Below, in pieces: positions 1 through 64,000 of a DNA stretch of 64,000 nt. Position numbers and translations under genes: made by a program. Below the pieces are notes generated by a model. The model made no database searches, was not told where the DNA came from, and saw only the letters and a program-made list of their open reading frames with translations. Location: assembly GCF_900636515.1 (NCBI RefSeq), contig NZ_LR134287.1, positions 186,001 through 250,000 on the forward strand, given 5' to 3'. Every line of letters starts with the position of its first letter. The stretch's first letter is position 1. Source of the stretch: Neisseria animalis. GTDB lineage: Bacteria > Pseudomonadota > Gammaproteobacteria > Burkholderiales > Neisseriaceae.

Positions 1-103
1 ACCGGTTAGCCCATGGGGTACTCCTGCTAAAGGTTACCGCACTCGTAATAACAAACGCACGGATAACATGATTGTTCGTCGTCGTTACTCAAATAAAGGT
101 TAA
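1..103 (+). CDS. rplB: 50S ribosomal protein L2, C-terminal end (partial)
   Basis: Only the last 33 codons are present; the gene enters from outside the window. The reading frame starts at base 2 and gives [18 protein letters not shown] followed by a basic tail. The SPWG and GYRTR segments are the conserved end of bacterial L2, which binds 23S rRNA near the peptidyl-transferase centre. It lies directly upstream of rpsS, as in the S10 operon. Confidence 0.95.
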
Positions 104-108
104 TTAAT

Positions 109-387
109 ATGGCTCGTTCATTGAAAAAAGGCCCATATGTAGACCTGCATTTGCTGAAAAAAGTAGATGCTGCTCGTGCAAGCAACGATAAGCGTCCAAT
201 TAAAACTTGGTCGCGTCGTTCTACCATTTTGCCTGATTTTATCGGTTTGACTATCGCTGTACACAATGGCCGCACTCACGTGCCTGTATTTATCAGCGAT
301 AACATGGTCGGTCATAAATTGGGTGAGTTCTCATTGACCCGTACCTTTAAAGGCCATTTGGCTGATAAAAAGGCTAAAAAGAAATAA
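109..387 (+). CDS. rpsS: 30S ribosomal protein S19
   Basis: The 92-residue product has the family length. It begins [12 protein letters not shown] and contains the [14 protein letters not shown] core and the VGHKLGEF motif typical of S19. S19 forms the head of the small subunit with S13 and contacts the A-site tRNA region. It follows rplB by 5 bp and precedes rplV by 8 bp, so it is co-transcribed in the S10 operon. ATG start. Confidence 0.98.
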
Positions 388-395
388 GGTGAATC

Positions 396-725
396 ATGAG
401 AGTAAGTGCACAACATAAAAATGCCCGTATCTCAGCTCAAAAAGCTCGCTTAGTGGCTGATTTAATTCGTGGTAAAGACGTTGCCCAAGCTTTGAACATC
501 TTGGCATTCAGCCCGAAAAAAGGTGCCGAGTTGATTAAAAAAGTACTGGAATCAGCAATTGCGAATGCCGAGCACAATAACGGTGCCGACATCGATGAGC
601 TGAAAGTGGTAACTATCTTCGTTGACAAAGGTCCTAGCTTGAAACGTTTTCAAGCTCGTGCCAAAGGTCGCGGTAACCGCATTGAAAAACAAACTTGTCA
701 TATTAATGTGACAGTGGGCAACTAA
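396..725 (+). CDS. rplV: 50S ribosomal protein L22
   Basis: 109 residues, close to the 110 of E. coli. The product shows [14 protein letters not shown] near the N-terminus and ends in the [16 protein letters not shown] region that forms the extended hairpin lining the peptide exit tunnel, where macrolide-resistance changes arise in other species. No change is obvious here. It sits in S10 operon order between rpsS and rpsC. Confidence 0.98.
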
Positions 726-734
726 GGAAAAGCT

Positions 735-1427
735 ATGGGACAAAAGATTAACCCTACAGGCTTTCGCCTGGCGGTAACTAAAGACTGGTCTTCAAAATGG
801 TTTGCTAAAAGCAACGAATTTTCAACTGTATTGAAGCAAGATATCGATGTTCGTAACTACCTCCGTACCCGTTTGGCAAATGCCTCTGTTGGTCGTGTAG
901 TGATTGAGCGTCCTGCTAAATCGGCTCGTATTACCATTCACTCTGCTCGTCCGGGTGTTGTAATCGGTAAAAAAGGTGAGGATATCGAAATTTTGAAACG
1001 TGATCTGCAAGCTCTGATGGGTGTGCCGGTACACGTTAATATCGAAGAAATCCGCAAGCCTGAACTGGATGCGCAAATTATTGCAGACGGCATTGCACAA
1101 CAATTGGAAAAACGTGTCCAATTTCGTCGTGCTATGAAACGTTCTATGCAGAATGCAATGCGTGCCGGTGCCAAAGGTATCAAAATTATGACTTCAGGTC
1201 GTCTGAACGGTGCTGACATTGCGCGTAGCGAATGGTACCGTGAAGGCCGTGTGCCGCTGCATACTCTGCGTGCAAACGTAGATTATGCAACCAGCGAGGC
1301 TCACACTACTTACGGTGTATTGGGTCTGAAAGTTTGGGTTTACACTGAAGGTGATGTAAAATCTTCTGCTAAACCTGAAGAGAAGAAACAAAGAAAGGCA
1401 GGTGGTCGTCATGCTGCAGCCAACTAG
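735..1427 (+). CDS. rpsC: 30S ribosomal protein S3
   Basis: 230 residues. A type II KH domain is visible with GKKG at residues 78-81, followed by the S3 C-terminal domain ([27 protein letters not shown]). S3 forms the mRNA entry tunnel with S4 and S5. The tail is Lys/Arg/Ala rich ([14 protein letters not shown]). The last 17 bases overlap the start of rplP, suggesting translational coupling. Confidence 0.98.
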
Positions 1428-1827
1428 ACTGAAATACCGCAAACAGCATAAAGGCCGTAATACCGGTATCGCTACCCGTGGTAATAAAGTAAGTTTCGGC
1501 GAATACGGTTTGAAAGCTGTTGGTCGCGGTCGTTTGACTGCTCGCCAAATCGAAGCTGCCCGCCGTACCATGACTCGTCACATTAAACGTGGCGGTCGCA
1601 TTTGGATTCGTGTATTCCCGGACAAACCGATTACCGAAAAACCTATCCAGGTTCGTATGGGTGGCGGTAAAGGTAATGTGGAATACTACGTTGCTGAAAT
1701 TAAACCGGGCAAAGTATTGTATGAAATGGATGGTGTGCCAGAAGCATTGGCTCGAGAAGCCTTTGAATTGGCTGCTGCTAAATTGCCAGTTCCTACAACC
1801 TTTGTAGTAAGACAGGTAGGTCAATAA
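1411..1827 (+). CDS. rplP: 50S ribosomal protein L16
   Basis: 138 residues beginning [16 protein letters not shown], matching the family N-terminus; a GTG nine bases upstream is in frame but would add residues not found in L16. L16 organises the A-site region of the 50S subunit. The start lies inside rpsC and the stop TAA shares one base with the next ATG (TAATG), so the genes are translationally coupled. Confidence 0.97.
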
Positions 1828-2018
1828 TGAAAGCAAATGAATTGAAAGACAAATCTGTTGAGCAATTAAATGCTGATTTGCTTGACTTATTGAAAGCACA
1901 ATTTGGCTTGCGTATGCAAAATGCAACCGGTCAATTGGGTAAATCAAGCGAATTAAAACGTGTGCGTCGCGATATTGCTCGTATTAAAACCGTTTTAACT
2001 GAAAAAGGTGCTAAGTAA
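1827..2018 (+). CDS. rpmC: 50S ribosomal protein L29
   Basis: 63 residues, the same length as E. coli L29. It opens [14 protein letters not shown] and ends with the [15 protein letters not shown] helix. L29 lies at the exit tunnel, where nascent-chain factors dock. Both ends are coupled to the neighbouring genes by one-base TAATG overlaps. Confidence 0.97.
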
Positions 2019-2281
2019 TGAGCGAAGCTAAAAACGTTCGTACTTTGCAAGGCAAAGTAGTCAGCGACAAGATGGATAAAACCGTAACCGTATTGGTTGA
2101 ACGTAAAGTAAAACATCCTCTTTACGGTAAAATTATTCGCCTGTCCACCAAAATTCATGCCCATGATGAAAAAAATGAGTATGGTATCGGTGATGTGGTG
2201 GTGATTGCGGAATCTCGTCCGTTGTCAAAAACCAAATCTTGGATTGTAAAAGAGCTGGTTGAGAAAGCACGTACTGTTTAA
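2018..2281 (+). CDS. rpsQ: 30S ribosomal protein S17
   Basis: 87 residues with the S17 signature ([29 protein letters not shown]). It is an OB-fold 16S rRNA-binding assembly protein. This is the last gene of the S10 block: after it comes a 222-bp gap before rplN, at the classical S10/spc operon junction. Confidence 0.97.
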
Positions 2282-2303
2282 TTTTTGAGACAGTAGTGCT
2301 TTA

Positions 2304-2358
2304 ATAAGAAACGAAGTCTTGCAGCAAGTTAAATTTGCGTGTAAACTTCGTTTCTTAT
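2304..2358 (+). promoter_or_regulatory. Hairpin in the S10/spc junction spacer
   Basis: The 222-bp gap between rpsQ and rplN (2282-2503) has no gene. It contains a perfect 14-bp inverted repeat, ATAAGAAACGAAGT at 2304-2317 and its complement at 2345-2358, with a loop of about 27 bases. It lacks a clear T-run, so it looks more like a processing, attenuation or leader element than a simple terminator. No specific RNA family was recognised. Confidence 0.55.
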
Positions 2359-2503
2359 CTTTCAGTGTCTTGCTGAAAGTTTCTTCCCGTCGGGATCCAA
2401 GACTGGTTTACTAGAACCGTGATGGTTTCATTTGGTAAATAACAATCAAGTTATGAGCTAGGTGAAAAGGGTAAATTAAGTTGGTTAATTTAAAGGTAAT
2501 AAA

Positions 2504-2872
2504 ATGATTCAAATGCAGACCATCTTAGATGTGGCTGATAACTCTGGTGCGCGCCGTGTAATGTGCATCAAAGTGTTGGGCGGGTCTAAGCGTCGCTATG
2601 CTTCGGTTGGCGATATCATTAAAGTTGCAGTTAAGGATGCTGCACCTCGTGGCCGCGTTAAAAAAGGTGATGTTTACAATGCTGTTGTTGTTCGTACGGC
2701 AAAAGGTGTTCGTCGTCCGGATGGCGCGCTGATTAAGTTTGACAACAATGCTGCTGTATTGCTGAATAACAAACTTGAGCCTATGGGTACGCGTATTTTC
2801 GGCCCGGTAACTCGCGAGCTGCGTACCGAGCGATTCATGAAAATCGTTTCGCTGGCACCTGAAGTGCTGTAA
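2504..2872 (+). CDS. rplN: 50S ribosomal protein L14
   Basis: 122 residues with the conserved start [21 protein letters not shown] and the end [25 protein letters not shown]14 forms an intersubunit bridge and is the docking site for the silencing factor RsfS, which is also encoded here at 12.2 kb. It is the first gene of the spc block. Confidence 0.98.
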
Positions 2873-2883
2873 GGAAGATAGAA

Positions 2884-3207
2884 ATGAATAAAATTATTAA
2901 AGGCGATCAAGTCGTTGTTATTGCCGGCAAAGATAAAGGCAAGCAAGGTCAAGTAGTTCGCGTGTTGGGTGATAAAGTTGTTGTTGAGGGTGTGAATGTT
3001 GTAAAGCGCCATCAAAAGCCAAATCCGATGCGTGGTGTTGAAGGTGGTATTGTTGCTAAAGAAATGCCTTTGGCTATTTCTAATGTTGCAATTTTTAATC
3101 CTGAAACCAATAAAGCAGACCGTGTTGGTATTAAATTGATTGAAGGCGAAGGTAAAATCAAACGTGTTCGCGTCTTCAAGTCTAACGGCTCTGTCATTGG
3201 AGCATAA
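2884..3207 (+). CDS. rplX: 50S ribosomal protein L24
   Basis: 107 residues with an N-terminal KOW motif ([20 protein letters not shown]) and the downstream [14 protein letters not shown] segment of L24, an early 50S assembly initiator. It lies 11 bp after rplN and 9 bp before rplE, in standard spc order. Confidence 0.97.
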
Positions 3208-3216
3208 GGAGATAAC

Positions 3217-3756
3217 ATGGCTCGTTTGAGAGAGTTTTATAAAGATACTGTGGTTCCTGAGTTGGTGAAACAATTCGGTTACAAATCAGTAATGGAAGTG
3301 CCCCGCATTGAAAAAATTACCTTGAATATGGGTGTTGGTGAGGCAGTTGCTGATAAAAAAGTAATGGAACATGCTGTTGCTGACTTGGAAAAAATTGCCG
3401 GTCAAAAACCTGTTGTAACCGTTGCACGTAAATCTATCGCAGGTTTTAAAATCCGTGATAACTATCCGGTGGGTTGTAAGGTGACTTTGCGTCGCGATCA
3501 GATGTTCGAATTCTTGGATCGTTTAATTAGTATCGCATTGCCTCGTGTGCGCGACTTTCGTGGTGTGAGTGGTAAATCATTTGATGGTCGTGGTAACTAT
3601 AATATGGGTGTGCGCGAGCAAATCATTTTCCCGGAAATTGAATACGATAAAATCGATGCTTTGCGTGGTTTGAATATTACTATTACTACTACTGCAAAAA
3701 CTGATGAAGAAGCTAAAGCTTTGTTGTCTCTGTTCAAGTTTCCGTTCAAAGGATAA
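3217..3756 (+). CDS. rplE: 50S ribosomal protein L5
   Basis: 179 residues, the same as E. coli. It contains [15 protein letters not shown] and the long [24 protein letters not shown] block. L5 binds 5S rRNA and contacts the P-site tRNA. The next gene, rpsN, begins 3 bp after the stop. Confidence 0.98.
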
Positions 3757-3759
3757 TCA

Positions 3760-4065
3760 ATGGCTAAGAAAGCACTTATTAATCGTGAGCTGAAACGTCA
3801 AGCTCTGGCGAAAAAATATGCCGCTAAACGCGAAGCAATTTTTGCAGTGATTAACAATGCAAATGTAACTGAAGAAGAGCGTTTTGAGGCACGTTTGAAA
3901 TTCCAGGCAATTCCTCGCAATGCTGCACCTGTGCGTCAACGTCGTCGTTGTGCTTTGACAGGTCGTCCTCGTGGCACGTTCCGTAAATTCGGTTTGGGCC
4001 GTATTAAGATCCGTGAAATCGCAATGCGTGGCGAGATTCCGGGTGTTGTTAAAGCTAGCTGGTAA
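3760..4065 (+). CDS. rpsN: 30S ribosomal protein S14 (zinc-free form)
   Basis: 101 residues, the long C-minus form of S14: only one cysteine lies in the [14 protein letters not shown] region, so the four-cysteine zinc site of short S14 is absent. It ends [23 protein letters not shown], the conserved family terminus. It is a late-assembling head protein of the 30S subunit. Confidence 0.97.
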
Positions 4066-4079
4066 TAGGAGTATTAATA

Positions 4080-4472
4080 ATGAGTATGCATGATCCTATT
4101 TCCGATATGTTGACTCGTATCCGTAATGCGCAACGTGCTAATAAAGTGGCAGTTGCTATGCCTTCATCAAAATTGAAATGTGCGATTGCCAAAGTTTTGA
4201 AAGAAGAAGGTTACATCGAGGATTTTGCGGTTTCTGCTGATGCAAAACCGGTATTGGAAATTCAATTAAAATACTACGCAGGCCGCCCTGTAATTGAGCA
4301 AATTAAGCGTGTATCACGCCCTGGTTTGCGTATTTACAAAGCTTCTAGCGAGATTCCGAGCGTGATGAACGGTTTGGGTGTTGCTATTGTTAGTACTTCT
4401 AAAGGTGTGATGACTGACCGTAAAGCCCGCTCTGAAGGTGTTGGCGGTGAGTTGTTGTGCATCGTAGCCTAG
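4080..4472 (+). CDS. rpsH: 30S ribosomal protein S8
   Basis: 130 residues beginning [18 protein letters not shown] and ending with the signature [27 protein letters not shown]8 nucleates the 16S central domain and in enterobacteria also represses the spc operon by binding its mRNA; whether that control exists here cannot be judged by eye. Confidence 0.98.
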
Positions 4473-4485
4473 TGGAGAGAGATAA

Positions 4486-5019
4486 ATGTCACGCGTAGCT
4501 AAAAACCCAGTGACTGTTCCTGCTGGGGTTGAAGTAAAATTTGGAACGGATGCGTTAGTTGTAAAAGGCAAGAATGGTGAGTTGTCTTTTCCGCTGCCTA
4601 CTAATGTCGCTATCGAACTGAATGATGGTCAGTTGACCTTTGCTGCCAAAGATGAAAGCAAGCAGGCAAATGCTATGTCTGGTACTGCACGTGCCTTGGT
4701 TGGCAATATGGTTAAGGGTGTTTCTGAAGGTTTTGAGAAAAAACTCCAATTGATTGGTGTGGGTTATCGCGCCCAAGCCCAAGGTAAAGTTTTGAACCTG
4801 TCTCTGGGTTTTTCTCACCCAATTGTATATGAAATGCCTGAAGGTGTTACTGTTCAAACACCTAGCCAAACAGAGATTGTTCTGACTGGTGCAGATAAAC
4901 AAGTTGTTGGTCAAGTTGCTGCTGAAATTCGCGCATTCCGCTCTCCAGAGCCTTATAAAGGTAAAGGTGTTCGTTATGTGGGCGAAGTGGTGGTGATGAA
5001 AGAAGCCAAGAAAAAATAA
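4486..5019 (+). CDS. rplF: 50S ribosomal protein L6
   Basis: 177 residues made of two repeated L6 domains. The C-terminal half has [21 protein letters not shown] and [14 protein letters not shown], the classical L6 signature. L6 sits near the factor-binding site of the 50S subunit. It follows rpsH by 13 bp. Confidence 0.98.
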
Positions 5020-5032
5020 TTGAGGTTCACTA

Positions 5033-5386
5033 ATGAATAAACATGCAACCCGACTCCGTCGTGCACGCAAAACCCGTGCACGTATTGCGGACTTGAAAAT
5101 GGTAAGATTATGCGTGTTCCGCACAAATAATCACATTTATGCTCAAGTAATTAGTGCTGAAGGTGATAAAGTATTGGCTCAAGCCTCTACCTTGGAAGCT
5201 GAAGTACGCAACAGCCTGAAATCCGGTAGCAATGTAGAAGCTGCTGCCGTAGTAGGTAAGCGTATTGCTGAGAAAGCAAAAGCAGCAGGTGTTGAAAAAG
5301 TTGCTTTTGACCGCTCAGGTTTTCAGTATCACGGTCGTGTGAAAGCTTTGGCTGAAGCTGCACGTGAGAATGGTTTGAGCTTCTAA
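5033..5386 (+). CDS. rplR: 50S ribosomal protein L18
   Basis: 117 residues, the same as E. coli. It has the arginine-rich N-terminus ([12 protein letters not shown]) and the C-terminal [28 protein letters not shown]. It binds 5S rRNA together with L5. Its place in the spc order is standard. Confidence 0.98.
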
Positions 5387-5403
5387 TATTTGGAGACTTT
5401 CAG

Positions 5404-5922
5404 ATGGCAAAACATGAAATTGAAGAACGCGGTGATGGCCTGATTGAAAAAATGGTCGCTGTAAACCGTGTAACTAAAGTGGTCAAAGGTGGCCGAATTA
5501 TGGCTTTCTCTGCGCTGACAGTTGTTGGTGATGGTGATGGTCGTATCGGTATGGGTAAAGGTAAATCTAAAGAAGTACCTGTTGCCGTACAAAAAGCTAT
5601 GGATCAGGCTCGTCGTTCAATGATTAAAGTACCTTTGAAAAACGGTACAATTCACCATGAGGTAATTGGTCGTCATGGTGCAACTCGTGTATTTATGCAG
5701 CCTGCTAAAGAGGGTAGTGGTGTAAAAGCCGGTGGTCCTATGCGTTTGGTTTTTGATGCTATGGGTATCCATAACATTTCTGCCAAAGTTCATGGTTCTA
5801 CTAATCCTTATAATATTGTACGTGCTACTTTGGACGGTCTGTCAAAACTGTATACTCCTGCTGATATTGCTGCTAAGCGCGGTTTGACAGTAGAAGAGAT
5901 TTTAGGAGCTAACCATGACTGA
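5404..5922 (+). CDS. rpsE: 30S ribosomal protein S5
   Basis: 172 residues with the double-stranded RNA-binding-like N-terminal domain ([38 protein letters not shown] runs across residues 22-59) and the C-terminal S5 domain. S5 works in decoding accuracy with S4. Its end overlaps the rpmD start by 8 bases. Confidence 0.98.
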
Positions 5923-6100
5923 GCAAAAAAAACTCAAAGTAACTTTGGTTAAAAGCCTGATTGGTACAATTGAATCTCATCGAGCTTGTGTGCGTGGTTT
6001 GGGCTTACGTCGTCGGGAGCATACTGTTGAGGTTTTGGATACCCCGGAAAATCGTGGCATGATTAATAAAATCAGCTACCTTTTGAAAGTGGAGTCATAA
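5915..6100 (+). CDS. rpmD: 50S ribosomal protein L30
   Basis: 61 residues. It contains [26 protein letters not shown] and the [13 protein letters not shown] end of short bacterial L30. It starts inside the end of rpsE and is followed one base later by rplO, so it is tightly coupled in the operon. Confidence 0.97.
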
Positions 6101-6101
6101 T

Positions 6102-6536
6102 ATGTTTTTAAATACTATTAAGCCTGCTGAAGGCGCTACTCATGCAAGCCGCCGTGTTGGTCGCGGTATAGGTAGTGGCTTGGGTAAAACCGGTGGTCGT
6201 GGCCATAAGGGTCAAAAAAGTCGTTCCGGCGGTTTTCACAAAGTAGGTTTTGAAGGCGGTCAAATGCCGTTGCAACGCCGTTTGCCAAAACGTGGTTTTA
6301 AATCACTGACTTCTACTTTGAGTGCTGAAGTCCGTTTGGGTGAATTGGCATTGGTTGCTGTTGATGAAATCGATGTGCTGACTTTAAAACAAGCAGGTCT
6401 GATTCCGGCAAATGCACAAAATATCAAAGTTATTGCTTCCGGTGAGATTTCTAAGGCTGTAACTTTAAAAGGTATTAAGGCAACCAAGGGTGCCAAAGCT
6501 GCTATTGAGGCAGCCGGTGGTAAAGTTGAAGAATAA
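6102..6536 (+). CDS. rplO: 50S ribosomal protein L15
   Basis: 144 residues, the same as E. coli. The glycine/arginine-rich N-terminal extension ([21 protein letters not shown]) that threads through 23S rRNA is clear, followed by the globular C-terminal domain. It precedes secY by 13 bp, as is usual. Confidence 0.98.
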
Positions 6537-6549
6537 GGCTTAAATCATA

Positions 6550-7863
6550 GTGGCTAATCAACAATCTTCATCAGGTCTGTCCAAGTTTGGTGACTTGAAA
6601 AAGCGTTTGCTATTTTTACTGGGGGCTCTAATTGTTTTCCGAATCGGGGCACATATTCCAGTGCCGGGAGTAGATGCTGTTGCATTAGCTAAATTATACG
6701 AAAGCGCTGGGAATGGTATCTTGGGAATGTTGAATATGTTCTCCGGAGGATCGTTAGAGCGCTTTAGTATATTTGCTATCGGTATCATGCCCTATATTTC
6801 GGCATCGATTATTGTTCAATTGGCTTCGGAAATTTTACCTTCTTTAAAGGCTTTGAAAAAAGAAGGGGAAGCCGGTAGGAAAGTAATTACCAAATATACG
6901 CGGTACGGTACGGTATTACTGGCTATTTTGCAAAGTATGGGTGTTGCGACATTTGTTTTCCAGCAAGGCATCGTTGTCGCTAATCCTGTTGAGTTTCATA
7001 TTTCAACGATTGTATGTTTGGTTACCGGTACCATGTTTTTAATGTGGCTAGGTGAGCAAATTACTGAGCGAGGTATCGGCAACGGTATTTCGCTAATCAT
7101 TACGGCCGGTATTGCTGCAGGTATTCCTGCAGGAGTTGTGCAGCTGATTACTTTGACGAATCAAGGGTCAATGAGTATGCTGACAGCGGTATCGATTGTA
7201 CTCGGTGCATTATTGTTGATTTATATAGTGGTTTATTTTGAAAGTGCGCAACGTAAAGTCCCGATTCATTATGCCAAACGTCAGTTTGGTAGCAATATGA
7301 TGAAAGGGCAAAATACCCATATGCCTTTCAAGCTCAACATGGCAGGTGTGATTCCGCCAATTTTTGCATCCAGTATTATTTTGTTTCCCTCAACATTGCT
7401 AGGTTGGTTTGGTTCAAGTAATACAGATAGCTTGCTATATAAAGTTTCAAGCTGGTTACAGCATGGTCAGCCTGCTTATATTATTTTATTTGCAGCGACT
7501 ATAGTCTTTTTCTGCTACTTTTATACAGCTTTGGTTTTCAGTCCTAAAGAAATAGCTGATAACCTGAAAAAAAGTGGAGCGTTTGTTCCTGGTATCCGCC
7601 CGGGCGAACAAACTTCTAGGTATTTGGAAAAAGTGGTATTGCGTCTAACTTTATTTGGTGCGCTGTATATCACAATTATTTGTTTGATTCCCGAGTTTTT
7701 AACGACAGCTTTAAACGTTCCGTTCTATCTCGGTGGTACATCCTTATTGATTCTTGTGGTGGTTACAATGGATTTCCAAACACAAATTAATTCATACAGG
7801 ATGACGCAGCAGTATGAAGATTTACTGCAAAGACCGGATATGAAATCATTATCACGTAAATAA
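6550..7863 (+). CDS. secY: Preprotein translocase subunit SecY
   Basis: 437 residues from a GTG start. This is the membrane channel of the Sec translocon, acting with SecE, SecG and SecA; about ten hydrophobic segments are visible. Recognisable motifs include IPVPGVD at the first periplasmic loop, [28 protein letters not shown] and the cytoplasmic loop [13 protein letters not shown]. Its place at the end of the spc block is standard. Confidence 0.98.
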
Positions 7864-7867
7864 AACT

Positions 7868-8086
7868 ATGGCTAAAGAAGATACCATACAGATGCAAGGT
7901 GAAATTCTTGAAACTTTGCCGAATGCAACATTTAAAGTCAAACTCGAAAACGACCATGTGGTGTTAGGTCATATCTCTGGTAAAATGCGGATGCATTATA
8001 TCCGCATTTCTCCAGGTGATAAGGTAACGGTTGAGTTGACTCCTTATGATTTAACCCGTGCTCGTATCGTATTTCGAGCAAGATAG
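7868..8086 (+). CDS. infA: Translation initiation factor IF-1
   Basis: 72 residues, the same as E. coli, forming a single S1-type OB fold: [47 protein letters not shown] is family-typical. IF-1 occupies the 30S A site during initiation. The location between secY and rpmJ is the usual one in beta-proteobacteria and Gram-positives, unlike E. coli. Confidence 0.98.
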
Positions 8087-8104
8087 ACTGTAAAAGGAAA
8101 AAAA

Positions 8105-8218
8105 ATGCGCGTACAACCTTCTGTAAAGAAAATTTGCCGTAACTGCAAAATTATTCGTCGTAATCGCGTAGTTCGTGTAATTTGTACTGACCCACGTCAC
8201 AAGCAACGTCAAGGTTAA
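8105..8218 (+). CDS. rpmJ: 50S ribosomal protein L36
   Basis: 37 residues: [19 protein letters not shown], then [19 protein letters not shown]11, C14, C27 and H32 form the zinc-ribbon site of zinc-binding L36. The ATG follows an AAAAGGAA ribosome-binding site. It is too short for most ORF cut-offs but is certain from composition and from its place between infA and rpsM. Confidence 0.95.
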
Positions 8219-8226
8219 GAGGCTAG

Positions 8227-8256
8227 TTTCCTCTTTGCCTGATTTTGTGGTATAGT
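8227..8256 (+). promoter_or_regulatory. Candidate extended -10 promoter before rpsM
   Basis: The 67-bp gap between rpmJ and rpsM holds TTTTGTGGTATAGT, an extended -10 (TGG then TATAGT at 8251-8256). The only -35 candidate is weak (TTTCCT about 18 bp upstream). It could drive the alpha block (rpsM-rpsK-rpsD-rpoA-rplQ). The same 14 bases occur upstream of cysM. Confidence 0.4.
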
Positions 8257-8285
8257 GACACACTTTGCCCTAAAAAGGAAAAAAT

Positions 8286-8648
8286 ATGGCTCGTATTGCA
8301 GGGGTAAACATCCCTAATAATGCCCATATTGTAATTGGCTTGCAAGCCATTTACGGTATTGGTGCGACTCGTGCTAAATTGATTTGTGAGGCTGCAAATA
8401 TTGCTCCGAGCACTAAAACAAAAGATTTGGACGAGGCTCAATTAGACGCTTTGCGTGAACAAGTTGCTAAATATGAAGTAGAAGGTGATTTGCGCCGTGA
8501 AGTAACGATGAGCATTAAACGACTGATGGATATGGGTTGCTATCGCGGCTTCCGTCATCGTCGTGGTTTGCCTTGTCGTGGTCAACGCACTCGCACTAAC
8601 GCTCGCACCCGTAAAGGTCCGCGTAAGGCGATTGCCGGTAAAAAATAA
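8286..8648 (+). CDS. rpsM: 30S ribosomal protein S13
   Basis: 120 residues. [26 protein letters not shown] is the family N-terminus and [17 protein letters not shown] the basic tail that touches P-site tRNA. This is the first gene of the alpha block, preceded by its own short intergenic gap. Confidence 0.98.
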
Positions 8649-8667
8649 TTTTTAAGGAATTTGATTA

Positions 8668-9063
8668 ATGGCTAAAGCAAACACAGCTTCGCGTGTACGC
8701 AAAAAAGTACGTAAAACCGTAAGCGAAGGTATTGTGCATGTACATGCATCTTTCAACAATACCATCATTACAATCACCGACCGTCAAGGCAATGCATTGT
8801 CTTGGGCTACCTCTGGCGGCGCTGGTTTTAAAGGTTCTCGTAAAAGTACACCGTTTGCTGCTCAAGTGGCAGCAGAAGCAGCTGGTAAAGTTGCCCAAGA
8901 GTATGGCGTTAAAAATTTAGAAGTCCGTATTAAAGGCCCGGGTCCTGGTCGCGAATCTTCTGTGCGTGCGCTCAATGCTCTTGGTTTCAAGATTACCAGC
9001 ATTACCGACGTTACCCCGTTACCACATAACGGTTGCCGTCCACCTAAAAAACGTCGTATTTAA
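8668..9063 (+). CDS. rpsK: 30S ribosomal protein S11
   Basis: 131 residues with [19 protein letters not shown] and the [20 protein letters not shown] signature, ending [14 protein letters not shown]11 forms part of the platform near the mRNA exit. It lies 19 bp after rpsM. Confidence 0.98.
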
Positions 9064-9082
9064 TATTGGAGTGATTTGAAAC

Positions 9083-9703
9083 ATGGCACGTTATATTGGC
9101 CCTAAATGTAAATTAGCACGCCGCGAAGGTACGGATCTGTTTCTGAAGAGTGCACGTCGCTCTTTGGATTCTAAATGTAAAATGGATTCGGCACCGGGTC
9201 AGCACGGTGCTAAAAAGCCGCGTTTGTCAGACTATGGTCTGCAATTGCGTGAAAAACAAAAAATCCGCCGCATTTACGGCGTGCTGGAGCGTCAGTTCCG
9301 TCGTTACTTTGCCGAGGCTGCGCGCCGCAAAGGTTCAACCGGTGAGCTGCTGCTTCAGTTGTTAGAATCTCGTTTGGATAATGTCGTATACCGTATGGGT
9401 TTTGGCTCTACCCGCGCAGAAGCCCGTCAGTTGGTTTCTCATAAAGCGATTACCGTAAACGGTCAAGTAGTCAATATTCCTTCTTTCCAAGTTAAAGCAG
9501 GTGATGTTGTAGCTGTTCGTGAGAAAGCCAAAAAACAAGTACGTATCCAAGAGGCATTGAGTCTGGCTACCCAAATCGGTCTGCCAAGCTGGGTTTCTGT
9601 AGATGCAGATAAATTGGAAGGCGTATTCAAAAATATGCCTGATCGTTCAGAATTGACTGGCGATATTAATGAACAGCTGGTGGTAGAGTTCTACTCTAAA
9701 TAA
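9083..9703 (+). CDS. rpsD: 30S ribosomal protein S4
   Basis: 206 residues, the same as E. coli. It contains the S4 RNA-binding domain ([34 protein letters not shown]). S4 is a primary 16S binder and affects decoding fidelity. In E. coli it represses the alpha operon; no such mRNA site was assessed here. Confidence 0.98.
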
Positions 9704-9728
9704 TGCTAGCTCAGTGAGGGACAGTTAA

Positions 9729-10715
9729 ATGCAAAATAGCACAACCGAATTTTTGAAACCTCGTCAAATTGATGTCGATACTTTGTCCACTACTCGTGCC
9801 AAAGTATCTATGCAGCCTTTTGAACGTGGTTTTGGCCATACTTTAGGTAATGCTTTGCGTCGTATCTTACTGTCATCCATGAATGGTTTTGCACCTACTG
9901 AAGTGGCTATTGCCGGTGTACTGCATGAGTACTCTACCGTTGATGGCGTACAGGAAGACGTAGTCGATATCCTGTTGAACATTAAAGGCGTAGTATTTAA
10001 GTTGCATGGTCGTAGTCAGGTTCAGTTGACCTTGAAAAAATCAGGGGCAGGTCCGGTTGTCGCTGGCGATATTGAATTAAGCCATGATGTAGAGATTCTG
10101 AATCCTGAGCATGTCATCTGTCATTTGTCCGAAAATGGTCAGATTGAGATGGAAATCAAGGTGGAGCAAGGCCGCGGCTACCAATCTGCTTCGGGTCGTC
10201 GTGTGATTCGCGATGAAAACAAGCAGATTGGTGCAATTCAGTTGGATGCGAGCTTTTCGCCCATCAGCCGTGTTAGCTTTGAAGTTGAACCTGCACGCGT
10301 AGAGCAGCGTACGGATTTGGACAAATTGGTTTTGGATATTGAAACCGATGGTTCTTTGGATCCGGAAGAGGCAGTACGCAGTGCTGCACGTATTTTAATT
10401 GATCAAATGTCTATTTTTGCGGACTTGCAAGGTACGCCGGTTGAAGAGGTTGAAGAAAAAGCGCCTCCTATCGACCCAATCCTGTTGCGTCCGGTAGATG
10501 ATTTGGAATTAACCGTACGTTCAGCTAACTGTCTGAAAGCTGAAGATATTTATTATATTGGCGATTTGATTCAACGTACTGAAACCGAGCTTCTCAAAAC
10601 ACCAAATTTGGGTCGTAAGTCTTTGAATGAAATAAAAGAAGTGTTGGCCTCTAAAGGTTTGACACTGGGTTCGAAATTAGAAGCTTGGCCGCCTGTAGGC
10701 TTGGAAAAGCCGTAA
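9729..10715 (+). CDS. rpoA: RNA polymerase alpha subunit
   Basis: 328 residues. The N-terminal dimerisation and assembly domain (residues 1 to about 235, with [20 protein letters not shown]) is joined by an acidic linker to the C-terminal DNA- and activator-binding domain ([44 protein letters not shown]). It lies between rpsD and rplQ as in all proteobacteria. Confidence 0.98.
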
Positions 10716-10739
10716 GTTTGAAGATTAAAGGATAATGAC

Positions 10740-11114
10740 ATGCGTCATCGTAATGGTAACCGCAAATTAAACCGTACCAGCAGCCACCGCGCTGCGATGC
10801 TGCGCAATATGGCAAATTCATTGTTGACTCACGAGACTATCGTGACCACTTTGCCTAAAGCTAAAGAATTGCGCCGTGTGGTAGAGCCCCTGATTACTTT
10901 GGGTAAAAAACCTTCTTTGGCTAACCGTCGTTTGGCTTTCAACCGTACACGCGATCGCGATGTAGTGGTTAAGTTGTTCGATGAGTTGGGTCCACGCTTT
11001 GCAACCCGTAATGGCGGTTATATCCGCGTATTGAAATACGGTTTCCGCAAAGGCGATAATGCCCCGTTGGCATTGGTTGAGCTGGTTGATAAGGCCGCTG
11101 AATCTGCTGAGTAA
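10740..11114 (+). CDS. rplQ: 50S ribosomal protein L17
   Basis: 124 residues beginning [32 protein letters not shown], the family signature. It is the last gene of the alpha block and is followed within 10 bp by a strong hairpin terminator. Confidence 0.98.
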
Positions 11115-11123
11115 GCCATAATA

Positions 11124-11160
11124 AAAATACCATCTGTTGAATAAACAGGTGGTATTTTTT
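11124..11160 (+). terminator. Rho-independent terminator of the ribosomal cluster
   Basis: A hairpin with arms AAAATACCATCTGTT and AACAGGTGGTATTTT (one G:U-type mismatch) and a short AT loop ends in a run of T. It directly follows rplQ. Confidence 0.85.
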
Positions 11161-11214
11161 ATTGGATAATACCTGAAAATGGGTTTTGTTGGTTTTGAGA
11201 AAAGTGAGGAGAGA

Positions 11215-11712
11215 ATGGAGGGGCTGTTAAGTACAATCGCTTCGCATTTAAGTCAATATCATCAAACGGTTACTTGTGCAGAGTCTTGCGCCGGCGGGTT
11301 GTTGTCCGGGGCGTTTACATCGGTTACAGGCAGCTCGCAATGGTTTTATCAAAGTTGGGTAACGTATAGTAATCAGGCCAAACAGCAGCTCTTGGGCGTG
11401 CATCATGAAACTTTATTGAATTACGGTGCGGTCAGTGCTGAAACGGTACGGGAGATGGCGCAAGGGGCAAGATTGTTGGCTGATGCGGATTATGCTTTGA
11501 GTATTTCGGGTATTGCCGGGCCGGGAGGAGGAAGTAAGGAAAAACCTGTCGGTACAGTATGGTTTGGTTTGGCTACTGCAAATCAGGTGATAACGTGTGT
11601 ACAACATTTTGACGGCAATAGGGAAAATATACGTCAGCAGGCCGTAGCATTTGCGTTGGGTTTGTTGGTGGATAATTTATTTGTTTATCCAGAGAAAAAG
11701 CAGCGTTTGTAA
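11215..11712 (+). CDS. pncC: CinA-family nicotinamide-nucleotide amidase
   Basis: About 165 residues equal to the stand-alone CinA C-terminal domain. Motifs are VTCAESCAGGLLSGAFTSVTGSSQWF and the catalytic-loop region SISGIAGPGGGSKEKPVGTVW. The family deamidates nicotinamide mononucleotide in the pyridine nucleotide salvage cycle. The ATG at 11215 is preferred over one 36 bases upstream because it follows GTGAGGAGAG. The gene is transcribed apart from the ribosomal cluster. The COMPETENCE-type N-terminal domain is absent. Confidence 0.88.
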   Translation: MEGLLSTIASHLSQYHQTVTCAESCAGGLLSGAFTSVTGSSQWFYQSWVTYSNQAKQQLLGVHHETLLNYGAVSAETVREMAQGARLLADADYALSISGIAGPGGGSKEKPVGTVWFGLATANQVITCVQHFDGNRENIRQQAVAFALGLLVDNLFVYPEKKQRL

Positions 11713-11756
11713 TCAGAGACATTGCTGTTTTGTCGCTGGGATAGTATTGGACAGTT

Positions 11757-11902
11757 TGGCAGTGTATTTACTTTGTTGATTGTGTGATTTGCAGACGGCA
11801 TGGAAGGCTACCGGGCTTGCTGTAATGGAAAGTATGACCGTTCTGCTAACTTGATGCAGCCTTGCCGCTCTTCACCGTACTGTTTGGCGTTGTCCCAATT
11901 TA
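11757..11902. repeat. Diverged direct repeat copy 1 (with 12653-12797)
   Basis: About 146 bp with clear but diverged similarity to 12653-12797: both contain GATTTGCAGACGGCATGG, a GGGCTTGCTGT segment, and end GTTTGGCGTTGTCCCAATTTA. The two copies flank rsfS. No protein is recognisable. Copy 1 runs directly into a Correia-type element. Confidence 0.65.
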
Positions 11903-12007
11903 TAGTCATTTAAAATAAGAATGATACATCGTTGCTTTGCCTTGCCGTACTATGTGTACTGTCTGCGGCTTCGCTGCCTTGTCTCATTCTTATTTTATTC
12001 GACTATA
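11901..12007. mobile_element. Correia-type miniature element (107 bp)
   Basis: It begins TATAGTCATTTAAAATAAG and ends TTTTATTCGACTATA, so the ends are inverted TATAGTC. The core (GCCTTGCCGTACTATGTGTA, then CTGTCTGCGGCTTCGCTGCC) matches the neisserial Correia repeat-enclosed element, though the terminal segments differ from the meningococcal TATAGTGGATTAAC type. Such elements insert at TA and can act as promoters or RNase III sites. Confidence 0.88.
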
Positions 12008-12078
12008 TATTCAAGCAGGAGATGTTTGAGGCAGCGGTTTTGGTGAAAAATGAAAGTAATTGAGAACATAAACATAGA

Positions 12079-12136
12079 AAAGGCCGTCTGCAAAACAGCT
12101 TAATGAATACGATTAGGCTGTTTTGCAGACGGCTTT
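12079..12136. terminator. Inverted DUS pair between pncC and rsfS
   Basis: GCCGTCTGCAAAACAG and its complement CTGTTTTGCAGACGGC form a long stem with a loop of about 22 bases and flanking A/T runs. It lies between convergent genes and can terminate both. The rest of the 11713-12154 gap holds the repeat and the Correia element only. Confidence 0.75.
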
Positions 12137-12154
12137 ATATGATGTTATGTCGGG

Positions 12155-12541
12155 TTAGTCTGCCGCGTGCCACGGTTTTTGAGCGCCTGCATGGAAACTT
12201 GGTTTTTCTCCGCCCCATAGCGTATCGATGTCGTAGAAATCGCGTACGGCCGGCAGCATAACGTGTACCACCAAGTCTCCGGCATCAACCAAGGTCCATT
12301 CGCCGGTATCCCCTTCCGTACTTAAAATTTCAAAGCCGGCTTCTTTCAAGTCAACCGCAACATTGTTGGCCAAGGCTTTTACTTGTCGGGTGGAGTCACC
12401 GCTGGCAATAATCATGCGGGCAAACAATGAAGTTTTTTCTTGGGTTTCTAAAACGGAAATATCTTTGGCTTTAATATCTTCCAATGCGTTGACGGCGGTA
12501 TCTACCATCTTTTGCAGGTCTAACAATTCTTGTTCGTTCAT
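12155..12541 (-). CDS. rsfS: Ribosomal silencing factor RsfS
   Basis: 128 residues starting MNEQELLDLQKMVDTAVNALEDIKAKDI, typical of the RsfS/Iojap family. A conserved WTLVDAGDLVVHVMLPAVRDFYDIDTLWG segment holds the DAGD..VH..L core. RsfS binds L14 and blocks 30S joining in stationary phase. The ATG at 12541 fits the family; an upstream in-frame extension encodes nothing typical. In many bacteria it neighbours nadD, as here 0.5 kb upstream. Confidence 0.93.
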   Translation of the reverse strand: MNEQELLDLQKMVDTAVNALEDIKAKDISVLETQEKTSLFARMIIASGDSTRQVKALANNVAVDLKEAGFEILSTEGDTGEWTLVDAGDLVVHVMLPAVRDFYDIDTLWGGEKPSFHAGAQKPWHAAD

Positions 12542-12652
12542 TATGTTTCCGGATAAATCTGTTGAATGGGTGGGATTATATAGATAAGCCGCTGAATTTC
12601 CAATATAGGAAAAGGTTTGGTTGCGGTCGGTAATCGAGGGCTTGTGCCGTTC

Positions 12653-12797
12653 GGCAGCGTATTTGCTTTGCTGGTTGTGATTTGCAGACGGCATGGCAGA
12701 CGGTCGGGGCTTGCTGTGATGGAAAATATAGCCGTTCCGTCGGCCTGATACAGCCTTGCAGCATTTCGCCGTAGTGTTTGGCGTTGTCCCAATTTAA
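12653..12797. repeat. Diverged direct repeat copy 2
   Basis: Second copy of the repeat described at 11757-11902, lying upstream of rsfS. The 12542-13024 gap holds this copy and about 220 bp in which I see no gene. Its function is unknown; it may be the remnant of a duplication that once included the rsfS flank. Confidence 0.6.
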
Positions 12798-13024
12798 ATC
12801 AAAACGGCTGTGTTGCTTTATGGGTATAAATTGTCGAAACGGCCTCTGCAATCTGTTTCACAATAAGGCATACCCAATCGCCGACACGACTGCTTGCTTT
12901 GCTCAAATCATTTTGGCAATCAATATGCCGAATGCCGATATTGTTTCACAGCGTGATCGGTTAATGAATATCGGCAAGATGTTGTATGGGAAATCCGTAT
13001 GGATTTTGGCATGACAGCCGGATT

Positions 13025-13642
13025 TTATTTTGGCCGGCCGTACAATTTCTGATTACGGATATAACGCGCTACTTGCGGCGGAAGTATGCCGTCTGCATTT
13101 TCGCTGTTTTCAAGTAGTCCGCGGATTTGTGTGGAGCTGACATCATAAAGCGGCGTGTTCAGAATTTTGACACTGCCGTTTTGCAGTCCCTCTCCGAACC
13201 ATGCGTGCAATTCGCGCGGTATGCGGTTGAGGCTGTCTCCTTGGCGCATGGCAACGGCAATGTGGGTTTGGCGTACGAGGGTTTGCCATTTTTTCCAAGT
13301 ATGCAGCTTCATCAGGCTGTCGCTTCCCATCAGCCACCACAGTTGCGCCTGCGGAAATTGCTGGCGGAAAATCTGCACGGTATCAAACGTGTAGGTTGCG
13401 CCGCCGCGTATCATGTCGCAATCGCTGACGGCAAAACGCGGGTCGTCAGAAACGGCCAGTTCGGTCATGGCGAAACGGTGCTTTGCCGGTGTGCGCGTGG
13501 CTTGTGTTTTATGGTAAGGGTCGCCGGCGGGCAGGAAGACGACCGTATCCAAACCGAGTTCGTCGGCAAACGCGCGGGCGATGTGGAGATGTCCGTTGTG
13601 TATCGGATCGAAGGTGCCGCCGAAAAGTCCGAGTGTTTTCAT
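13025..13642 (-). CDS. nadD: Nicotinate-nucleotide adenylyltransferase
   Basis: 205 residues. The nucleotidyltransferase motif GGTFDPIHNGH at residues 8-18 and the C-terminal PLYDVSSTQIRG (the SSTxIR motif) are diagnostic. The enzyme joins nicotinate mononucleotide and ATP to make deamido-NAD. The start at 13642 overlaps the stop of the carbonic anhydrase gene by ATGA, so the two are coupled. It belongs to the same NAD pathway as the nearby pncC-type gene. Confidence 0.95.
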   Translation of the reverse strand: MKTLGLFGGTFDPIHNGHLHIARAFADELGLDTVVFLPAGDPYHKTQATRTPAKHRFAMTELAVSDDPRFAVSDCDMIRGGATYTFDTVQIFRQQFPQAQLWWLMGSDSLMKLHTWKKWQTLVRQTHIAVAMRQGDSLNRIPRELHAWFGEGLQNGSVKILNTPLYDVSSTQIRGLLENSENADGILPPQVARYIRNQKLYGRPK

Positions 13643-14226
13643 GCCGAGGTGCCGTCTGCAGAAGAGCCGGTGCTGCCGTCTACTACCAAAGTCAGCTTGC
13701 CGGTTGTCGGGTGAATCACCAAGCCGTGAACCGCAACTTCGGCCGGCATCAAGGGGTGGCGGCGGATAATGGATACGGTGTGGCGTACACTGTCTTCCAC
13801 ATTGTCGAATCCGGTTAACCAACTGTCGAGGTCGATGCCGGCGTTACGCAAGGTTTCGACGCGGTCTTCGGGAATGCCTTTGTCGGCGGCTTTGCCCAAG
13901 AAACTTTCGGCATTAAGTTTCTGCATACCGCAGTCGTGGTGGGCAATAACCATAATTTCTTTGACTTTCAACTCGAATACCGCCACCAGAAGGCTGCGCA
14001 TCACGGAGCCCCACGGGTGGGTAACCAGTGCGCCGGCGTTTTTAATCAGCTTGGCATCGCCGTTTTTTAAGCCTAATGCGCGCGGCAAAAGTTCGATAAT
14101 GCGCGCGTCCATGCAGGAAAGGATGGCCAGTCCGCGTTCGGGATATTTGCCGGTAAAAAACTGGGCATATTCGCCGGATTCGACAAAGTCCTGATTGTAA
14201 GAAAGGATGTGGTTTAATTCACTCAT
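13639..14226 (-). CDS. Beta-class carbonic anhydrase
   Basis: 195 residues. Zinc ligands and the catalytic pair are visible: CMDAR (Cys-Asp-Arg) and HHDCGM (His...Cys). The enzyme interconverts CO2 and bicarbonate. The start MSELNHIL at 14226 is preferred because it begins the conserved domain, with CAGGAGGCAG just upstream. It is coupled to nadD downstream. The C-terminus ends GSTGSSADGTSA, encoded partly by a DUS-like GCCGTCTGCA. Confidence 0.92.
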   Translation of the reverse strand: MSELNHILSYNQDFVESGEYAQFFTGKYPERGLAILSCMDARIIELLPRALGLKNGDAKLIKNAGALVTHPWGSVMRSLLVAVFELKVKEIMVIAHHDCGMQKLNAESFLGKAADKGIPEDRVETLRNAGIDLDSWLTGFDNVEDSVRHTVSIIRRHPLMPAEVAVHGLVIHPTTGKLTLVVDGSTGSSADGTSA

Positions 14227-14334
14227 TTTCTGCCTCCTGTGTGTGCTGCCGGTCATTATACTCCTGAACTGCCGTATAGTGCTTTCCCGATAAAGCAGTT
14301 ACAATCGCGCATATGTTTTTTCAGGAAAACCGCC

Positions 14335-15231
14335 ATGTCCGCAGAACGTCCCCTATTTCCCGAACCGCTCGGCGAAGCCGAACATCAAACCTTGTTGGAA
14401 TGGATACGCAGGGCTTACGGCCTGTACGGAAGCTGGCAGACATTGTGGCTGAACGGCAAGCCGCTGGGTCGGTTGAGCCCGCAATGGGCAGCGCAGGTGG
14501 TGAAAGACTGGCACGGGGAAGTCAATGAAAATGCAGACGGCATTGCCTTGAATGCAGACAGTTGGCTGGCTTTGGGCGACGGTTTGCAGCATTTGGCGTT
14601 TGAATGGAAACGGTTAGGCCTGCTGCATGGTTGGCGGGACGAGCGTTTCGATGTGTGCGATAGCGACGGCAGCGTATTGTTTGCATTGGAGCGAGCCGCA
14701 TTCCGGCCGCTTGGTTTGTTGAGTCATGCCGTCCATTTGAACGGCCTGACTTATCAGGACGGGGCGTGGCGGTTTTGGATAGGCAGACGCAGCCCGCATA
14801 AAGCCGTCGATCCCGACAAGCTGGATAACTTGGTCGGCGGCGGCATCAGCAGCGGTGAAGACATTACTGCCGCCATGTTGCGGGAAAGTGAGGAAGAAGC
14901 CGGGCTGACGGCGCAACAGCTTTCCGGCCTGACATTATGCAATCGTATGCACAGCCTGAGGCCGGTTGCACGCGGTCTGCATAACGAAATCCTGCATATT
15001 TTCGATGTTATCTTGCCGTCTGAAGTCCGACCGGAAAATCTGGACGGAGAAGTTGCCGGTTTCGAGCTGTTTACGCCGGCACAAATCGTGGCTGTAATGG
15101 CTGAAGGAGCGATGATGCCCGACGCGCAACTGGTTACACTTGATGCGTTCCGCCGCTACGGACTGCTCAGACCCGAACACGAATTGACCCGTCTGCTCCA
15201 AGAGATGAGCCGTCCCGTTTCCGCCGCTTGA
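14335..15231 (+). CDS. Nudix hydrolase with DUF4743-type N-terminal domain
   Basis: 298 residues. A Nudix box is intact: GGGISSGEDITAAMLRESEEEAGL, with the REx2EE core. The N-terminal 130 residues resemble the extra domain of thiamine-pyrophosphokinase-related Nudix enzymes of eukaryotes and proteobacteria. The substrate is probably a nucleoside or thiamine diphosphate derivative but cannot be fixed. It lies 13 bp upstream of the ABC ATPase gene and is probably co-transcribed with it. Confidence 0.82.
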   Translation: MSAERPLFPEPLGEAEHQTLLEWIRRAYGLYGSWQTLWLNGKPLGRLSPQWAAQVVKDWHGEVNENADGIALNADSWLALGDGLQHLAFEWKRLGLLHGWRDERFDVCDSDGSVLFALERAAFRPLGLLSHAVHLNGLTYQDGAWRFWIGRRSPHKAVDPDKLDNLVGGGISSGEDITAAMLRESEEEAGLTAQQLSGLTLCNRMHSLRPVARGLHNEILHIFDVILPSEVRPENLDGEVAGFELFTPAQIVAVMAEGAMMPDAQLVTLDAFRRYGLLRPEHELTRLLQEMSRPVSAA

Positions 15232-15244
15232 AAGAGCCGTTGCC

Positions 15245-16213
15245 ATGTTATCCGTCAAACACATCTGCAAAAGTTTCGGCAGCCGAACCGTAGCCGAAGA
15301 CATCAGCATGGACGTAGAAAAAGGGCAACTTATTGCTGTGTTGGGGCAATCCGGTTGCGGCAAATCCACCCTGCTGAAAATCATCAGCGGTCTGATTGCG
15401 CCCGATAGCGGAGAAATCCGGCTGAACGGTGAAAACATCACTCGAAAGCCGTCTGAAAAACGCCATATTGCATTGATGTTTCAGGACTATGCGCTGTTTC
15501 CGCATTTGAATGCCGTCGAAAACGCCGCCTTCGGGTTGCGGATGCGCGGTACGGGCAGGCGCGAGGCCGAAAAACAGGCATTGCAGGCTTTGGAAGAAGT
15601 GGGCTTGGCCTCTCTGGCACAACGCCGTATCGACAGTTTGTCGGGAGGCGAGCAGCAGCGGCTTGCTTTGGCACGCGCCTTGGCCGGCAATCCCAAATTG
15701 TTGTTGCTCGATGAAGCATTTTCCAGCTTGGACAGCCATTTGCGGCAGAAATTGCGGCAGTTGGCTTTGGCGCAAATCCGCAAATCAAACATTCCCGCCG
15801 TATTGGTTACCCACTCGCCCGAAGAAGCATTCGGTATGGCAGACGGCATTGTCCTGCTCGATCAGGGCAGGGTGGTACAAAGCGGAACGGCACGGGAAAT
15901 CCTGCAACGTCCCGCCAATGTCCGCGCCGCCCGTCTGCTGGGGCTGCACAATGCCGACCCGCAACGCTATATCCCGCCGAATGCCATCAGCATTTGCGCG
16001 GCCGGACAAAGCGGCAGCGTCCGCTGTACCTTAATGGAAACCGTTGCCCTGCCCGACAGCGTGAGGCTGCTGTTCCGCCACCCCGAATACGGCAGCCTGA
16101 CCGTAACCGCCGATTGGCAGACTTTCCGTCATGCGGATTTGGCCAACCATACGGAAGTCCATATCGCTGTTGATAAGGCGCGTATTATCGATTTTCATGT
16201 ACAGGCCGTCTGA
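15245..16213 (+). CDS. ABC transporter ATP-binding protein (Fe3+/spermidine/thiamine type)
   Basis: 322 residues. Walker A GQSGCGKST at residues 36-44, Q-loop FQDYALFPH, signature LSGGEQQRLALARAL and Walker B LLLLDEAFSSLD are intact, followed by a C-terminal extension of about 100 residues like that of FbpC/PotA-type ATPases. It most likely energises the ThiP-like permease encoded convergently at 17.1-18.7 kb; no substrate-binding protein is in the window. The last codons overlap a canonical GCCGTCTGAA DUS. Confidence 0.88.
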   Translation: MLSVKHICKSFGSRTVAEDISMDVEKGQLIAVLGQSGCGKSTLLKIISGLIAPDSGEIRLNGENITRKPSEKRHIALMFQDYALFPHLNAVENAAFGLRMRGTGRREAEKQALQALEEVGLASLAQRRIDSLSGGEQQRLALARALAGNPKLLLLDEAFSSLDSHLRQKLRQLALAQIRKSNIPAVLVTHSPEEAFGMADGIVLLDQGRVVQSGTAREILQRPANVRAARLLGLHNADPQRYIPPNAISICAAGQSGSVRCTLMETVALPDSVRLLFRHPEYGSLTVTADWQTFRHADLANHTEVHIAVDKARIIDFHVQAV

Positions 16214-16217
16214 AATC

Positions 16218-16955
16218 ATGCTGGAGATACTTTACCGCGACGAACACTGCATTGCTGTCAACAAACCTGCCGGTATGCTGGTGCACAGAAGCTGGCTCGA
16301 CCGCCATGAAACCCGTTTCGTGATGCAGACCTTGCGCGACCAAATCGGACGGCACGTTTTTCCCGTCCATCGTCTCGACCGCCCGACTTCGGGAGTATTG
16401 CTGTTTGCGCTCGACAGCGACAGCGCACGCCTGCTGACACAACAGTTTGAACAGAAGGCCGTCTGCAAAACCTATTGGGCGGTAGTGCGCGGCTGGTTGC
16501 CGGAAGCAGGCAGTATCGATTACGCGCTCAAATACCAACCCGACCAAATCGCCGAAGCGCGAACCGAAGCGACCTTGCAGGACGCGGTAACCGACTACCG
16601 CTGTTTGGCGCGTACCGAATTACCGTTTGTTTCGGCCCCGCGTTATCCGACCTCGCGCTACTCATGGGTGGAGCTGAGGCCGCATACCGGACGTAAGCAC
16701 CAAATTCGCCGCCATTTGAAACATATTTTCCACCCCATCGTCGGCGACACCAATTATGGCGACTTGCGTCAAAACCACGCGGTTGCCGAACATTTGGGGA
16801 CGCGGCGGCTGATGCTGCACGCGCATTCGCTGGTGTTCGATCGTCTTTCGGACGGTAAGCAGGTAAGGATTACCGCGCCGGTGGACGGGCAATGGCAGCA
16901 GTGGTTGGCGGTATTCGGTGGGCAGAGCGGTATCCTGCAGTCGGATTCCGAATAA
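16218..16955 (+). CDS. truC: tRNA pseudouridine(65) synthase
   Basis: 245 residues, closely matching TruC. MLEILYRDEHCIAVNKPAGMLVHRSWLDR opens the protein, HRLDRPTSGVLLFAL contains the catalytic aspartate, and ELRPHTGRKHQIRRHLKHI follows. It isomerises U65 in some tRNAs. The ATG at 16218, 4 bp after the ABC gene, gives the family start, and the DUS in that gap lies over the ribosome-binding region. Confidence 0.92.
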   Translation: MLEILYRDEHCIAVNKPAGMLVHRSWLDRHETRFVMQTLRDQIGRHVFPVHRLDRPTSGVLLFALDSDSARLLTQQFEQKAVCKTYWAVVRGWLPEAGSIDYALKYQPDQIAEARTEATLQDAVTDYRCLARTELPFVSAPRYPTSRYSWVELRPHTGRKHQIRRHLKHIFHPIVGDTNYGDLRQNHAVAEHLGTRRLMLHAHSLVFDRLSDGKQVRITAPVDGQWQQWLAVFGGQSGILQSDSE

Positions 16956-17072
16956 GGATTGGTGTTTGGCGGGTATGTGTTGCGGCACTACTTCTCATGC
17001 CCGATTGCATGAAGATGCCTGATTGAATGGGGAACGGGCGGTTTCGGCATGATTGGGCGAAAATCGGTGTTC

Positions 17073-17102
17073 AGGCCGTCTGCAAAATGTTCAGACGGCC
17101 TT
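17073..17102. terminator. Inverted DUS pair between truC and the permease gene
   Basis: AGGCCGTCTG and CAGACGGCCT are separated by nine bases and followed by TTTT. This is a compact bidirectional terminator between convergent genes. Confidence 0.8.
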
Positions 17103-18674
17103 TTCTGTTTCTTTTTCGTCCAGCAGCAGGAAAACCAGTAAGGCCAGCGTCAGCAGTATGGCCGTTAGCACCATTGCCCGAGCGTAATTGTCCGCACCGG
17201 CGCGGCTCAGGTAGTGATACACCAAAGTGGTCAGCGTTTGCCACTCGGGGCGCGACAGAAAGAGCGTGGCGGCAAATTCGCCGATACAGGTTGCCGCCGC
17301 CAAGGTCATGCCGCGCCGCAAAGCGGGCTTCAGTAGCGGTACGGTAACATACCATGCCGTCTGCAAACGGCCGGCACCCATGCTTGCGGCGGCGGCAGCA
17401 TAGTTGGCAGACAGCCCGTCCCACGCCGCCGATATGTCTTTGGCAACGAAAGGGTAGGCGAGCAGGGCATATGTGGCGATCAGCAGTGGCAGGGAGGCCG
17501 TCCATTCAGGATAAAGCAGCAATACGCCGAAAGCCACGCACACCGGCGATACCATAAACGGCAGAAAAGTCAGTGCGCGTATCCACGGTGCACGCCTTGC
17601 TGCCATCGCGTACATCACGCCCAAAACGACTGCCGACAGTACCGCCAGGGTTGAGAAACGCAGCGTATTCCATGCCGCCGCCAGCGTATCCGTTTCTGCC
17701 CATACCTGCCATGCGCTGCCTGCCGCCAATGCCTGCACCCATATCGCCGCCAAGGGCAGGGCGCAGCAGAACAGCAAAACGGTACATGTTCCGGCCAGCA
17801 GCAGACGTTCTCCACCGGATTGCGGTGTGCGCGGCTGTGGCGGGCGCATGGTTTTCCCGACAGCGGTACGGCGGCTCAACCATGCGTACAGCAAACCTGC
17901 CGCCGCCGTTACCGCCAACATCAGCCATACCAATACGGAGGCTTGGGCGATGTCCAACTCATAGGCAATCAGTTGGTAGATTTCTACTTCTACGGTGGCA
18001 TAACGGCTGCCGCCCAGCAGCAATGCCAAGCCGAAACCGGAAAAGCAGTATAAAAACACCAAACACGCGCCCCCTGCCAACCACGGCTTCAATACCGGCC
18101 ATTCCACCAGCCAAAACCGCTGCCAAGCCCCCGCTCCCAATGTTTGTGCCGTCTGCAAACGCGCTTCGGGTACGCAAAGCAAACCTTGATAGGCGGCGCG
18201 TATCAGTACGGGCAAATTGAAAAACACATTGCCGTACAGCAGTAAATAAGGCGTATCCTGCCAGCCTGCCCACAACATACCGTTTGCGCCGAACAGTGCC
18301 AGCACGCCCATGGCTGCAACCAAAGTCGGCATGACAAACGGCAGCATCAGCAGGCGCAATAGGGTCCGCCGTCCGAAAAAGTCTAAACGCGCCAAAGTCC
18401 AAGCAGCCGGTACGCCCAGCAACAATGTGATGCCACAGGTTGCCGCGGCTTGAATAATGGTCCACCACACGCGCTGCTGCATATAATCGTCGTTCAGCAC
18501 GCTCCAAGCAATGCCGCCGCCGTCATACAGCGCCAACGCAATCAGCGGGGCAACCACCATCACGGCAAGAAAACCGAGCGGGAGCAGGGCGGTCAGTACG
18601 GCGGCAAACAGGCGGAGCATGGTCATGGGCGTAGGTGGCGGAAGGTTGTAGGCGGGAAGGGTATTATCGGGCAT
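17091..18674 (-). CDS. ABC transporter permease, ThiP/FbpB type
   Basis: About 527 residues containing two copies of the binding-protein-dependent permease fold, roughly 12 membrane helices. Each half has the EAA-type loop: LQTAQTLGAGAWQRFWLVEWPVLKP in the first half and YAAAAASMGAGRLQTAWYVTVPLLKP in the second. The first half (GVLALFGANGMLW, YGNVFFNLPVLIRAAYQGL) resembles thiamine permease ThiP more than iron FbpB, but the substrate is not proven. Starts at 18740 (GTG), 18674 and 18626 are all possible; none has a good ribosome-binding site. Confidence 0.82.
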   Translation of the reverse strand: MPDNTLPAYNLPPPTPMTMLRLFAAVLTALLPLGFLAVMVVAPLIALALYDGGGIAWSVLNDDYMQQRVWWTIIQAAATCGITLLLGVPAAWTLARLDFFGRRTLLRLLMLPFVMPTLVAAMGVLALFGANGMLWAGWQDTPYLLLYGNVFFNLPVLIRAAYQGLLCVPEARLQTAQTLGAGAWQRFWLVEWPVLKPWLAGGACLVFLYCFSGFGLALLLGGSRYATVEVEIYQLIAYELDIAQASVLVWLMLAVTAAAGLLYAWLSRRTAVGKTMRPPQPRTPQSGGERLLLAGTCTVLLFCCALPLAAIWVQALAAGSAWQVWAETDTLAAAWNTLRFSTLAVLSAVVLGVMYAMAARRAPWIRALTFLPFMVSPVCVAFGVLLLYPEWTASLPLLIATYALLAYPFVAKDISAAWDGLSANYAAAAASMGAGRLQTAWYVTVPLLKPALRRGMTLAAATCIGEFAATLFLSRPEWQTLTTLVYHYLSRAGADNYARAMVLTAILLTLALLVFLLLDEKETEKAV

Positions 18675-18724
18675 GGTGGAAAAATCAGAACGGGCTGAAG
18701 CGGATACGGCAGCGTTCTGATTTT

Positions 18725-18875
18725 CATGGTTGTTGCACACGGTATGATACGGCGTTGCGGTGCCTTGCTCAAAGAGAGTTGGGTTAGGCTGTTGAGGCAG
18801 AAAGTCCGCTTACCCGTACGATTGGTACGGTCTGTGGGTTTGCCGCCTTGTTTCATTCCGTGTTGCCCGACCGTA
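18725..18875. mobile_element. Decayed full-length Correia element
   Basis: About 150 bp showing ATGATACGGCGTTGCGGTGC, then GCTCAAAGAGAG, then GTACGGTCTGTGGG and GCCGCCTTGTTTCATT. Order and spacing match the long Correia form that carries the internal 50-bp segment with an IHF-binding region. The terminal repeats have drifted. It lies upstream of the permease gene and may contribute to its control. Confidence 0.5.
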
Positions 18876-18885
18876 TTTTAACAAA

Positions 18886-18916
18886 AAAGCCGTCTGCAAA
18901 TGTACAGACGGCTTTG
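18886..18916. terminator. Inverted DUS pair downstream of actP
   Basis: AAAAGCCGTCTG and CAGACGGCTTT are separated by nine bases. On the minus strand it directly follows actP. Confidence 0.75.
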
Positions 18917-18936
18917 TCAGACAAGTGGAAAGCAGT

Positions 18937-20613
18937 TTAGTGATCCGAAGCCTTGGCCGCGCCGATACCGGTCATCGAGCGGACATATTGTGCGGCAAAG
19001 CGGGACTTGTCTTCAGCCGCTTGTGCGGATTTGTCGCATACCGATACCAGCCATGCCACGACAAAGGCCAGCGGAATGGTAAACAATGCCGGGCTGCCGT
19101 AAGGGAATACGGGGCTTTCGTTACCCAATACCGCCACCCACACGTTCGGCCCTAAGACAATCAGGATAAACGCGCCGAGCAAGCCGCTCAAGCCTCCCGC
19201 CACTACGCCGCGTGTGGTCAGCCCTTTCCAATACATACTCAACATCAGTACGGGGAAGTTGGCGGAGGCGGCGATGGCGAAGCAGAGGCCGACCATGAAG
19301 GCTACGTTTTGGTCTTCAAACGCCAAGCCCAACACCACCGACATCACGCCCAACACCAAAGTTGCCGCTTTGGAAATCCGCATTTCTTCGTGCGGCGTGG
19401 CTTTGCCTTTACGGATCACCGAAGAATAAATATCGTGGCTTACGGCAGAGGCACCCGACAGGGTCAGGCCGGCAACCACCGCCAAAATGGTGGCAAAACT
19501 TACGGCGGAAATAAAGCCCAGCAGGAAATCGCCGCCGACCGCATTGGAGAGGTGTACCGCCGTCATGTTGACACCGCCGACCATTTCGTACACGGTTTTG
19601 CCATCTTTCAGCATTTCGGTGAAAAATTGCGGGTTGTCTTTGGTCAGCAGAATAATGGCGCCGAAGCCGATGATGCCGGTAAGCAGGAAGAAATAGCCGA
19701 CCAAGCCGGTTGCCACCACTACCGATTTACGCGCCTCGCGGGCATCGGGAACGGTAAAAAAGCGCATCAGAACGTGGGGCAGGCCGCAGGTGCCGAACAT
19801 CAGTGCCAAGCCCAATGACAGCGCGTCGATTGGGTTTTTCACCATGCTGCCCGGCGCCATAATCGCTTCGCCTTGTTCGTGTTTGTCCACCGCGGCGGCA
19901 AACATATTTTCCAAGCTGAAACCGGTATGTTTCAATACCAGCAGCGAAATCAGCGTTGCGCCGCCCAGCAGCAGTACCGCTTTAATCATCTGCACCCAAG
20001 TCGTTGCCAGCATACCGCCGAACAATACATACACAATCATCAGCGTGCCGACCAGAATAACGGCGAAAATGTAATCCAAACCAAATAAAAGCTGAATCAG
20101 TTTGCCCGCGCCGACCACTTGTGCAATCAAATAAAGCGAAACAATCAGCAGCGTACTGGAGGCGGCAAACAGGCGCACCGGTTTTTGGTTGAAGCGGTAG
20201 GCGGCAACATCGGAGAAAGTGAATTTACCCAGATTCCGCAGCCGCTCCGCCATCAGAAACAAGACAATCGGCCAGCCGACCACAAAACCCACCGAGTAAA
20301 TCAGACCGTCGTAACCGCGGCTGAATACGATGGCCGATACTCCTAAAAATGCGGCTGCCGACATATAATCGCCCGCAATCGCCAAACCGTTTTGCGTGCC
20401 GGAAATACCGCCGCCGCCGGTGTAGAAATCTTTGGCGGATTTATTTTGTTTGGCCGCCCATTTGGTGATGAACAAGGTAGAGCTGACAAACAGGAAAAAC
20501 ATGATAATCGCCGTCCAGTTGGTCGCTTGTTTTTCTACCTCTCCGCCGATGGCATCGGCCAACGCACCGCCCGAAGCAAGCAGCATCAGAGCGGGTAAAA
20601 CATATTTCATCAT
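18937..20613 (-). CDS. actP: Cation/acetate symporter
   Basis: 558 residues of the sodium:solute symporter family. It has an N-terminal signal-like helix ([19 protein letters not shown]) and about 13 membrane segments. Family motifs include [30 protein letters not shown] and [16 protein letters not shown]. It takes up acetate and related short acids. Its ATG overlaps the upstream DUF485 stop (ATGA), the usual yjcH-actP pairing. An in-frame ATG three bases later is equally possible. Confidence 0.93.
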
Positions 20614-21014
20614 TTCGCACCTCCGTCCATAACTTCGTCCACTACCGCTTTGGTCATATTGTCGAAGCGGCTGTTGGCAATCCAAACGTACACCGCCGTC
20701 ATCACGAATGAAAACACAATGACGAATACGCCGATGTAAATCCCCCAAGTCGTGACCCCATCAGGGTTGACCTTGGTGGCGAAAAGTTGGGGATTGGTGC
20801 CGATAACCCAGATAAACGAGACGTAAACCAAAAAGATAATGGCGGAGAAAACCCAGCCGATGACCGATTTCTGCAAAGCCATGCGTTGGAACTTCGGGTG
20901 GGACAATACCCGTTCTTCAAGGCAGTCGGTAGGAGCAGCAGGATTGTCTGCGGTCGTGGTCGGCTTGGCAGACGGCGGAATAACGCCGCCGGCAGGGAGA
21001 CGGATGTCGCTCAT
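20610..21014 (-). CDS. DUF485 membrane protein (YjcH-like)
   Basis: 134 residues. After a Pro/Ala/Thr-rich N-terminus of about 40 residues come [34 protein letters not shown] and a second hydrophobic segment [30 protein letters not shown], the DUF485 pattern. It is always paired with acetate permease and is thought to assist it. Start at 21014, with AAAAGGAAAATC upstream. Confidence 0.9.
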
Positions 21015-21061
21015 GATTTTTCCTTTTAGAAGACAAAATATTTTTATAAATAGTTTTGTTT

Positions 21062-21128
21062 TATAGTCGTTCGGAATAAACATGATACGGCGTTGCGGCC
21101 TTGACTCATGATTATTTATCCGACTGTA
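21062..21128. mobile_element. Internally deleted Correia-like remnant
   Basis: It runs from TATAGTCGTTCGGAATAAAC, through CATGATACGGCGTTGC, to ATTTATCCGACTGTA. Ends and core resemble the window's 107-bp Correia elements, but about 40 bp of the core are missing. It lies upstream of the DUF485-actP operon. Confidence 0.55.
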
Positions 21129-21261
21129 TTTATGGTTTTATTCTGAAGCGGCATCTTGGAAACCGGAACGGGTTTCCCGAATTGAGTAAAAACGAAATTA
21201 CCCGAAAAGAAAAATCTTGGCAATCATTAATAATTTGTTAATATTTGCTAAAAAGATTTAA

Positions 21262-21318
21262 AAGGCCGTCTGCAAAAATACACTTCCCGCCGAAGAAGTA
21301 CGGTTTTGCAGACGGCCT
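21262..21318. terminator. Inverted DUS pair in the 21.0-21.65 kb gap
   Basis: AAGGCCGTCTGCAAAA and TTTTGCAGACGGCC flank about 29 bases. The 21015-21649 gap contains this pair, the Correia-like remnant, another single DUS near 21478 and a terminator at 21602. I see no gene in it. Confidence 0.6.
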
Positions 21319-21601
21319 GATAAGATTATTTGCGGTGGACGGTTCGGAAAATGCCGACAAAATAAGGAATGGAACGAAGGTTTGGAATATCTGTAAACAT
21401 CTTATCAAGCAGATATTTTATGGGAAGCGGCAGCAGAAGACAGGGGTGGTGAAGCGCAGGATAAAAAGCATTTTATGCCGTCTGCAAATATCGAATCGGC
21501 AAAAAATGCTGTGTGTGCTGGTGTATGAATGGAGTGTTTTTATTTTTGCAGTCGTTTTTTGAAGAAAAATGGCAGATTGGCGGGCAGGGTTGGCAGACGG
21601 C

Positions 21602-21630
21602 AAAAACGGGGCGCATACATACGCCCCGTT
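21602..21630 (-). terminator. Terminator of the antiporter gene
   Basis: AACGGGGCG and CGCCCCGTT are separated by ten bases. On the minus strand the stem ends in TTTTT, just downstream of the 21650 stop codon. Confidence 0.85.
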
Positions 21631-21649
21631 ACCTTTTCATCCGGATAAA

Positions 21650-23080
21650 TCAGCCGCCGAAACTGCCGATAAACTGACCCAGCGCAGGAACGGCCAATAC
21701 CGCCAATACCGCCAAAATCACTTTTTCATAAGTATTGAAACGCCAAGAGCCGTGGTGTTTGCGTTGCGAATAGAGAAACAGCAATACGCCCGGCAGATAG
21801 AGCAACACCGAAAACAGCAGGTATTCCGTACCCGCCGCATACACAATCCACAGCGCGTACGCAGTGGCAATCAGGCCGACGAGCTTGTATTTCAACGGCA
21901 ACTTCCGCTCAAACGACAGCTTCAGCAGATACGCGCCGATAAGAAAATACGGAATCAGAATCATCGAAGTGGAAATCAGCAGCAAGGCTTCGTAGCTGTT
22001 GCCCGTCTGCCAAACCAAAAACAGGCAGAGCTGCACGGTCAGCGTGGTAAACAGCAGCGAGCCGTGCGGCACTTCGTTTTTGTTCAACTTGACAAATGAG
22101 GCCGGAAACGCGCCGTTTTTCGCACCCAGATGCGGGATTTCCGTCGCATACAGCGTCCAGCTCAGATACGACGACAGCACCGACACAATCAGACAGAAGC
22201 TGATAAGCACCTTGCCCCAACCGCCGACCATGTGCGCCAACACGCCCGCCATCGACGGATTGGACATCGCCGCAATGTCCGCACGCGGCAGCACGCCCTG
22301 CGCCAACAGCGTAATCGCCACATACATCGCCAGCGTGAGGGAAACGCCGATAACGGTTGCCCTGCCCACATCGGCACGGCTCTTGGCGTGTTTCGACAAT
22401 ACCGCCGCGCCTTCGATGCCGGTAAACACCCACAGCGTAATCAGCATGGTGTTTTTCACTTGGGTCATGATGTCCGCATCGGGGTTTTCCGGCGTGGCGA
22501 GGCTCGCGCCCGTCCAATCGCCCATGAAAATATCGGCTTTGAAGAAATACGCCGCCAAGCCGATAAACAGAATCAGCGGAAACACTTTCACAAACGTCGC
22601 CACCAAGTTCACGCCTGCCGCCTCTTTGATACCGCGCGCCACCAGCCAATAAACCAGCCACGCCACCGCCGATTCGCCCAAAAACGCGGCAAACGTATTG
22701 CCCTTGCCGAACAGCACCGCACCGGAGGTGTCGGTAAACGTGCCGACCGCTTCAAACGCCACCACCAGATAACCGACAATGCCGACAGTGGTGCAGAGCC
22801 AGTAGCCCCAAGCAGAGAAAAAGCCCATCAGGTCGCCGAAACCCGCACGGGCGTAAGTGTAGATGCCGCCGTCGAGATCGGGGCGCAGCTTGGCGAGCAT
22901 GGCAAACGAAATGCCGAGAAAAATAATGCCGACGCCGGTAATCAGCCAGCCGATCAACAAAGCCTGCGAACCGGCCACCGAAGCCATGTTCTGCGGCAAA
23001 CTGAAAATACCCGAGCCGATCATGGAGCTGATGACCAAAGCCGTCAGCGCCGCCAGCCCGATTTGGGATTTGGAAGACAT
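21650..23080 (-). CDS. Basic amino acid antiporter, ArcD/APC type
   Basis: 476 residues with about 12 membrane segments. The N-terminal IGLAALTALVISSMIGSGIFSLPQNMA is the APC-family helix-1 break, and GTFT, DVGRATVIGVS and YLSWTLYATEIPHLGAKNGAFP match arginine/ornithine antiporters. It probably exchanges arginine or lysine for ornithine or an amine. No arginine deiminase genes are adjacent. ATG start at 23080. It is monocistronic between two DUS hairpins. Confidence 0.85.
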   Translation of the reverse strand: MSSKSQIGLAALTALVISSMIGSGIFSLPQNMASVAGSQALLIGWLITGVGIIFLGISFAMLAKLRPDLDGGIYTYARAGFGDLMGFFSAWGYWLCTTVGIVGYLVVAFEAVGTFTDTSGAVLFGKGNTFAAFLGESAVAWLVYWLVARGIKEAAGVNLVATFVKVFPLILFIGLAAYFFKADIFMGDWTGASLATPENPDADIMTQVKNTMLITLWVFTGIEGAAVLSKHAKSRADVGRATVIGVSLTLAMYVAITLLAQGVLPRADIAAMSNPSMAGVLAHMVGGWGKVLISFCLIVSVLSSYLSWTLYATEIPHLGAKNGAFPASFVKLNKNEVPHGSLLFTTLTVQLCLFLVWQTGNSYEALLLISTSMILIPYFLIGAYLLKLSFERKLPLKYKLVGLIATAYALWIVYAAGTEYLLFSVLLYLPGVLLFLYSQRKHHGSWRFNTYEKVILAVLAVLAVPALGQFIGSFGG

Positions 23081-23144
23081 AAATCGCTTTCTTATCAGAA
23101 TAGTTAAGACAGGATAAATCAGGAAAAGAAAGATTATAAAACAA

Positions 23145-23187
23145 AAGCCGTCTGTAAATGGAAAATACGCATATTTACAGACGGCCT
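23145..23187. terminator. Inverted GCCGTCTGTAAA pair
   Basis: AGCCGTCTGTAAAT and ATTTACAGACGGCC form a stem upstream of the antiporter gene and downstream of the LysR gene. The T in place of C at the variable DUS position is conserved in both arms. An imperfect pair (GGCCGTCTGC with GCAGACAGCC) follows at 23219-23249. Confidence 0.6.
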
Positions 23188-23250
23188 GACGGGTGCAAAA
23201 TGCGGAAAATCAGGCGAAAAGGCCGTCTGCAAACGGGCAGACAGCCTGTT

Positions 23251-24171
23251 TTACCGTTTGCTTGGGCTGATTTTGGGCAAACGGGTGTCCAATATTTCCG
23301 CCAACACATCAAACACCACTTTTACCCGCACAGGCGTTACCGTGCGTTGCGGGCGGTAGAGGTAAATCTGCCAATTCGGGCGGGAAAGTTTGGGGAAAAG
23401 TTCGATCAGATCGCCCGTTTGCAAATACGGCTCGCACTGCCAATCCAGCAAAAAGCCAATGCCTAAGCCTGCCTGCACCAGTGGCAAAACCGATTGGTAA
23501 TCGTTGGTGAGAGCAATTGGGCGACTTGGCGTGATTTGAATGTCGGTATTGAAATACCAGTTTTCCGCCCGTCCTGTGTTGTGGTCGATACAGCCGATCA
23601 GCGGAAAATCCGCTAAATCCTGCCAGCGTTTCGGCTTGCCGTGTTGGGCAAGAAAATCCGGCGTAGCAACGATTTTTTCGCGTGTCGAACCCACGGTTTT
23701 GACGATAAAGCGGTTGTCTTGCACCGTACCGATGCGTACGCCCAAGTCAATCTGATGCTCAACCACATTCAAACGCACCGTGTCTTTGCGTAAATCCAGC
23801 ACCAAATCAGGATAGGCTTTCAGCCGCTCGCCAAGGGCTTGGAGAACGGCTTTTTCATTAGGCAAATCAGGAATGGTCAAGCGAACCACGCCAGCCATTT
23901 CATCGGCTAAATGCGAACGGCTCGGCACAAACAAGGCTTCGCTGTCGGCAAGCAGTTTTTTGGCTTTGGGCAAGAATTGCCCGCCAAAATCGGTGAGTTT
24001 GACTTGTCTGGTATTGCGTTGGAACAGTGCTTCGCCCAAATAGTTTTCCAGTTCGGCAATCACGCGTGTTACCACTGGTGCAGACACCGCAAGGCGGTTT
24101 GCCGTTTCTTTAAACTGCAAGGTTTCTGCAAGGGAGCAGAATACTCTTAGGGCTTCAAATCGGTTTTGCAT
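23251..24171 (-). CDS. LysR-family transcriptional regulator
   Basis: 306 residues. An N-terminal winged helix (residues 1-60, FKETANRLAVSAPVVTRVIAELENYLGEALFQRNTRQ) is followed by a LysR substrate domain. It is divergent from the secreted hydrolase gene with a 117-bp AT-rich gap, the usual arrangement for an autoregulated LysR controlling its neighbour. It is the left edge of a DUS-free block whose codon use and uptake signals point to a Pasteurellaceae donor. The effector is unknown. Confidence 0.9.
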   Translation of the reverse strand: MQNRFEALRVFCSLAETLQFKETANRLAVSAPVVTRVIAELENYLGEALFQRNTRQVKLTDFGGQFLPKAKKLLADSEALFVPSRSHLADEMAGVVRLTIPDLPNEKAVLQALGERLKAYPDLVLDLRKDTVRLNVVEHQIDLGVRIGTVQDNRFIVKTVGSTREKIVATPDFLAQHGKPKRWQDLADFPLIGCIDHNTGRAENWYFNTDIQITPSRPIALTNDYQSVLPLVQAGLGIGFLLDWQCEPYLQTGDLIELFPKLSRPNWQIYLYRPQRTVTPVRVKVVFDVLAEILDTRLPKISPSKR

Positions 24172-24288
24172 AGGCTTTTATTATTTCCAAATAAGAAATT
24201 TTAAAATTCATTTTTATAAATTTTATAGAAACAGTTTCCTCATTACAATAGCCTCAATTTCAATCATCTTACATTTATCGGAGTACAA
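24172..24288. promoter_or_regulatory. Divergent LysR/hydrolase promoter region
   Basis: 117 bp, very AT-rich, between oppositely oriented genes. It contains TTTATAAATTTTATAG and TTACAATAGCCTC, either of which could supply -10 elements. A LysR box (T-N11-A) is likely but not uniquely identifiable. The hydrolase has ATCGGAGTACAA as ribosome-binding site. Confidence 0.5.
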
Positions 24289-25398
24289 ATGAAAAAAATC
24301 TTAAAAATGACCGCACTTGCGGCAGCCTTGGCCTTTTCAACAACCGCTTTAGCCAATATTGAGGTAACACCAATGAAAAACGTACAAACTGTAACTGTCA
24401 GTCAAGAATGGGACAAAACCTTTGCAAAAAGCGATAAGGTAGAACATCAAAAGGTCCAGTTCCGTAACCGCTTTGGTAATACTGTGGTGGGCGATTTGTA
24501 TATGCCGAAAAATGCCAAAGGCAAACTGCCTGCGATTGTGGTGAGCGGTCCATTCGGGGCTGTAAAAGAGCAATCATCAGGCTTGCACGCCCAAACTTTA
24601 GCGGAGCGTGGTTTTGTTACGTTGGCGTTTGATCCGTCTTTTACTGGCGAAAGTGGCGGTGCGGTGCGTGATGTAGCAAGCCCTGAAATGTTTACCGAAG
24701 ATTTTAGTGCGGCAGTGGATTTTCTCGGTTTGCAGGCTTTTGTCAATCGTGAAAAAATCGGCGTGTTGGGCGTGTGTGGTTTGAGCGGTATGGCAATCAG
24801 TGCCACCAGCGTGGATAGCCGTATCAAAGCGGTGGCAACCACGGCAATGTACGATATGAGCCGTTCGATGAGTAAAGGATATGAGGACTATTACACGCCT
24901 GAACAACAGCAAAAAATCATCAAACACATCAGCGAACAACGCTGGAAAGATGCTGAAAACGGCAATTTCGCCCTTGGCTGGCACGAGCTTGGCTTTGATG
25001 AAAACGGCAATGTGGCAACAGGCACAGAAGTGTTGCCGAAAACATTAGAAGCCAATGCCCCTGAAATGCTCAAACGCTTCCACGATTATTATCGCGGACG
25101 GGCGTATCATAAAAACGCCATCAACTCAAATAGTGCGTGGACAGCCACAACGCCGTATTCTTTCTTTGCGTTTCCGTTAATGGCAAATACTGATTTGCTC
25201 GGCGATAAACCTGTGTTGCTGGTAACAGGCACAAACGCCCATTCACGCTATTATTCTGAAGATGTGTACAAACAACTACGCACCCCGAATAAAGAACTAT
25301 TGATTGTGAATGGTGCAGATCACGTTGATTTGTATGATAATTTAAACAAAATCCCATTTGATAAATTTGAAGCGTTCTTTAAAGCGAATTTGAAATAA
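24289..25398 (+). CDS. Exported alpha/beta hydrolase
   Basis: 369 residues. A signal peptide covers residues 1-22, with cleavage after TTALA. The mature part is an alpha/beta hydrolase of the dienelactone-hydrolase-like group: an oxyanion region VVSGPFG, the nucleophile elbow GVCGLSG at residues 161-167 (Cys163 or Ser166) and a late histidine in NGADHVDLYD. The substrate is unknown. It is probably controlled by the divergent LysR gene. The second to tenth codons contain the Pasteurellaceae uptake core in reverse (ACCGCACTT). Confidence 0.85.
   Translation: MKKILKMTALAAALAFSTTALANIEVTPMKNVQTVTVSQEWDKTFAKSDKVEHQKVQFRNRFGNTVVGDLYMPKNAKGKLPAIVVSGPFGAVKEQSSGLHAQTLAERGFVTLAFDPSFTGESGGAVRDVASPEMFTEDFSAAVDFLGLQAFVNREKIGVLGVCGLSGMAISATSVDSRIKAVATTAMYDMSRSMSKGYEDYYTPEQQQKIIKHISEQRWKDAENGNFALGWHELGFDENGNVATGTEVLPKTLEANAPEMLKRFHDYYRGRAYHKNAINSNSAWTATTPYSFFAFPLMANTDLLGDKPVLLVTGTNAHSRYYSEDVYKQLRTPNKELLIVNGADHVDLYDNLNKIPFDKFEAFFKANLK
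24310..24318 (-). other. Pasteurellaceae uptake signal core (AAGTGCGGT)
   Basis: The plus strand reads ACCGCACTT, the exact reverse complement of the nine-base Haemophilus-type uptake signal core. It lies in the signal-peptide codons of the hydrolase gene. Confidence 0.7.
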
Positions 25399-25449
25399 GG
25401 CAAAGCAGGGGCGGCGAAGGCTGCTCCTGCCATTTTATTGAGAAAACAT

Positions 25450-25851
25450 ATGAAAAAAAGTATTTTGTTATGTGGCTTATTATTCGCCACGGTTGCCCAC
25501 GGAGCTTCAATGAACCTGAAAATTACCTTAGACAATCAAGTCGTTTCCGCTACCCTTGAAGACAACCCGACTTCGCAAGATTTCATCAAAAAACTACCGC
25601 TTGAAGTGGAATTAGAGGACTATGTCGGCAAAGAAAAAATCTTTTCTGTCGGCAAACTTTCCACCAAAAACGCCCCAAGCCGTTACCAAGGCAAAAAAGG
25701 AGATATTACCTACTATGCACCGTGGGGAAATATGGCGTTGTTTTACGGCACAGACAATCCAAACGCCAGCGGATTGATTTATTTGGGGAAAATCAACGGC
25801 GACATCAGCCTGCTCAAAAAAGCGAAAACCATTAAAATCGAGAAAAACTAA
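25450..25851 (+). CDS. Exported cyclophilin-like fold protein
   Basis: 133 residues. A signal peptide (MKKSILLCGLLFATVAHGA) is followed by a small beta-rich domain with GKLSTKNAPSRYQGKKGDITYYAPWGNMALFYG, matching the bacterial cyclophilin-like family (PF18050 type). This family is not known to have isomerase activity. The ATG at 25450 gives a proper signal peptide. It follows the hydrolase by 51 bp and is 1 bp from the acetyltransferase gene, so the three form an operon. Confidence 0.8.
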   Translation: MKKSILLCGLLFATVAHGASMNLKITLDNQVVSATLEDNPTSQDFIKKLPLEVELEDYVGKEKIFSVGKLSTKNAPSRYQGKKGDITYYAPWGNMALFYGTDNPNASGLIYLGKINGDISLLKKAKTIKIEKN

Positions 25852-25852
25852 A

Positions 25853-26410
25853 ATGCACGATTTCCCGCTCAACCAATTTCTTGCCAAAGAAAGCCCCGAA
25901 TTTGCCGACATTCATCAAATCGTTGCTGAAAATCAGCCACTGTTGGCAAAGCTAAAATTTGAACCATTAAGTGCGGTTGAAACTCGCCAAGTTTTAAGCG
26001 AATTAACCCAATCTGAAATTGACGAAAGCCTTGTCGTCAACCTGCCGTTTTATTGCGATTTCGGCAGGCATTTGCGTATCGGCAAAAACGTCTTCATCAA
26101 TATCGGTGCGACTTTCAGCGATGTGGGCGGTATCATCATCGAAGATAACGTGCTCATTGCCCCCAATGTCACGATTGCCAGCGTCAACCACCCCCTCGAT
26201 CCTGCCACACGCCGAGGGATTATCCTTGCGCCCGTGCGGATCTGCAAAAATGCGTGGATTGGGGCTAATGCCACGATTGTAGGCGGTGTTACCATCGGCG
26301 AAAATTCCGTGGTGGCGGCAGGTGCGGTGGTCACCAAAGATGTGCCGGCCAACAGCGTGGTGGCCGGTGTGCCGGCGAGAGTGGTGAAGAAAATTGAGGA
26401 TTTGCGCTAA
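25853..26410 (+). CDS. Hexapeptide-repeat sugar O-acetyltransferase
   Basis: 185 residues, maltose/galactoside acetyltransferase type. Left-handed beta-helix hexapeptide repeats run through the second half (IGKNVFINIGATFSDVGGIIIEDNVLIAPNVTI and IGANATIVGGVTIGENSVVAAGAVVTKDVP). The catalytic histidine is in SVNHPLDPATRR. It transfers acetyl from acetyl-CoA; the acceptor is unknown. It is the last gene of the LysR-linked block. Confidence 0.9.
   Translation: MHDFPLNQFLAKESPEFADIHQIVAENQPLLAKLKFEPLSAVETRQVLSELTQSEIDESLVVNLPFYCDFGRHLRIGKNVFINIGATFSDVGGIIIEDNVLIAPNVTIASVNHPLDPATRRGIILAPVRICKNAWIGANATIVGGVTIGENSVVAAGAVVTKDVPANSVVAGVPARVVKKIEDLR
25969..25977 (+). other. Pasteurellaceae uptake signal core (AAGTGCGGT)
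   Basis: An exact nine-base AAGTGCGGT followed by TGA, within the acetyltransferase gene. It is the second such core in 3.2 kb. Confidence 0.7.
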
Positions 26411-26568
26411 GCAGTTGGTTTTCTGTTGCTTTGTGGCTTGTCCGGCTGTGCAGGTTGTGTTTTTTGATGTGGTCATTGCACACACAATGATACGGCGTTG
26501 CTGCCTTACCGTGCTGCGTGATTTGACCATACTGTTTTGTTGTGATGATTTTGCGGCTTGATCATGAA

Positions 26569-26675
26569 TATAGTCATTTAAAATAAGAATGATACAGCGT
26601 TGCTTTGCCTTGCCGTACTATGTGTACTGTCTGCGGCTTCGCTGCCTTGTCTCATTCTTATTTTATTCGACTATA
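26569..26675. mobile_element. Correia-type miniature element (107 bp)
   Basis: Same orientation as the copy at 11901 and nearly identical (GAATGATACAGCGTTGC and the same TATAGTCATTTAAAATAAG start). It lies between the acetyltransferase block and metG. A decayed relative is visible just before it (about 26466-26530, ATGATACGGCGTTGCTGCC). Confidence 0.88.
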
Positions 26676-26720
26676 AAAGGCCGTCTGTAAAATCCTGTGT
26701 TGATTTTACAGACGGCCTTT
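26676..26720. terminator. Inverted GCCGTCTGTAAA pair after metG
   Basis: AAAGGCCGTCTGTAAAATC and GATTTTACAGACGGCCTTT form a long perfect stem directly downstream of metG on the minus strand. Confidence 0.8.
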
Positions 26721-26737
26721 GGTTTTGAGGAAACGGC

Positions 26738-28801
26738 TTAGCCCACTTTATCGCCCGGTTGCGCGCCTTCGTGTACGTCCAGCAGGCGCAGTTTGCCGTC
26801 TTGGGCGGCGGCGGAGAGTATCATGCCTTCGGATACGCCGAATTTGGCCATTTTGCGCGGGGCGAAGTTGGCAACGGCGATGACCATGCGGCCGTTCAAT
26901 TCTGCCGGATTCGGATAAGAAGCGGCGATGCCGGAGAAGATGATGCGTTTTTCAAAGCCGAAATCAAGGTCGAATTTCAAGAGCTTGGTGCTGCCTTCTA
27001 CGGCTTCGCAGTTCAATACTTTGGCGACGCGCATGTCGATTTTCATGAAGTCGTCGAAACTTGCCTGTCCGGCTACCGGCGCGTATCGGCTTGCTTCGGC
27101 GGCGGGTTCGGCGGCAGCCTGAATGCTTTGTTTGTTGGCTTCGATTAAGTTATCCACTTGTTTTTGCTCCACTCGTTGCATGAGGTGTTCGTATTTGTTG
27201 ATGGTATGTGCGCCCAGCGTTTCGCGGGTGTTTGCCCAAGTGAGTGCCGGTATGTTGAGAAAGGCGGCGGCGTTTTCGGCTACTTTCGGCAACACGGGGG
27301 CGAGGTAGGCGGTAAGCATGGCGAAGGCGTTGATCAGCTCGCCGCACACTTCGTGCAGACGGACTTCCTGTCCTTCCTGCTTGGCCAATTCCCACGGTTT
27401 GTTGGCATCAACGTATTCGTTGACAAGGTCGGCCAGTGCCATGATGTCGCGCAGGGCGCGGGCGTATTCGCGGTTTTCGTAGCTTTCGGCGATGTGTTCG
27501 CTTTCGGCGGCGAGTTTGGACAGCAATGCGCTGCCGGACACGTCTTGCAGACGGCCTTCAAAGCGTTTGGCGATAAAACCGGCGGCACGGGCGGCGATGT
27601 TGACGTATTTGCCGACAAGGTCGCTGTTGACGCGGGAAATAAAGTCGTTCAGGTTCAAATCGATGTCTTCGATTTTGCTGTTGAGCTTGGCGGCGATGTA
27701 GTAGCGCATCCATTCGGGATTGAGTTTCTGATCCAGATAGGATTTGGCGGTGATAAACGTGCCGCGCGATTTGGACATTTTTTGGCCGTCCACCGTGAGG
27801 AAGCCGTGTGCGAATACGCCGCTGGGCGCGCGGTGGCCGGAAAAATGCAGCATGGCGGGCCAGAACAGGGCGTGGAAATAGAGGATGTCTTTACCGATGA
27901 AGTGGTACATCTCGGTGTCGCTGCCCGCTTGGAAAAATTCGTTGAAATCAATACCGATGCGGTCGCACAGGTTTTGGAACGAGGCCATGTAGCCCACCGG
28001 CGCATCCAGCCAGACATAGAAATATTTGCCCGGCGCATCGGGAATTTCGAAGCCGAAATAAGGCGCGTCGCGGGAAATGTCCCAATCGGAGAGGCCGCCT
28101 TCGCCGTTTTCGTCGGGGTGCAGCCATTCTTTCATTTTGTTGAGTGCTTCGGGCTGCAGGTGCGGTTTGCCGTCGTGCGGATTGGTGCCGGCCGTCCATT
28201 CTTTCAAGAAGTCGGCGCATTCGCCCAATTTGAAAAAGAAGTGTTCGGATTCTTTCAACACCGGCACAGCACCAGATACGGCGGAATAAGGCTTGATCAG
28301 CTCGGTGGGGGAATAGGTGGTGCCGCACACTTCGCAGTTGTCGCCGTATTGGTCGGCCGCATGGCATTTCGGACATTCGCCTTTGACGAAGCGGTCGGGC
28401 AGGAACATATTTTTTTCAGGGTCGTAAAGCTGCTCGATGACGCGGCTTTCGATTTTGCCGTTGGCTTTCAAGGCGCGGTAGATGCGCTCGGAATGGGTTT
28501 GGTTTTCCGGCGAGTGGGTAGAGTAATAGTTGTCGTAACCGATGAGAAAGCCGCTGAAATCCGCCAGATGTTCTTCGCGTACGCGGGCAATCATGTCTTC
28601 GGGTTTCACGCCCTGTTTTTGCGCCGCCAGCATCACGGGCGTGCCGTGGGTGTCGTCGGCACAGCAGTAGTAGCATTCGTGGCCGCGCAGCTTTTGGAAA
28701 CGCACCCAGATGTCGGTTTGGATATGTTCGACCATGTGGCCTAAGTGGATGCTGCCGTTGGCATAGGGCAGCGCGGAGGTGACGAGGATTTTGCGTGTCA
28801 T
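26738..28801 (-). CDS. metG: Methionyl-tRNA synthetase
   Basis: 687 residues. The class I HIGH motif appears as HLGHM near residue 18, a zinc knuckle as [18 protein letters not shown], and KMSKSRG is intact. The C-terminal 110 residues ([28 protein letters not shown]) form the tRNA-binding EMAP-like domain that dimerises the enzyme. The ATG at 28801 opens [16 protein letters not shown], the family start. Confidence 0.97.
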
Positions 28802-28913
28802 GGTTTGTATTTCGGACAGTCGGATAAAAGGGAAATTATACCGTAAATTAACGGGAGGGGTGGGGCGGCGGGGACAATGCCGTCTGCAAAACAGCAGTTG
28901 GGCAGGGTGGTGC

Positions 28914-31226
28914 TTATTCTTGTAATTCTGCCAGCAGGTCCTCTCCGTATGCGGCCAGTTTTTCTTCACTCATGCCGTGGATTTCCGCCAACTCTGCCAA
29001 ACTTTGCGGCTGCTTGGCGGCGATGGCGCGCAGGGTGATTTTGCTGAACACTTGATGCTCGGGTATGTCGGCGCGGCGTGCGGTTCTGCCGCACCATTCG
29101 AGCAGGCGGCGCATGAGTTTGCGCGTGGCGGCGGCTTGTTCGTCCAGACTGTCGGCAAAGGGGTAGCATACGGAAAGGAGGTCGGTGGCGTATTTGCCGA
29201 TACGCACTTCGCCCAAGCCGTAGATGCCTTGTAAATCGAGGTCGGTTTCGGGGGTAAGGCGGATAAGGTCGGTCAGGCTGTCGTCGGTGCAGATTTTGCC
29301 CTCGGCCACGCCTTCGGTTTGGGCTTGTTTGGTGCGCCATGCGGTGAGCGCCTGCCACATGGCTTGATTGCGTTCGCCGGTCAGGCCGTCTGCAAACGGA
29401 CTTGGATTTGCAGACGGCCTGTTGCCGCTGTCGGCGGCGTTCAGGCATATGGCCAGCAGGTCTTGACCGTATTTTTGGATTTTGGCTTCGCCCAAGCCGT
29501 AGATTTCATGCAGTTCTTGCAGGTTTTGCGGCATTTTTTCGACCATATCGCGCAGGGTTTTGTCGCCGCAGACAACGTATGCCGGCACTTCTTCGGCACG
29601 GGCTTTTTCCATGCGCCAGCCGCGCAATGCCTGCCATACGCGCTCTTCACGTTCGGTACGCAGCCATTCTTCTTTCGGTTTTTGCGTGGCGGTTTTTTCG
29701 CGCTTGAGCGGGCGCAGCCATACTTCGGTTTCGCCTTTGAGGACGCTGCGGGCGGATTCGGTCAGTTGCAGGGCCTGATGCTGCTGTGGGTTGACGGTCA
29801 AATAGCCCAAGCTGATGCACTGGCGGATGACGCTGCGCCATTCTTTGTCGGTGAGGCTGTTGCCGATGCCGAAGGTGGAAAGCCGGTCGTGACGGTTGCG
29901 CTGTATCCAGTCGTCGCTTTTGCCGCGCAATACGGCGGTAACGTAACCGGCGGCAAAACGCTGGCCGACTCGGTATATGCAGCTCAATAATTTCTGCGCC
30001 AATACTGTGCCGTCAAAACGCACGGGCGGATGCAGGCAGTTGTCGCAATGGCCGCAGGGCTGCGATGCTTCGCCGAAATGCCTCAGCAGCAGTACGCGGC
30101 GGCATTCGGCAGTTTCGCACACCGACAGCATGGCATCCAGCTTCTGCATTTCGATTTGTTTTTGTATGTCGTCGCTTTGGCCTTCGGCAATGCGCTCGCG
30201 CAGTAAAACCCAATCGTTCAGGCCGTAACACAGCCAGCTGGCGGCAGGCAGGCCGTCGCGCCCCGCCCGTCCGCTCTCCTGATAAAAATGTTCGATGCTT
30301 TGCGGCATGTCGAGATGGGCGACAAAGCGTACGTCGGGCTTGTCTATGCCCATGCCGAAGGCTACGGTTGCTACGACGATGATGTTGTCTTCCCGGGTAA
30401 AGCGGTGCTGGTTGGCTGCGCGCATTTCCATGCTCAAGCCTGCATGGTAGGGAATCGCGTCCAAACCGTGTTCGCATAAAAAGGCGGCCACATCTTCAAC
30501 TTTTTTACGGCTGAGGCAATACACAATGCCGCTTTGCCCGTTCATTTGTTTTTGAATGAAATCCAAAAGCTGCTTTTTGCCGTTGTTTTTTTCGATGACT
30601 TGGTAATAGATGTTGGGACGGTCGAAGCTGGCGATGTATTCGGGCGAATCGTCCAAATGCAGGTAATGCTTGATGTCGGCCCGTGTGGCGGCGTCTGCGG
30701 TGGCGGTAAGCGCGATGCGCGGTACGGCGGGATAGCGTTCTGCCAGTATGCCGAGTTGTTGGTATTCGGGGCGGAAATCATGCCCCCATTGGCTTACGCA
30801 GTGGGCTTCGTCGATGGCAAACAGGCTGATGTTTTGTTGGTCGAGGAAACGCAAAAAACGCTCGCTCACCAAACGCTCCGGTGCGACATAGAGTAATTTC
30901 AGACGGCCTGCATGGATGTCATCGGCAATACGCCGTGCTTCTTCGGCTCCGGTACCGCTGTGTACCGCTGCGGCAGCCACGCCCGCCGCGTGCAGGTTGG
31001 CCACTTGGTCGTTCATCAGGGCAATCAGCGGCGACACCACTACCGCAACGCCTTGGCGCATCAGTGCGGGAATTTGGTAACACAATGATTTGCCGCCGCC
31101 GGTAGGCATCAAAACCGTCAGGCTTCGGCCGGCAGCCAGCGTTTCTACCACAGCCTCTTGGTTGCCGCGGAATTCGGGGTAGCCGAATACATCGTGCAGG
31201 ACTTGTCGGGCTGTGGTCGGAGGCAT
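28914..31226 (-). CDS. recQ: ATP-dependent DNA helicase RecQ with three HRDC domains
   Basis: 770 residues, longer than E. coli RecQ (about 610). Walker [12 protein letters not shown], the DEAH box [13 protein letters not shown] and a zinc-binding region ending CGHCDNC are present. Three HRDC repeats follow (roughly residues 525-590, 610-680 and 695-765), each ending in an IYGLGE.K or IHGMSEEK motif. This three-HRDC layout is characteristic of Neisseria RecQ, which acts in pilin variation and recombinational repair. The linker between HRDC 1 and 2 is encoded by an inverted DUS pair. Confidence 0.96.
29383..29420. repeat. Inverted DUS pair inside recQ
   Basis: AGGCCGTCTGCAAA and ATTTGCAGACGGCCT, separated by nine bases, lie within the coding sequence and encode RPSAN...FADGL of the inter-HRDC linker. 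A terminator-like hairpin inside a gene is unusual. Confidence 0.8.
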
Positions 31227-31289
31227 GGCGGTGTGATGGGAAAAGGGAAAGCGTTATTTTAACGGTTTTAACGGGAAAACGCACAAAAA

Positions 31290-31328
31290 AGCCGTCTGCA
31301 AAAACGGTATCGGATTTTGCAGACGGCA
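31290..31328. terminator. Inverted DUS pair between recQ and res1
   Basis: GCCGTCTGCAAAA and TTTTGCAGACGGC form a stem just downstream of res1 (minus strand) and upstream of recQ. Confidence 0.75.
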
Positions 31329-31332
31329 TGAT

Positions 31333-33969
31333 TTATGCAACAGTATCCAGCAACTGCTCCCGAACGTCACGCCCTTGTTCATCTTGTTTGACCGCCATGA
31401 TAAACAGGCATTGGCCACCGCTTAATTTCGCCCATCGCTCGGCGATTAAGCATTTTTCCTTGCTGTCGTCATTGGTTTTGTAGGGTTCGCCCTTGTATTC
31501 CACCACCAAAATCCGTCCGTCTGTCAATTCGGCGATAAAGTCGGGGTAGAAATTGTCTTTGGCCAGCGGCAGTCCAAAACCGCGTTTCACAGGATTGCGC
31601 ACCCAATGTTTCACTTGTGGCAGGCTGTCAATGACTTTGGCGCAATCGAGTTCTTCGCCGCTGCTTTTTAAATCTTCAATTTGGGCAAAATAGCTTTTGT
31701 TGAAACGATAGTTACCTGAATAAAACGGCGGTTGGGGCGCGTAATGCTTCAAATCAAAACAAAATTGATGTTGCGCATCCAAGCAGGCTTGTACATCATT
31801 GCCGCCAAACAAACTTTGCTGATAGCAATCTGCCACTGCTTTTTGCCGATAGCCTTGAATCAACGCCTGAATATCCCGTGCCAAGGCAAATTTTTGTTGC
31901 AACAAATCGGCAAGCGACACATTGGGCTTGGCAAGCAAATCATCTGTCAAACGCTGTAAAAACGCCAACATGACCGCTTGCGGTATATCAGATACGCGGA
32001 CGTGATTATCCAGCCAACGGATAAAATCGTTTTGGCTCAAATCCAGCCAATCATCGGTCAAATGTAATTGCTGTCCGTAAAAACGCTGCGTGAGTTTGTC
32101 GCCGTCAATATCTACGGCGAAACTGTCGCTGCCTGTTTGCACGCGGAATTTTTCCAGTCGGGCAGGATAATCCAAAAGATGCCAGCCGCGATAATCCAGT
32201 AAAATATCAGGGTCTGCCAACATCAACTCGCCCTGAATATTTACGCATAATTGCGGAATGGCGGCAAAGATTCTGCCTTGTTCGGCAGGGGAAGCGCTTT
32301 TGGCGATTTTGGCTTGATGAATGGCAATTTGTTGTTTTAACAGCGTTTGTTTTTTACCTGTTGCTGTTTTTAAAATTGCGGATTGCAAATTATCTGAAAG
32401 ATTGCCCGATACTTGCACCAAAAATCTGCCGTCTTGTTCGGTGGCAATCAGTTGGGATTGTTCGTCTGATGTTAGGTTTTCAGGCAGCCTGTCCAATTCC
32501 AACACGGTAGGCACATATGCCGTCTGAAAAACCGGCAATTCATGTTCATCAAACAAATTATCTTGCCCTGTCTGCCCCATGCGCAGCATATCCGCCACTT
32601 CCAGCGTTTCAAAGCCCATGCCGATGAGTTTGTCTTGCAGATTCTTCGCCGTTTCGCCAAAACTTTTGGACGACAAATGCGCATAAGCGCGGTTTAAATC
32701 TTCCATTTTTCGGCGTTTGGCATACGGCATACGCAACACACGCCCCAAAAGCTGCTCGGCTTCTTTGCTAGACGACACGTTTTGCACCGAACAAAATACA
32801 TAGGCAAACGGACAATCCCAACCTTCTTTTAAGGCCTCCACCGTGATGATGTAGAGAATCGGGCAGTTTTTGTCATACAAATCCACCTTATCCAGCTCGC
32901 GTTGCGACCCTGTAACCACGGCGATTTCACGCTCGTCAATTTTCAATTCTTCCAGCAGATACCGCTTTAACACCTCAACCGTTACCGCGCCGTTTTTGGC
33001 CTCTGCCTGAAACAGTACAATCGGACGTACATAATCGCTTTCGTGTTGGGCTTTTTGTGCCAACTCGCTGCGCCGCAAATACGCCCCGTCCACCGCCTGT
33101 TGCCAAGTTTCGTGTTCGGTTAAGATAATCGGCAGTTTGATCATCTCTTCTTTTTTGAGCACATTTGCGCCAACGTGATACAGCACATTACTGCCGCAAC
33201 GCGCATCAACATTGGGCGTGGCGGTAAATTCCAAAATCGCAGACGGCAACAAATTGGCAAGCACATCAAACGTCAATGGCGTGCGGGCATTATGCGCTTC
33301 ATCTACAATCACAAAAGGGCGGTAGGCTTTGAGCAGATTGGCAAACGAATGTTTGGTTTTGCCAAGCTGTTTTGCCTGCAAACCGTGTTCTTGCAAATCG
33401 GTTGGTTTGACTGTCTCCAAAGTCGCCAAAACATCAGACGGCAAACGTGCAAAATGCGGGGCTAAATGCTCGTTAAACGCATAAATTTTGCGGCCGTCTT
33501 CTTTTTCCACACGGAAATTTTGCAAAGTAGACACCACGATAACCGCCTTATTGCCAAAATCCTGCGGGCGCAACAGGGTAAATTCTTCGGTTTCAATCAC
33601 CATCACTTGACGGTTAAACACCTTATCCAACGCCATGCGGTAAGGGTGTTTGGGGTTTTTCAAGGCTTCGGCAGTTTGGCTTTTAATCGTTTTGCCCGGC
33701 ACCAGCCACAACGCCACAGGAAAATCACAACTCAAATACGCCTTTGCCACCCGCTCGATACTGTGCGAAGCAAGGAGTGTTTTACCGCCGCCTGTGGGAA
33801 TGCGCACGCACACATAAGGAATATCGCGCAAGGCTTCGTGTTCGCTCGGCACTTTATAGGCAAAAGGCTGTTCATCGGCAAACGCCGCCGCCACATCTTT
33901 TTTCAGGCAGCCTGAAAAATAACGGCCGACACTTTCCAGAGCATCTTGTTGGTATGTTTTTAACTGCAT
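31333..33969 (-). CDS. Type III-like restriction subunit (SF2 helicase with PD-(D/E)xK nuclease)
   Basis: 878 residues. The helicase part has Walker A RIPTGGGKTLLA near residue 58, the DEAH-type box VDEAHNARTP, SAILEFTATPN and the motif VI segment EQLLGRVLRMPYAKRR. The C-terminus has FYPDFIAELTDGRILVVEYKG, a PD...ExK nuclease core. It starts 10 bp after the methyltransferase gene with GGGGAAAATC upstream. It is complete, so if mod1 is OFF the subunit would be made without its partner, unless it depends on it. DUS of several dialects lie inside it. Confidence 0.87.
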   Translation of the reverse strand: MQLKTYQQDALESVGRYFSGCLKKDVAAAFADEQPFAYKVPSEHEALRDIPYVCVRIPTGGGKTLLASHSIERVAKAYLSCDFPVALWLVPGKTIKSQTAEALKNPKHPYRMALDKVFNRQVMVIETEEFTLLRPQDFGNKAVIVVSTLQNFRVEKEDGRKIYAFNEHLAPHFARLPSDVLATLETVKPTDLQEHGLQAKQLGKTKHSFANLLKAYRPFVIVDEAHNARTPLTFDVLANLLPSAILEFTATPNVDARCGSNVLYHVGANVLKKEEMIKLPIILTEHETWQQAVDGAYLRRSELAQKAQHESDYVRPIVLFQAEAKNGAVTVEVLKRYLLEELKIDEREIAVVTGSQRELDKVDLYDKNCPILYIITVEALKEGWDCPFAYVFCSVQNVSSSKEAEQLLGRVLRMPYAKRRKMEDLNRAYAHLSSKSFGETAKNLQDKLIGMGFETLEVADMLRMGQTGQDNLFDEHELPVFQTAYVPTVLELDRLPENLTSDEQSQLIATEQDGRFLVQVSGNLSDNLQSAILKTATGKKQTLLKQQIAIHQAKIAKSASPAEQGRIFAAIPQLCVNIQGELMLADPDILLDYRGWHLLDYPARLEKFRVQTGSDSFAVDIDGDKLTQRFYGQQLHLTDDWLDLSQNDFIRWLDNHVRVSDIPQAVMLAFLQRLTDDLLAKPNVSLADLLQQKFALARDIQALIQGYRQKAVADCYQQSLFGGNDVQACLDAQHQFCFDLKHYAPQPPFYSGNYRFNKSYFAQIEDLKSSGEELDCAKVIDSLPQVKHWVRNPVKRGFGLPLAKDNFYPDFIAELTDGRILVVEYKGEPYKTNDDSKEKCLIAERWAKLSGGQCLFIMAVKQDEQGRDVREQLLDTVA
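33902..33916. other. Foreign-dialect DUS in res1
   Basis: TTCAGGCAGCCTGAA contains AGGCAGCCTGAA, the Kingella-type DUS, and on the other strand the AGGCTGCCT part of the simiae-type dialect. A second TTCAGGCAGCCT is at 32479-32490. The dialect names are from memory of the DUS literature. Confidence 0.5.
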
Positions 33970-33979
33970 GATTTTCCCC

Positions 33980-35580
33980 TTATTTATCCATCACATCATA
34001 AGGAATTCTTTTAAAAACAATATTATGGTTTGCCAAATATTTCTCAATCGAAGTCGCTTCGCCGTAAACGACAATATCCAAACCCTGTGCTAAAAACTCC
34101 TTAATCTGTGGCAACTCCCATAAAATTTTGCGGGTCAAAACATTGCCGCCGTCAGGACGTTTGTCGCCCAAAATACCGTTATACAACAGATAATAAGCCG
34201 TGTCGTTCATCACGCCGAGCAGGGGCGATTTTGCAGACGGCCTTGCAAACGGCACACGATGGGTTAAATACCAAATATGCGCCGCCAACGCATCAAACCC
34301 GATAGACGGATGGATCGCGCCGTATTCGTCAAATACTACTTCACCCAACTCGCAAAACCGAAACGCGCCGCCGCCTTGCCAGTTGGCACTGCCCGAAACG
34401 CCGCCCTGTTCGCCGTCAATCACTTTTTTTAAGCGCGGCACAACATGGGTTTTGGCGTGTTCGCCGATTTCAATGCCGATATAACGGCGGTTCATTTTGT
34501 GGGCAACGGCGGCGGTTGTGCCGCTGCCCAAAAAGCTGTCCAGGATTAAATCGCCCTCGTTGGTGGCGATTTGTAAAATGCGTTGGATTAGGCGTTCGGG
34601 TTTGGGGGTAGCAAAGATTTCTTGATTGTTAAATTCACGAACTTCTTTTTTGGCTTCTGTATTTCCGCCGACTTCATCTTGTAATAAGACGGTTAAAGGA
34701 ACAATTCCTTGTTTAACTTGGTGCAAGAAACGTTTAACCATTGGAACGCCATCGCCATTTTTTCCAAAAACAATTAAATTGTCTTTGAGCATTTCAAAAT
34801 ATTTTTCTTCTCGCACCAACCAACATCTGCCTTTTGGTGGCATGACAATTTTTCCTGTTGGTGTTGTAATTGGATAGATATTGTCGCTAACACCAGTTTT
34901 GGCAAATTGAGCACCACGTTGTCCGCCAGTTAAACTAATCGTGAAATTATCAGGCGTGTATAAACCTCGTGGGTCATCGGTGCGATTGTATTTGGCATTC
35001 TGTTTTTCTGTTCGTTCCAATGGATTGGCTGTCCATTTTTCCTTATTTTTTGCGTAACAAAGAATGTGGTCATGGTTATCAGAAAGCCAAGTTGCGTGTC
35101 CCTGTGGTGCAGTTTTCTTTTGCCAAATTAAATTTGCCACAAAGTTTTTCCGCCCAAAAATCTCATCGCACATCACTTTGCAATAATGGCTTTCGTTGTC
35201 GTCCAGCGTAATCCAAATACTGCCGTCTTCCGCCAGCAAATCACGCAAAAGTTCCAAACGCGGATACATCATATTCAGCCACAGGCTGTGTTCCAAATTG
35301 TCGTCGTAATGGGAAAATGCACTGCCCGTGTTGTAGGGCGGGTCGATAAAAATACATTTGACACTGCCGGCATAAAACGGCAGCAAAGATTTCAGCGCGG
35401 CCAAATTGTCGCCCTGAATAATCAGATTATCGGTAAGTGCTTGATTTACCGAAATTTGCGGGGGGGGGGGGTAAGTGTTTGAATACCATAAGAAAACGCC
35501 TGATTTTCGCGCAGCAGGCGGTAAGGCGTTTTGCTTGCGGCTTTAACGGCATCTTCTTTGCCGTGCCAAGTGAGTTGCAT
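33980..35580 (-). CDS. Type III-like adenine methyltransferase, phase-variable, reads OFF
   Basis: If joined, about 533 residues. ATG at 35580 opens MQLTWHGKEDAVKAASKTPY; after residue 39 comes a tract of 12 C on the coding strand, and the frame then stops after four more codons (CGC AAA TTT CGG TAA). With 13 or 10 C it would continue into QISVNQALTDNLIIQGDN and the catalytic part. There, CIFIDPPYNTGSAF (motif IV) precedes LDSFLGSGTTAAVAHKMNRRYIGIE (motif I), a beta-class N6-adenine order. The gene is coupled to res1. A TTG at 35404 could start a truncated product lacking about 60 residues. Confidence 0.85.
35460..35471. repeat. 12-G homopolymer tract in mod1
   Basis: Twelve consecutive G on the plus strand, C on the mod1 coding strand, about 110 bases after the start codon. 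Homopolymers of this length slip during replication and switch reading frame. Present length puts the methyltransferase out of frame. Confidence 0.92.
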
Positions 35581-35628
35581 AAGCGTACCCCGATGAAAAG
35601 TGTAATAAAATTAGCGTGCTATTTTAGC

Positions 35629-35636
35629 AAATTTGC
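35629..35636 (+). other. Left target-site duplication
   Basis: AAATTTGC immediately outside the left inverted repeat, identical to 43163-43170. Eight bases is the duplication size known for IS1595-family elements. Confidence 0.85.
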
Positions 35637-35671
35637 CGGTATTATGTAGCAGTTGCACAAAGATTTAACTA
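35637..35671 (+). repeat. Left terminal inverted repeat of the transposon
   Basis: Starts CGGTATTATGTAGCAG and ends AAGATTTAACTA. It differs from the complement of the right end only at positions 6 (T/G) and 29 (T/C). Confidence 0.88.
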
Positions 35672-35723
35672 AGTGTTTTTGCTACATTTTTCTTATCTCA
35701 TTGTAATTTAAAGGTAAGAAAAA

Positions 35724-36137
35724 ATGAATGCGTTAGAAAAGTTATTGATTGAAGAAATTTCCCTTGCAGAACAAGAAAGGGCTGAATTTGAAGCTAAGAT
35801 AAAGGGGTTAAATCAGAAAATTTTAGACTATCGAACTGCGCTAAATCACGCAAGAGATTCAGATTTTTTATTAAGCAAGAAATCTCGCAATGTACGCTTT
35901 CAGTCGTCTCCATGCCAATTAGTGGCGCATATCCTTAAAAAGCAACCTGAAAAATGGTTTCATACAAATGAAATTACCCTTCAAGCATTGAAATTAGATA
36001 ACCAGCCTATTGATAATGGTGTGCCACGCTTACACTTGCAAACAATGCATAGCACACTAAACCATCTTGTTAAACATTCATTGGTTGAGAAAAAGGTAGA
36101 AGGGAAAACGTGTTATTGGCGTTTGAAGGCAATGTAG
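35724..36137 (+). CDS. Passenger protein A: coiled coil plus predicted winged helix
   Basis: 137 residues, not recognised. Residues 1-45 (MNALEKLLIEEISLAEQERA, then EFEAKIKGLNQKILDYR) form a strongly charged heptad-type coiled coil. The C-terminal half (FHTNEITLQALKLDNQPID, then LHLQTMHSTLNHLVKHSLVEKK followed by CYWRL) looks like a small winged helix. It is the only plus-strand gene of the element, with AAAGGTAAG as ribosome-binding site, and ends back-to-back with gene B. It may regulate or assist transposition; function unknown. Confidence 0.7.
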   Translation: MNALEKLLIEEISLAEQERAEFEAKIKGLNQKILDYRTALNHARDSDFLLSKKSRNVRFQSSPCQLVAHILKKQPEKWFHTNEITLQALKLDNQPIDNGVPRLHLQTMHSTLNHLVKHSLVEKKVEGKTCYWRLKAM

Positions 36138-36572
36138 TTATATTTTCAATCTCCACCGCACATCATTTGCTTTTAATGCTACTCGTTCTACTACGCCTTT
36201 ATTAAGCCAATGCTTCAATGCACCACGCACTGAAACAGTATGTTGCGGTTGAATGATGGGGTCTTGTTTATCTCGAATAAGGACAAGTTCCGTTAATTCA
36301 TTAACAGTAAAGTAATGATTTGGTTTTACTTTCATTTCAGCAAGCACCATTTGGCGTAGTTTTCCCTTGAAACGATGCTGATAAGTGCGGTAGGTATAAA
36401 GCTCCGTATTGTATTCATCAGTTAGGGCTTCTTCTTGCATAACCTCAATGGCTGCTTGTAGTTTATCAAGCTTACTCTCCACCAAAGCAAGATGTTCTAG
36501 CACTTGCTTACGTTCACGTTGCAAGCGGTCAATTTTTGCTTGAATTTGACTTAAATAGATTTTCTTTGCCAT
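36138..36572 (-). CDS. Passenger protein B: coiled coil plus predicted winged helix
   Basis: 144 residues, not recognised. Residues 1-50 (KIYLSQIQAKIDRLQRERKQ, then VLEHLALVESKLDKLQAAIEVM) are a coiled coil and the C-terminal half (YFTVNELTELVLIRDKQDP, then SVRGALKHWLNKGVVERV followed by VRWRL) a winged-helix-like domain, the same architecture as protein A. Its ATG overlaps the transposase stop (TAATG), so it is translated with the transposase, which points to a role in the element itself. Confidence 0.72.
   Translation of the reverse strand: MAKKIYLSQIQAKIDRLQRERKQVLEHLALVESKLDKLQAAIEVMQEEALTDEYNTELYTYRTYQHRFKGKLRQMVLAEMKVKPNHYFTVNELTELVLIRDKQDPIIQPQHTVSVRGALKHWLNKGVVERVALKANDVRWRLKI
36383..36391 (+). 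other. Pasteurellaceae uptake signal core inside the transposon
   Basis: Exact AAGTGCGGT within passenger gene B. One copy in 7.5 kb is weak alone but agrees with the two copies in the 23-26 kb block. Confidence 0.5.
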
Positions 36573-37606
36573 TACATTACCAGTCTTTCTACTTGCCTAT
36601 GGTTGCCTTGCCAGTAGCCTTTCCAAGCATTATCTGATGATGTGCTGAGGCATTTACTGGTCACATCATTGAAAATGGTTAAATTATCCAGTTTGCGAGT
36701 ATCTTCACGATAGGCTATTTCGTTTGCGTAGTTATCAAGGTAGATATTACTCATTTTATGAACTTGTCCGTAATACATACGTTTGAAACGTGCAAAGTAA
36801 CTTTCGGCAAGGTTATTGGTAATCCCTTCATCACTACGATATTCTTTTTGATGGTTCACACGTTGTAAGTCGTAATCCACTATCAATTCATCATAAGCAC
36901 TGTTTTCATCGGTATGAATACGGCTGTTTGGCTCAATATATGCAGTAGCCAATTTCTTCACGGATTCCGTGTTTTCTGACAAAATAGGAAACGTGATGGT
37001 TCTCTTTGCACCGACTAGTTGCGGATTAGACAAAGTGTCCTGTTCAGTGTAACGTTCACGCATAACCAGTACGCCACGTTTATTGGGATTGGCATTTTCT
37101 TTTAAGCGTCTATCTACTCGGTCTGCTTTCTTATTCTTTGGACGTGGAGCGGAATGCACGTAAGTACCATCAATATGGATTTCGCCTGATAATGGGAAAA
37201 GTTCACGTTGTACAATCAGGCTTTCTCGGATTTTATGTGATAAGGTAAAAGCGGTTTTGTACTGCACGTTTAAATCTCGAGAGAGCTGACAGGCTGAAAT
37301 TCCCTTAACTGCATTGACAAATAAGGCAATAGCGAATAAATAGGTTTGAATTGGCAACTTATGGTTTGCAAAAATTGTCCCTGACGTAATGCTAAACGTG
37401 TGTCTGCAATGTTTGCATCGCCACTGCTTGCGAGTAGAGATAAAGTAGGCTTGATGTTGCACACCGCATTTTGGACACACGACGTTCTTTTCACTTCCCC
37501 AGCGGATACCGCAAAGCATCGAAAACGCTTCGCCATCAGATAGACGAGCTATCTGGATGGGTGAAAGCGTTCGAGCTTTGCTGGTTAAAAGGAAGTGTTG
37601 AGCCAT
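36572..37606 (-). CDS. IS1595-family (ISXO2-like) transposase
   Basis: 344 residues. An N-terminal zinc ribbon (CPKCG at about residue 45 and CKHC at about residue 77) precedes a DDE-type core: EIHIDGTYVHSAPRPKNKK (first Asp), IHTDENSAYDELI (second Asp) and NNLAESYFARFKRMYYGQVHKM (third acidic region). This is the IS1595 pattern. It appears full length. It is coupled to passenger gene B. The transposase and the 8-bp duplication agree with each other as to family. Confidence 0.92.
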   Translation of the reverse strand: MAQHFLLTSKARTLSPIQIARLSDGEAFSMLCGIRWGSEKNVVCPKCGVQHQAYFISTRKQWRCKHCRHTFSITSGTIFANHKLPIQTYLFAIALFVNAVKGISACQLSRDLNVQYKTAFTLSHKIRESLIVQRELFPLSGEIHIDGTYVHSAPRPKNKKADRVDRRLKENANPNKRGVLVMRERYTEQDTLSNPQLVGAKRTITFPILSENTESVKKLATAYIEPNSRIHTDENSAYDELIVDYDLQRVNHQKEYRSDEGITNNLAESYFARFKRMYYGQVHKMSNIYLDNYANEIAYREDTRKLDNLTIFNDVTSKCLSTSSDNAWKGYWQGNHRQVERLVM

Positions 37607-37653
37607 TGCAATTATCTAAGTTATATTAAAAGGCTTTACTTGCTGAAAAATTG

Positions 37654-37677
37654 CGGGTTTATGTAGCAGTTGCATAA
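37654..37677 (+). repeat. Degenerate internal copy of the transposon end
   Basis: CGGGTTTATGTAGCAGTTGC then ATAAA, in the same orientation as the left end (direct, not inverted), just upstream of the transposase gene. It pairs with the right end at 43162 to bracket the res2/mod2 cargo alone. A shared TTAACTAAGTGTTT occurs near the left end (35665) and at 37786. Confidence 0.7.
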
Positions 37678-37703
37678 AACCTAAATCTAATCTTAACCGA
37701 ATA

Positions 37704-37745
37704 AAAATACCTTTACCCATTTATACAGGTAAAGGTATTTTACTT
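37704..37745. terminator. Terminator between res2 and the transposase
   Basis: Perfect 14-bp arms AAAATACCTTTACC and GGTAAAGGTATTTT with a 10-base loop. On the minus strand it lies downstream of res2. The rest of 37746-37935 is AT-rich without a gene. Confidence 0.8.
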
Positions 37746-37935
37746 TATTTTTATTTCAAACACTAAAGTGAATTAAGATCAAATATTAACTAAGTGTTTC
37801 TAATTCATCTTTAGTTAAAGGGGCTACACTTCGTCTTTATCTTATATTTAAAGCAATACGTACCCCCACACCTATCGAAGTAGATAAGATATTTACGGAT
37901 AAATAATAACTAAGATAGAATCTTACTATTAGTTT

Positions 37936-40563
37936 CTATCTAATCTCAGATAATTTTTCTATAACCTGATATTTTACGCCATCAAAAATATTTAAGGAAA
38001 AATGTTTTTTAGCACATTGAATTTTTTGACGTTCACTTAAACTGAGAGAACTTTCATCAATTCCTGATTGAATGCCTTTGCCTGTATTTTTGGTTTCCGC
38101 TACAAAATAAACTTTTGAACGGTTATTCATTACCACAGCCCAGTCAGGGTTGTAATTACCAATTGGGGTAGGAATTTTAAACCAGTTAGGCAATTTGAAA
38201 TACATTCGCACATCCTCATTGTTTTCGCATTCTTGGGCAAACTGTTTTTCAGTGTATGAATCTAGTGAAATATAATTAGCGAAAATAGTTTTGTGTTGTT
38301 TTTCTTTATCACTTTGATTGACTTCAAAGGTGTGTTCATTGAAAAAGATTTCCAAGCCGTTTTTTTCCAATTCTTTCCATTGAATTAAAGTCTGTTCATA
38401 GCCATTTTTTTGTGGATCAACTTGTGAATACTCAATACCATCAATCATTAAGCCATTTAAGGCTTGTAAAATTTTTTCACTCACCATATCAATAAAGCGT
38501 TGCGGATTATTAGCAAGCTCGTGCAAGCGGTCGGATTTTTGCAAAATTTCACAAATAGTTTGGCGAGTTAATTGGGTTTTACGCTGAATAGCTTGCAATA
38601 CATCAGGGATTTCCCAATGAGTATCAATTTCTGCATAGCGAGAATTGGTTTCTTCACCCCAAATACCTTGTTCAGATTGACGTAATTTTGCCTTTTGCAC
38701 ATTCAGTTGAACCCGTTGAATAGTGGGCATTTCTCTCATCAATTTTATCGCACTTTCAATCAGTTTTTCTCGTTCAAATCGCACGGAATAACGTGTTTTT
38801 TGTTGTAATTTTTGCCAAATTTCAATAAATGTGGAATCAAGGGTAAAGCCTTTTCGATAACGTTGTTGCAAGCGAGTTTCTCTTGATTTTACGCCACCAT
38901 TGGTAAATTTAATTCCGCATTCATCTTCATATTCTTTTTGAAGATTTGCCGCAAAACTTTGGTAGCTTTCATTAGGAATCACTGTGAGGATATTTACACT
39001 TTCATCATAAATGCGTTCGCCTTGTTGGTTTACCGCCAAACGCAAGCCACGCCCAATTTCTTGGCGTTTTTTAATTGGCGAACGGGTTTCATTTAGTGTA
39101 CAAATTTGAAATACATTTGGGTTATCCCAGCCTTCTTTTAAAGCGGAGTGAGAAAAAATAAAACGCAACGGCGAATCAAAAGAAAGTAGTTTTTCTTTAT
39201 CTCGCATAATTAAATTATAAGTATCTTCGTCTGCTTTTGTGCAACCCGTAGTATCTTTCTCCTTACCTTTATCTTGGGAAAAATAGCCATCGTGTACCCC
39301 GTTTGCACTCATTCCTGTTTCACGCTCATAGATTTCATTAAACCAGCGGTAAAATTTGCCGTTATCACGGTAATTCGCCACCTTATCAATAAAAAACAGA
39401 GAAAGCACTTTAATGCCTTTGCTATTCAGACGTTTTTCTTTGGCTAAATGCTCTTTAATGGTACATTCCATTTGCTTTTTCATAATTTCATCACGCAATA
39501 AGTCATCATCTTCACTTTGTGTGAGAATTTGCCCGTTAGATAAGCGAATCTCAAACGGATCGGCACTTAACTCATTGATAATAAAACCGTGTCGATAACT
39601 CTCGTTTTTACCTGATTTTTCATAGAGATCATCACCAGCTTGTATGGTAACTGGTTTTTTCTTGGTTTCTTTATCAGTTTGAATGTGAATTTCAATTTTA
39701 GCTTTGAGTTTTCCTTTACCAACAATAGGTTCTTTTAGCACGATATAAGCACCGTTCACATCGTTTTCTGCTAGCACGGGTTCTACTTCGATTTGTTTTA
39801 CCAATTTTTGGTTATAAGCTTCAAGTGGATTAAGACTATAAATTTTGTGATATGGATTTTTATGCGTAGCGGAATAACGTAATACAAATAAAGGATTAAG
39901 TGCTTCAATTGCTTGCTTACTCAATTCCGTTTCCATATTTTGTGGTTCATCAATAATGACAATCGGCTGAGTTTGACTAATTTGCAAAATTGGTGCTTCA
40001 CCACTTTCGTTGATACGGTTAATCACATTATCATCTTTTTTAAAGCTATCAATGTTCATAATCAAGATTTCAATATGGTTATTGGTAGCAAAACCGCGTA
40101 AAGCATTTAGCCTGTCGCTACGGTACACAGTGGTATTGATGGTCGGTTTATCAAATAAATTGTCAAAATGTTCTGCGGTGGCTCGTACAGTTTGTTGCAC
40201 CCCTTCACGAATGGCGACACTTGGCACCACGATCACAAATTTTTGCCAACCGTATTGTTTATTTAGCTCAAAAATGGTGCGTAAATAGACATAAGTTTTG
40301 CCCGTGCCCGTTTCCATTTCAACAGAAAAATGCAAGCCGTGATCGGAAAGTACGGTTAATTTTTGATGGAATTTTTCCTGCACCGCATTTAAATTTTTCT
40401 CAATTTCTTCAAAGGGTAAAGCCAACTGATTTGCCATAATCGGCTGATTGCCCACGGTATTAAGAGCAAATGCAGTGGTTTTGTTTAATTCACCTTTAAA
40501 TAAGGTAACCACCGCTTCAATGGCTTGTTGTTGGTGGACGAGTTCTTCGAATTTTAATTGCAT
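37936..40563 (-). CDS. Type III restriction endonuclease subunit Res (second system)
   Basis: 875 residues. The helicase domain begins near residue 80 with Walker A VEMETGTGKTYVYLRTIF, then VVPSVAIREGVQQT, the motif II region IVIIDEPQNMET, SATHKNPYHKIY and KKRQEIGRGLRLAVNQQGER. The C-terminus has GNYNPDWAVVMNNRSKVYFVAETKN, the PD...ExK nuclease site of type III Res. It lies 8 bp after mod2 and cleaves only in complex with Mod. Full length and apparently intact. Confidence 0.93.
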   Translation of the reverse strand: MQLKFEELVHQQQAIEAVVTLFKGELNKTTAFALNTVGNQPIMANQLALPFEEIEKNLNAVQEKFHQKLTVLSDHGLHFSVEMETGTGKTYVYLRTIFELNKQYGWQKFVIVVPSVAIREGVQQTVRATAEHFDNLFDKPTINTTVYRSDRLNALRGFATNNHIEILIMNIDSFKKDDNVINRINESGEAPILQISQTQPIVIIDEPQNMETELSKQAIEALNPLFVLRYSATHKNPYHKIYSLNPLEAYNQKLVKQIEVEPVLAENDVNGAYIVLKEPIVGKGKLKAKIEIHIQTDKETKKKPVTIQAGDDLYEKSGKNESYRHGFIINELSADPFEIRLSNGQILTQSEDDDLLRDEIMKKQMECTIKEHLAKEKRLNSKGIKVLSLFFIDKVANYRDNGKFYRWFNEIYERETGMSANGVHDGYFSQDKGKEKDTTGCTKADEDTYNLIMRDKEKLLSFDSPLRFIFSHSALKEGWDNPNVFQICTLNETRSPIKKRQEIGRGLRLAVNQQGERIYDESVNILTVIPNESYQSFAANLQKEYEDECGIKFTNGGVKSRETRLQQRYRKGFTLDSTFIEIWQKLQQKTRYSVRFEREKLIESAIKLMREMPTIQRVQLNVQKAKLRQSEQGIWGEETNSRYAEIDTHWEIPDVLQAIQRKTQLTRQTICEILQKSDRLHELANNPQRFIDMVSEKILQALNGLMIDGIEYSQVDPQKNGYEQTLIQWKELEKNGLEIFFNEHTFEVNQSDKEKQHKTIFANYISLDSYTEKQFAQECENNEDVRMYFKLPNWFKIPTPIGNYNPDWAVVMNNRSKVYFVAETKNTGKGIQSGIDESSLSLSERQKIQCAKKHFSLNIFDGVKYQVIEKLSEIR

Positions 40564-40571
40564 AATGCCCC

Positions 40572-42596
40572 CTAAAATGTTTCAAAGGCAATGCCAGCGT
40601 CTTTTAATTGCAAGGCGAGATTAGCTTTTAAAGCATCGTTGCCGTTAAATACTTTATCTAAGGCAAACACTTTTTGTGGTTGTGCATCGATAATGTGATT
40701 AAGCATTTCATTGTGATACTGCGTTAATAAAAGAGCGGTCTTTCTTTTACCTGTTTTATCATTGAGCCAAACGAGATAATCCGCAAATTCAAAGGAATCT
40801 GTTAATTGGAAGCCTAAACGCAAAGCAAGCTCATACGCCATATTTTCCACCGTGGCTGTGGGTTCAACAATATCTTGGAAAATATCTAATTGTGCTTTGA
40901 TATTTTTTACTTCATTATTTTTTGGAGTTTGCCATTGTTTAAAATTACTTTCGCTTAACTTAAACACTTTAAAGCCTATATCCAGCGAGTGATTTTCGGG
41001 AAGATTTTGCAAAATTTGCGCCCCAGCACGGCGGATACGCTCTTTTGAGATTTCTGCGATATTTTCAGATACCCCCAATGATTGACAAAATTCGTAAGCC
41101 ATTTTTTGTTTTTTATCTTTTGGATTTAATTCTTCAGGTAATTGAATACAAATGTATTGGCGTTGTTTTTCTTTAATTTTTAAATTTAACTCCATAATAG
41201 CATGAGCAAATGAGCCACTTCCACAGAAAAAATCACAAATTAAATCGCCTTCATTTGAACCAATACGAATTAAATTTTTAAGCAATTCTAATGGTTTAGG
41301 ATTTTGAAATATTTTTTTATTAAATAATTTTTTGATAACCTCTGTACCATTTCCGCTACTGTAAGCTGGTTTATAAAACAAAGACTTAGCTTTTTTTCCA
41401 CTAGCTATATCATCTTCTAAACGTTGCTTTTTATAGAATGAAATTTTCCCATTTTTTGAATGTTTGATAATAAATTCATTCAACGATTTGCTTAATGTAT
41501 CTTTTGAACGTCTCCAGGACATTTCCTTGCCATCTTTTGTTATTGGGTAGACAATAAAATCATCATTAGCCAATTTTTCGACAGACATTCTTGAATAATC
41601 TCTACTTACAAAAATAGGATAATAACCATTAGGACGTTGTTCTCTTGCTCCATCTTCGCCTGTTCGCATTAAAGTTGCACCTTGATAAAATTTTCCTTTT
41701 TCGTCTTCTTGATCATAATCTGCAAAATCTTCTTCAGTCAAAGGGATACCATTTAAATCGTCAACAGAACTTTTATTTTTCATATACACGATCGTATATT
41801 CATGAGTTCCAGCAAACCCAAATTCATCATTATTTCCTTTTAAATTCATAATGGTTGGTAAAGATGCAACAAAATTTTCCGCCCCAAACACTTCATCACA
41901 CAACAATTTCAACTGTGCCTGTTCATTATCATCAATACTAATAAAAATCACACCGTCATCACGCAAAAGCGTTTTGGCTAAATGCAAACGAGGCAACATC
42001 ATTGAAAGCCAGTTGCTGTGATAATGCCCGTTATCCTTGCTGTTTTTGCGGAATGCCCCTTGAAATATACCATCACGTTTAATGTAGCCCTCAGCATCTT
42101 TATCGCCTACACGTTTAGCATATTCCTCTCTTGTTTCAGAAAATTTATCAGGGTAAATAAAGCTGTCATTGCCAGTGTTATAAGGTGGATCAATGTAGAT
42201 CATTTTCACTGTGCCTGCGTAAGCCTTTTGCAGAATTTTTAAGGCTTCCATATTTTCAGCTTCAATAAATAGATTTTGCGTAGTGTCAAAATTTACACTT
42301 TCTTCTTTACAAGGGGAAAGCGTGTTAAAAGAAGGGGATTGTAGAGTACGGTAGGCACTGGATTTTCCCGCCCAGTTTAGACAGTAATGCTCATTATGAT
42401 CGGCAAGGTTTTCCTCACCTAACACGAGTTTGAGTTTTTCCCAATCAATTTTATTTTCACAAAAAATTTCAGGAAAAAGCTGTTTGAGTTTTTCAAGATT
42501 ATTTTGTTGAGAAGGGTTGATATTATCCGTTAAACTGCTGTGCTGTGCTGTGCTGTGCTGTGCTGTGCTGTGCTGTGCTGTGCTGTGCTGTGCCAT
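40572..42596 (-). CDS. Type III adenine methyltransferase Mod, phase-variable, reads ON
   Basis: 674 residues. ATG at 42596 follows TTGAGGAAACAAAAA. The GCACA tract encodes MAQHST-AQHST repeats, then the frame runs open through the whole gene. Motif IV is KMIYIDPPYNTGNDSFIY and motif I ICDFFCGSGSFAHAIME, the beta-class order. The central segment between them carries the recognition domain. Gain or loss of one repeat would shift the frame. From memory, GCACA-repeat mod genes are known from Actinobacillus pleuropneumoniae; the allele cannot be assigned here. Confidence 0.93.
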   Translation of the reverse strand: MAQHSTAQHSTAQHSTAQHSSLTDNINPSQQNNLEKLKQLFPEIFCENKIDWEKLKLVLGEENLADHNEHYCLNWAGKSSAYRTLQSPSFNTLSPCKEESVNFDTTQNLFIEAENMEALKILQKAYAGTVKMIYIDPPYNTGNDSFIYPDKFSETREEYAKRVGDKDAEGYIKRDGIFQGAFRKNSKDNGHYHSNWLSMMLPRLHLAKTLLRDDGVIFISIDDNEQAQLKLLCDEVFGAENFVASLPTIMNLKGNNDEFGFAGTHEYTIVYMKNKSSVDDLNGIPLTEEDFADYDQEDEKGKFYQGATLMRTGEDGAREQRPNGYYPIFVSRDYSRMSVEKLANDDFIVYPITKDGKEMSWRRSKDTLSKSLNEFIIKHSKNGKISFYKKQRLEDDIASGKKAKSLFYKPAYSSGNGTEVIKKLFNKKIFQNPKPLELLKNLIRIGSNEGDLICDFFCGSGSFAHAIMELNLKIKEKQRQYICIQLPEELNPKDKKQKMAYEFCQSLGVSENIAEISKERIRRAGAQILQNLPENHSLDIGFKVFKLSESNFKQWQTPKNNEVKNIKAQLDIFQDIVEPTATVENMAYELALRLGFQLTDSFEFADYLVWLNDKTGKRKTALLLTQYHNEMLNHIIDAQPQKVFALDKVFNGNDALKANLALQLKDAGIAFETF
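42539..42593 (-). repeat. GCACA pentanucleotide tract (about 11 copies) in mod2
   Basis: Eleven tandem GCACA units on the coding strand begin directly after the ATG and encode AQHST repeats. With five-base units, a one-copy change always breaks the frame, so this is a three-state ON/OFF/OFF switch. Present count is in frame. Confidence 0.93.
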
Positions 42597-43127
42597 TTTT
42601 TGTTTCCTCAAAATAGTTTGTCAAGTATTATTTCAATTCTGTGTTAATCGCTTTAAACGATACTTCTACCGCTTTCTGTAATTCATTCGGCATTGCTCGA
42701 TAATGATTATGCCCTAAATGCAGTATAGCACATTAAGTCTATTTTATTGCTAGTCGTAAACAATGGCGTTGCAAGCATTGCAATCACACTTTTCGATTAA
42801 ATCAGGCATAATTTTGCTAATCATAAGTTATCTTTAAAAATTTATCTGTATATTTTAATTCGCTTTGTGAATGTGGCTAGAGTGCTTTTTCATTATTTCT
42901 AATCGGTTCGTAAGTATTCAGAAAATAGCTATCGTTGTTTGGTTCAAGAATAAATAGGATCTTTAAGGATTTGAATTTTCTTTAGTGAATTTTCTCGACT
43001 TTTAGCAAGTTTTACGTTGCATTGAAGTGTATTGATTTTGCGATTGATGAGGGAATAATAGTGCGGATTTGTCATAATAAAAATCTCCATCAATATAATT
43101 ATGTAATGGAGATTTTAATGATAATGA
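42597..43127. other. Non-coding right arm of the transposon
   Basis: About 530 bp upstream of mod2, AT-rich. I see no convincing gene. It must hold the mod2 promoter; none is clear enough to place. A hairpin near the right end (43080-43116, arms AAATCTCCAT and ATGGAGATTT) could insulate the element from outside transcription. Confidence 0.55.
43080..43116. terminator. Hairpin near the right end of the transposon
   Basis: Arms AAAATCTCCAT and ATGGAGATTTT enclose about 15 AT-rich bases and end in T/A runs on both sides. Confidence 0.65.
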
Positions 43128-43162
43128 TAGTTAGATCTTTGTGCAACTGCTACATACTACCG
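43128..43162 (-). repeat. Right terminal inverted repeat of the transposon
   Basis: Complement of the left end: TAGTTAGATCTTTGTGCAAC at the inner side, outer end CTACATACTACCG. Confidence 0.88.
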
Positions 43163-43170
43163 AAATTTGC
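43163..43170 (+). other. Right target-site duplication
   Basis: AAATTTGC, identical to 35629-35636, directly abutting the right inverted repeat. Confidence 0.85.
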
Positions 43171-43215
43171 CCAAACAATCCCAAATTTATACGGGGTGGT
43201 GTGTGGTGGAGACTT

Positions 43216-43258
43216 CATGCCGTCTGCAAAACGGGCAATGTGGCTTGCAGACGGCATG
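43216..43258. terminator. Inverted DUS pair right of the transposon
   Basis: CATGCCGTCTGCAA and TTGCAGACGGCATG flank 15 bases. A second, outward-facing pair is at 43470-43508. The 43171-43538 stretch has no gene that I recognise. Confidence 0.6.
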
Positions 43259-43538
43259 AGGGGGAGGTTTGGCCGATGGTTTCTCGGGGGTTAAAAGAGC
43301 CTTACGGTTTTAAGCCTTTTTCTTGTCTGCGCCTTTCGGTACAATTCCGAATATTCTTGAAATCAGGGTTTGTGCTGCTTGGCGTGTGCAGCTCTGTATC
43401 GTTTATGTATTGGATACTATGCGGGCGGGTGCGGTGTATGCTGTGATGTTTTGGGTTGGTTCCGCCTGTTTTGCAGACGGCTTTTGAGCTTGAATGCCGT
43501 CTGCAAATTATTTTTTAAGAGATTAAGTTGTTGAAATA

Positions 43539-45389
43539 ATGATAAATAAGATTTTTTCTTGGTTTGAATCCCGTATCAATCCGTATCCTGCGGAAGAGGC
43601 GCAAACGCCTGAAAAAGGCTTGTGGCGTTTTGTGTGGAGCAGTATTGTCGGGGTGCGTAAGTGGATTGCGGTGTTGGCGGTGATGACGGCCGGTATCGGT
43701 ATCATGGAGGCGTTGCTGCTGCAGTTTATGGGCAAGGTCATCGACTGGATTGGCGAGTATACGCCGGCAACGCTGTTTGCTGAAAAAGGCTGGGCATTGG
43801 CGGGTATGGCGCTGATGATGCTGTTTTCGGTGGTGTGGACGTTTTTTGCTTCCAATGTGCGGCTGCAGACGCTGCAAGGTGTGTTTCCGATGCGCCTGCG
43901 CTGGAATTTCCACCGTCTGATGCTCAACCAAAGTCTGGGTTTTTACCAAGACGAGTTTGCCGGACGGGTGTCGGCCAAAGTCATGCAGACGGCATTGGCG
44001 CTGCGCGACGCGGTGATGACCGTGGCCGATATGGTGGTGTATGTGCTGGTGTATTTCATCACTTCCGGCGTGATTCTGGCCGCGCTCGACGGTTGGCTGC
44101 TGCTGCCGTTTATCGGTTGGATAATTGGTTTCGCGCTGGTGATGCGGCTGCTGATTCCGAAGTTGGGCAAAACCGCCGCACGCCAAGCCGATGCGCGATC
44201 GCTGATGACCGGCCGCGTAACCGATGCCTATTCCAACATTACCACGGTCAAGCTCTTCTCACACGGCGCACGCGAGGCCGCTTATGCCAAGCAGTCGATG
44301 GAAGAGTTTATGGTAACGGTTCATGCCCAAATGCGGTTGGCTACCCTGCTGCACAGTTGCAGCTTTATTGTGAATACGCTGCTGACGCTCTCCACCGCCG
44401 CACTCGGCATCTGGCTGTGGCATCGGGGGCAGGTCGGCGTGGGCGCGGTTGCGACCGCCACGGCGATGGCTTTGCGCGTAAACGGCCTGTCGCAGTACAT
44501 CATGTGGGAATCCGCCCGTCTGTTTGAAAACATCGGTACGGTGAACGACGGCATGGCTACCCTGACCAAACCGCATACCATCGTGGACAAACCGCAGGCA
44601 CTGCCGCTTAAAGTCGGCGCGGGCGAAATCAGATTCGATCATGTGGACTTCTCCTACGAAGCGGGCAAACCGCTGCTCAATGGTTTCAACCTCACCATCA
44701 AACCGGGTGAGAAAGTCGGCCTCATCGGGCGCAGCGGCGCGGGCAAATCCACCATCGTCAATCTGCTTTTGCGCTTTTACGAACCGCAAAGCGGCACGAT
44801 TTCCATCGACGGGCAAAATGTGGACGGCGTGACCCAAGAGAGCCTGCGCGCGCAAATCGGTCTGGTTACCCAAGACACATCGCTGCTGCACCGCTCCGTG
44901 CGCGATAATATCGTTTACGGCCGCCCGAGTGCCACCGATGCCGAAATGATTTCCGCCGCCGAACGTGCCGAAGCAGCCGGTTTTATTCCGAACCTGAGCG
45001 ATGCCAAGGGCCGGCGCGGCTATGATGCCCATGTCGGCGAACGCGGCGTGAAACTCTCCGGCGGCCAGCGTCAGCGTATCGCCATCGCCCGCGTGATGCT
45101 GAAAGACGCGCCGATTCTGCTTTTGGACGAAGCAACCAGCGCGCTGGATTCCGAAGTCGAAGCAGCCATTCAAGAGAGCCTCGATAAAATGATGGAAAAC
45201 AAAACCGTTATCGCCATCGCCCACCGCCTCTCCACCATCGCCGCGATGGACAGGCTGATTGTGCTCGACAAAGGCCGCATCATCGAAGAAGGTACTCATG
45301 CCGAATTGCTGGAAAAAGGCGGTTTGTATGCCAAACTTTGGGCGCACCAGAGCGGCGGTTTTTTGAGCGAACACGTTGATTGGGAATAA
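43539..45389 (+). CDS. ABC exporter, MsbA/multidrug type
   Basis: 616 residues, a half-transporter with fused domains. About six membrane helices in residues 30-340 precede a nucleotide-binding domain with Walker A GLIGRSGAGKSTIV, Q-loop LVTQDTSLLHRSV, signature VKLSGGQRQRIAIARVML, Walker B ILLLDEATSALD and the H-loop AHRLSTIA. All catalytic residues are intact. The substrate (lipid or drug) is not evident. It is monocistronic; a Correia-type element starts 2 bp after the stop. Confidence 0.9.
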   Translation: MINKIFSWFESRINPYPAEEAQTPEKGLWRFVWSSIVGVRKWIAVLAVMTAGIGIMEALLLQFMGKVIDWIGEYTPATLFAEKGWALAGMALMMLFSVVWTFFASNVRLQTLQGVFPMRLRWNFHRLMLNQSLGFYQDEFAGRVSAKVMQTALALRDAVMTVADMVVYVLVYFITSGVILAALDGWLLLPFIGWIIGFALVMRLLIPKLGKTAARQADARSLMTGRVTDAYSNITTVKLFSHGAREAAYAKQSMEEFMVTVHAQMRLATLLHSCSFIVNTLLTLSTAALGIWLWHRGQVGVGAVATATAMALRVNGLSQYIMWESARLFENIGTVNDGMATLTKPHTIVDKPQALPLKVGAGEIRFDHVDFSYEAGKPLLNGFNLTIKPGEKVGLIGRSGAGKSTIVNLLLRFYEPQSGTISIDGQNVDGVTQESLRAQIGLVTQDTSLLHRSVRDNIVYGRPSATDAEMISAAERAEAAGFIPNLSDAKGRRGYDAHVGERGVKLSGGQRQRIAIARVMLKDAPILLLDEATSALDSEVEAAIQESLDKMMENKTVIAIAHRLSTIAAMDRLIVLDKGRIIEEGTHAELLEKGGLYAKLWAHQSGGFLSEHVDWE

Positions 45390-45390
45390 A

Positions 45391-45497
45391 TATAGTCGAA
45401 TAAAATAAGAATGAGACAAGGCAGCGAAGCCGCAGACAGTACACATAGTACGGCAAGGCAAAGCAACGCTGTATCATTCTTATTTTAAATGACTATA
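45391..45497. mobile_element. Correia-type miniature element (107 bp), reverse orientation
   Basis: Reads TATAGTCGAATAAAATAAG to TTTTAAATGACTATA, the reverse complement of the 11901 copy. It sits right at the end of the ABC exporter gene and would be transcribed in its 3' end as a long hairpin. Confidence 0.88.
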
Positions 45498-45518
45498 AAA
45501 GATTGAAGTTTTGAGGTT

Positions 45519-45568
45519 AAAGGCCGTCTGCAAAATGCTCTTTACGGGGCAATTTGCAGACGGCCTTT
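45519..45568. terminator. Inverted DUS pair after the ABC exporter
   Basis: AAGGCCGTCTGCAAAATG and AATTTGCAGACGGCC, ending in TTTTT on the plus strand. Confidence 0.8.
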
Positions 45569-45995
45569 TTGTGTGAATACGGTCGAAGTAACACCGAATG
45601 GAATAACGCTGCAAACAGTATCAGCAGTGAGACCTTCGTAAAAAACAGGAAGCGAAGCCAAACGGATGGTAGGGGCGGGTTTTACGCCCGCCCGAAGTTA
45701 ATCAATACCATGAAAGTGAGCACTTCAAAAAGCCCAAGTAAGCGTGCGGTGTCAAATCCACTTCTACAAGCCCTTGGTGGGCAGTAAGGCGCAGCAGGGC
45801 GGGAGTATTTTGTGTGAAATGACGATATGCGAAGGAAAAGATGCGGTGCTTAGTGCGGACAATGTTGCCAAAGATGACGGCAGCGGTGTCGGATCACTTT
45901 TTAATGCCGTCTGCATATCCGGCGGTTTGCCGCAAGCATGGTTTTGTGTGCGGATTGTGTGAGCGGGATAGTTTGGCGGTTATTATTTTGACGGT
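45569..45995. other. Gene-free stretch with a GC-rich hairpin
   Basis: I recognise no gene. A palindrome GGGGCGGG-TTTTAC-GCCCGCCC lies at about 45672-45693 and a single DUS-like GCCGTCTGCA at 45906. The sequence could be a decayed gene or repeat. Confidence 0.5.
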
Positions 45996-46096
45996 TATAG
46001 TCGAATAAAATAAGACAAGGCAACGAAGCCGCAGACAGTACAGATAGTACGACAAGGCAAAGCAACGCAGTATCATTCTTATTTTAAAAGACTATA
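45996..46096. mobile_element. Correia-type element with a 6-bp deletion (101 bp)
   Basis: Same orientation as the 45391 copy, but the AATGAG after AATAAAATAAG is missing on one side, and the inner end has AAAAGACTATA. It lies only 0.5 kb from the previous copy. Confidence 0.85.
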
Positions 46097-46138
46097 TATT
46101 GCCGGATTGTTTGCTCAGTTTGGGAAAACAGCAGGGAA

Positions 46139-46202
46139 AGGCCGTCTGCAAAATGGCTGTTGCCATCGAAAAGGTATGCAACAGCGATTTTGCAGACGGC
46201 CT
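46139..46202. terminator. Inverted DUS pair downstream of mnmG
   Basis: AGGCCGTCTGCAAAATGGCT and AGCGATTTTGCAGACGGCCT, with GTTGC/GCAAC extending the stem. It lies on the minus strand after mnmG. Confidence 0.75.
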
Positions 46203-46327
46203 TGATGGTTGAGCTCGGCATGGTGCGGCGTTGCGGCGTGTTGCGTTATACCATGTAAGCCGCCGCCCGCTGCTTGATTGTTTAAATCTGCAACGGACGG
46301 CGGTTGGGTTTGAATGCAGGGGGCGGT

Positions 46328-48214
46328 TTAGCGCGCGTCTTTAAACCCGCGTTTCAAATGCACCATCAGCAACGCCACCGCCGCAGGCGTTACGCCGGAG
46401 ATGCGCGAGGCTTGGCCGACGGTTTCGGGGCGGTGTTGGTTGAGCTTCTGCTGCACTTCGGCCGATAAGCCTTTGACTTTGCCGTAATCGATGTCGGCGG
46501 GCAGGTTCAGCGTTTCGATGTCGCGGCGGCTGTTGATTTCGTCTTGCTGGCGGTCGATGTAGCCTTGGTATTTCACTTGGATTTCGACTTGCTCGGTCAC
46601 GCTTTCAGACAGGCTTTCAGACGGCCTTGCGCCTTCCAGCGTCATCAGCGCGGCGTAGTCGATGTTGGGGCGGCGCAGCAGATCGTGCAGGTTGGCTTCG
46701 CGGGAAAGTTTTTGGCCGAACACGCGGATTTGTTCGCTTTCCGGCAGTTTTTGCGGGGTGTACCAAGTGGTTTTCAGGCGTTGGATTTCGCGCGCGATGT
46801 GTTCGCGTTTTTCGTCAAACGCACGCCATTGGGCTTCGGATACCAAGCCGATTTTGTAGCCGTCTTCGGTGAGGCGCATATCGGCGTTGTCTTCGCGCAG
46901 TTGCAGGCGGTATTCGGCGCGGCTGGTGAACATGCGGTAGGGCTCGTTCACGCCTTTGGTAATCAAATCGTCGACCAATACGCCCAAATAAGCCTGTTCG
47001 CGGCGCAGCAGGAGCGGATCGCGTCCGCGCACATACTGCACGGCGTTGGCTCCGGCCAGTAGGCCTTGCGCGGCGGCTTCTTCGTAGCCGGTGGTGCCGT
47101 TGATTTGTCCGGCGAAGAAGAGGCCGGCGATGGTTTTGGTTTCCAAGCTGGCTTTCAGGTTGCGCGGGTCGAAGTAGTCGTATTCGATGGCGTAGCCGGG
47201 GCGCAGGATATGGGCGTTTTCCAAGCCTTTCATCGAGCGCACGAGGGCGATTTGAATGTCGAACGGCAGGCTGGTGGAAATGCCGTTGGGATAGTATTCG
47301 TGGGTGGTTAAGCCTTCGGGCTCGAGGAAAATCTGGTGGCTGTCTTTGTCGGCGAAGCGGTTGATTTTGTCTTCGATGGAGGGGCAGTAGCGCGGACCCA
47401 CGCCTTCGATTTTGCCGGTAAACATGGGGCTGCGGTCGAAACCGGAGCGGATGATGTCGTGCGTTTTCAGATTGGTGTGGGTAATCCAGCACGACACTTG
47501 GCGCGGGTGCATTTCCGCGCTGCCGCGTACCGACATCACGGGCACGGGCGTGTCGCCGGGCTGTTCTTCCAGCACGGAAAAGTCGATGGTGCGCCCGTCG
47601 ATGCGCGGCGGCGTGCCGGTTTTCAGGCGCGAAACGGGCAGATTCAGTTCTTTCAGACGGCCTGACAAGCCTTGTGCGGCAGGATCGCCTGCGCGTCCGC
47701 CCTCGTAGTTTTCCAAGCCGATGTGGATTTTGCCGGCGAGAAATGTGCCTGCGGTCAGCACCACGGCGCGTGCTTTAAATTCCACGCCCATTGCGGTTTT
47801 CACGCCGGATACGCGTTCGCCCTCGAGCGTGATGTCTTCTACCGCCTGCTGGAATAGCTCCAGATTTTCTTGGTTTTCTAGCATTTCGCGGATGGCGGCT
47901 TTGTAGAGGATACGGTCGGCCTGCGCCCTTGTTGCCCGCACCGCCGCGCCTTTGCTGGCGTTCAGGCGGCGGAACTGGATGCCCGACATGTCGGTGGCCA
48001 AAGCCATCGCGCCGCCGAGCGCGTCGACTTCGCGCACGAGGTGGCCTTTGCCGATGCCGCCGATCGACGGGTTGCACGACATTTGGCCGAGGGTTTCGAT
48101 ATTGTGGGTGAGCAGCAGCGTTTGCGCACCCATGCGTGCGGCAGCGAGTGCGGCTTCGGTACCGGCGTGGCCGCCGCCGACGACGATAACGTCGTAAATT
48201 TTGGGGTAAATCAT
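46328..48214 (-). CDS. mnmG: tRNA uridine-5-carboxymethylaminomethyl enzyme MnmG
   Basis: 628 residues. The FAD site [20 protein letters not shown] is at residues 11-30, and [25 protein letters not shown] and [16 protein letters not shown] are family motifs. With MnmE (not in the window) it makes the cmnm5 modification at wobble U34. Its C-terminal helical region ([20 protein letters not shown]) binds MnmE and tRNA. Two canonical GCCGTCTGAA DUS lie inside the coding region. ATG start at 48214. Confidence 0.96.
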
Positions 48215-48374
48215 GTGTGTTTTGCTTTATGATCGGTTTGCAGACGGCATGGCGGGGCGGAAAGTGGTGCCGGTCAAACGCCGTCCGGAAAAGATTGATT
48301 AATTAGAAGAATAGGGGAGGGATTGTACGCTTTTTTAGCGGAGCTTGTCATTGCTCTGGCCATACATATTTTGA

Positions 48375-48418
48375 AAAAGGCCGTCTGCAAAATCAGCTAT
48401 GCCTGTTTGCAGACGGCT
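48375..48418. terminator. Inverted DUS pair downstream of murJ
   Basis: AAGGCCGTCTGCAAAA and TGTTTGCAGACGGCTT on the minus strand directly after murJ. Confidence 0.75.
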
Positions 48419-48425
48419 TATGCGT

Positions 48426-49970
48426 TTAATCGGCGGTTTCCGTCCGTTTGAAATGGCGCGGACGGAAGCCCAGTAAAGCCAGTGCCGCGAAATATAATCC
48501 GCCGCCGCCGGCAATCAATATACACAGTTGCAACGCTTTTTGCAGGCCGCCTGCTTCAACCCATTCAAACGGCAGGCAGGTTTGCGCTGCCCACAGTCCG
48601 CCGCCCATCACCAGCAGTGCCGCCAGCATTTTCGCCAAAAATATCCCCCAGCCTTTGCCCGGCCGGTAGATGTCGTGTTTTCTCAGCAGGAAAAACAGCA
48701 ATCCTGCATTCAAACACGCACCCAAACCGATGGCCAGCGACAGGCCGACGTGTTTCAGCGGGCCGATAAAGGCCAAGTTCATCAGTTGCGTGCAAATCAG
48801 TGTGAAAATGGCGATTTTGACCGGCGTTTTAATGTTTTGACGGGCGTAAAAACCGGGTGCGAGCACTTTAATCATAATCAGCCCGATGAGGCCGAAAGAG
48901 TAGGCGATGAGTGCGTTTTGCGTCATGAGCGCATCGTTGAGGGTAAACTCTTTATACATAAACAACGTGGCCACCAGCGGAAACGACAAGACCGCCAAGC
49001 CTACCGCTGCCGGCAGCGTCAGCAGCATACACAGGCGCAGCCCCCAATCGAGCAGGCCGGAAAACTCTTGGGTATTGTTGCCGGCGGCGTGTTTCGACAA
49101 AGTCGGCAGCAGAATCGTACCGAGTGCCACGCCGAGCACGCCCGTGGGCAATTCCATCAGGCGGTCGGCGTAATACATCCACGACACGCTGCCCGACTGC
49201 AAAAACGAAGCAAAAATCGTATTGATGACCAGCGAAACCTGCGCCACGGATACGCCCAAAATCGCAGGAGCCATCTGCTTCATCACACGGTTGACCGCCG
49301 CGTCTTTAAAGTTCAGCTTGGGCATTTTCAAAAAACCCAGCTTCGCCAGCCAAGGAAGTTGGAACGCCAACTGCAATACGCCGCCGACAAATACCGCCCA
49401 AGCCAGCGCCATTACGGGCGGATTGAAATACGGCACGAAAAACAGCGCGAACACGATAAACGATACGTTCAACAGCGTCGGCGTAAATGCGGGAATACTG
49501 AATTTATGATAGGAATTCAGAATCGAGCCCACAAAAGACGACAGCGAAATCAAGAAAATATACGGAAACGTAATCCTCAAGAGGTCAATCGAAAGCTGGA
49601 ATTTGTCGGGACTTTTCGCAAAGCCCGGTGCGGAAACGTAAATCACCCACGGTGCGGCCAAAATACCGATTGCGGTAACAATCACCAACACAAACGACAA
49701 CATGCCGGCCACATGGCGCACAAATGCCTGAGTCGCCTCGGGCGAGCGGTTTTCCTTGTATTCCGCCAATATCGGTACAAACGCCTGCGCGAATGCACCT
49801 TCGGCAAAAATCCGCCGCAACAGGTTGGGCAGTTTGAACGCCACAAAAAACGCGTCAGTCGCCATTCCCGCACCAAACGCACGGGCAATAATGGTGTCGC
49901 GCACGAAACCCAATATGCGAGATACCATCGTCAGGCTGCCGACTTTGGCCAAAGCACCTAATAAATTCAT
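48426..49970 (-). CDS. murJ: Lipid II flippase MurJ
   Basis: 514 residues, about 14 membrane helices. [60 protein letters not shown] is the family N-terminus spread over residues 1-60. It flips the lipid-linked peptidoglycan precursor to the periplasm. Intact; ATG start at 49970. Confidence 0.96.
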
Positions 49971-51647
<1,677 letters not shown>

Positions 51648-51657
51648 GTTTGTGATA

Positions 51658-51699
51658 AAAGGCCGTCTGAAAGATTTCTGATATTTGCAGACGGCCTTT
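51658..51699. terminator. Inverted pair of mixed DUS dialects after obgE
   Basis: AAAGGCCGTCTGAAAG (canonical) pairs with TTTGCAGACGGCCTTT (variant). The stem core GGCCGTCTG is perfect and ends in TTT. Confidence 0.75.
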
Positions 51700-51740
51700 A
51701 TTGCTAACAAACAAAGCACCACTTAACAATAGGTTAAAAT

Positions 51741-53183
51741 ATGAAAATTCTGCACCCCGACAACCAGTGTTTTTTATACGATGATGCGGATAAGCAGAGT
51801 ATTCTTCGTTATGCTCTCTTGCTTCAAGGGCGGACTTTGGGCGAGATGGCTTGCCTTACCGGCAATAATGATTTGCAAAGTGGAAATAAAGGAAAATTCG
51901 GTCAGATTTTAGAGAAATATTATTTTTTCAAAAAACTGAACTCCGATTCCCGCCCTGATTTTTATGAAGCAGGTATAGAACTCAAATCTTCCCCACTAAA
52001 AAAATTCAGTAAAAAATCTATAATCAGGGCAAAAGAATGATTGGTTCTCAACATCATCAATTATGAGCAAATTGTAAACCAAGATTTCGCAAATAGCTCA
52101 TTTTTACTTAAAAATGCTCATATTTTGTTGGTATTTTATGTTTACGACCGCAATCAGTCTGTTTTTGAATATCCGATTCGGTTAGTCGGTTTATGGGACT
52201 TTCCAAATGATGATTTAAACATCATCAGGCAGGATTGGCAGACCATTCAGCAAAAAGTAAAATCGGGGAAAGCGCACGAATTGTCGGAGGGTGATACTTT
52301 TTATTTGGGTGCGTGCACTAAAGGAACAAATGCTGAATCTTTGCGCACACAACCGTTTTCTCACATTCCGGCAAAACAACGGGCCTTCTCTTTAAAGCAA
52401 GGCTACGTTAACCATATTATTGCGCAACTTTCAGGTATTTCAGACGGATCATTTGGAAAAATTCTCCGCACATCCGACAAGAAATCTTTAGAAAATACCG
52501 TTATCGACAGGTTTTCCTTATATTACGGTTTATCTGAAACTGAGATTATCGACAAATTGAATTTATCCGAGCAACGAAAATCCAAACAGTTCTACGCCAT
52601 CCTTACTAAAGCTATTTTAGGTATAGACTCCGATAAGGAAATTGAAGAATTCTCCAAGGCCGATATTGTCGTTAAAACCATCAGAATTCAGGAAAAAAAT
52701 AACCTACCTAAAGAACATATTTCTTTTCCGTCATTCAAGTATACTGAAATCTTTAACGAGAAAAGTTGGGAAGAAAGCAGTTTGCACCAACTGATTGATA
52801 AAAAATTTCTGTTTGTTTTTTTCAAATATTCGGGCAATACCCTTTTTTTAGAAAAAGTTGTCTTTTGGACTATGCCTTATGATGATAAAAAGCAAGCATT
52901 CAAAATTTGGCAAGATTTGAAAGCACTGCTGACAAGCGGACAAATCGTCAAATCTATTTATAAAAAATCAGGTCGGAGGGCAACCTATTTTACCGACATC
53001 AAAAATAACGTAATGCACGTTCGCCCTCATGCCCGAAATGCTGCTGATACTTATCCCCTACCCAAAGCAGATGTGCTGACCAGACTAACCTCCTATACGA
53101 AGCATTGTTTTTGGCTGAATGCGGAATATGTTCGAGATGAAATTTATTTAAAAAACATTGATCATTTTGTCAGATTCAGGTAA
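51741..53183 (+). pseudogene. Sau3AI/MutH-type restriction endonuclease with an in-frame stop
   Basis: About 480 codons interrupted once, at TGA 52038-52040. The first 99 residues include the MutH-type active site RPDFYEAGIELKSSPLKK (Asp, Glu-x-Lys). After the stop the same frame continues LVLNIINYEQIVNQDF and runs to 53183 through a second domain. In the family this point reads AKERLVLNI, so one CGA-to-TGA change explains the break. Sau3AI relatives cut GATC. An intact methyltransferase follows. A TTG restart at 52041 would lack the catalytic residues. Confidence 0.85.
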
Positions 53184-53218
53184 GCTGACCGAAAAATTGC
53201 AACTCACCAGAGATTGAA

Positions 53219-54421
53219 GTGGATAAGAACCATATCAAAGTAGTAGAACTGTTTGCAGGTGTGGGCGGCTTCCGTTTGGGTTTGGAAGCTGCTTCCAGCA
53301 ATTATCAAACGGTTTGGGCAAACCAATGGGAACCCGGTAAAAAATCCCAACATGCTTATGATTGCTATGTACGACATTTCGGCACAGTAAATCACACTAA
53401 TGAAAATATCAGCACAGCCAAACACAGCATTCCCAAACATGATTTTTTAGTCGGAGGTTTTCCTTGCCAAGATTACTCCGTTGCCCGCACAGGGGCAGCA
53501 GGAATTGAAGGGAAAAAAGGAGTGTTATGGTGGGACATCCGCGATATTATTGAGGCTAATCATCCTAAATGGATTTTATTGGAAAATGTAGATCGCCTGC
53601 TGAAATCCCCATCAAATCAGAGAGGTAAAGACTTCGGCGTTATGCTTCGCTGCCTATACGATTTAGGGTATACGGTAGAATGGCGTGTAATCAATGCTGC
53701 TGAATACGGTCATGCCCAACGCCGTCGTCGTATTTTTATTTTTGCCTGTAAACGAGAATCGGGAATTGCAACTCAACTATTCCTGAATGACCCAGTCCGA
53801 TGGTTGCTTGAAGATGGGATTTTTGCCAAAGCATTTCCTGTCCTCAATACGATTTCCAAGAACCGTCAAAGCCATACCTCTATTTCAGACGGCCTTGAGG
53901 ATTTGAAAGCCGTTTCCGACAGGTTTACCGCTGACTTTTACAACGCTGGAGTAATGATAGATAGCAAAGTTTATTCATTAGAAACCATACCGGAGCCACA
54001 CACACCAACCACCTTAGGTAGCATTTTAGAAACCCGCGCAGTCGAAGAGCATTATTTTTTAAACGGTAATTTGGAAAAGTGGCAATATTTGAAAGGGGCA
54101 AAAAGAATCCCTCGAATAAAACCTAATGGAGAGCCTTACTTTTTTGCCGAGGGTAGTATGAGTTTCCCTGACAGTTTGGATTTGCCTGCACGAACCATGC
54201 TGACCAGCGAATCGAGTGTCAACCGCAGCACCCATGTTGTTACCGATAAAAAAAGCGGCCAGCTCCGTTTACTGACCCCTATTGAGTGCGAACGCTTAAA
54301 CGGCTTTCCCGACGATTGGACAAATACGGGAATGCCGCAGAAATTCCGTTATTTCACAATGGGAAATGCTTTGGTTGTACCCATTATTCAAAAAATCGGC
54401 GAAGAATTATTAAGACGCTAA
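53219..54421 (+). CDS. DNA (cytosine-5-)-methyltransferase
   Basis: 400 residues from a GTG. Motif [16 protein letters not shown], motif [13 protein letters not shown] with the catalytic Cys, motif [12 protein letters not shown], motif [15 protein letters not shown] and motif [11 protein letters not shown] are all present. Paired with the Sau3AI-like endonuclease it probably methylates GATC. Since the endonuclease is broken it would be a solitary methyltransferase. A canonical TTCAGACGGCCT lies in the coding region. Confidence 0.9.
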
Positions 54422-54464
54422 ATTTCTATTGTCTATTTTTAAATTTTTAATTTATTTAATACCC

Positions 54465-55877
54465 ATGCTAAACCTCTACAACACCCTCACCCGTCAAAAA
54501 GAACCCTTCACCCCCATCAATCCCGAAAACGTGCGTATGTACGTTTGCGGCATGACCGTGTACGACTACTGCCACTTGGGCCACGCCCGCGTGATGGTGG
54601 TGTTCGACATGATTGCCCGTTGGCTGCGCCAGAGCGGCTATCCGCTCACTTATGTGCGCAACATCACCGACATTGACGACAAAATCATCGCCCGTGCTGC
54701 GGAAAACAGCGAGACCATTGGCGAACTGACCGCGCGTTTTATCCAAGCAATGAACGAAGATGCCGATGCCTTGGGTGTGTTGCGCCCCGACGAAGAGCCG
54801 AAGGCTACCGGGCATATCGCGCAAATGATTGCCATGATTGAATCTTTGATTGCCAACGGCAAGGCTTATCCGGCGGCCAACGGCGACGTATATTATGCCG
54901 TGCGCGAGTTTCCGGCCTATGGCCAGCTTTCCGGCAAGTCTTTAGATGATTTGCGGGCGGGCGAACGCGTGGAAGTGGACGGTTTCAAACGCGATCCTTT
55001 GGATTTTGTGTTGTGGAAGGCTGCCAAAGCGGGAGAGCCGTCTTGGGAAAGCCCGTGGGGTCAGGGCCGTCCGGGCTGGCATATCGAATGTTCGGCCATG
55101 GGGGGAAACCTCTTCGGCAATACCTTTGACATCCACGGCGGCGGTGCGGATTTGCAGTTTCCGCACCATGAAAACGAAATTGCCCAAAGCGTGGGCGCAC
55201 TCGGCCATACCTGCGGCCACGACCACGGCGGCAAAACCATCGCCAGCCATGTGAAATACTGGCTGCACAACGGCTTTATCCGTGTGGACGGCGAAAAAAT
55301 GTCCAAATCGCTGGGTAATTTCTTCACCATCCGCGAAGTGTTGAAACAGTACGATGCCGAAGTGGTGCGCTTCTTTATCCTGCGCGCCCACTACCGCAGT
55401 CCGCTGAACTACTCTGACGCGCATTTGGACGATGCCAAAGGCGCGCTGACCCGCCTGTACACCACCTTGAAAAACACCGTGCCGTCCGAATTTGCCTTGA
55501 GCGAAGCGGCCAACGACTACACCCGCCGCTTTTTCGCCGCGATGGACGACGACTTCAATACCGTTGAAGCGATGGCGGTATTGTTCGAGCTGGCGGGCGA
55601 AGTCAATAAAACCGGCAGTGCGGAGCTGGCAGGCTGCCTGAAGGCTCTGGGCGGTGTGTTGGGCTTGCTGCAACGAAACCCGACCGAGTTTCTGCAAGGC
55701 GGCAATACCGTTTCAGACGGCCTGTCCAACGAAGAAATCGATGCTTTGATCGAGGCGCGCAAACAGGCGCGTGCCGATAAAAACTGGGCAGAATCCGACC
55801 GCATCCGCGATGTGTTGAACGCAGCCAAGATTATTTTGGAAGACGGCGCGGGCGGCACGACTTGGCGGCGGGGATAA
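54465..55877 (+). CDS. cysS: Cysteinyl-tRNA synthetase
   Basis: 470 residues. [20 protein letters not shown] is the family start; zinc-linked [15 protein letters not shown] contains the HIGH-like motif; KMSKSLGN is intact, and the C-terminal anticodon-binding domain has [32 protein letters not shown] at 54465, 44 bp after the methyltransferase. A canonical DUS (TTCAGACGGCCT) lies near the end. Confidence 0.97.
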
Positions 55878-55878
55878 T

Positions 55879-55910
55879 CACAAGAAGCGGATGTTTGTCC
55901 GCTTCTTGTG
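55879..55910 (+). terminator. Strong hairpin after cysS
   Basis: Perfect 13-bp arms CACAAGAAGCGGA and TCCGCTTCTTGTG with a 6-base loop, starting 1 bp after the stop. No T-run follows, but an inverted DUS pair at 55918-55961 (GCCGTCTGC/GCAGACGGC) does, so termination may use both. Confidence 0.7.
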
Positions 55911-56056
55911 CGCCAAAAAGCCGTCTGCAAAACTGCCGATGGTCGGATATGCAGACGGCTTGGCGCATTTCGAGCGCCGGCGGATAAAGCCGTCTGTAAA
56001 AATAATTTGGATACGGCAACCGTATTCATGATTGGTTTCGATGACGAAAGTACCTC

Positions 56057-56356
56057 ATGACCGCACCCATGTACATCTTATTACTGTTGGCTTTGATTTT
56101 CGCCAATGCACCGTTTCTTACCCAAAAGCTCTTGGGCGTAATCCCTTTGGCGAAGAAACACTTCGGCCATCATCTGCTGGAGCTGTTTATCGGCTTCGGC
56201 ATCACAGCCGCATTGGCCTATCTGCTCGAATCACGCGCAGGAGTCGTACAGCCGCAGGGTTGGGAGTTTTACGCGATTAATATCTGCCTGTATCTGATTT
56301 TCGCCTTCCCGTGTTTCGTGTGGCGTTACTTCTGGCACAGCCGCAACCGCGAATAG
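56057..56356 (+). CDS. DUF2818 family membrane protein
   Basis: 99 residues with three hydrophobic segments. The pattern FANAPFLTQKLLGVIP and the C-terminal NICLYLIFAFPCFVWRYFWH match the beta-proteobacterial DUF2818 family, often found near the respiratory complex I (nuo) cluster, though not here. Function unknown. A short DUS (AGGCCGTCTGAA) begins 1 bp after the stop. Confidence 0.8.
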   Translation: MTAPMYILLLLALIFANAPFLTQKLLGVIPLAKKHFGHHLLELFIGFGITAALAYLLESRAGVVQPQGWEFYAINICLYLIFAFPCFVWRYFWHSRNRE

Positions 56357-56391
56357 GCCGTCTGAAAAGCTGTGAATGAAAGGAAAGCGTG

Positions 56392-57030
56392 ATGTTCGGC
56401 ATCACTGATATTGTGACTTATACTTTGGCTGTGGTAGTACTGATTCTGCTACCCGGTCCAAACTCTATGTTTTGCATGGCGGTGGCAGGACAATACGGTG
56501 TCAAAACCGCCCGTCGCGCCATTGCGGGTACGTTTCTTGGCAACGGCACACTGATTACCGCCTCCGCCCTCGGCGCAGGATCGTTACTGAAAGCCTATCC
56601 GTTTTTATTTGACGGTATCAAGCTGGCAGGCGGTTGCTATCTGGCCTACATCGGCCTGAAACTCATCCTCGGTGCGTGGCAAAATTGGCACAACGGCAAA
56701 CCGGTCGAAGAAATCCGCATTCACTCACCGCATGTTTTCAAGAAAGCCCTCACTATTGCCCTGCTCAACCCTAAAGGATTGCTGTTTTTCCCATCTATGA
56801 TGGTGCAGTTTGTCGATATTAGCTATCCCCACCCATTAGTCAGTTTTTTGATTTTAGGTTTGATTTTTCAAACCGTCAGTCTGATTTATCTGAACGCGAT
56901 GGCACCGATGGCTGACCGCATCAGCCGTTGGGCGGCGCACTACCGCAAAACCGGCGCAGCAGGCAAAGGCGGCGTGGGAGCCTTGTTTTTAGCCTTCGCC
57001 GCCAAATTGTGGACGGCAGCCGCTTCGTAA
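56392..57030 (+). CDS. LysE-family amino acid exporter, LeuE-like
   Basis: 212 residues with six membrane segments. The N-terminal LPGPNSMFCMAVAGQYGVKTA and the ALLNPKGLLFFPSMMVQFVD motif (NPK) are typical of LysE/RhtB exporters and closest to leucine exporter LeuE. ATG at 56392 follows GAAAGGAAAGCG. It is flanked on both sides by canonical GCCGTCTGAA DUS, unlike most of the window. Confidence 0.85.
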   Translation: MFGITDIVTYTLAVVVLILLPGPNSMFCMAVAGQYGVKTARRAIAGTFLGNGTLITASALGAGSLLKAYPFLFDGIKLAGGCYLAYIGLKLILGAWQNWHNGKPVEEIRIHSPHVFKKALTIALLNPKGLLFFPSMMVQFVDISYPHPLVSFLILGLIFQTVSLIYLNAMAPMADRISRWAAHYRKTGAAGKGGVGALFLAFAAKLWTAAAS

Positions 57031-57048
57031 AACGTGTTTCATCCAATA

Positions 57049-57084
57049 TTCAGACGGCCTTTCCAAGCCCTCAGGCCGTCTGAA
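57049..57084. terminator. Canonical DUS inverted pair after the exporter
   Basis: TTCAGACGGCCT and AGGCCGTCTGAA separated by 12 bases; both arms are the canonical 12-mer (AG-DUS). Confidence 0.65.
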
Positions 57085-57143
57085 ACCCGTATGCTTCTGC
57101 TGTATTTGTTTATGAGCGTCTTTAAACGTAAGAAAGAATCACA

Positions 57144-57671
57144 ATGAAATTGGACTTCAGACCATTGATTGATCATCCGGCATTGGTTCCGGCAAGTATT
57201 TACCGCTTAAGTGAAATCTTAGCGGATCATCATCAAATTGGCGTGGCGGAAATTTGTCCCGATTTTGCCGACGGTCTGTTGTTAAGCCAAGAATACGGCG
57301 TGCCGCTCGAGATGGAATTAAACTGCCTTGTAGTTGAAGGTGTGCGAGGGGAGGAAAAACGCTATGCCGCCATTGTCTTGCCTTATGGCAAGCGTGCCAA
57401 CACAGGCAGCATGGTCAAACAGCAGCTCGATGCGAAGAAAGTATCGTTCGCCCCGCTGGATTATGTCCTTGAAACCACCGGTATGGAGTTCGGCAGCATT
57501 ACCCCGCTAGGTTTGCCGGATGACTGGCTGGTGTTGGTAGACAGCAGTATTGCTGAAAAAGATCGGGTGATTGTCGGAGGAGGCTTTGTCCGATCAAAAA
57601 TCATGCTGCCGACCGCTTTATTGTTATCACTGCCGAATATGGTGTTATTAGACGGATTGGCCAAGGATTAA
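57144..57671 (+). CDS. YbaK/EbsC-domain protein (tRNA deacylase-like)
   Basis: 175 residues. The YbaK fold is indicated by CLVVEGVRGEEKRYAAIVLPYGKRANTG and the hallmark GSITPLGLPDDWLVLVDSSI, with VIVGGGFVRSKIML following. Family members hydrolyse mischarged aminoacyl-tRNA (for example Cys-tRNA-Pro). The usual substrate specificity cannot be told. Start at 57144 with GAAAGAATCACA upstream. Confidence 0.8.
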   Translation: MKLDFRPLIDHPALVPASIYRLSEILADHHQIGVAEICPDFADGLLLSQEYGVPLEMELNCLVVEGVRGEEKRYAAIVLPYGKRANTGSMVKQQLDAKKVSFAPLDYVLETTGMEFGSITPLGLPDDWLVLVDSSIAEKDRVIVGGGFVRSKIMLPTALLLSLPNMVLLDGLAKD

Positions 57672-57688
57672 GCCATCAGATAAATTTT

Positions 57689-57724
57689 TTCAGACGGCCT
57701 GAATAGACAGAAAGGCCGTCTGAA
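57689..57724. terminator. Canonical DUS inverted pair before proB
   Basis: TTCAGACGGCCT and AGGCCGTCTGAA separated by 12 bases, in the gap between the YbaK gene and proB. Confidence 0.65.
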
Positions 57725-57752
57725 CCGCATACCCATCATCAGGAAACCCGCC

Positions 57753-58877
57753 ATGACCCTGCAAAACCTTTCACAAGCCAAGCTGATTGTCGTCAAAGTC
57801 GGTTCCAGCCTCGTTACCGCCGAAGGCAAAGGCATAGACCAAGCCGCGCTCAACCGTTGGGCGACGCAGATTGCCGAACTCAAAGCCAAAGGCACCAACG
57901 TGATTTTCGTGTCCAGCGGCGCGATTGCCGAGGGCATCAAACGGCTGGGCTGGGCAAAGCGTCCCACTGCCATCAACGAATTGCAGGCCGCCGCCGCCGT
58001 CGGCCAGATGGGCATCGCACAGGCCTACGAATACGCCTTTGCCTACCACCAAATCCATACCGCACAAGTATTGCTGACCCATGAAGACCTGAGCAACCGC
58101 ACCCGCTACCTCAACGCCCGCAGCACCCTGCTGACCTTGGTTGAAAAAGGCATCGTGCCGATTATCAACGAAAACGACACCGTTACCACCGACGAAATCA
58201 AGCTCGGCGACAACGACACCTTGGGCGCGCTCGTGACCAACCTCGTCGATGCCGACGCGCTGGTGATTCTGACCGACCAAAGCGGCTTATACGACAGCGA
58301 CCCGCGCAAAAATCCGGCCGCCAAATTTATCCGTCAAATCGAAGCCGAACATCCCGATTTGGAAAACATGGCGGGCGGTGCGGGCAGCAGCGTCGGCACC
58401 GGCGGCATGTACACCAAAGTCACCGCCGCCAAACGTGCGGCACTGAGCGGCGCATCCACCGTCATCGCCAGCGGCCGCGAGCCGAATGTATTGGTGCGCC
58501 TGCAACAGGGCGAGAGCATCGGCACACTGTTTACCAGCGCACACAGCCGCGTGGCCGCCCGCAAACAATGGCTGCTCGGCCATGTGCAGATTGCCGGCAA
58601 AGTAATGGTTGACCGCGGAGCCGCCCGCGCCGTTGCCGAACAACACGCCAGCCTGCTGAGCGTCGGCTGCGTGGCGGTAGAAGGCAGTTTCCACCGCGGC
58701 GAACTGGTGGCGGTGGTCGATACCGAAGGCAGGGAAATCGCCCGCGGCCTCATCAATTACAGCAGCGGGGAAACCGCCAAACTGCTGCAAACCGATTCCG
58801 AGCATATCGCCGCCAAACTCGGCTACGCCCACGAAGACGAGCTTATCCACCGCGACAACATGGCAGTTCGGCGTTAA
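57753..58877 (+). CDS. proB: Glutamate 5-kinase
   Basis: 374 residues. The amino-acid kinase domain ([70 protein letters not shown] spread over about residues 145-185, [15 protein letters not shown]) is followed by a C-terminal PUA domain ([11 protein letters not shown]). It is the first step of proline synthesis. No proA is adjacent. ATG start at 57753. Confidence 0.96.
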
Positions 58878-58913
58878 CAGGCATAATGCCCGTTGATGTG
58901 TTGTAACCGTACC

Positions 58914-58947
58914 AAGCCGTCTGTAAAAGGAATTTACAGACGGCTTT
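58914..58947 (+). terminator. Inverted GCCGTCTGTAAA pair after proB
   Basis: AAGCCGTCTGTAAA and TTTACAGACGGCTT with a short loop, then TTTTT: a strong terminator. Confidence 0.85.
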
Positions 58948-59071
58948 TTGCAGTTTGTTTGTTTGGTAAGATGGGGCAACACAGGCTGCGGTGTATGGAA
59001 GCCGTCTGCAAAAGCATAGCCGTTTCAATCTGACGGCAGATTGTACCGACAGCAAGATAAGTATAGTCTTT

Positions 59072-59178
59072 TATAGTCATTTAAAATAAGAATGATACAG
59101 CGTTGCTTTGCCTTGCCGTACTATGTGTACTGTCTGCGGCTTCGCTGCCTTGTCTCATTCTCATTTTATTCGACTATA
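59072..59178. mobile_element. Correia-type miniature element (107 bp)
   Basis: Same orientation as the copies at 11901 and 26569. It is preceded by an extra TATAGTC at 59062-59068, as if it had inserted beside, or replaced, the end of an earlier copy. The 58948-59442 gap otherwise holds a DUS pair (59224-59254) and no gene. Confidence 0.86.
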
Positions 59179-59442
59179 GTTTTGCCGTTTCAGCAATGCG
59201 GTTGAGCCTGAAAACTTTGAAAAAAGCCGTCTGCAAATGGGATTTACAGACGGCTGTTCGCATGGATACGGCTTGAAAACACGGTTTGCGGTGCGGTTGG
59301 GGCGTATCAAAAACGCATCAGCCGTGCCGTCCGAATGCGGGAAATATTGATATGGCATTGAAATGCGCGCGGTTGTTTATCAAACTGCTGTGTGTCAAAC
59401 TGAAAAAGCGGGAAGCGCAGCAAGGGTAAAATGCAGACGGCA

Positions 59443-60741
59443 TTATTCCGCGCCGACAACCACAATATGCAGATTTTTAGGGTCGACGCGGCGTTGCCAA
59501 ACTTCTTTGATTTGTTCTACGGTCAGCTTTTCCACTGCTTTTGGGTAGGCTTCGAGGTAATCGTCCGGCAGGTCGTATTCGCCGATTAAGGTCAGGTAGC
59601 CCAGCAACTTGGCATTGGAATCAAAGCGCAGGGGGAAGCTGCCGATGATGTTGGCTTTGGCTTGGCGCAGTTCGTCTTCGGTCGGACCTTCGGCAATAAA
59701 TTGTTCAACCACGGCTTGCGTATCGGCAAGAGCGGCGCGGGTGTTTTGCTTTTGGGTGGAAAACGAAATGCTGAACGCGCCTGCTTCGGCCGCAGGCTCG
59801 AGACTGCTGTGTACGCCGTATGTGTAGCCTTTGCGGTCGCGGAGCTGCTGCATCAGACGGCTGTCGAAACCGCCGCCGCCCAGAATGTAGTTGCCGGCGA
59901 CAAGGGCGTAATAGTCGGGGTCTTTGCGCGTAATCAGCGGCATACCGAGTATGACGTGCGCCTGTTCTCCGGCAAACGGGATTTCCGTGCGGCCGGCGGT
60001 TTGTTGTGCCACAGGTGGTACGCGGCGTTCGGCAGCGGCTTGTTCGGGCAGACCTTTTAAGGCTTCGCGAACCAGTTTCTCGGCTTGGCGGCGGCCGACA
60101 TCGCCGACAATGGCGACAACGGCGTTGTCTTTGCCGTAGCGGGTGCGGTGGAAAGCGCGGATGTCGTCAAGCGTAACATTTTTAAGACCGGTTATGCTCA
60201 CTTTGGCGCTGCTGCCGTAAGGGTGGTGCGGATAGGCGAGGCGGGTAAAGGCGCGGCCGGCATTAAATCCGGGCATGGTTTCCATTTGTTGCAGCGCGGT
60301 AATGGCTTGGTTTTGGCGGCGTCGGAATACTTCGGGGGCGAAACGCGGTGCGGTCAGTGCTTGGTTGAGCAGCGTAACCGCCTGTTTGAGATGGTGCGGT
60401 TTGCTCAGGCTGCGGAGGGAAACAGACGCGCTTTCCTGATCGGCAGCGGCGGCGATGTTGACGGCGGCATCGTTGGTTTTTTCATTAAAGGCTTCTTCGT
60501 CCAGCTTGCGCGTGCCGCCGGTTAGGAGCGCGGCGGTAAATTCGGCTACTTGGTTTTTGTTGTCCGGATTGAATACGCTGCCTGCGCCTTTGAAGCTGAT
60601 TTCCATGTCGACAATAGGGTTGTCGTGCCGCGCTACCAGCAGGACTTGCGTACCTTCGGCGGTTGTCCAGCGTTGGATGTCGATGGCTTGGGCAGTAGGG
60701 AGCAGCAGGAGCATGAGGGGAATGAGAAATTTTGCAGTCAT
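59443..60741 (-). CDS. M16 family peptidase-like protein, catalytic motif absent
   Basis: 432 residues. A signal peptide (MTAKFLIPLMLLLLPTAQA) is followed by M16 insulinase-type domains: GTQVLLVARHDNPIVDMEISFKGAGS at the position where active members have HxxEH, here replaced. It is the inactive partner of the upstream M16 gene, as in mitochondrial-processing-type heterodimers. It probably acts in the periplasm. ATG at 60741. Confidence 0.87.
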   Translation of the reverse strand: MTAKFLIPLMLLLLPTAQAIDIQRWTTAEGTQVLLVARHDNPIVDMEISFKGAGSVFNPDNKNQVAEFTAALLTGGTRKLDEEAFNEKTNDAAVNIAAAADQESASVSLRSLSKPHHLKQAVTLLNQALTAPRFAPEVFRRRQNQAITALQQMETMPGFNAGRAFTRLAYPHHPYGSSAKVSITGLKNVTLDDIRAFHRTRYGKDNAVVAIVGDVGRRQAEKLVREALKGLPEQAAAERRVPPVAQQTAGRTEIPFAGEQAHVILGMPLITRKDPDYYALVAGNYILGGGGFDSRLMQQLRDRKGYTYGVHSSLEPAAEAGAFSISFSTQKQNTRAALADTQAVVEQFIAEGPTEDELRQAKANIIGSFPLRFDSNAKLLGYLTLIGEYDLPDDYLEAYPKAVEKLTVEQIKEVWQRRVDPKNLHIVVVGAE

Positions 60742-60768
60742 GGCAGTATCTTTAAAAACGGGGGCAAA

Positions 60769-60824
60769 TGCCGTCTGCAAAATAAGGGTTCGGTCGGTAT
60801 GCCAAACCGTATTTGCAGACGGCC
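60769..60824. terminator. Inverted DUS pair between the two M16 genes
   Basis: ATGCCGTCTGCAAAATA and TATTTGCAGACGGCC with a 25-base loop in the 134-bp gap. It may reduce expression of the second gene relative to the first. Confidence 0.65.
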
Positions 60825-60875
60825 TTGACGGTATCGGAAGCGGAAAGGCGGTGCGGTCAAGGCATCGCAAAGTGT

Positions 60876-62183
60876 TTAACGGTGTTCCGGTTTGACCACC
60901 ACCACGCCGGAGCGGTTGTCGGTCAGCAGTTTGGCGGCGGCCTGAATGTCCGACGGGCGGACGGCTTGCAGACGGCGGCGGATTTCGGCTTCATCAGTGT
61001 ATCGGAAACCGCGTGTTTCCAAACGTCCCATCAGCGAGGCTTGCGCGCTCATGGAGTCGCGTGCGTAAATTTCATCGGCATAGGCGCGTTTTTGCACGCG
61101 CGACAATTCGTCTTTGCCGATACCGTTTTCCGCAATATCGCGGATTTCGGCACGAATCTGATCAATCAGCGCGTGTTCGGAAACCTCTTCGGCAGGCATG
61201 GCGGTAATGTTGAACAACGGCATTTCGCGGCTGAGCAAATCGTAGCTCGCACCCACGCTTAAGGCAGATTGTTTGCCGCGTACCAGACGGCTGTCGAAAC
61301 GGCTGGAGGAGTTGCCGGCCAGAATATCGGCCAGCACATCGAGTGCGTAAGGAATGTTGTCGTCCAACTGCTTCAGCGGCGGTACGCGGTAGGAAAGCGC
61401 AATCAGCGGTTGGCGGGTAACGGCGGAAGTGGTTTCGGTATAAGCAGGCGCGCGCTCTGCTGGTTCGGTTAAGTCGTTGCGCGGCGGCGTATCTTTTGCG
61501 GGAATGCCGCCGAACAGCTCGGAGGCCGTCTGTATTGTTCGGGCAGCGTCCACATCGCCGACCACCACCAAGACGGCGTTGTTCGGCGCATAATATTGCC
61601 GGTACCAATTGCGTAAGTCTTCTGCCGTCAGCGTGTGCAGATCGTCCATATAACCGATGACGGCGGCGCGCATGGAGGGCTTGGTAAAGCTGTTGAGATA
61701 AATATGCTCCCACAGTTTGCCGGCGGCGGAATCTTCGGTGCGCTGGCGGCGTTCTTCGCGGATAACGCTCATTTCATTGAGAAATTCGTCATTGCTGAAA
61801 TTGAGGTTTTGCATACGGTCGGCTTCGAGTGCCAATACCTCGGGCAGATTGGCAGCGGCAATGTTTTCATAATAAACGGTTTCGCTGCGGTTGGTGTAGG
61901 CATTGTTTTTGCCGCCCAACGCCGATACGGTGCGGTTGAACACTCCGGAAGGTACGTTTGGCGTACCTTTAAACATCATGTGTTCGAGCGCGTGGCTCAA
62001 GCCGCTTTTGCCGGGCTGCTCGTCTATGCTGCCGACTTTATACCAAAGCTGTGCCACCGCAACCGGTGCGCGCCGGTCTTCTTTCACAATAACCTTCAGA
62101 CCGTTGGGCAGGGTGTGCGACAGGGTTTGCGCCCACGCGGGCAGGGCAAACGCAAGAGAAAGGACAAAAAGCGAACGGAGCAT
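60876..62183 (-). CDS. M16 family zinc metallopeptidase
   Basis: 435 residues. A signal peptide (MLRSLFVLSLAFALPAWA) precedes the inverted zinc motif HALEHMMFKGT (HxxEH) near residue 64 and the downstream acidic ligand region. It is the catalytic member of the periplasmic pair with the gene at 59443-60741. ATG at 62183 gives a good signal peptide, with GAGAAAATGCC upstream. Confidence 0.9.
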   Translation of the reverse strand: MLRSLFVLSLAFALPAWAQTLSHTLPNGLKVIVKEDRRAPVAVAQLWYKVGSIDEQPGKSGLSHALEHMMFKGTPNVPSGVFNRTVSALGGKNNAYTNRSETVYYENIAAANLPEVLALEADRMQNLNFSNDEFLNEMSVIREERRQRTEDSAAGKLWEHIYLNSFTKPSMRAAVIGYMDDLHTLTAEDLRNWYRQYYAPNNAVLVVVGDVDAARTIQTASELFGGIPAKDTPPRNDLTEPAERAPAYTETTSAVTRQPLIALSYRVPPLKQLDDNIPYALDVLADILAGNSSSRFDSRLVRGKQSALSVGASYDLLSREMPLFNITAMPAEEVSEHALIDQIRAEIRDIAENGIGKDELSRVQKRAYADEIYARDSMSAQASLMGRLETRGFRYTDEAEIRRRLQAVRPSDIQAAAKLLTDNRSGVVVVKPEHR

Positions 62184-62257
62184 GGCATTTTCTCGAAACA
62201 GGAAATGTTTGATGATAACGGCTTTCGTTTGAATGGGCAAACGGCGGGAGGTTGGTG

Positions 62258-62273
62258 CATTTTGTGGTATAGT
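62258..62273 (+). promoter_or_regulatory. Candidate extended -10 promoter before cysM
   Basis: TTTTGTGGTATAGT with TGG-TATAGT (-10 at 62268-62273), about 60 bases upstream of the ATG. The same 14 bases lie upstream of rpsM. No good -35 is seen. Confidence 0.4.
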
Positions 62274-62331
62274 CGGTTCCAATCAAGAAAGGGCGGAACA
62301 CTGCCGCCGCTTTAAACCCATCGGAACCCGT

Positions 62332-63216
62332 ATGCACACCAAACGACTTGCCGACACCATCGGCCATACCCCCTTAGTCCGCCTCGAACGCGTTGCCGCG
62401 CACACCCAAGCGCAGGTTTGGGCGAAACTCGAAGGCAACAACCCCGCCGGTTCGGTCAAAGACCGCCCCGCCTACCACATGATCGCACAGGCCGAAGCAC
62501 GCGGCGACATCCGCCCCGGCGACACCCTGATCGAAGCCACCAGCGGCAACACCGGCATCGCGCTGGCCATGGCCGCCGCCGTCAAAGGCTACCGCCTGAT
62601 TCTGCTCATGCCCGCCAATTCCACACAAGAGCGCAAAGACGCGATGGCCGCCTACGGTGCGGAACTGATTGAAACCGAAAGCATGGAAGCCGCCCGCGAC
62701 CAAGCCTTGGCCATGCAGGAGCAGGGCTTGGGCAAAGTGCTCGATCAGTTCAACAACCCCGACAACAAAGAAGCGCACTACCTCACCACCGGTCCCGAAA
62801 TTTGGGCGCAAACCGAAGGCAAAATCACCCACTTCGTCAGCTCAATGGGTACTACCGGCACCATCACCGGCGTGGCGCGTTATTTGAAAGAACAAAACCC
62901 CGCCGTCCGCATCATCGGCCTGCAACCGGACGAGCAGTCCGCCATCGCCGGTATCCGCCGCTGGCCTGCCGCCTATATGCCGGGTATCTTCGAGGCCGAT
63001 TTGATTGATGAAACATTGGATGTCAGCCAGCAGGAAGCCGAAGCCTTTATGCGCCGCCTCGCCCGCGAAGAAGGCGTGTTTGCCGGAGTGTCCTCCGGCG
63101 CGGCGGCTTTGAAGGCCGTGGAAATTGCCGAACAAAACCCGGGCGCGGTAGTGGTGTGCATCATCTGCGACCGCGGCGACCGCTATTTGTCCACAGGTTT
63201 GTTCAGTCCGCGATAG
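62332..63216 (+). CDS. cysM: Cysteine synthase B
   Basis: 294 residues. The PLP lysine is in EGNNPAGSVKDRPA, and EATSGNTGIALAMAAA is the substrate loop; VSSMGTTGTITGVARYL and GVSSGAAALKAV bind the phosphate and ring. The RRWP insertion and length fit CysM rather than CysK. It makes cysteine from O-acetylserine and sulfide or thiosulfate. ATG at 62332 gives MHTKRLADTIGHTPLVRLE. Confidence 0.92.
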   Translation: MHTKRLADTIGHTPLVRLERVAAHTQAQVWAKLEGNNPAGSVKDRPAYHMIAQAEARGDIRPGDTLIEATSGNTGIALAMAAAVKGYRLILLMPANSTQERKDAMAAYGAELIETESMEAARDQALAMQEQGLGKVLDQFNNPDNKEAHYLTTGPEIWAQTEGKITHFVSSMGTTGTITGVARYLKEQNPAVRIIGLQPDEQSAIAGIRRWPAAYMPGIFEADLIDETLDVSQQEAEAFMRRLAREEGVFAGVSSGAAALKAVEIAEQNPGAVVVCIICDRGDRYLSTGLFSPR

Positions 63217-63246
63217 ATATTGTGCCGAACGCTGTTTTGAAAATGG

Positions 63247-63295
63247 AAAAGGCCGTCTGCAAAATCGGGTTTCGGTATTTGCAGACGGCCTTTTG
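63247..63295 (+). terminator. Inverted DUS pair after cysM
   Basis: AAAAGGCCGTCTGCAAAA and TATTTGCAGACGGCCTTTT, perfect arms and a T-run. The remaining gap to 63456 shows no gene. Confidence 0.82.
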
Positions 63296-63456
63296 TATGT
63301 TCGAATCATTCAGCATAAGATAAGGCAGCCAAAGTAGCAGCAGTACAGGCAGTAAGGCGCGGCGGAACGGCTGTTTCAGCAGCTTGGCAAAGCCTTATTT
63401 TTTAAGCAAAGCGCGGCAATGCCGTATCGTTTTGTGTTATGGCTGTTACACAGATT

Positions 63457-64000
63457 TTATTCGGCGTTTGCCCGCTCCAGCAGCGCGAAACCTTCCTTAT
63501 CATTACGCGGGCGCGCACCCTGCCAGCGTTTTACCCAGCCTTGCGGTGTGGCGGTATCTTTCGGCTGTTGAACGAGACGGTAACGGCATTCCGCATGGCC
63601 GGTATGCAGGGCGATGTCGCTGTACTGTCCCCAAGCAAGGCGCGCGCGGCGGTCGTTTTCGGCAACATAAAGGCATTCGCGGCCGTCTGCAAACTGCTTC
63701 GATAATTCAGACGGCAGGGCGGCCTGCATTTGTTTGACAACCGGTTCGTAGCTCTTGGCCGCGTCCAGCCACGGCAGGAATAGCGTCATCAGCAAAGCCC
63801 AAACCAGCGTAACGCCTGCCGCCCAGTTGGTTACCGCCTGGCGGCCTTTGATGTTTTTCCGTGTAATGGCCAGCAGCCACAACGGGGTAAACAAAATCGC
63901 CACCATCATCGGCACAATGTCGGTTTCCGGCGTGTAATACGGGCTGAAATATGCCGCACGTTCGGCAAGTTTCGCCGGCCAGCCGTAGTTCATGGCGAAA
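63457..64000 (-). CDS. GT39-type glycosyltransferase, C-terminal part
   Basis: The frame is open through the window edge, so the start is outside. The visible 180 residues end a membrane protein: two hydrophobic segments (VPMMVAILFTPLWLLAI and WAAGVTLVWALLMTLFLPW) followed by a soluble C-terminal domain with WVKRWQGARPRND. Layout and sequence fit the PMT/ArnT-like GT39 family, which moves lipid-linked sugars at the periplasmic face. The acceptor is unknown. Confidence 0.7.
   Translation of the reverse strand, partial: FAMNYGWPAKLAERAAYFSPYYTPETDIVPMMVAILFTPLWLLAITRKNIKGRQAVTNWAAGVTLVWALLMTLFLPWLDAAKSYEPVVKQMQAALPSELSKQFADGRECLYVAENDRRARLAWGQYSDIALHTGHAECRYRLVQQPKDTATPQGWVKRWQGARPRNDKEGFALLERANAE

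Follow-up and report, generated by a model that had tools for sequence, protein, structure and literature searches.

A 7.5-kb IS1595-type transposon of Neisseria animalis that carries a type III restriction-modification system is very probably a composite formed by nesting

Phasevarions are known from Neisseria and Haemophilus, in which phase-variable type III mod genes hold a short repeat tract at their start. Within the IS1595 family, the mobilizable elements tISCpe8 and MTnSag1, from Clostridium perfringens and Streptococcus agalactiae, are described in the available part of PMC5704250 as carrying passenger genes, and a title cited there attributes lincomycin resistance to tISCpe8. Two other members of the family, ISHps3 and ISHps4, have been reported from Haemophilus parasuis genomes with many restriction-modification (RM) genes; in the available part of that report the IS and the RM genes are handled separately, with no link between them (PMC6211672). 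RM genes linked to insertion sequences and able to move are represented by PaeR7I (IS1/IS5), PluTI and a transposon-like RM system from R. leguminosarum, which the accessible text of PMC3031569 presents as separate cases that involve other IS, with no common chassis for exchangeable RM cargo. Lastly, the question of how RM systems spread has been debated for a long time, and a review describes, in its accessible sections, RM units that apparently move without a known element, as well as units that lack a transposase but are bounded by imperfect inverted repeats with a short target duplication (Furuta 2010, as summarised in PMC3874152).

The element analysed here occupies positions 35637-43162 of a 64,000-nucleotide stretch of the N. 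animalis genome (the window; positions 186,001 to 250,000 of contig NZ_LR134287.1, assembly GCF_900636515.1). Its 35-bp outer ends, the left one at 35637-35671 (plus strand, adjoining the small terminal gene S1, on the side named B) and the right one at 43128-43162 (minus strand), agree at 33 of 35 positions (94%), and a perfect 8-bp target duplication, AAATTTGC, is found at both borders (35629-35636 and 43163-43170). Between them lies a gene for a 344-aa DDE transposase (36572-37606, minus strand), which matches PF12762 (DDE_Tnp_IS1595) at 2.1e-46 and PF12760 at 5.9e-17, and scores 137 bits against NF033547, with a cut-off of 75. The transposase domain, the terminal inverted repeats and the 8-bp duplication expected of an IS1595 element are all present, and the initial annotation had described the three of them correctly. 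As far as tISCpe8 and MTnSag1 are described in the text available, they share with this locus and its relatives the IS1595 DDE transposase, 25-bp terminal inverted repeats, 8-bp direct repeats and genes between the ends, while the present family differs from them in carrying RM cassettes, an HTH gene, the small genes S1 and S2 and, often, a second transposase. A search of the flanks in 46 genomes of the genus for the empty site found both in register only in the N. animalis genome itself (G000), and an Rfam search gave no match.

The left part of the element, the transposase module (35637-37653), is 99.80% identical to positions 101-2117 of a locus (L194) of Caviibacterium pharyngocola, a member of the Pasteurellaceae, with 4 mismatches in 2017 gap-free positions. 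In that species the matching stretch forms one side of a transposon. Besides the transposase, the module encodes S1 (35724-36137, plus strand), 98-99% identical to an Avibacterium protein and 100% to one from Caviibacterium, and S2 (36138-36572, minus strand), a distant relative of S1 (24%) that is 100% identical to Avibacterium and Caviibacterium proteins. These are the two small unknown genes that had been noted before, and neither has a match in Pfam, NCBIfam or PADLOC. The structure predicted for S1 by a model consists of a long helix and a winged helix, and a fold search with it placed winged-helix DNA-binding domains among the best matches, with a best E value of 1.7e-3 and none below 1e-3. 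Both proteins probably bind DNA and assist transposition or its control.

The rest of the element (37654-43162) is a nested RM unit, 99.26% identical over 5512 columns to positions 1358-6833 of a locus (L041) of Bergeriella denitrificans. It opens with an internal terminal repeat (37654-37678, plus strand) that the initial annotation overlooked, and its far end is the outer right end of the whole element. The restriction subunit Res (37936-40563, minus strand, 875 aa) matches ResIII (PF04851) and RE_endonuc (PF19778), with REase_III as its best PADLOC model (4.9e-287), and the methyltransferase Mod (40572-42596, minus strand; 674 aa from an ATG, in frame, or 679 aa from an upstream TTG at 42611) matches N6_N4_Mtase (PF01555) at 1.6e-35 and the PADLOC model MTase_III at 4.3e-176, and has a DPPY motif. 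The Mod domain with DPPY and the Res helicase and endonuclease domains that characterise type III systems are thereby both present, and these Pfam and PADLOC matches bear out the full res/mod pair claimed earlier. Right after the ATG of mod, a GCACA pentanucleotide tract (42536-42593, minus strand; 11.6 copies, 11 units in frame) lies within the coding start, as expected of a phase-variable mod; the gene resembles in this the type III mod genes of phasevarions, but is located on a transposon. The B. denitrificans copy has 5 GCACA units and a Mod of 664 aa, likewise in frame, and a second type III mod common to the same two genomes has 4 units (in frame) versus 8 (out of frame). Judging from sequence, the system is probably an ordinary type III defence in which Mod switches by slippage. 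Upstream of mod, two more features had escaped notice, namely remnants of the C-terminus of an HTH regulator (42637-42705, minus strand) and of the N-terminal region of an IS1595 transposase (42674-42881, plus strand). A composite transposon with two full IS copies was ruled out, as there is one intact transposase on the left and only a remnant on the right.

The module and the RM unit join exactly to the base (37653/37654), the match to Caviibacterium stopping one base before the inner end, and it is very probable that the 7.5-kb element is a composite, formed when one member of a family of RM-carrying transposons of the IS1595 type nested in another. The initial annotation had proposed that the whole 7.5 kb moved as one unit, which holds for the last move, given the perfect duplication at the outermost ends, but not as the history of a single original IS1595 transposon with an RM passenger. 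An element of this simple kind, always moving as a unit, would account for the outer ends and their duplication; it is highly improbable, because there is a further end inside the element, because a second transposase has left remnants there, and because each part also occurs alone: Caviibacterium has the module but not this RM system, and B. denitrificans has the RM unit but not the module. RM genes lacking these ends had in fact been named as the observation that would speak against it, and this is what B. denitrificans shows: its copy of the RM genes lies between the internal end and the right end, and both the outer left end and the transposase module are missing there. The RM unit is 99.3% identical between the window genome and B. 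denitrificans, versus 90% for aspS. The portability between species suggested before applies to the parts, which are mobile, with the module at 99.8% identity in a Pasteurellaceae species and the RM unit at 99.3% in B. denitrificans. The sides of the element point the same way, since the two sides of 47 related elements agree at 19-31 of 35 positions, and the 33/35 agreement of the outer ends fits two copies of one element side. The assignment of the inner end to side A follows gene order; in sequence, bases 26-45 of this end score a mean of 8.0 vs 7.2 of 20 and the corresponding bases at the right end score 8.1 vs 8.7, and neither comparison decides between the sides.

In a first step, a transposase-less RM unit, with the help of a transposase acting in trans, would have inserted into a resident transposon at a point 47 bp upstream of the transposase gene there. 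The transposase would then have used the outer end of the resident and the far end of the RM unit as a pair, moving all the DNA between those ends to the present site and leaving the resident's own cargo behind. By such a route, the RM unit would regain a transposase and the transposon would swap its cargo. The predicted intermediate is a resident element that holds the RM unit between two copies of AAAAATTG. The second copy of this 8-mer, expected from a nested insertion, is not found beside the RM unit, where the outer target follows instead, and the RM unit of B. denitrificans likewise has no duplication, its flanks GACGGGAA and GGAAAACG agreeing at 1 of 8 positions. Its transposition in that species is unproven on account of these flanks, and no other genome among 46 of the genus has both of them in register as an empty site. 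In a plasmid collection, the only match was to a 96-bp piece of mod, present in two records of N. gonorrhoeae. Neisseria commonly undergoes natural transformation, and the lack of the second 8-bp copy and of a duplication in B. denitrificans would both be in keeping with homologous or illegitimate recombination between two elements, in place of nested transposition, followed by a move of the product. This origin is nevertheless unlikely, as the join coincides exactly with the base at which the inner end begins, a position expected from transposition but not from recombination.

Among related elements, paired ends were found at 47 of 75 transposase loci (including L131, whose left end, with 7 mismatches, is probably spurious). 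A 25-bp core of the ends of the window element is common to these relatives, whose chassis follows the order end, transposase 2, cargo, HTH gene, transposase 1, S2, S1, end. Flanking duplications are perfect (8/8) in 35 of the 45 testable relatives and not in the remaining 10, versus 0 of 1978 control pairs that combine left and right flanks of different elements (at least 7/8 in 25 of 1978); the duplication around the window element is therefore not due to chance. Of 140 genomes of Pasteurellaceae species, 89 contain the 25-bp end and none contains a control pattern read backward. Within the genus, 38 places in 24 of 46 genomes matched a 19-bp core when as many as 3 mismatches were allowed, but the backward control matched 32 places, for which reason only matches with at most 1 mismatch were used (5 of 46 genomes: G000, G034, G039, G027 and G033). 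Across the class, the end was found in 6 of 369 genomes, that of N. animalis included. In G033, two facing ends lie 21.3 kb apart, with flanking 8-mers TAATTTAC and TAATTGAC that agree at 7/8, a level also reached by 25 of the 1978 control pairs mentioned above. A candidate element of this length would contain both type III and type I RM genes.

On this chassis, many different kinds of RM cassette are found, and roughly one in two has a short-repeat tract at the methyltransferase. RM genes were recognised in 29 of the 47 elements and not in the other 18, and the Pfam families in 104 cargo ORFs include N6_Mtase (13), N6_N4_Mtase (9), Eco57I (8), ResIII (7) and Methylase_S (6); L115 and L136 hold a Mod without a recognised Res. 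Near-identical chassis bear unrelated cassettes in the pairs L103/L106 and L116/L119. Among 35 informative pairs, 28 share no cargo. Short-repeat tracts are present in 16 of the 29 RM elements (13 have none) and in 0 of the 18 others (Fisher p 6.7e-5), with 16 tracts in 343 kb of elements versus 1 in 518 kb of flanks. These transposons might have no special link to RM and simply pick up whatever occupies accessory regions, which are rich in RM genes; some do carry genes for a YadA adhesin, a glycosyltransferase, an RnlA toxin, AbiEii or RiPP enzymes, and the flank control draws on all flanking genes, not on accessory regions alone. Such indifference to cargo is quite improbable all the same, given the RM genes in 29 of 47 elements and the frequency in the cargo ORFs of RM families that do not appear among the best 25 of 213 families in 98 flank ORFs. 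In a second sample, chosen by ends alone (20 regions among the Pasteurellaceae matches listed, 6 of which duplicate elements already counted), 9 of the 14 others carry RM genes, the call being weak for L194 (MmeI_Mtase below its cut-off) and made by BLASTP only for L179, L182, L186 and L189. Duplications of 8/8 are found in 8 elements of this sample and of 7/8 in 2, with none in L179, L180 and L197 (L195 was excluded); a single 3.3-kb element, present in three genomes, accounts for L183, L185 and L196.

Compared with the systems described above, IS1595 elements with passengers are known, and what is apparently new is that they carry exchangeable, often phase-variable RM cassettes, no such element having been found in a literature search of limited reach. 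ISHps3 and ISHps4, compared by description only, are IS1595 sequences of Pasteurellaceae like those of the present family and could be parts or members of it. The units summarised in PMC3874152 resemble the RM unit at 37654-43162 and L181 in having RM genes between inverted repeats and a short duplication and in lacking a transposase; the former are described there, in the sections available, as moving unlinked to a known element, whereas the latter two bear the ends of a transposase-bearing family, and from their sequences the family transposase could move them in trans.

Taken together, these data allow a tentative reading, for which the odds fall somewhat short of even, in which an IS1595-type chassis of Pasteurellaceae, spilling into Neisseriaceae, would be a dedicated vehicle for phase-variable RM, with cassettes swapped by nested insertion and end switching, transposase-less RM units as its non-autonomous members, and a tract that eases entry into the host. 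At least some of the RM systems regarded as moving independently would then travel as passengers of these transposons, and in a new host the repeat tract would let the methylase or the nuclease begin in either state. For one such RM unit, the analysis provides a transposase, the sequence of the end and a junction exact to the base, and the family, which is large and little noticed, with many members that carry one restriction system or another, allows the idea to be tested. If it is right, unrelated specificities on one chassis would be explained, and the 25-bp end could be used to find mobile RM cassettes and to predict which of them can jump. With transposition linked to phase-variable methylation, epigenetic switches could pass between species in one piece.

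The composite element of Neisseria animalis occupies positions 35637-43162 of the window (bases 186001-250000 of a 2.24-Mb genome in a single contig). The initial annotation had described it as one IS1595-type transposon carrying a phase-variable type III restriction-modification (RM) system, and its outer terminal inverted repeats (35637-35671 and 43128-43162), 8-bp target duplication and gene content are all present, the transposase being of IS1595 type and the res/mod genes a type III pair. The mod gene holds 11 GCACA repeats after the ATG at 42596 and maintains an intact reading frame; Mod and Res are presumably active, and Mod would control a regulon. That description did not include a third copy of the end at 37654-37678, oriented like the left one, so that the stretch 37654-43162 is itself bounded by inverted ends. 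It also lacked the remnants of an HTH regulator gene and of a transposase located between mod and the right end, which keep the position and orientation seen in relatives. The two ends of the element agree at 33 of 35 positions, compared with 19-31 of 35 in 47 relatives. No empty site for the insertion was found when the flanks were searched in 46 genomes of the genus.

Both parts of this element exist separately in other species. The RM unit (37654-43162) recurs in Bergeriella (Neisseria) denitrificans NBRC 102155, from the same genus group as the window genome, at a different locus and without the transposase module, with 99.26% identity over 5512 columns. Since aspS differs by 10% between both genomes, and a GTPase gene by 29% over a 234-bp segment, this identity suggests a recent transfer of the RM unit. 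Comparison of the flanks at the B. denitrificans locus revealed no target duplication around the unit. The transposase module (35637-37653) and a Caviibacterium pharyngocola transposon (locus L194) share 2013 of 2017 bases, in a gapless alignment that ends 1 base short of the inner end. Past this join point, the Caviibacterium element continues to its own HTH gene and to a gene that weakly matches a methylase. The RM unit is thus placed at an exact point within a resident transposon of Pasteurellaceae type. The outer ends seen today are the end of this resident and the far end of the RM unit. According to the mechanism proposed, the RM unit would have been mobilised in trans, and an end switch would have paired the resident's end with that far end.

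Other elements are found in the same genome. A second complete one (L040 7740-11577, at ~977.7 kb) encodes an EcoRV-like endonuclease, a D12-like methylase that clusters with the D12 methylases of the family, a transposase and an S gene, and it has GGTTTTGG on both flanks (duplication 8/8). The third element, with another type III system and a second end that was not found, lies at L039 9012-16513 (~909 kb); part of it is common to this genome and B. denitrificans (99.6%, 5759 bp), where the stretch (L042) is truncated on the opposite side, with a repeat number of 4 versus 8.

Directly adjoining the composite transposon there is a resident type III res/mod pair (31333-35580, minus strand), whose mod holds a 12-G tract (35460-35471) near its presumed start. 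Judging from the coordinates, a start at the ATG at 35580 would leave this gene out of frame with the tract as sequenced. The target duplication starts 49 bp upstream of this ATG, and the transposon may therefore alter the promoter of the resident mod. A further AAATTTGC at 35452-35459, which adjoins the G tract and is preceded by TACCG, as at the element's right end, is taken as a chance occurrence.

These elements form a transposon family. Scanning of genome contigs (one genome per species) with four transposases from these genomes gave 146 stretches that were confirmed; the 75 loci retained from them are a first sample, selected by transposase. Ends appear on both sides of the transposase in 47 loci (including L139 and L140, copies within one genome), while the other 28 show one end, no end, or no facing pair within the DNA examined. 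An 8/8 duplication is found in 35 of the 45 testable elements, versus 0 of 1978 pairs in a control with exchanged flanks. The usual order in Pasteurellaceae is end, often S42, transposase 2 (~40-50% identical to transposase 1), cargo, HTH, transposase 1, S2, S1, end. A minus-strand gene of 100-210 codons lies within 90 bp of the S1-side end in 43 of the 47 elements; among the terminal genes compared, a subset of the 43, 25 align as one family with the two window proteins and that of L040, with 11-99% identity to S1 (35724-36137, plus strand). The predicted structure of S1 combines a long helix and a winged helix (pLDDT 87, pTM 0.56), and a role in the element is presumed for S1 and S2 (36138-36572, minus strand).

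In Pasteurellaceae, the family of C. pharyngocola, 89 of 140 species, from 31 of 43 genera, have the 25-bp end (up to 2 mismatches), and a control pattern gave no match in the same 140 species. In the window's genus, the end is present with up to 1 mismatch in 5 of 46 genomes. Some Pasteurellaceae genomes hold ~80 ends (43 forward and 40 reverse in G583), and MITE-like miniatures with end pairs 140-163 bp apart were observed (G512:C1:2954-3116, G508:C2:141512-141651, G484:C1:1870543-1870684).

The cargo is biased toward RM genes, which Pfam searches on representatives and BLASTP clusters recognised in 29 of the 47 elements. They comprise N6_Mtase, type I/IIB-like (9 elements, 8 with a Methylase_S-type partner), type III Mod (8, with Res recognised in 6 and none in L115 and L136), C5 (4, two with LlaJI or HindVP enzymes), Eco57I/MmeI-like (4, one with XamI), EcoRI (2) and D12 methylases (2, with AlwI or FokI enzymes). 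Of the 133 cargo ORFs that reach 170 aa, 104 reach 250 aa; matches in these 104 were to N6_Mtase (13), N6_N4_Mtase (9), Eco57I (8), ResIII (7), Methylase_S (6) and C5 (5). The flank comparison used 98 ORFs above the same 250-aa threshold, taken from a random draw out of 354 flank ORFs that reach 170 aa. Their matches cover 213 families, 25 of which were listed; none of the above families is in this list, whose smallest entry has 2 members, and none of them can thus exceed 2 in the flanks. A sample selected by ends alone agrees, with RM genes in 9 of 14 new elements (one of them weak). The 18 elements without recognised RM genes, 12 of which fall outside the Pasteurellaceae-type group, carry adhesin, glycosyltransferase, AAA ATPase, AbiEii, KilA-N, RhuM, BRO or unknown genes; L085 and L095 hold a YadA-type adhesin gene and glycosyltransferase genes in place of RM genes.

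A 3.3-kb element with no transposase match is found in three genomes (L183, L185, L196; 97-98% identical, 8/8 duplications), and L183, the one tested, encodes a member of the RiPP-modifying MbnB/TglH/ChrH family; the transposon family thus also moves a peptide biosynthesis-like locus. Another element (L078 3814-5520, in G027) spans 1.7 kb, with a 7/8 duplication, no transposase match and a single ORF, which resembles (95%) a cargo gene with a weak ClpP-like protease match in the Haemophilus element L117. In G033, two facing ends 21.3 kb apart (L076 1673 to L077 3115; 7/8 duplication) enclose RM genes of types III and I, and represent either a single large element or a pair of partial elements.

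Repeat tracts (at least 4 units of 4-8 bases) are present in 16 of the 29 RM elements and in none of the 18 without recognised RM genes (Fisher p = 6.7e-5), with 16 in 343 kb of elements versus 1 in 518 kb of flanks. Fourteen of the 16 lie inside a methylase-type ORF or up to 200 bp upstream. In L181, which has transposase remnants only, an HTH match and a 7/8 duplication, 41 CGCAA units adjoin a C5 methylase that is accompanied by an NgoFVII-like enzyme.

IS1595-type elements MTnSag1 and tISCpe8 (PMC5704250) and mobile RM systems (PMC3874152, PMC3031569) have been treated previously. ISHps3 and ISHps4, IS1595-family elements reported in H. parasuis (PMC6211672), may belong to the family described here. 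No description of an IS1595 family carrying RM cassettes was found in the portions available of the literature searched, including these four articles, PMC3339403 and PMC12707154; an earlier description is possible.

Elements of this family exchange their cargo as cassettes. Among 36 element pairs with transposase genes at least 85% identical, 29 have no common cargo cluster (28 of 35 after omitting a pair without a cargo ORF of 170 aa). L103 and L106 share a left stretch of 2380 bp (93.6% identical) and a right stretch of 2104 bp (95.4% identical), and carry a C5/LlaJI system in one and a type III system in the other. Similarly, stretches 96.7% (1900 bp) and 92.4% (1987 bp) identical flank unlike cargo in L116 and L119. 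A second cargo slot, which holds RnlA in L116, lies between S2 and S1.
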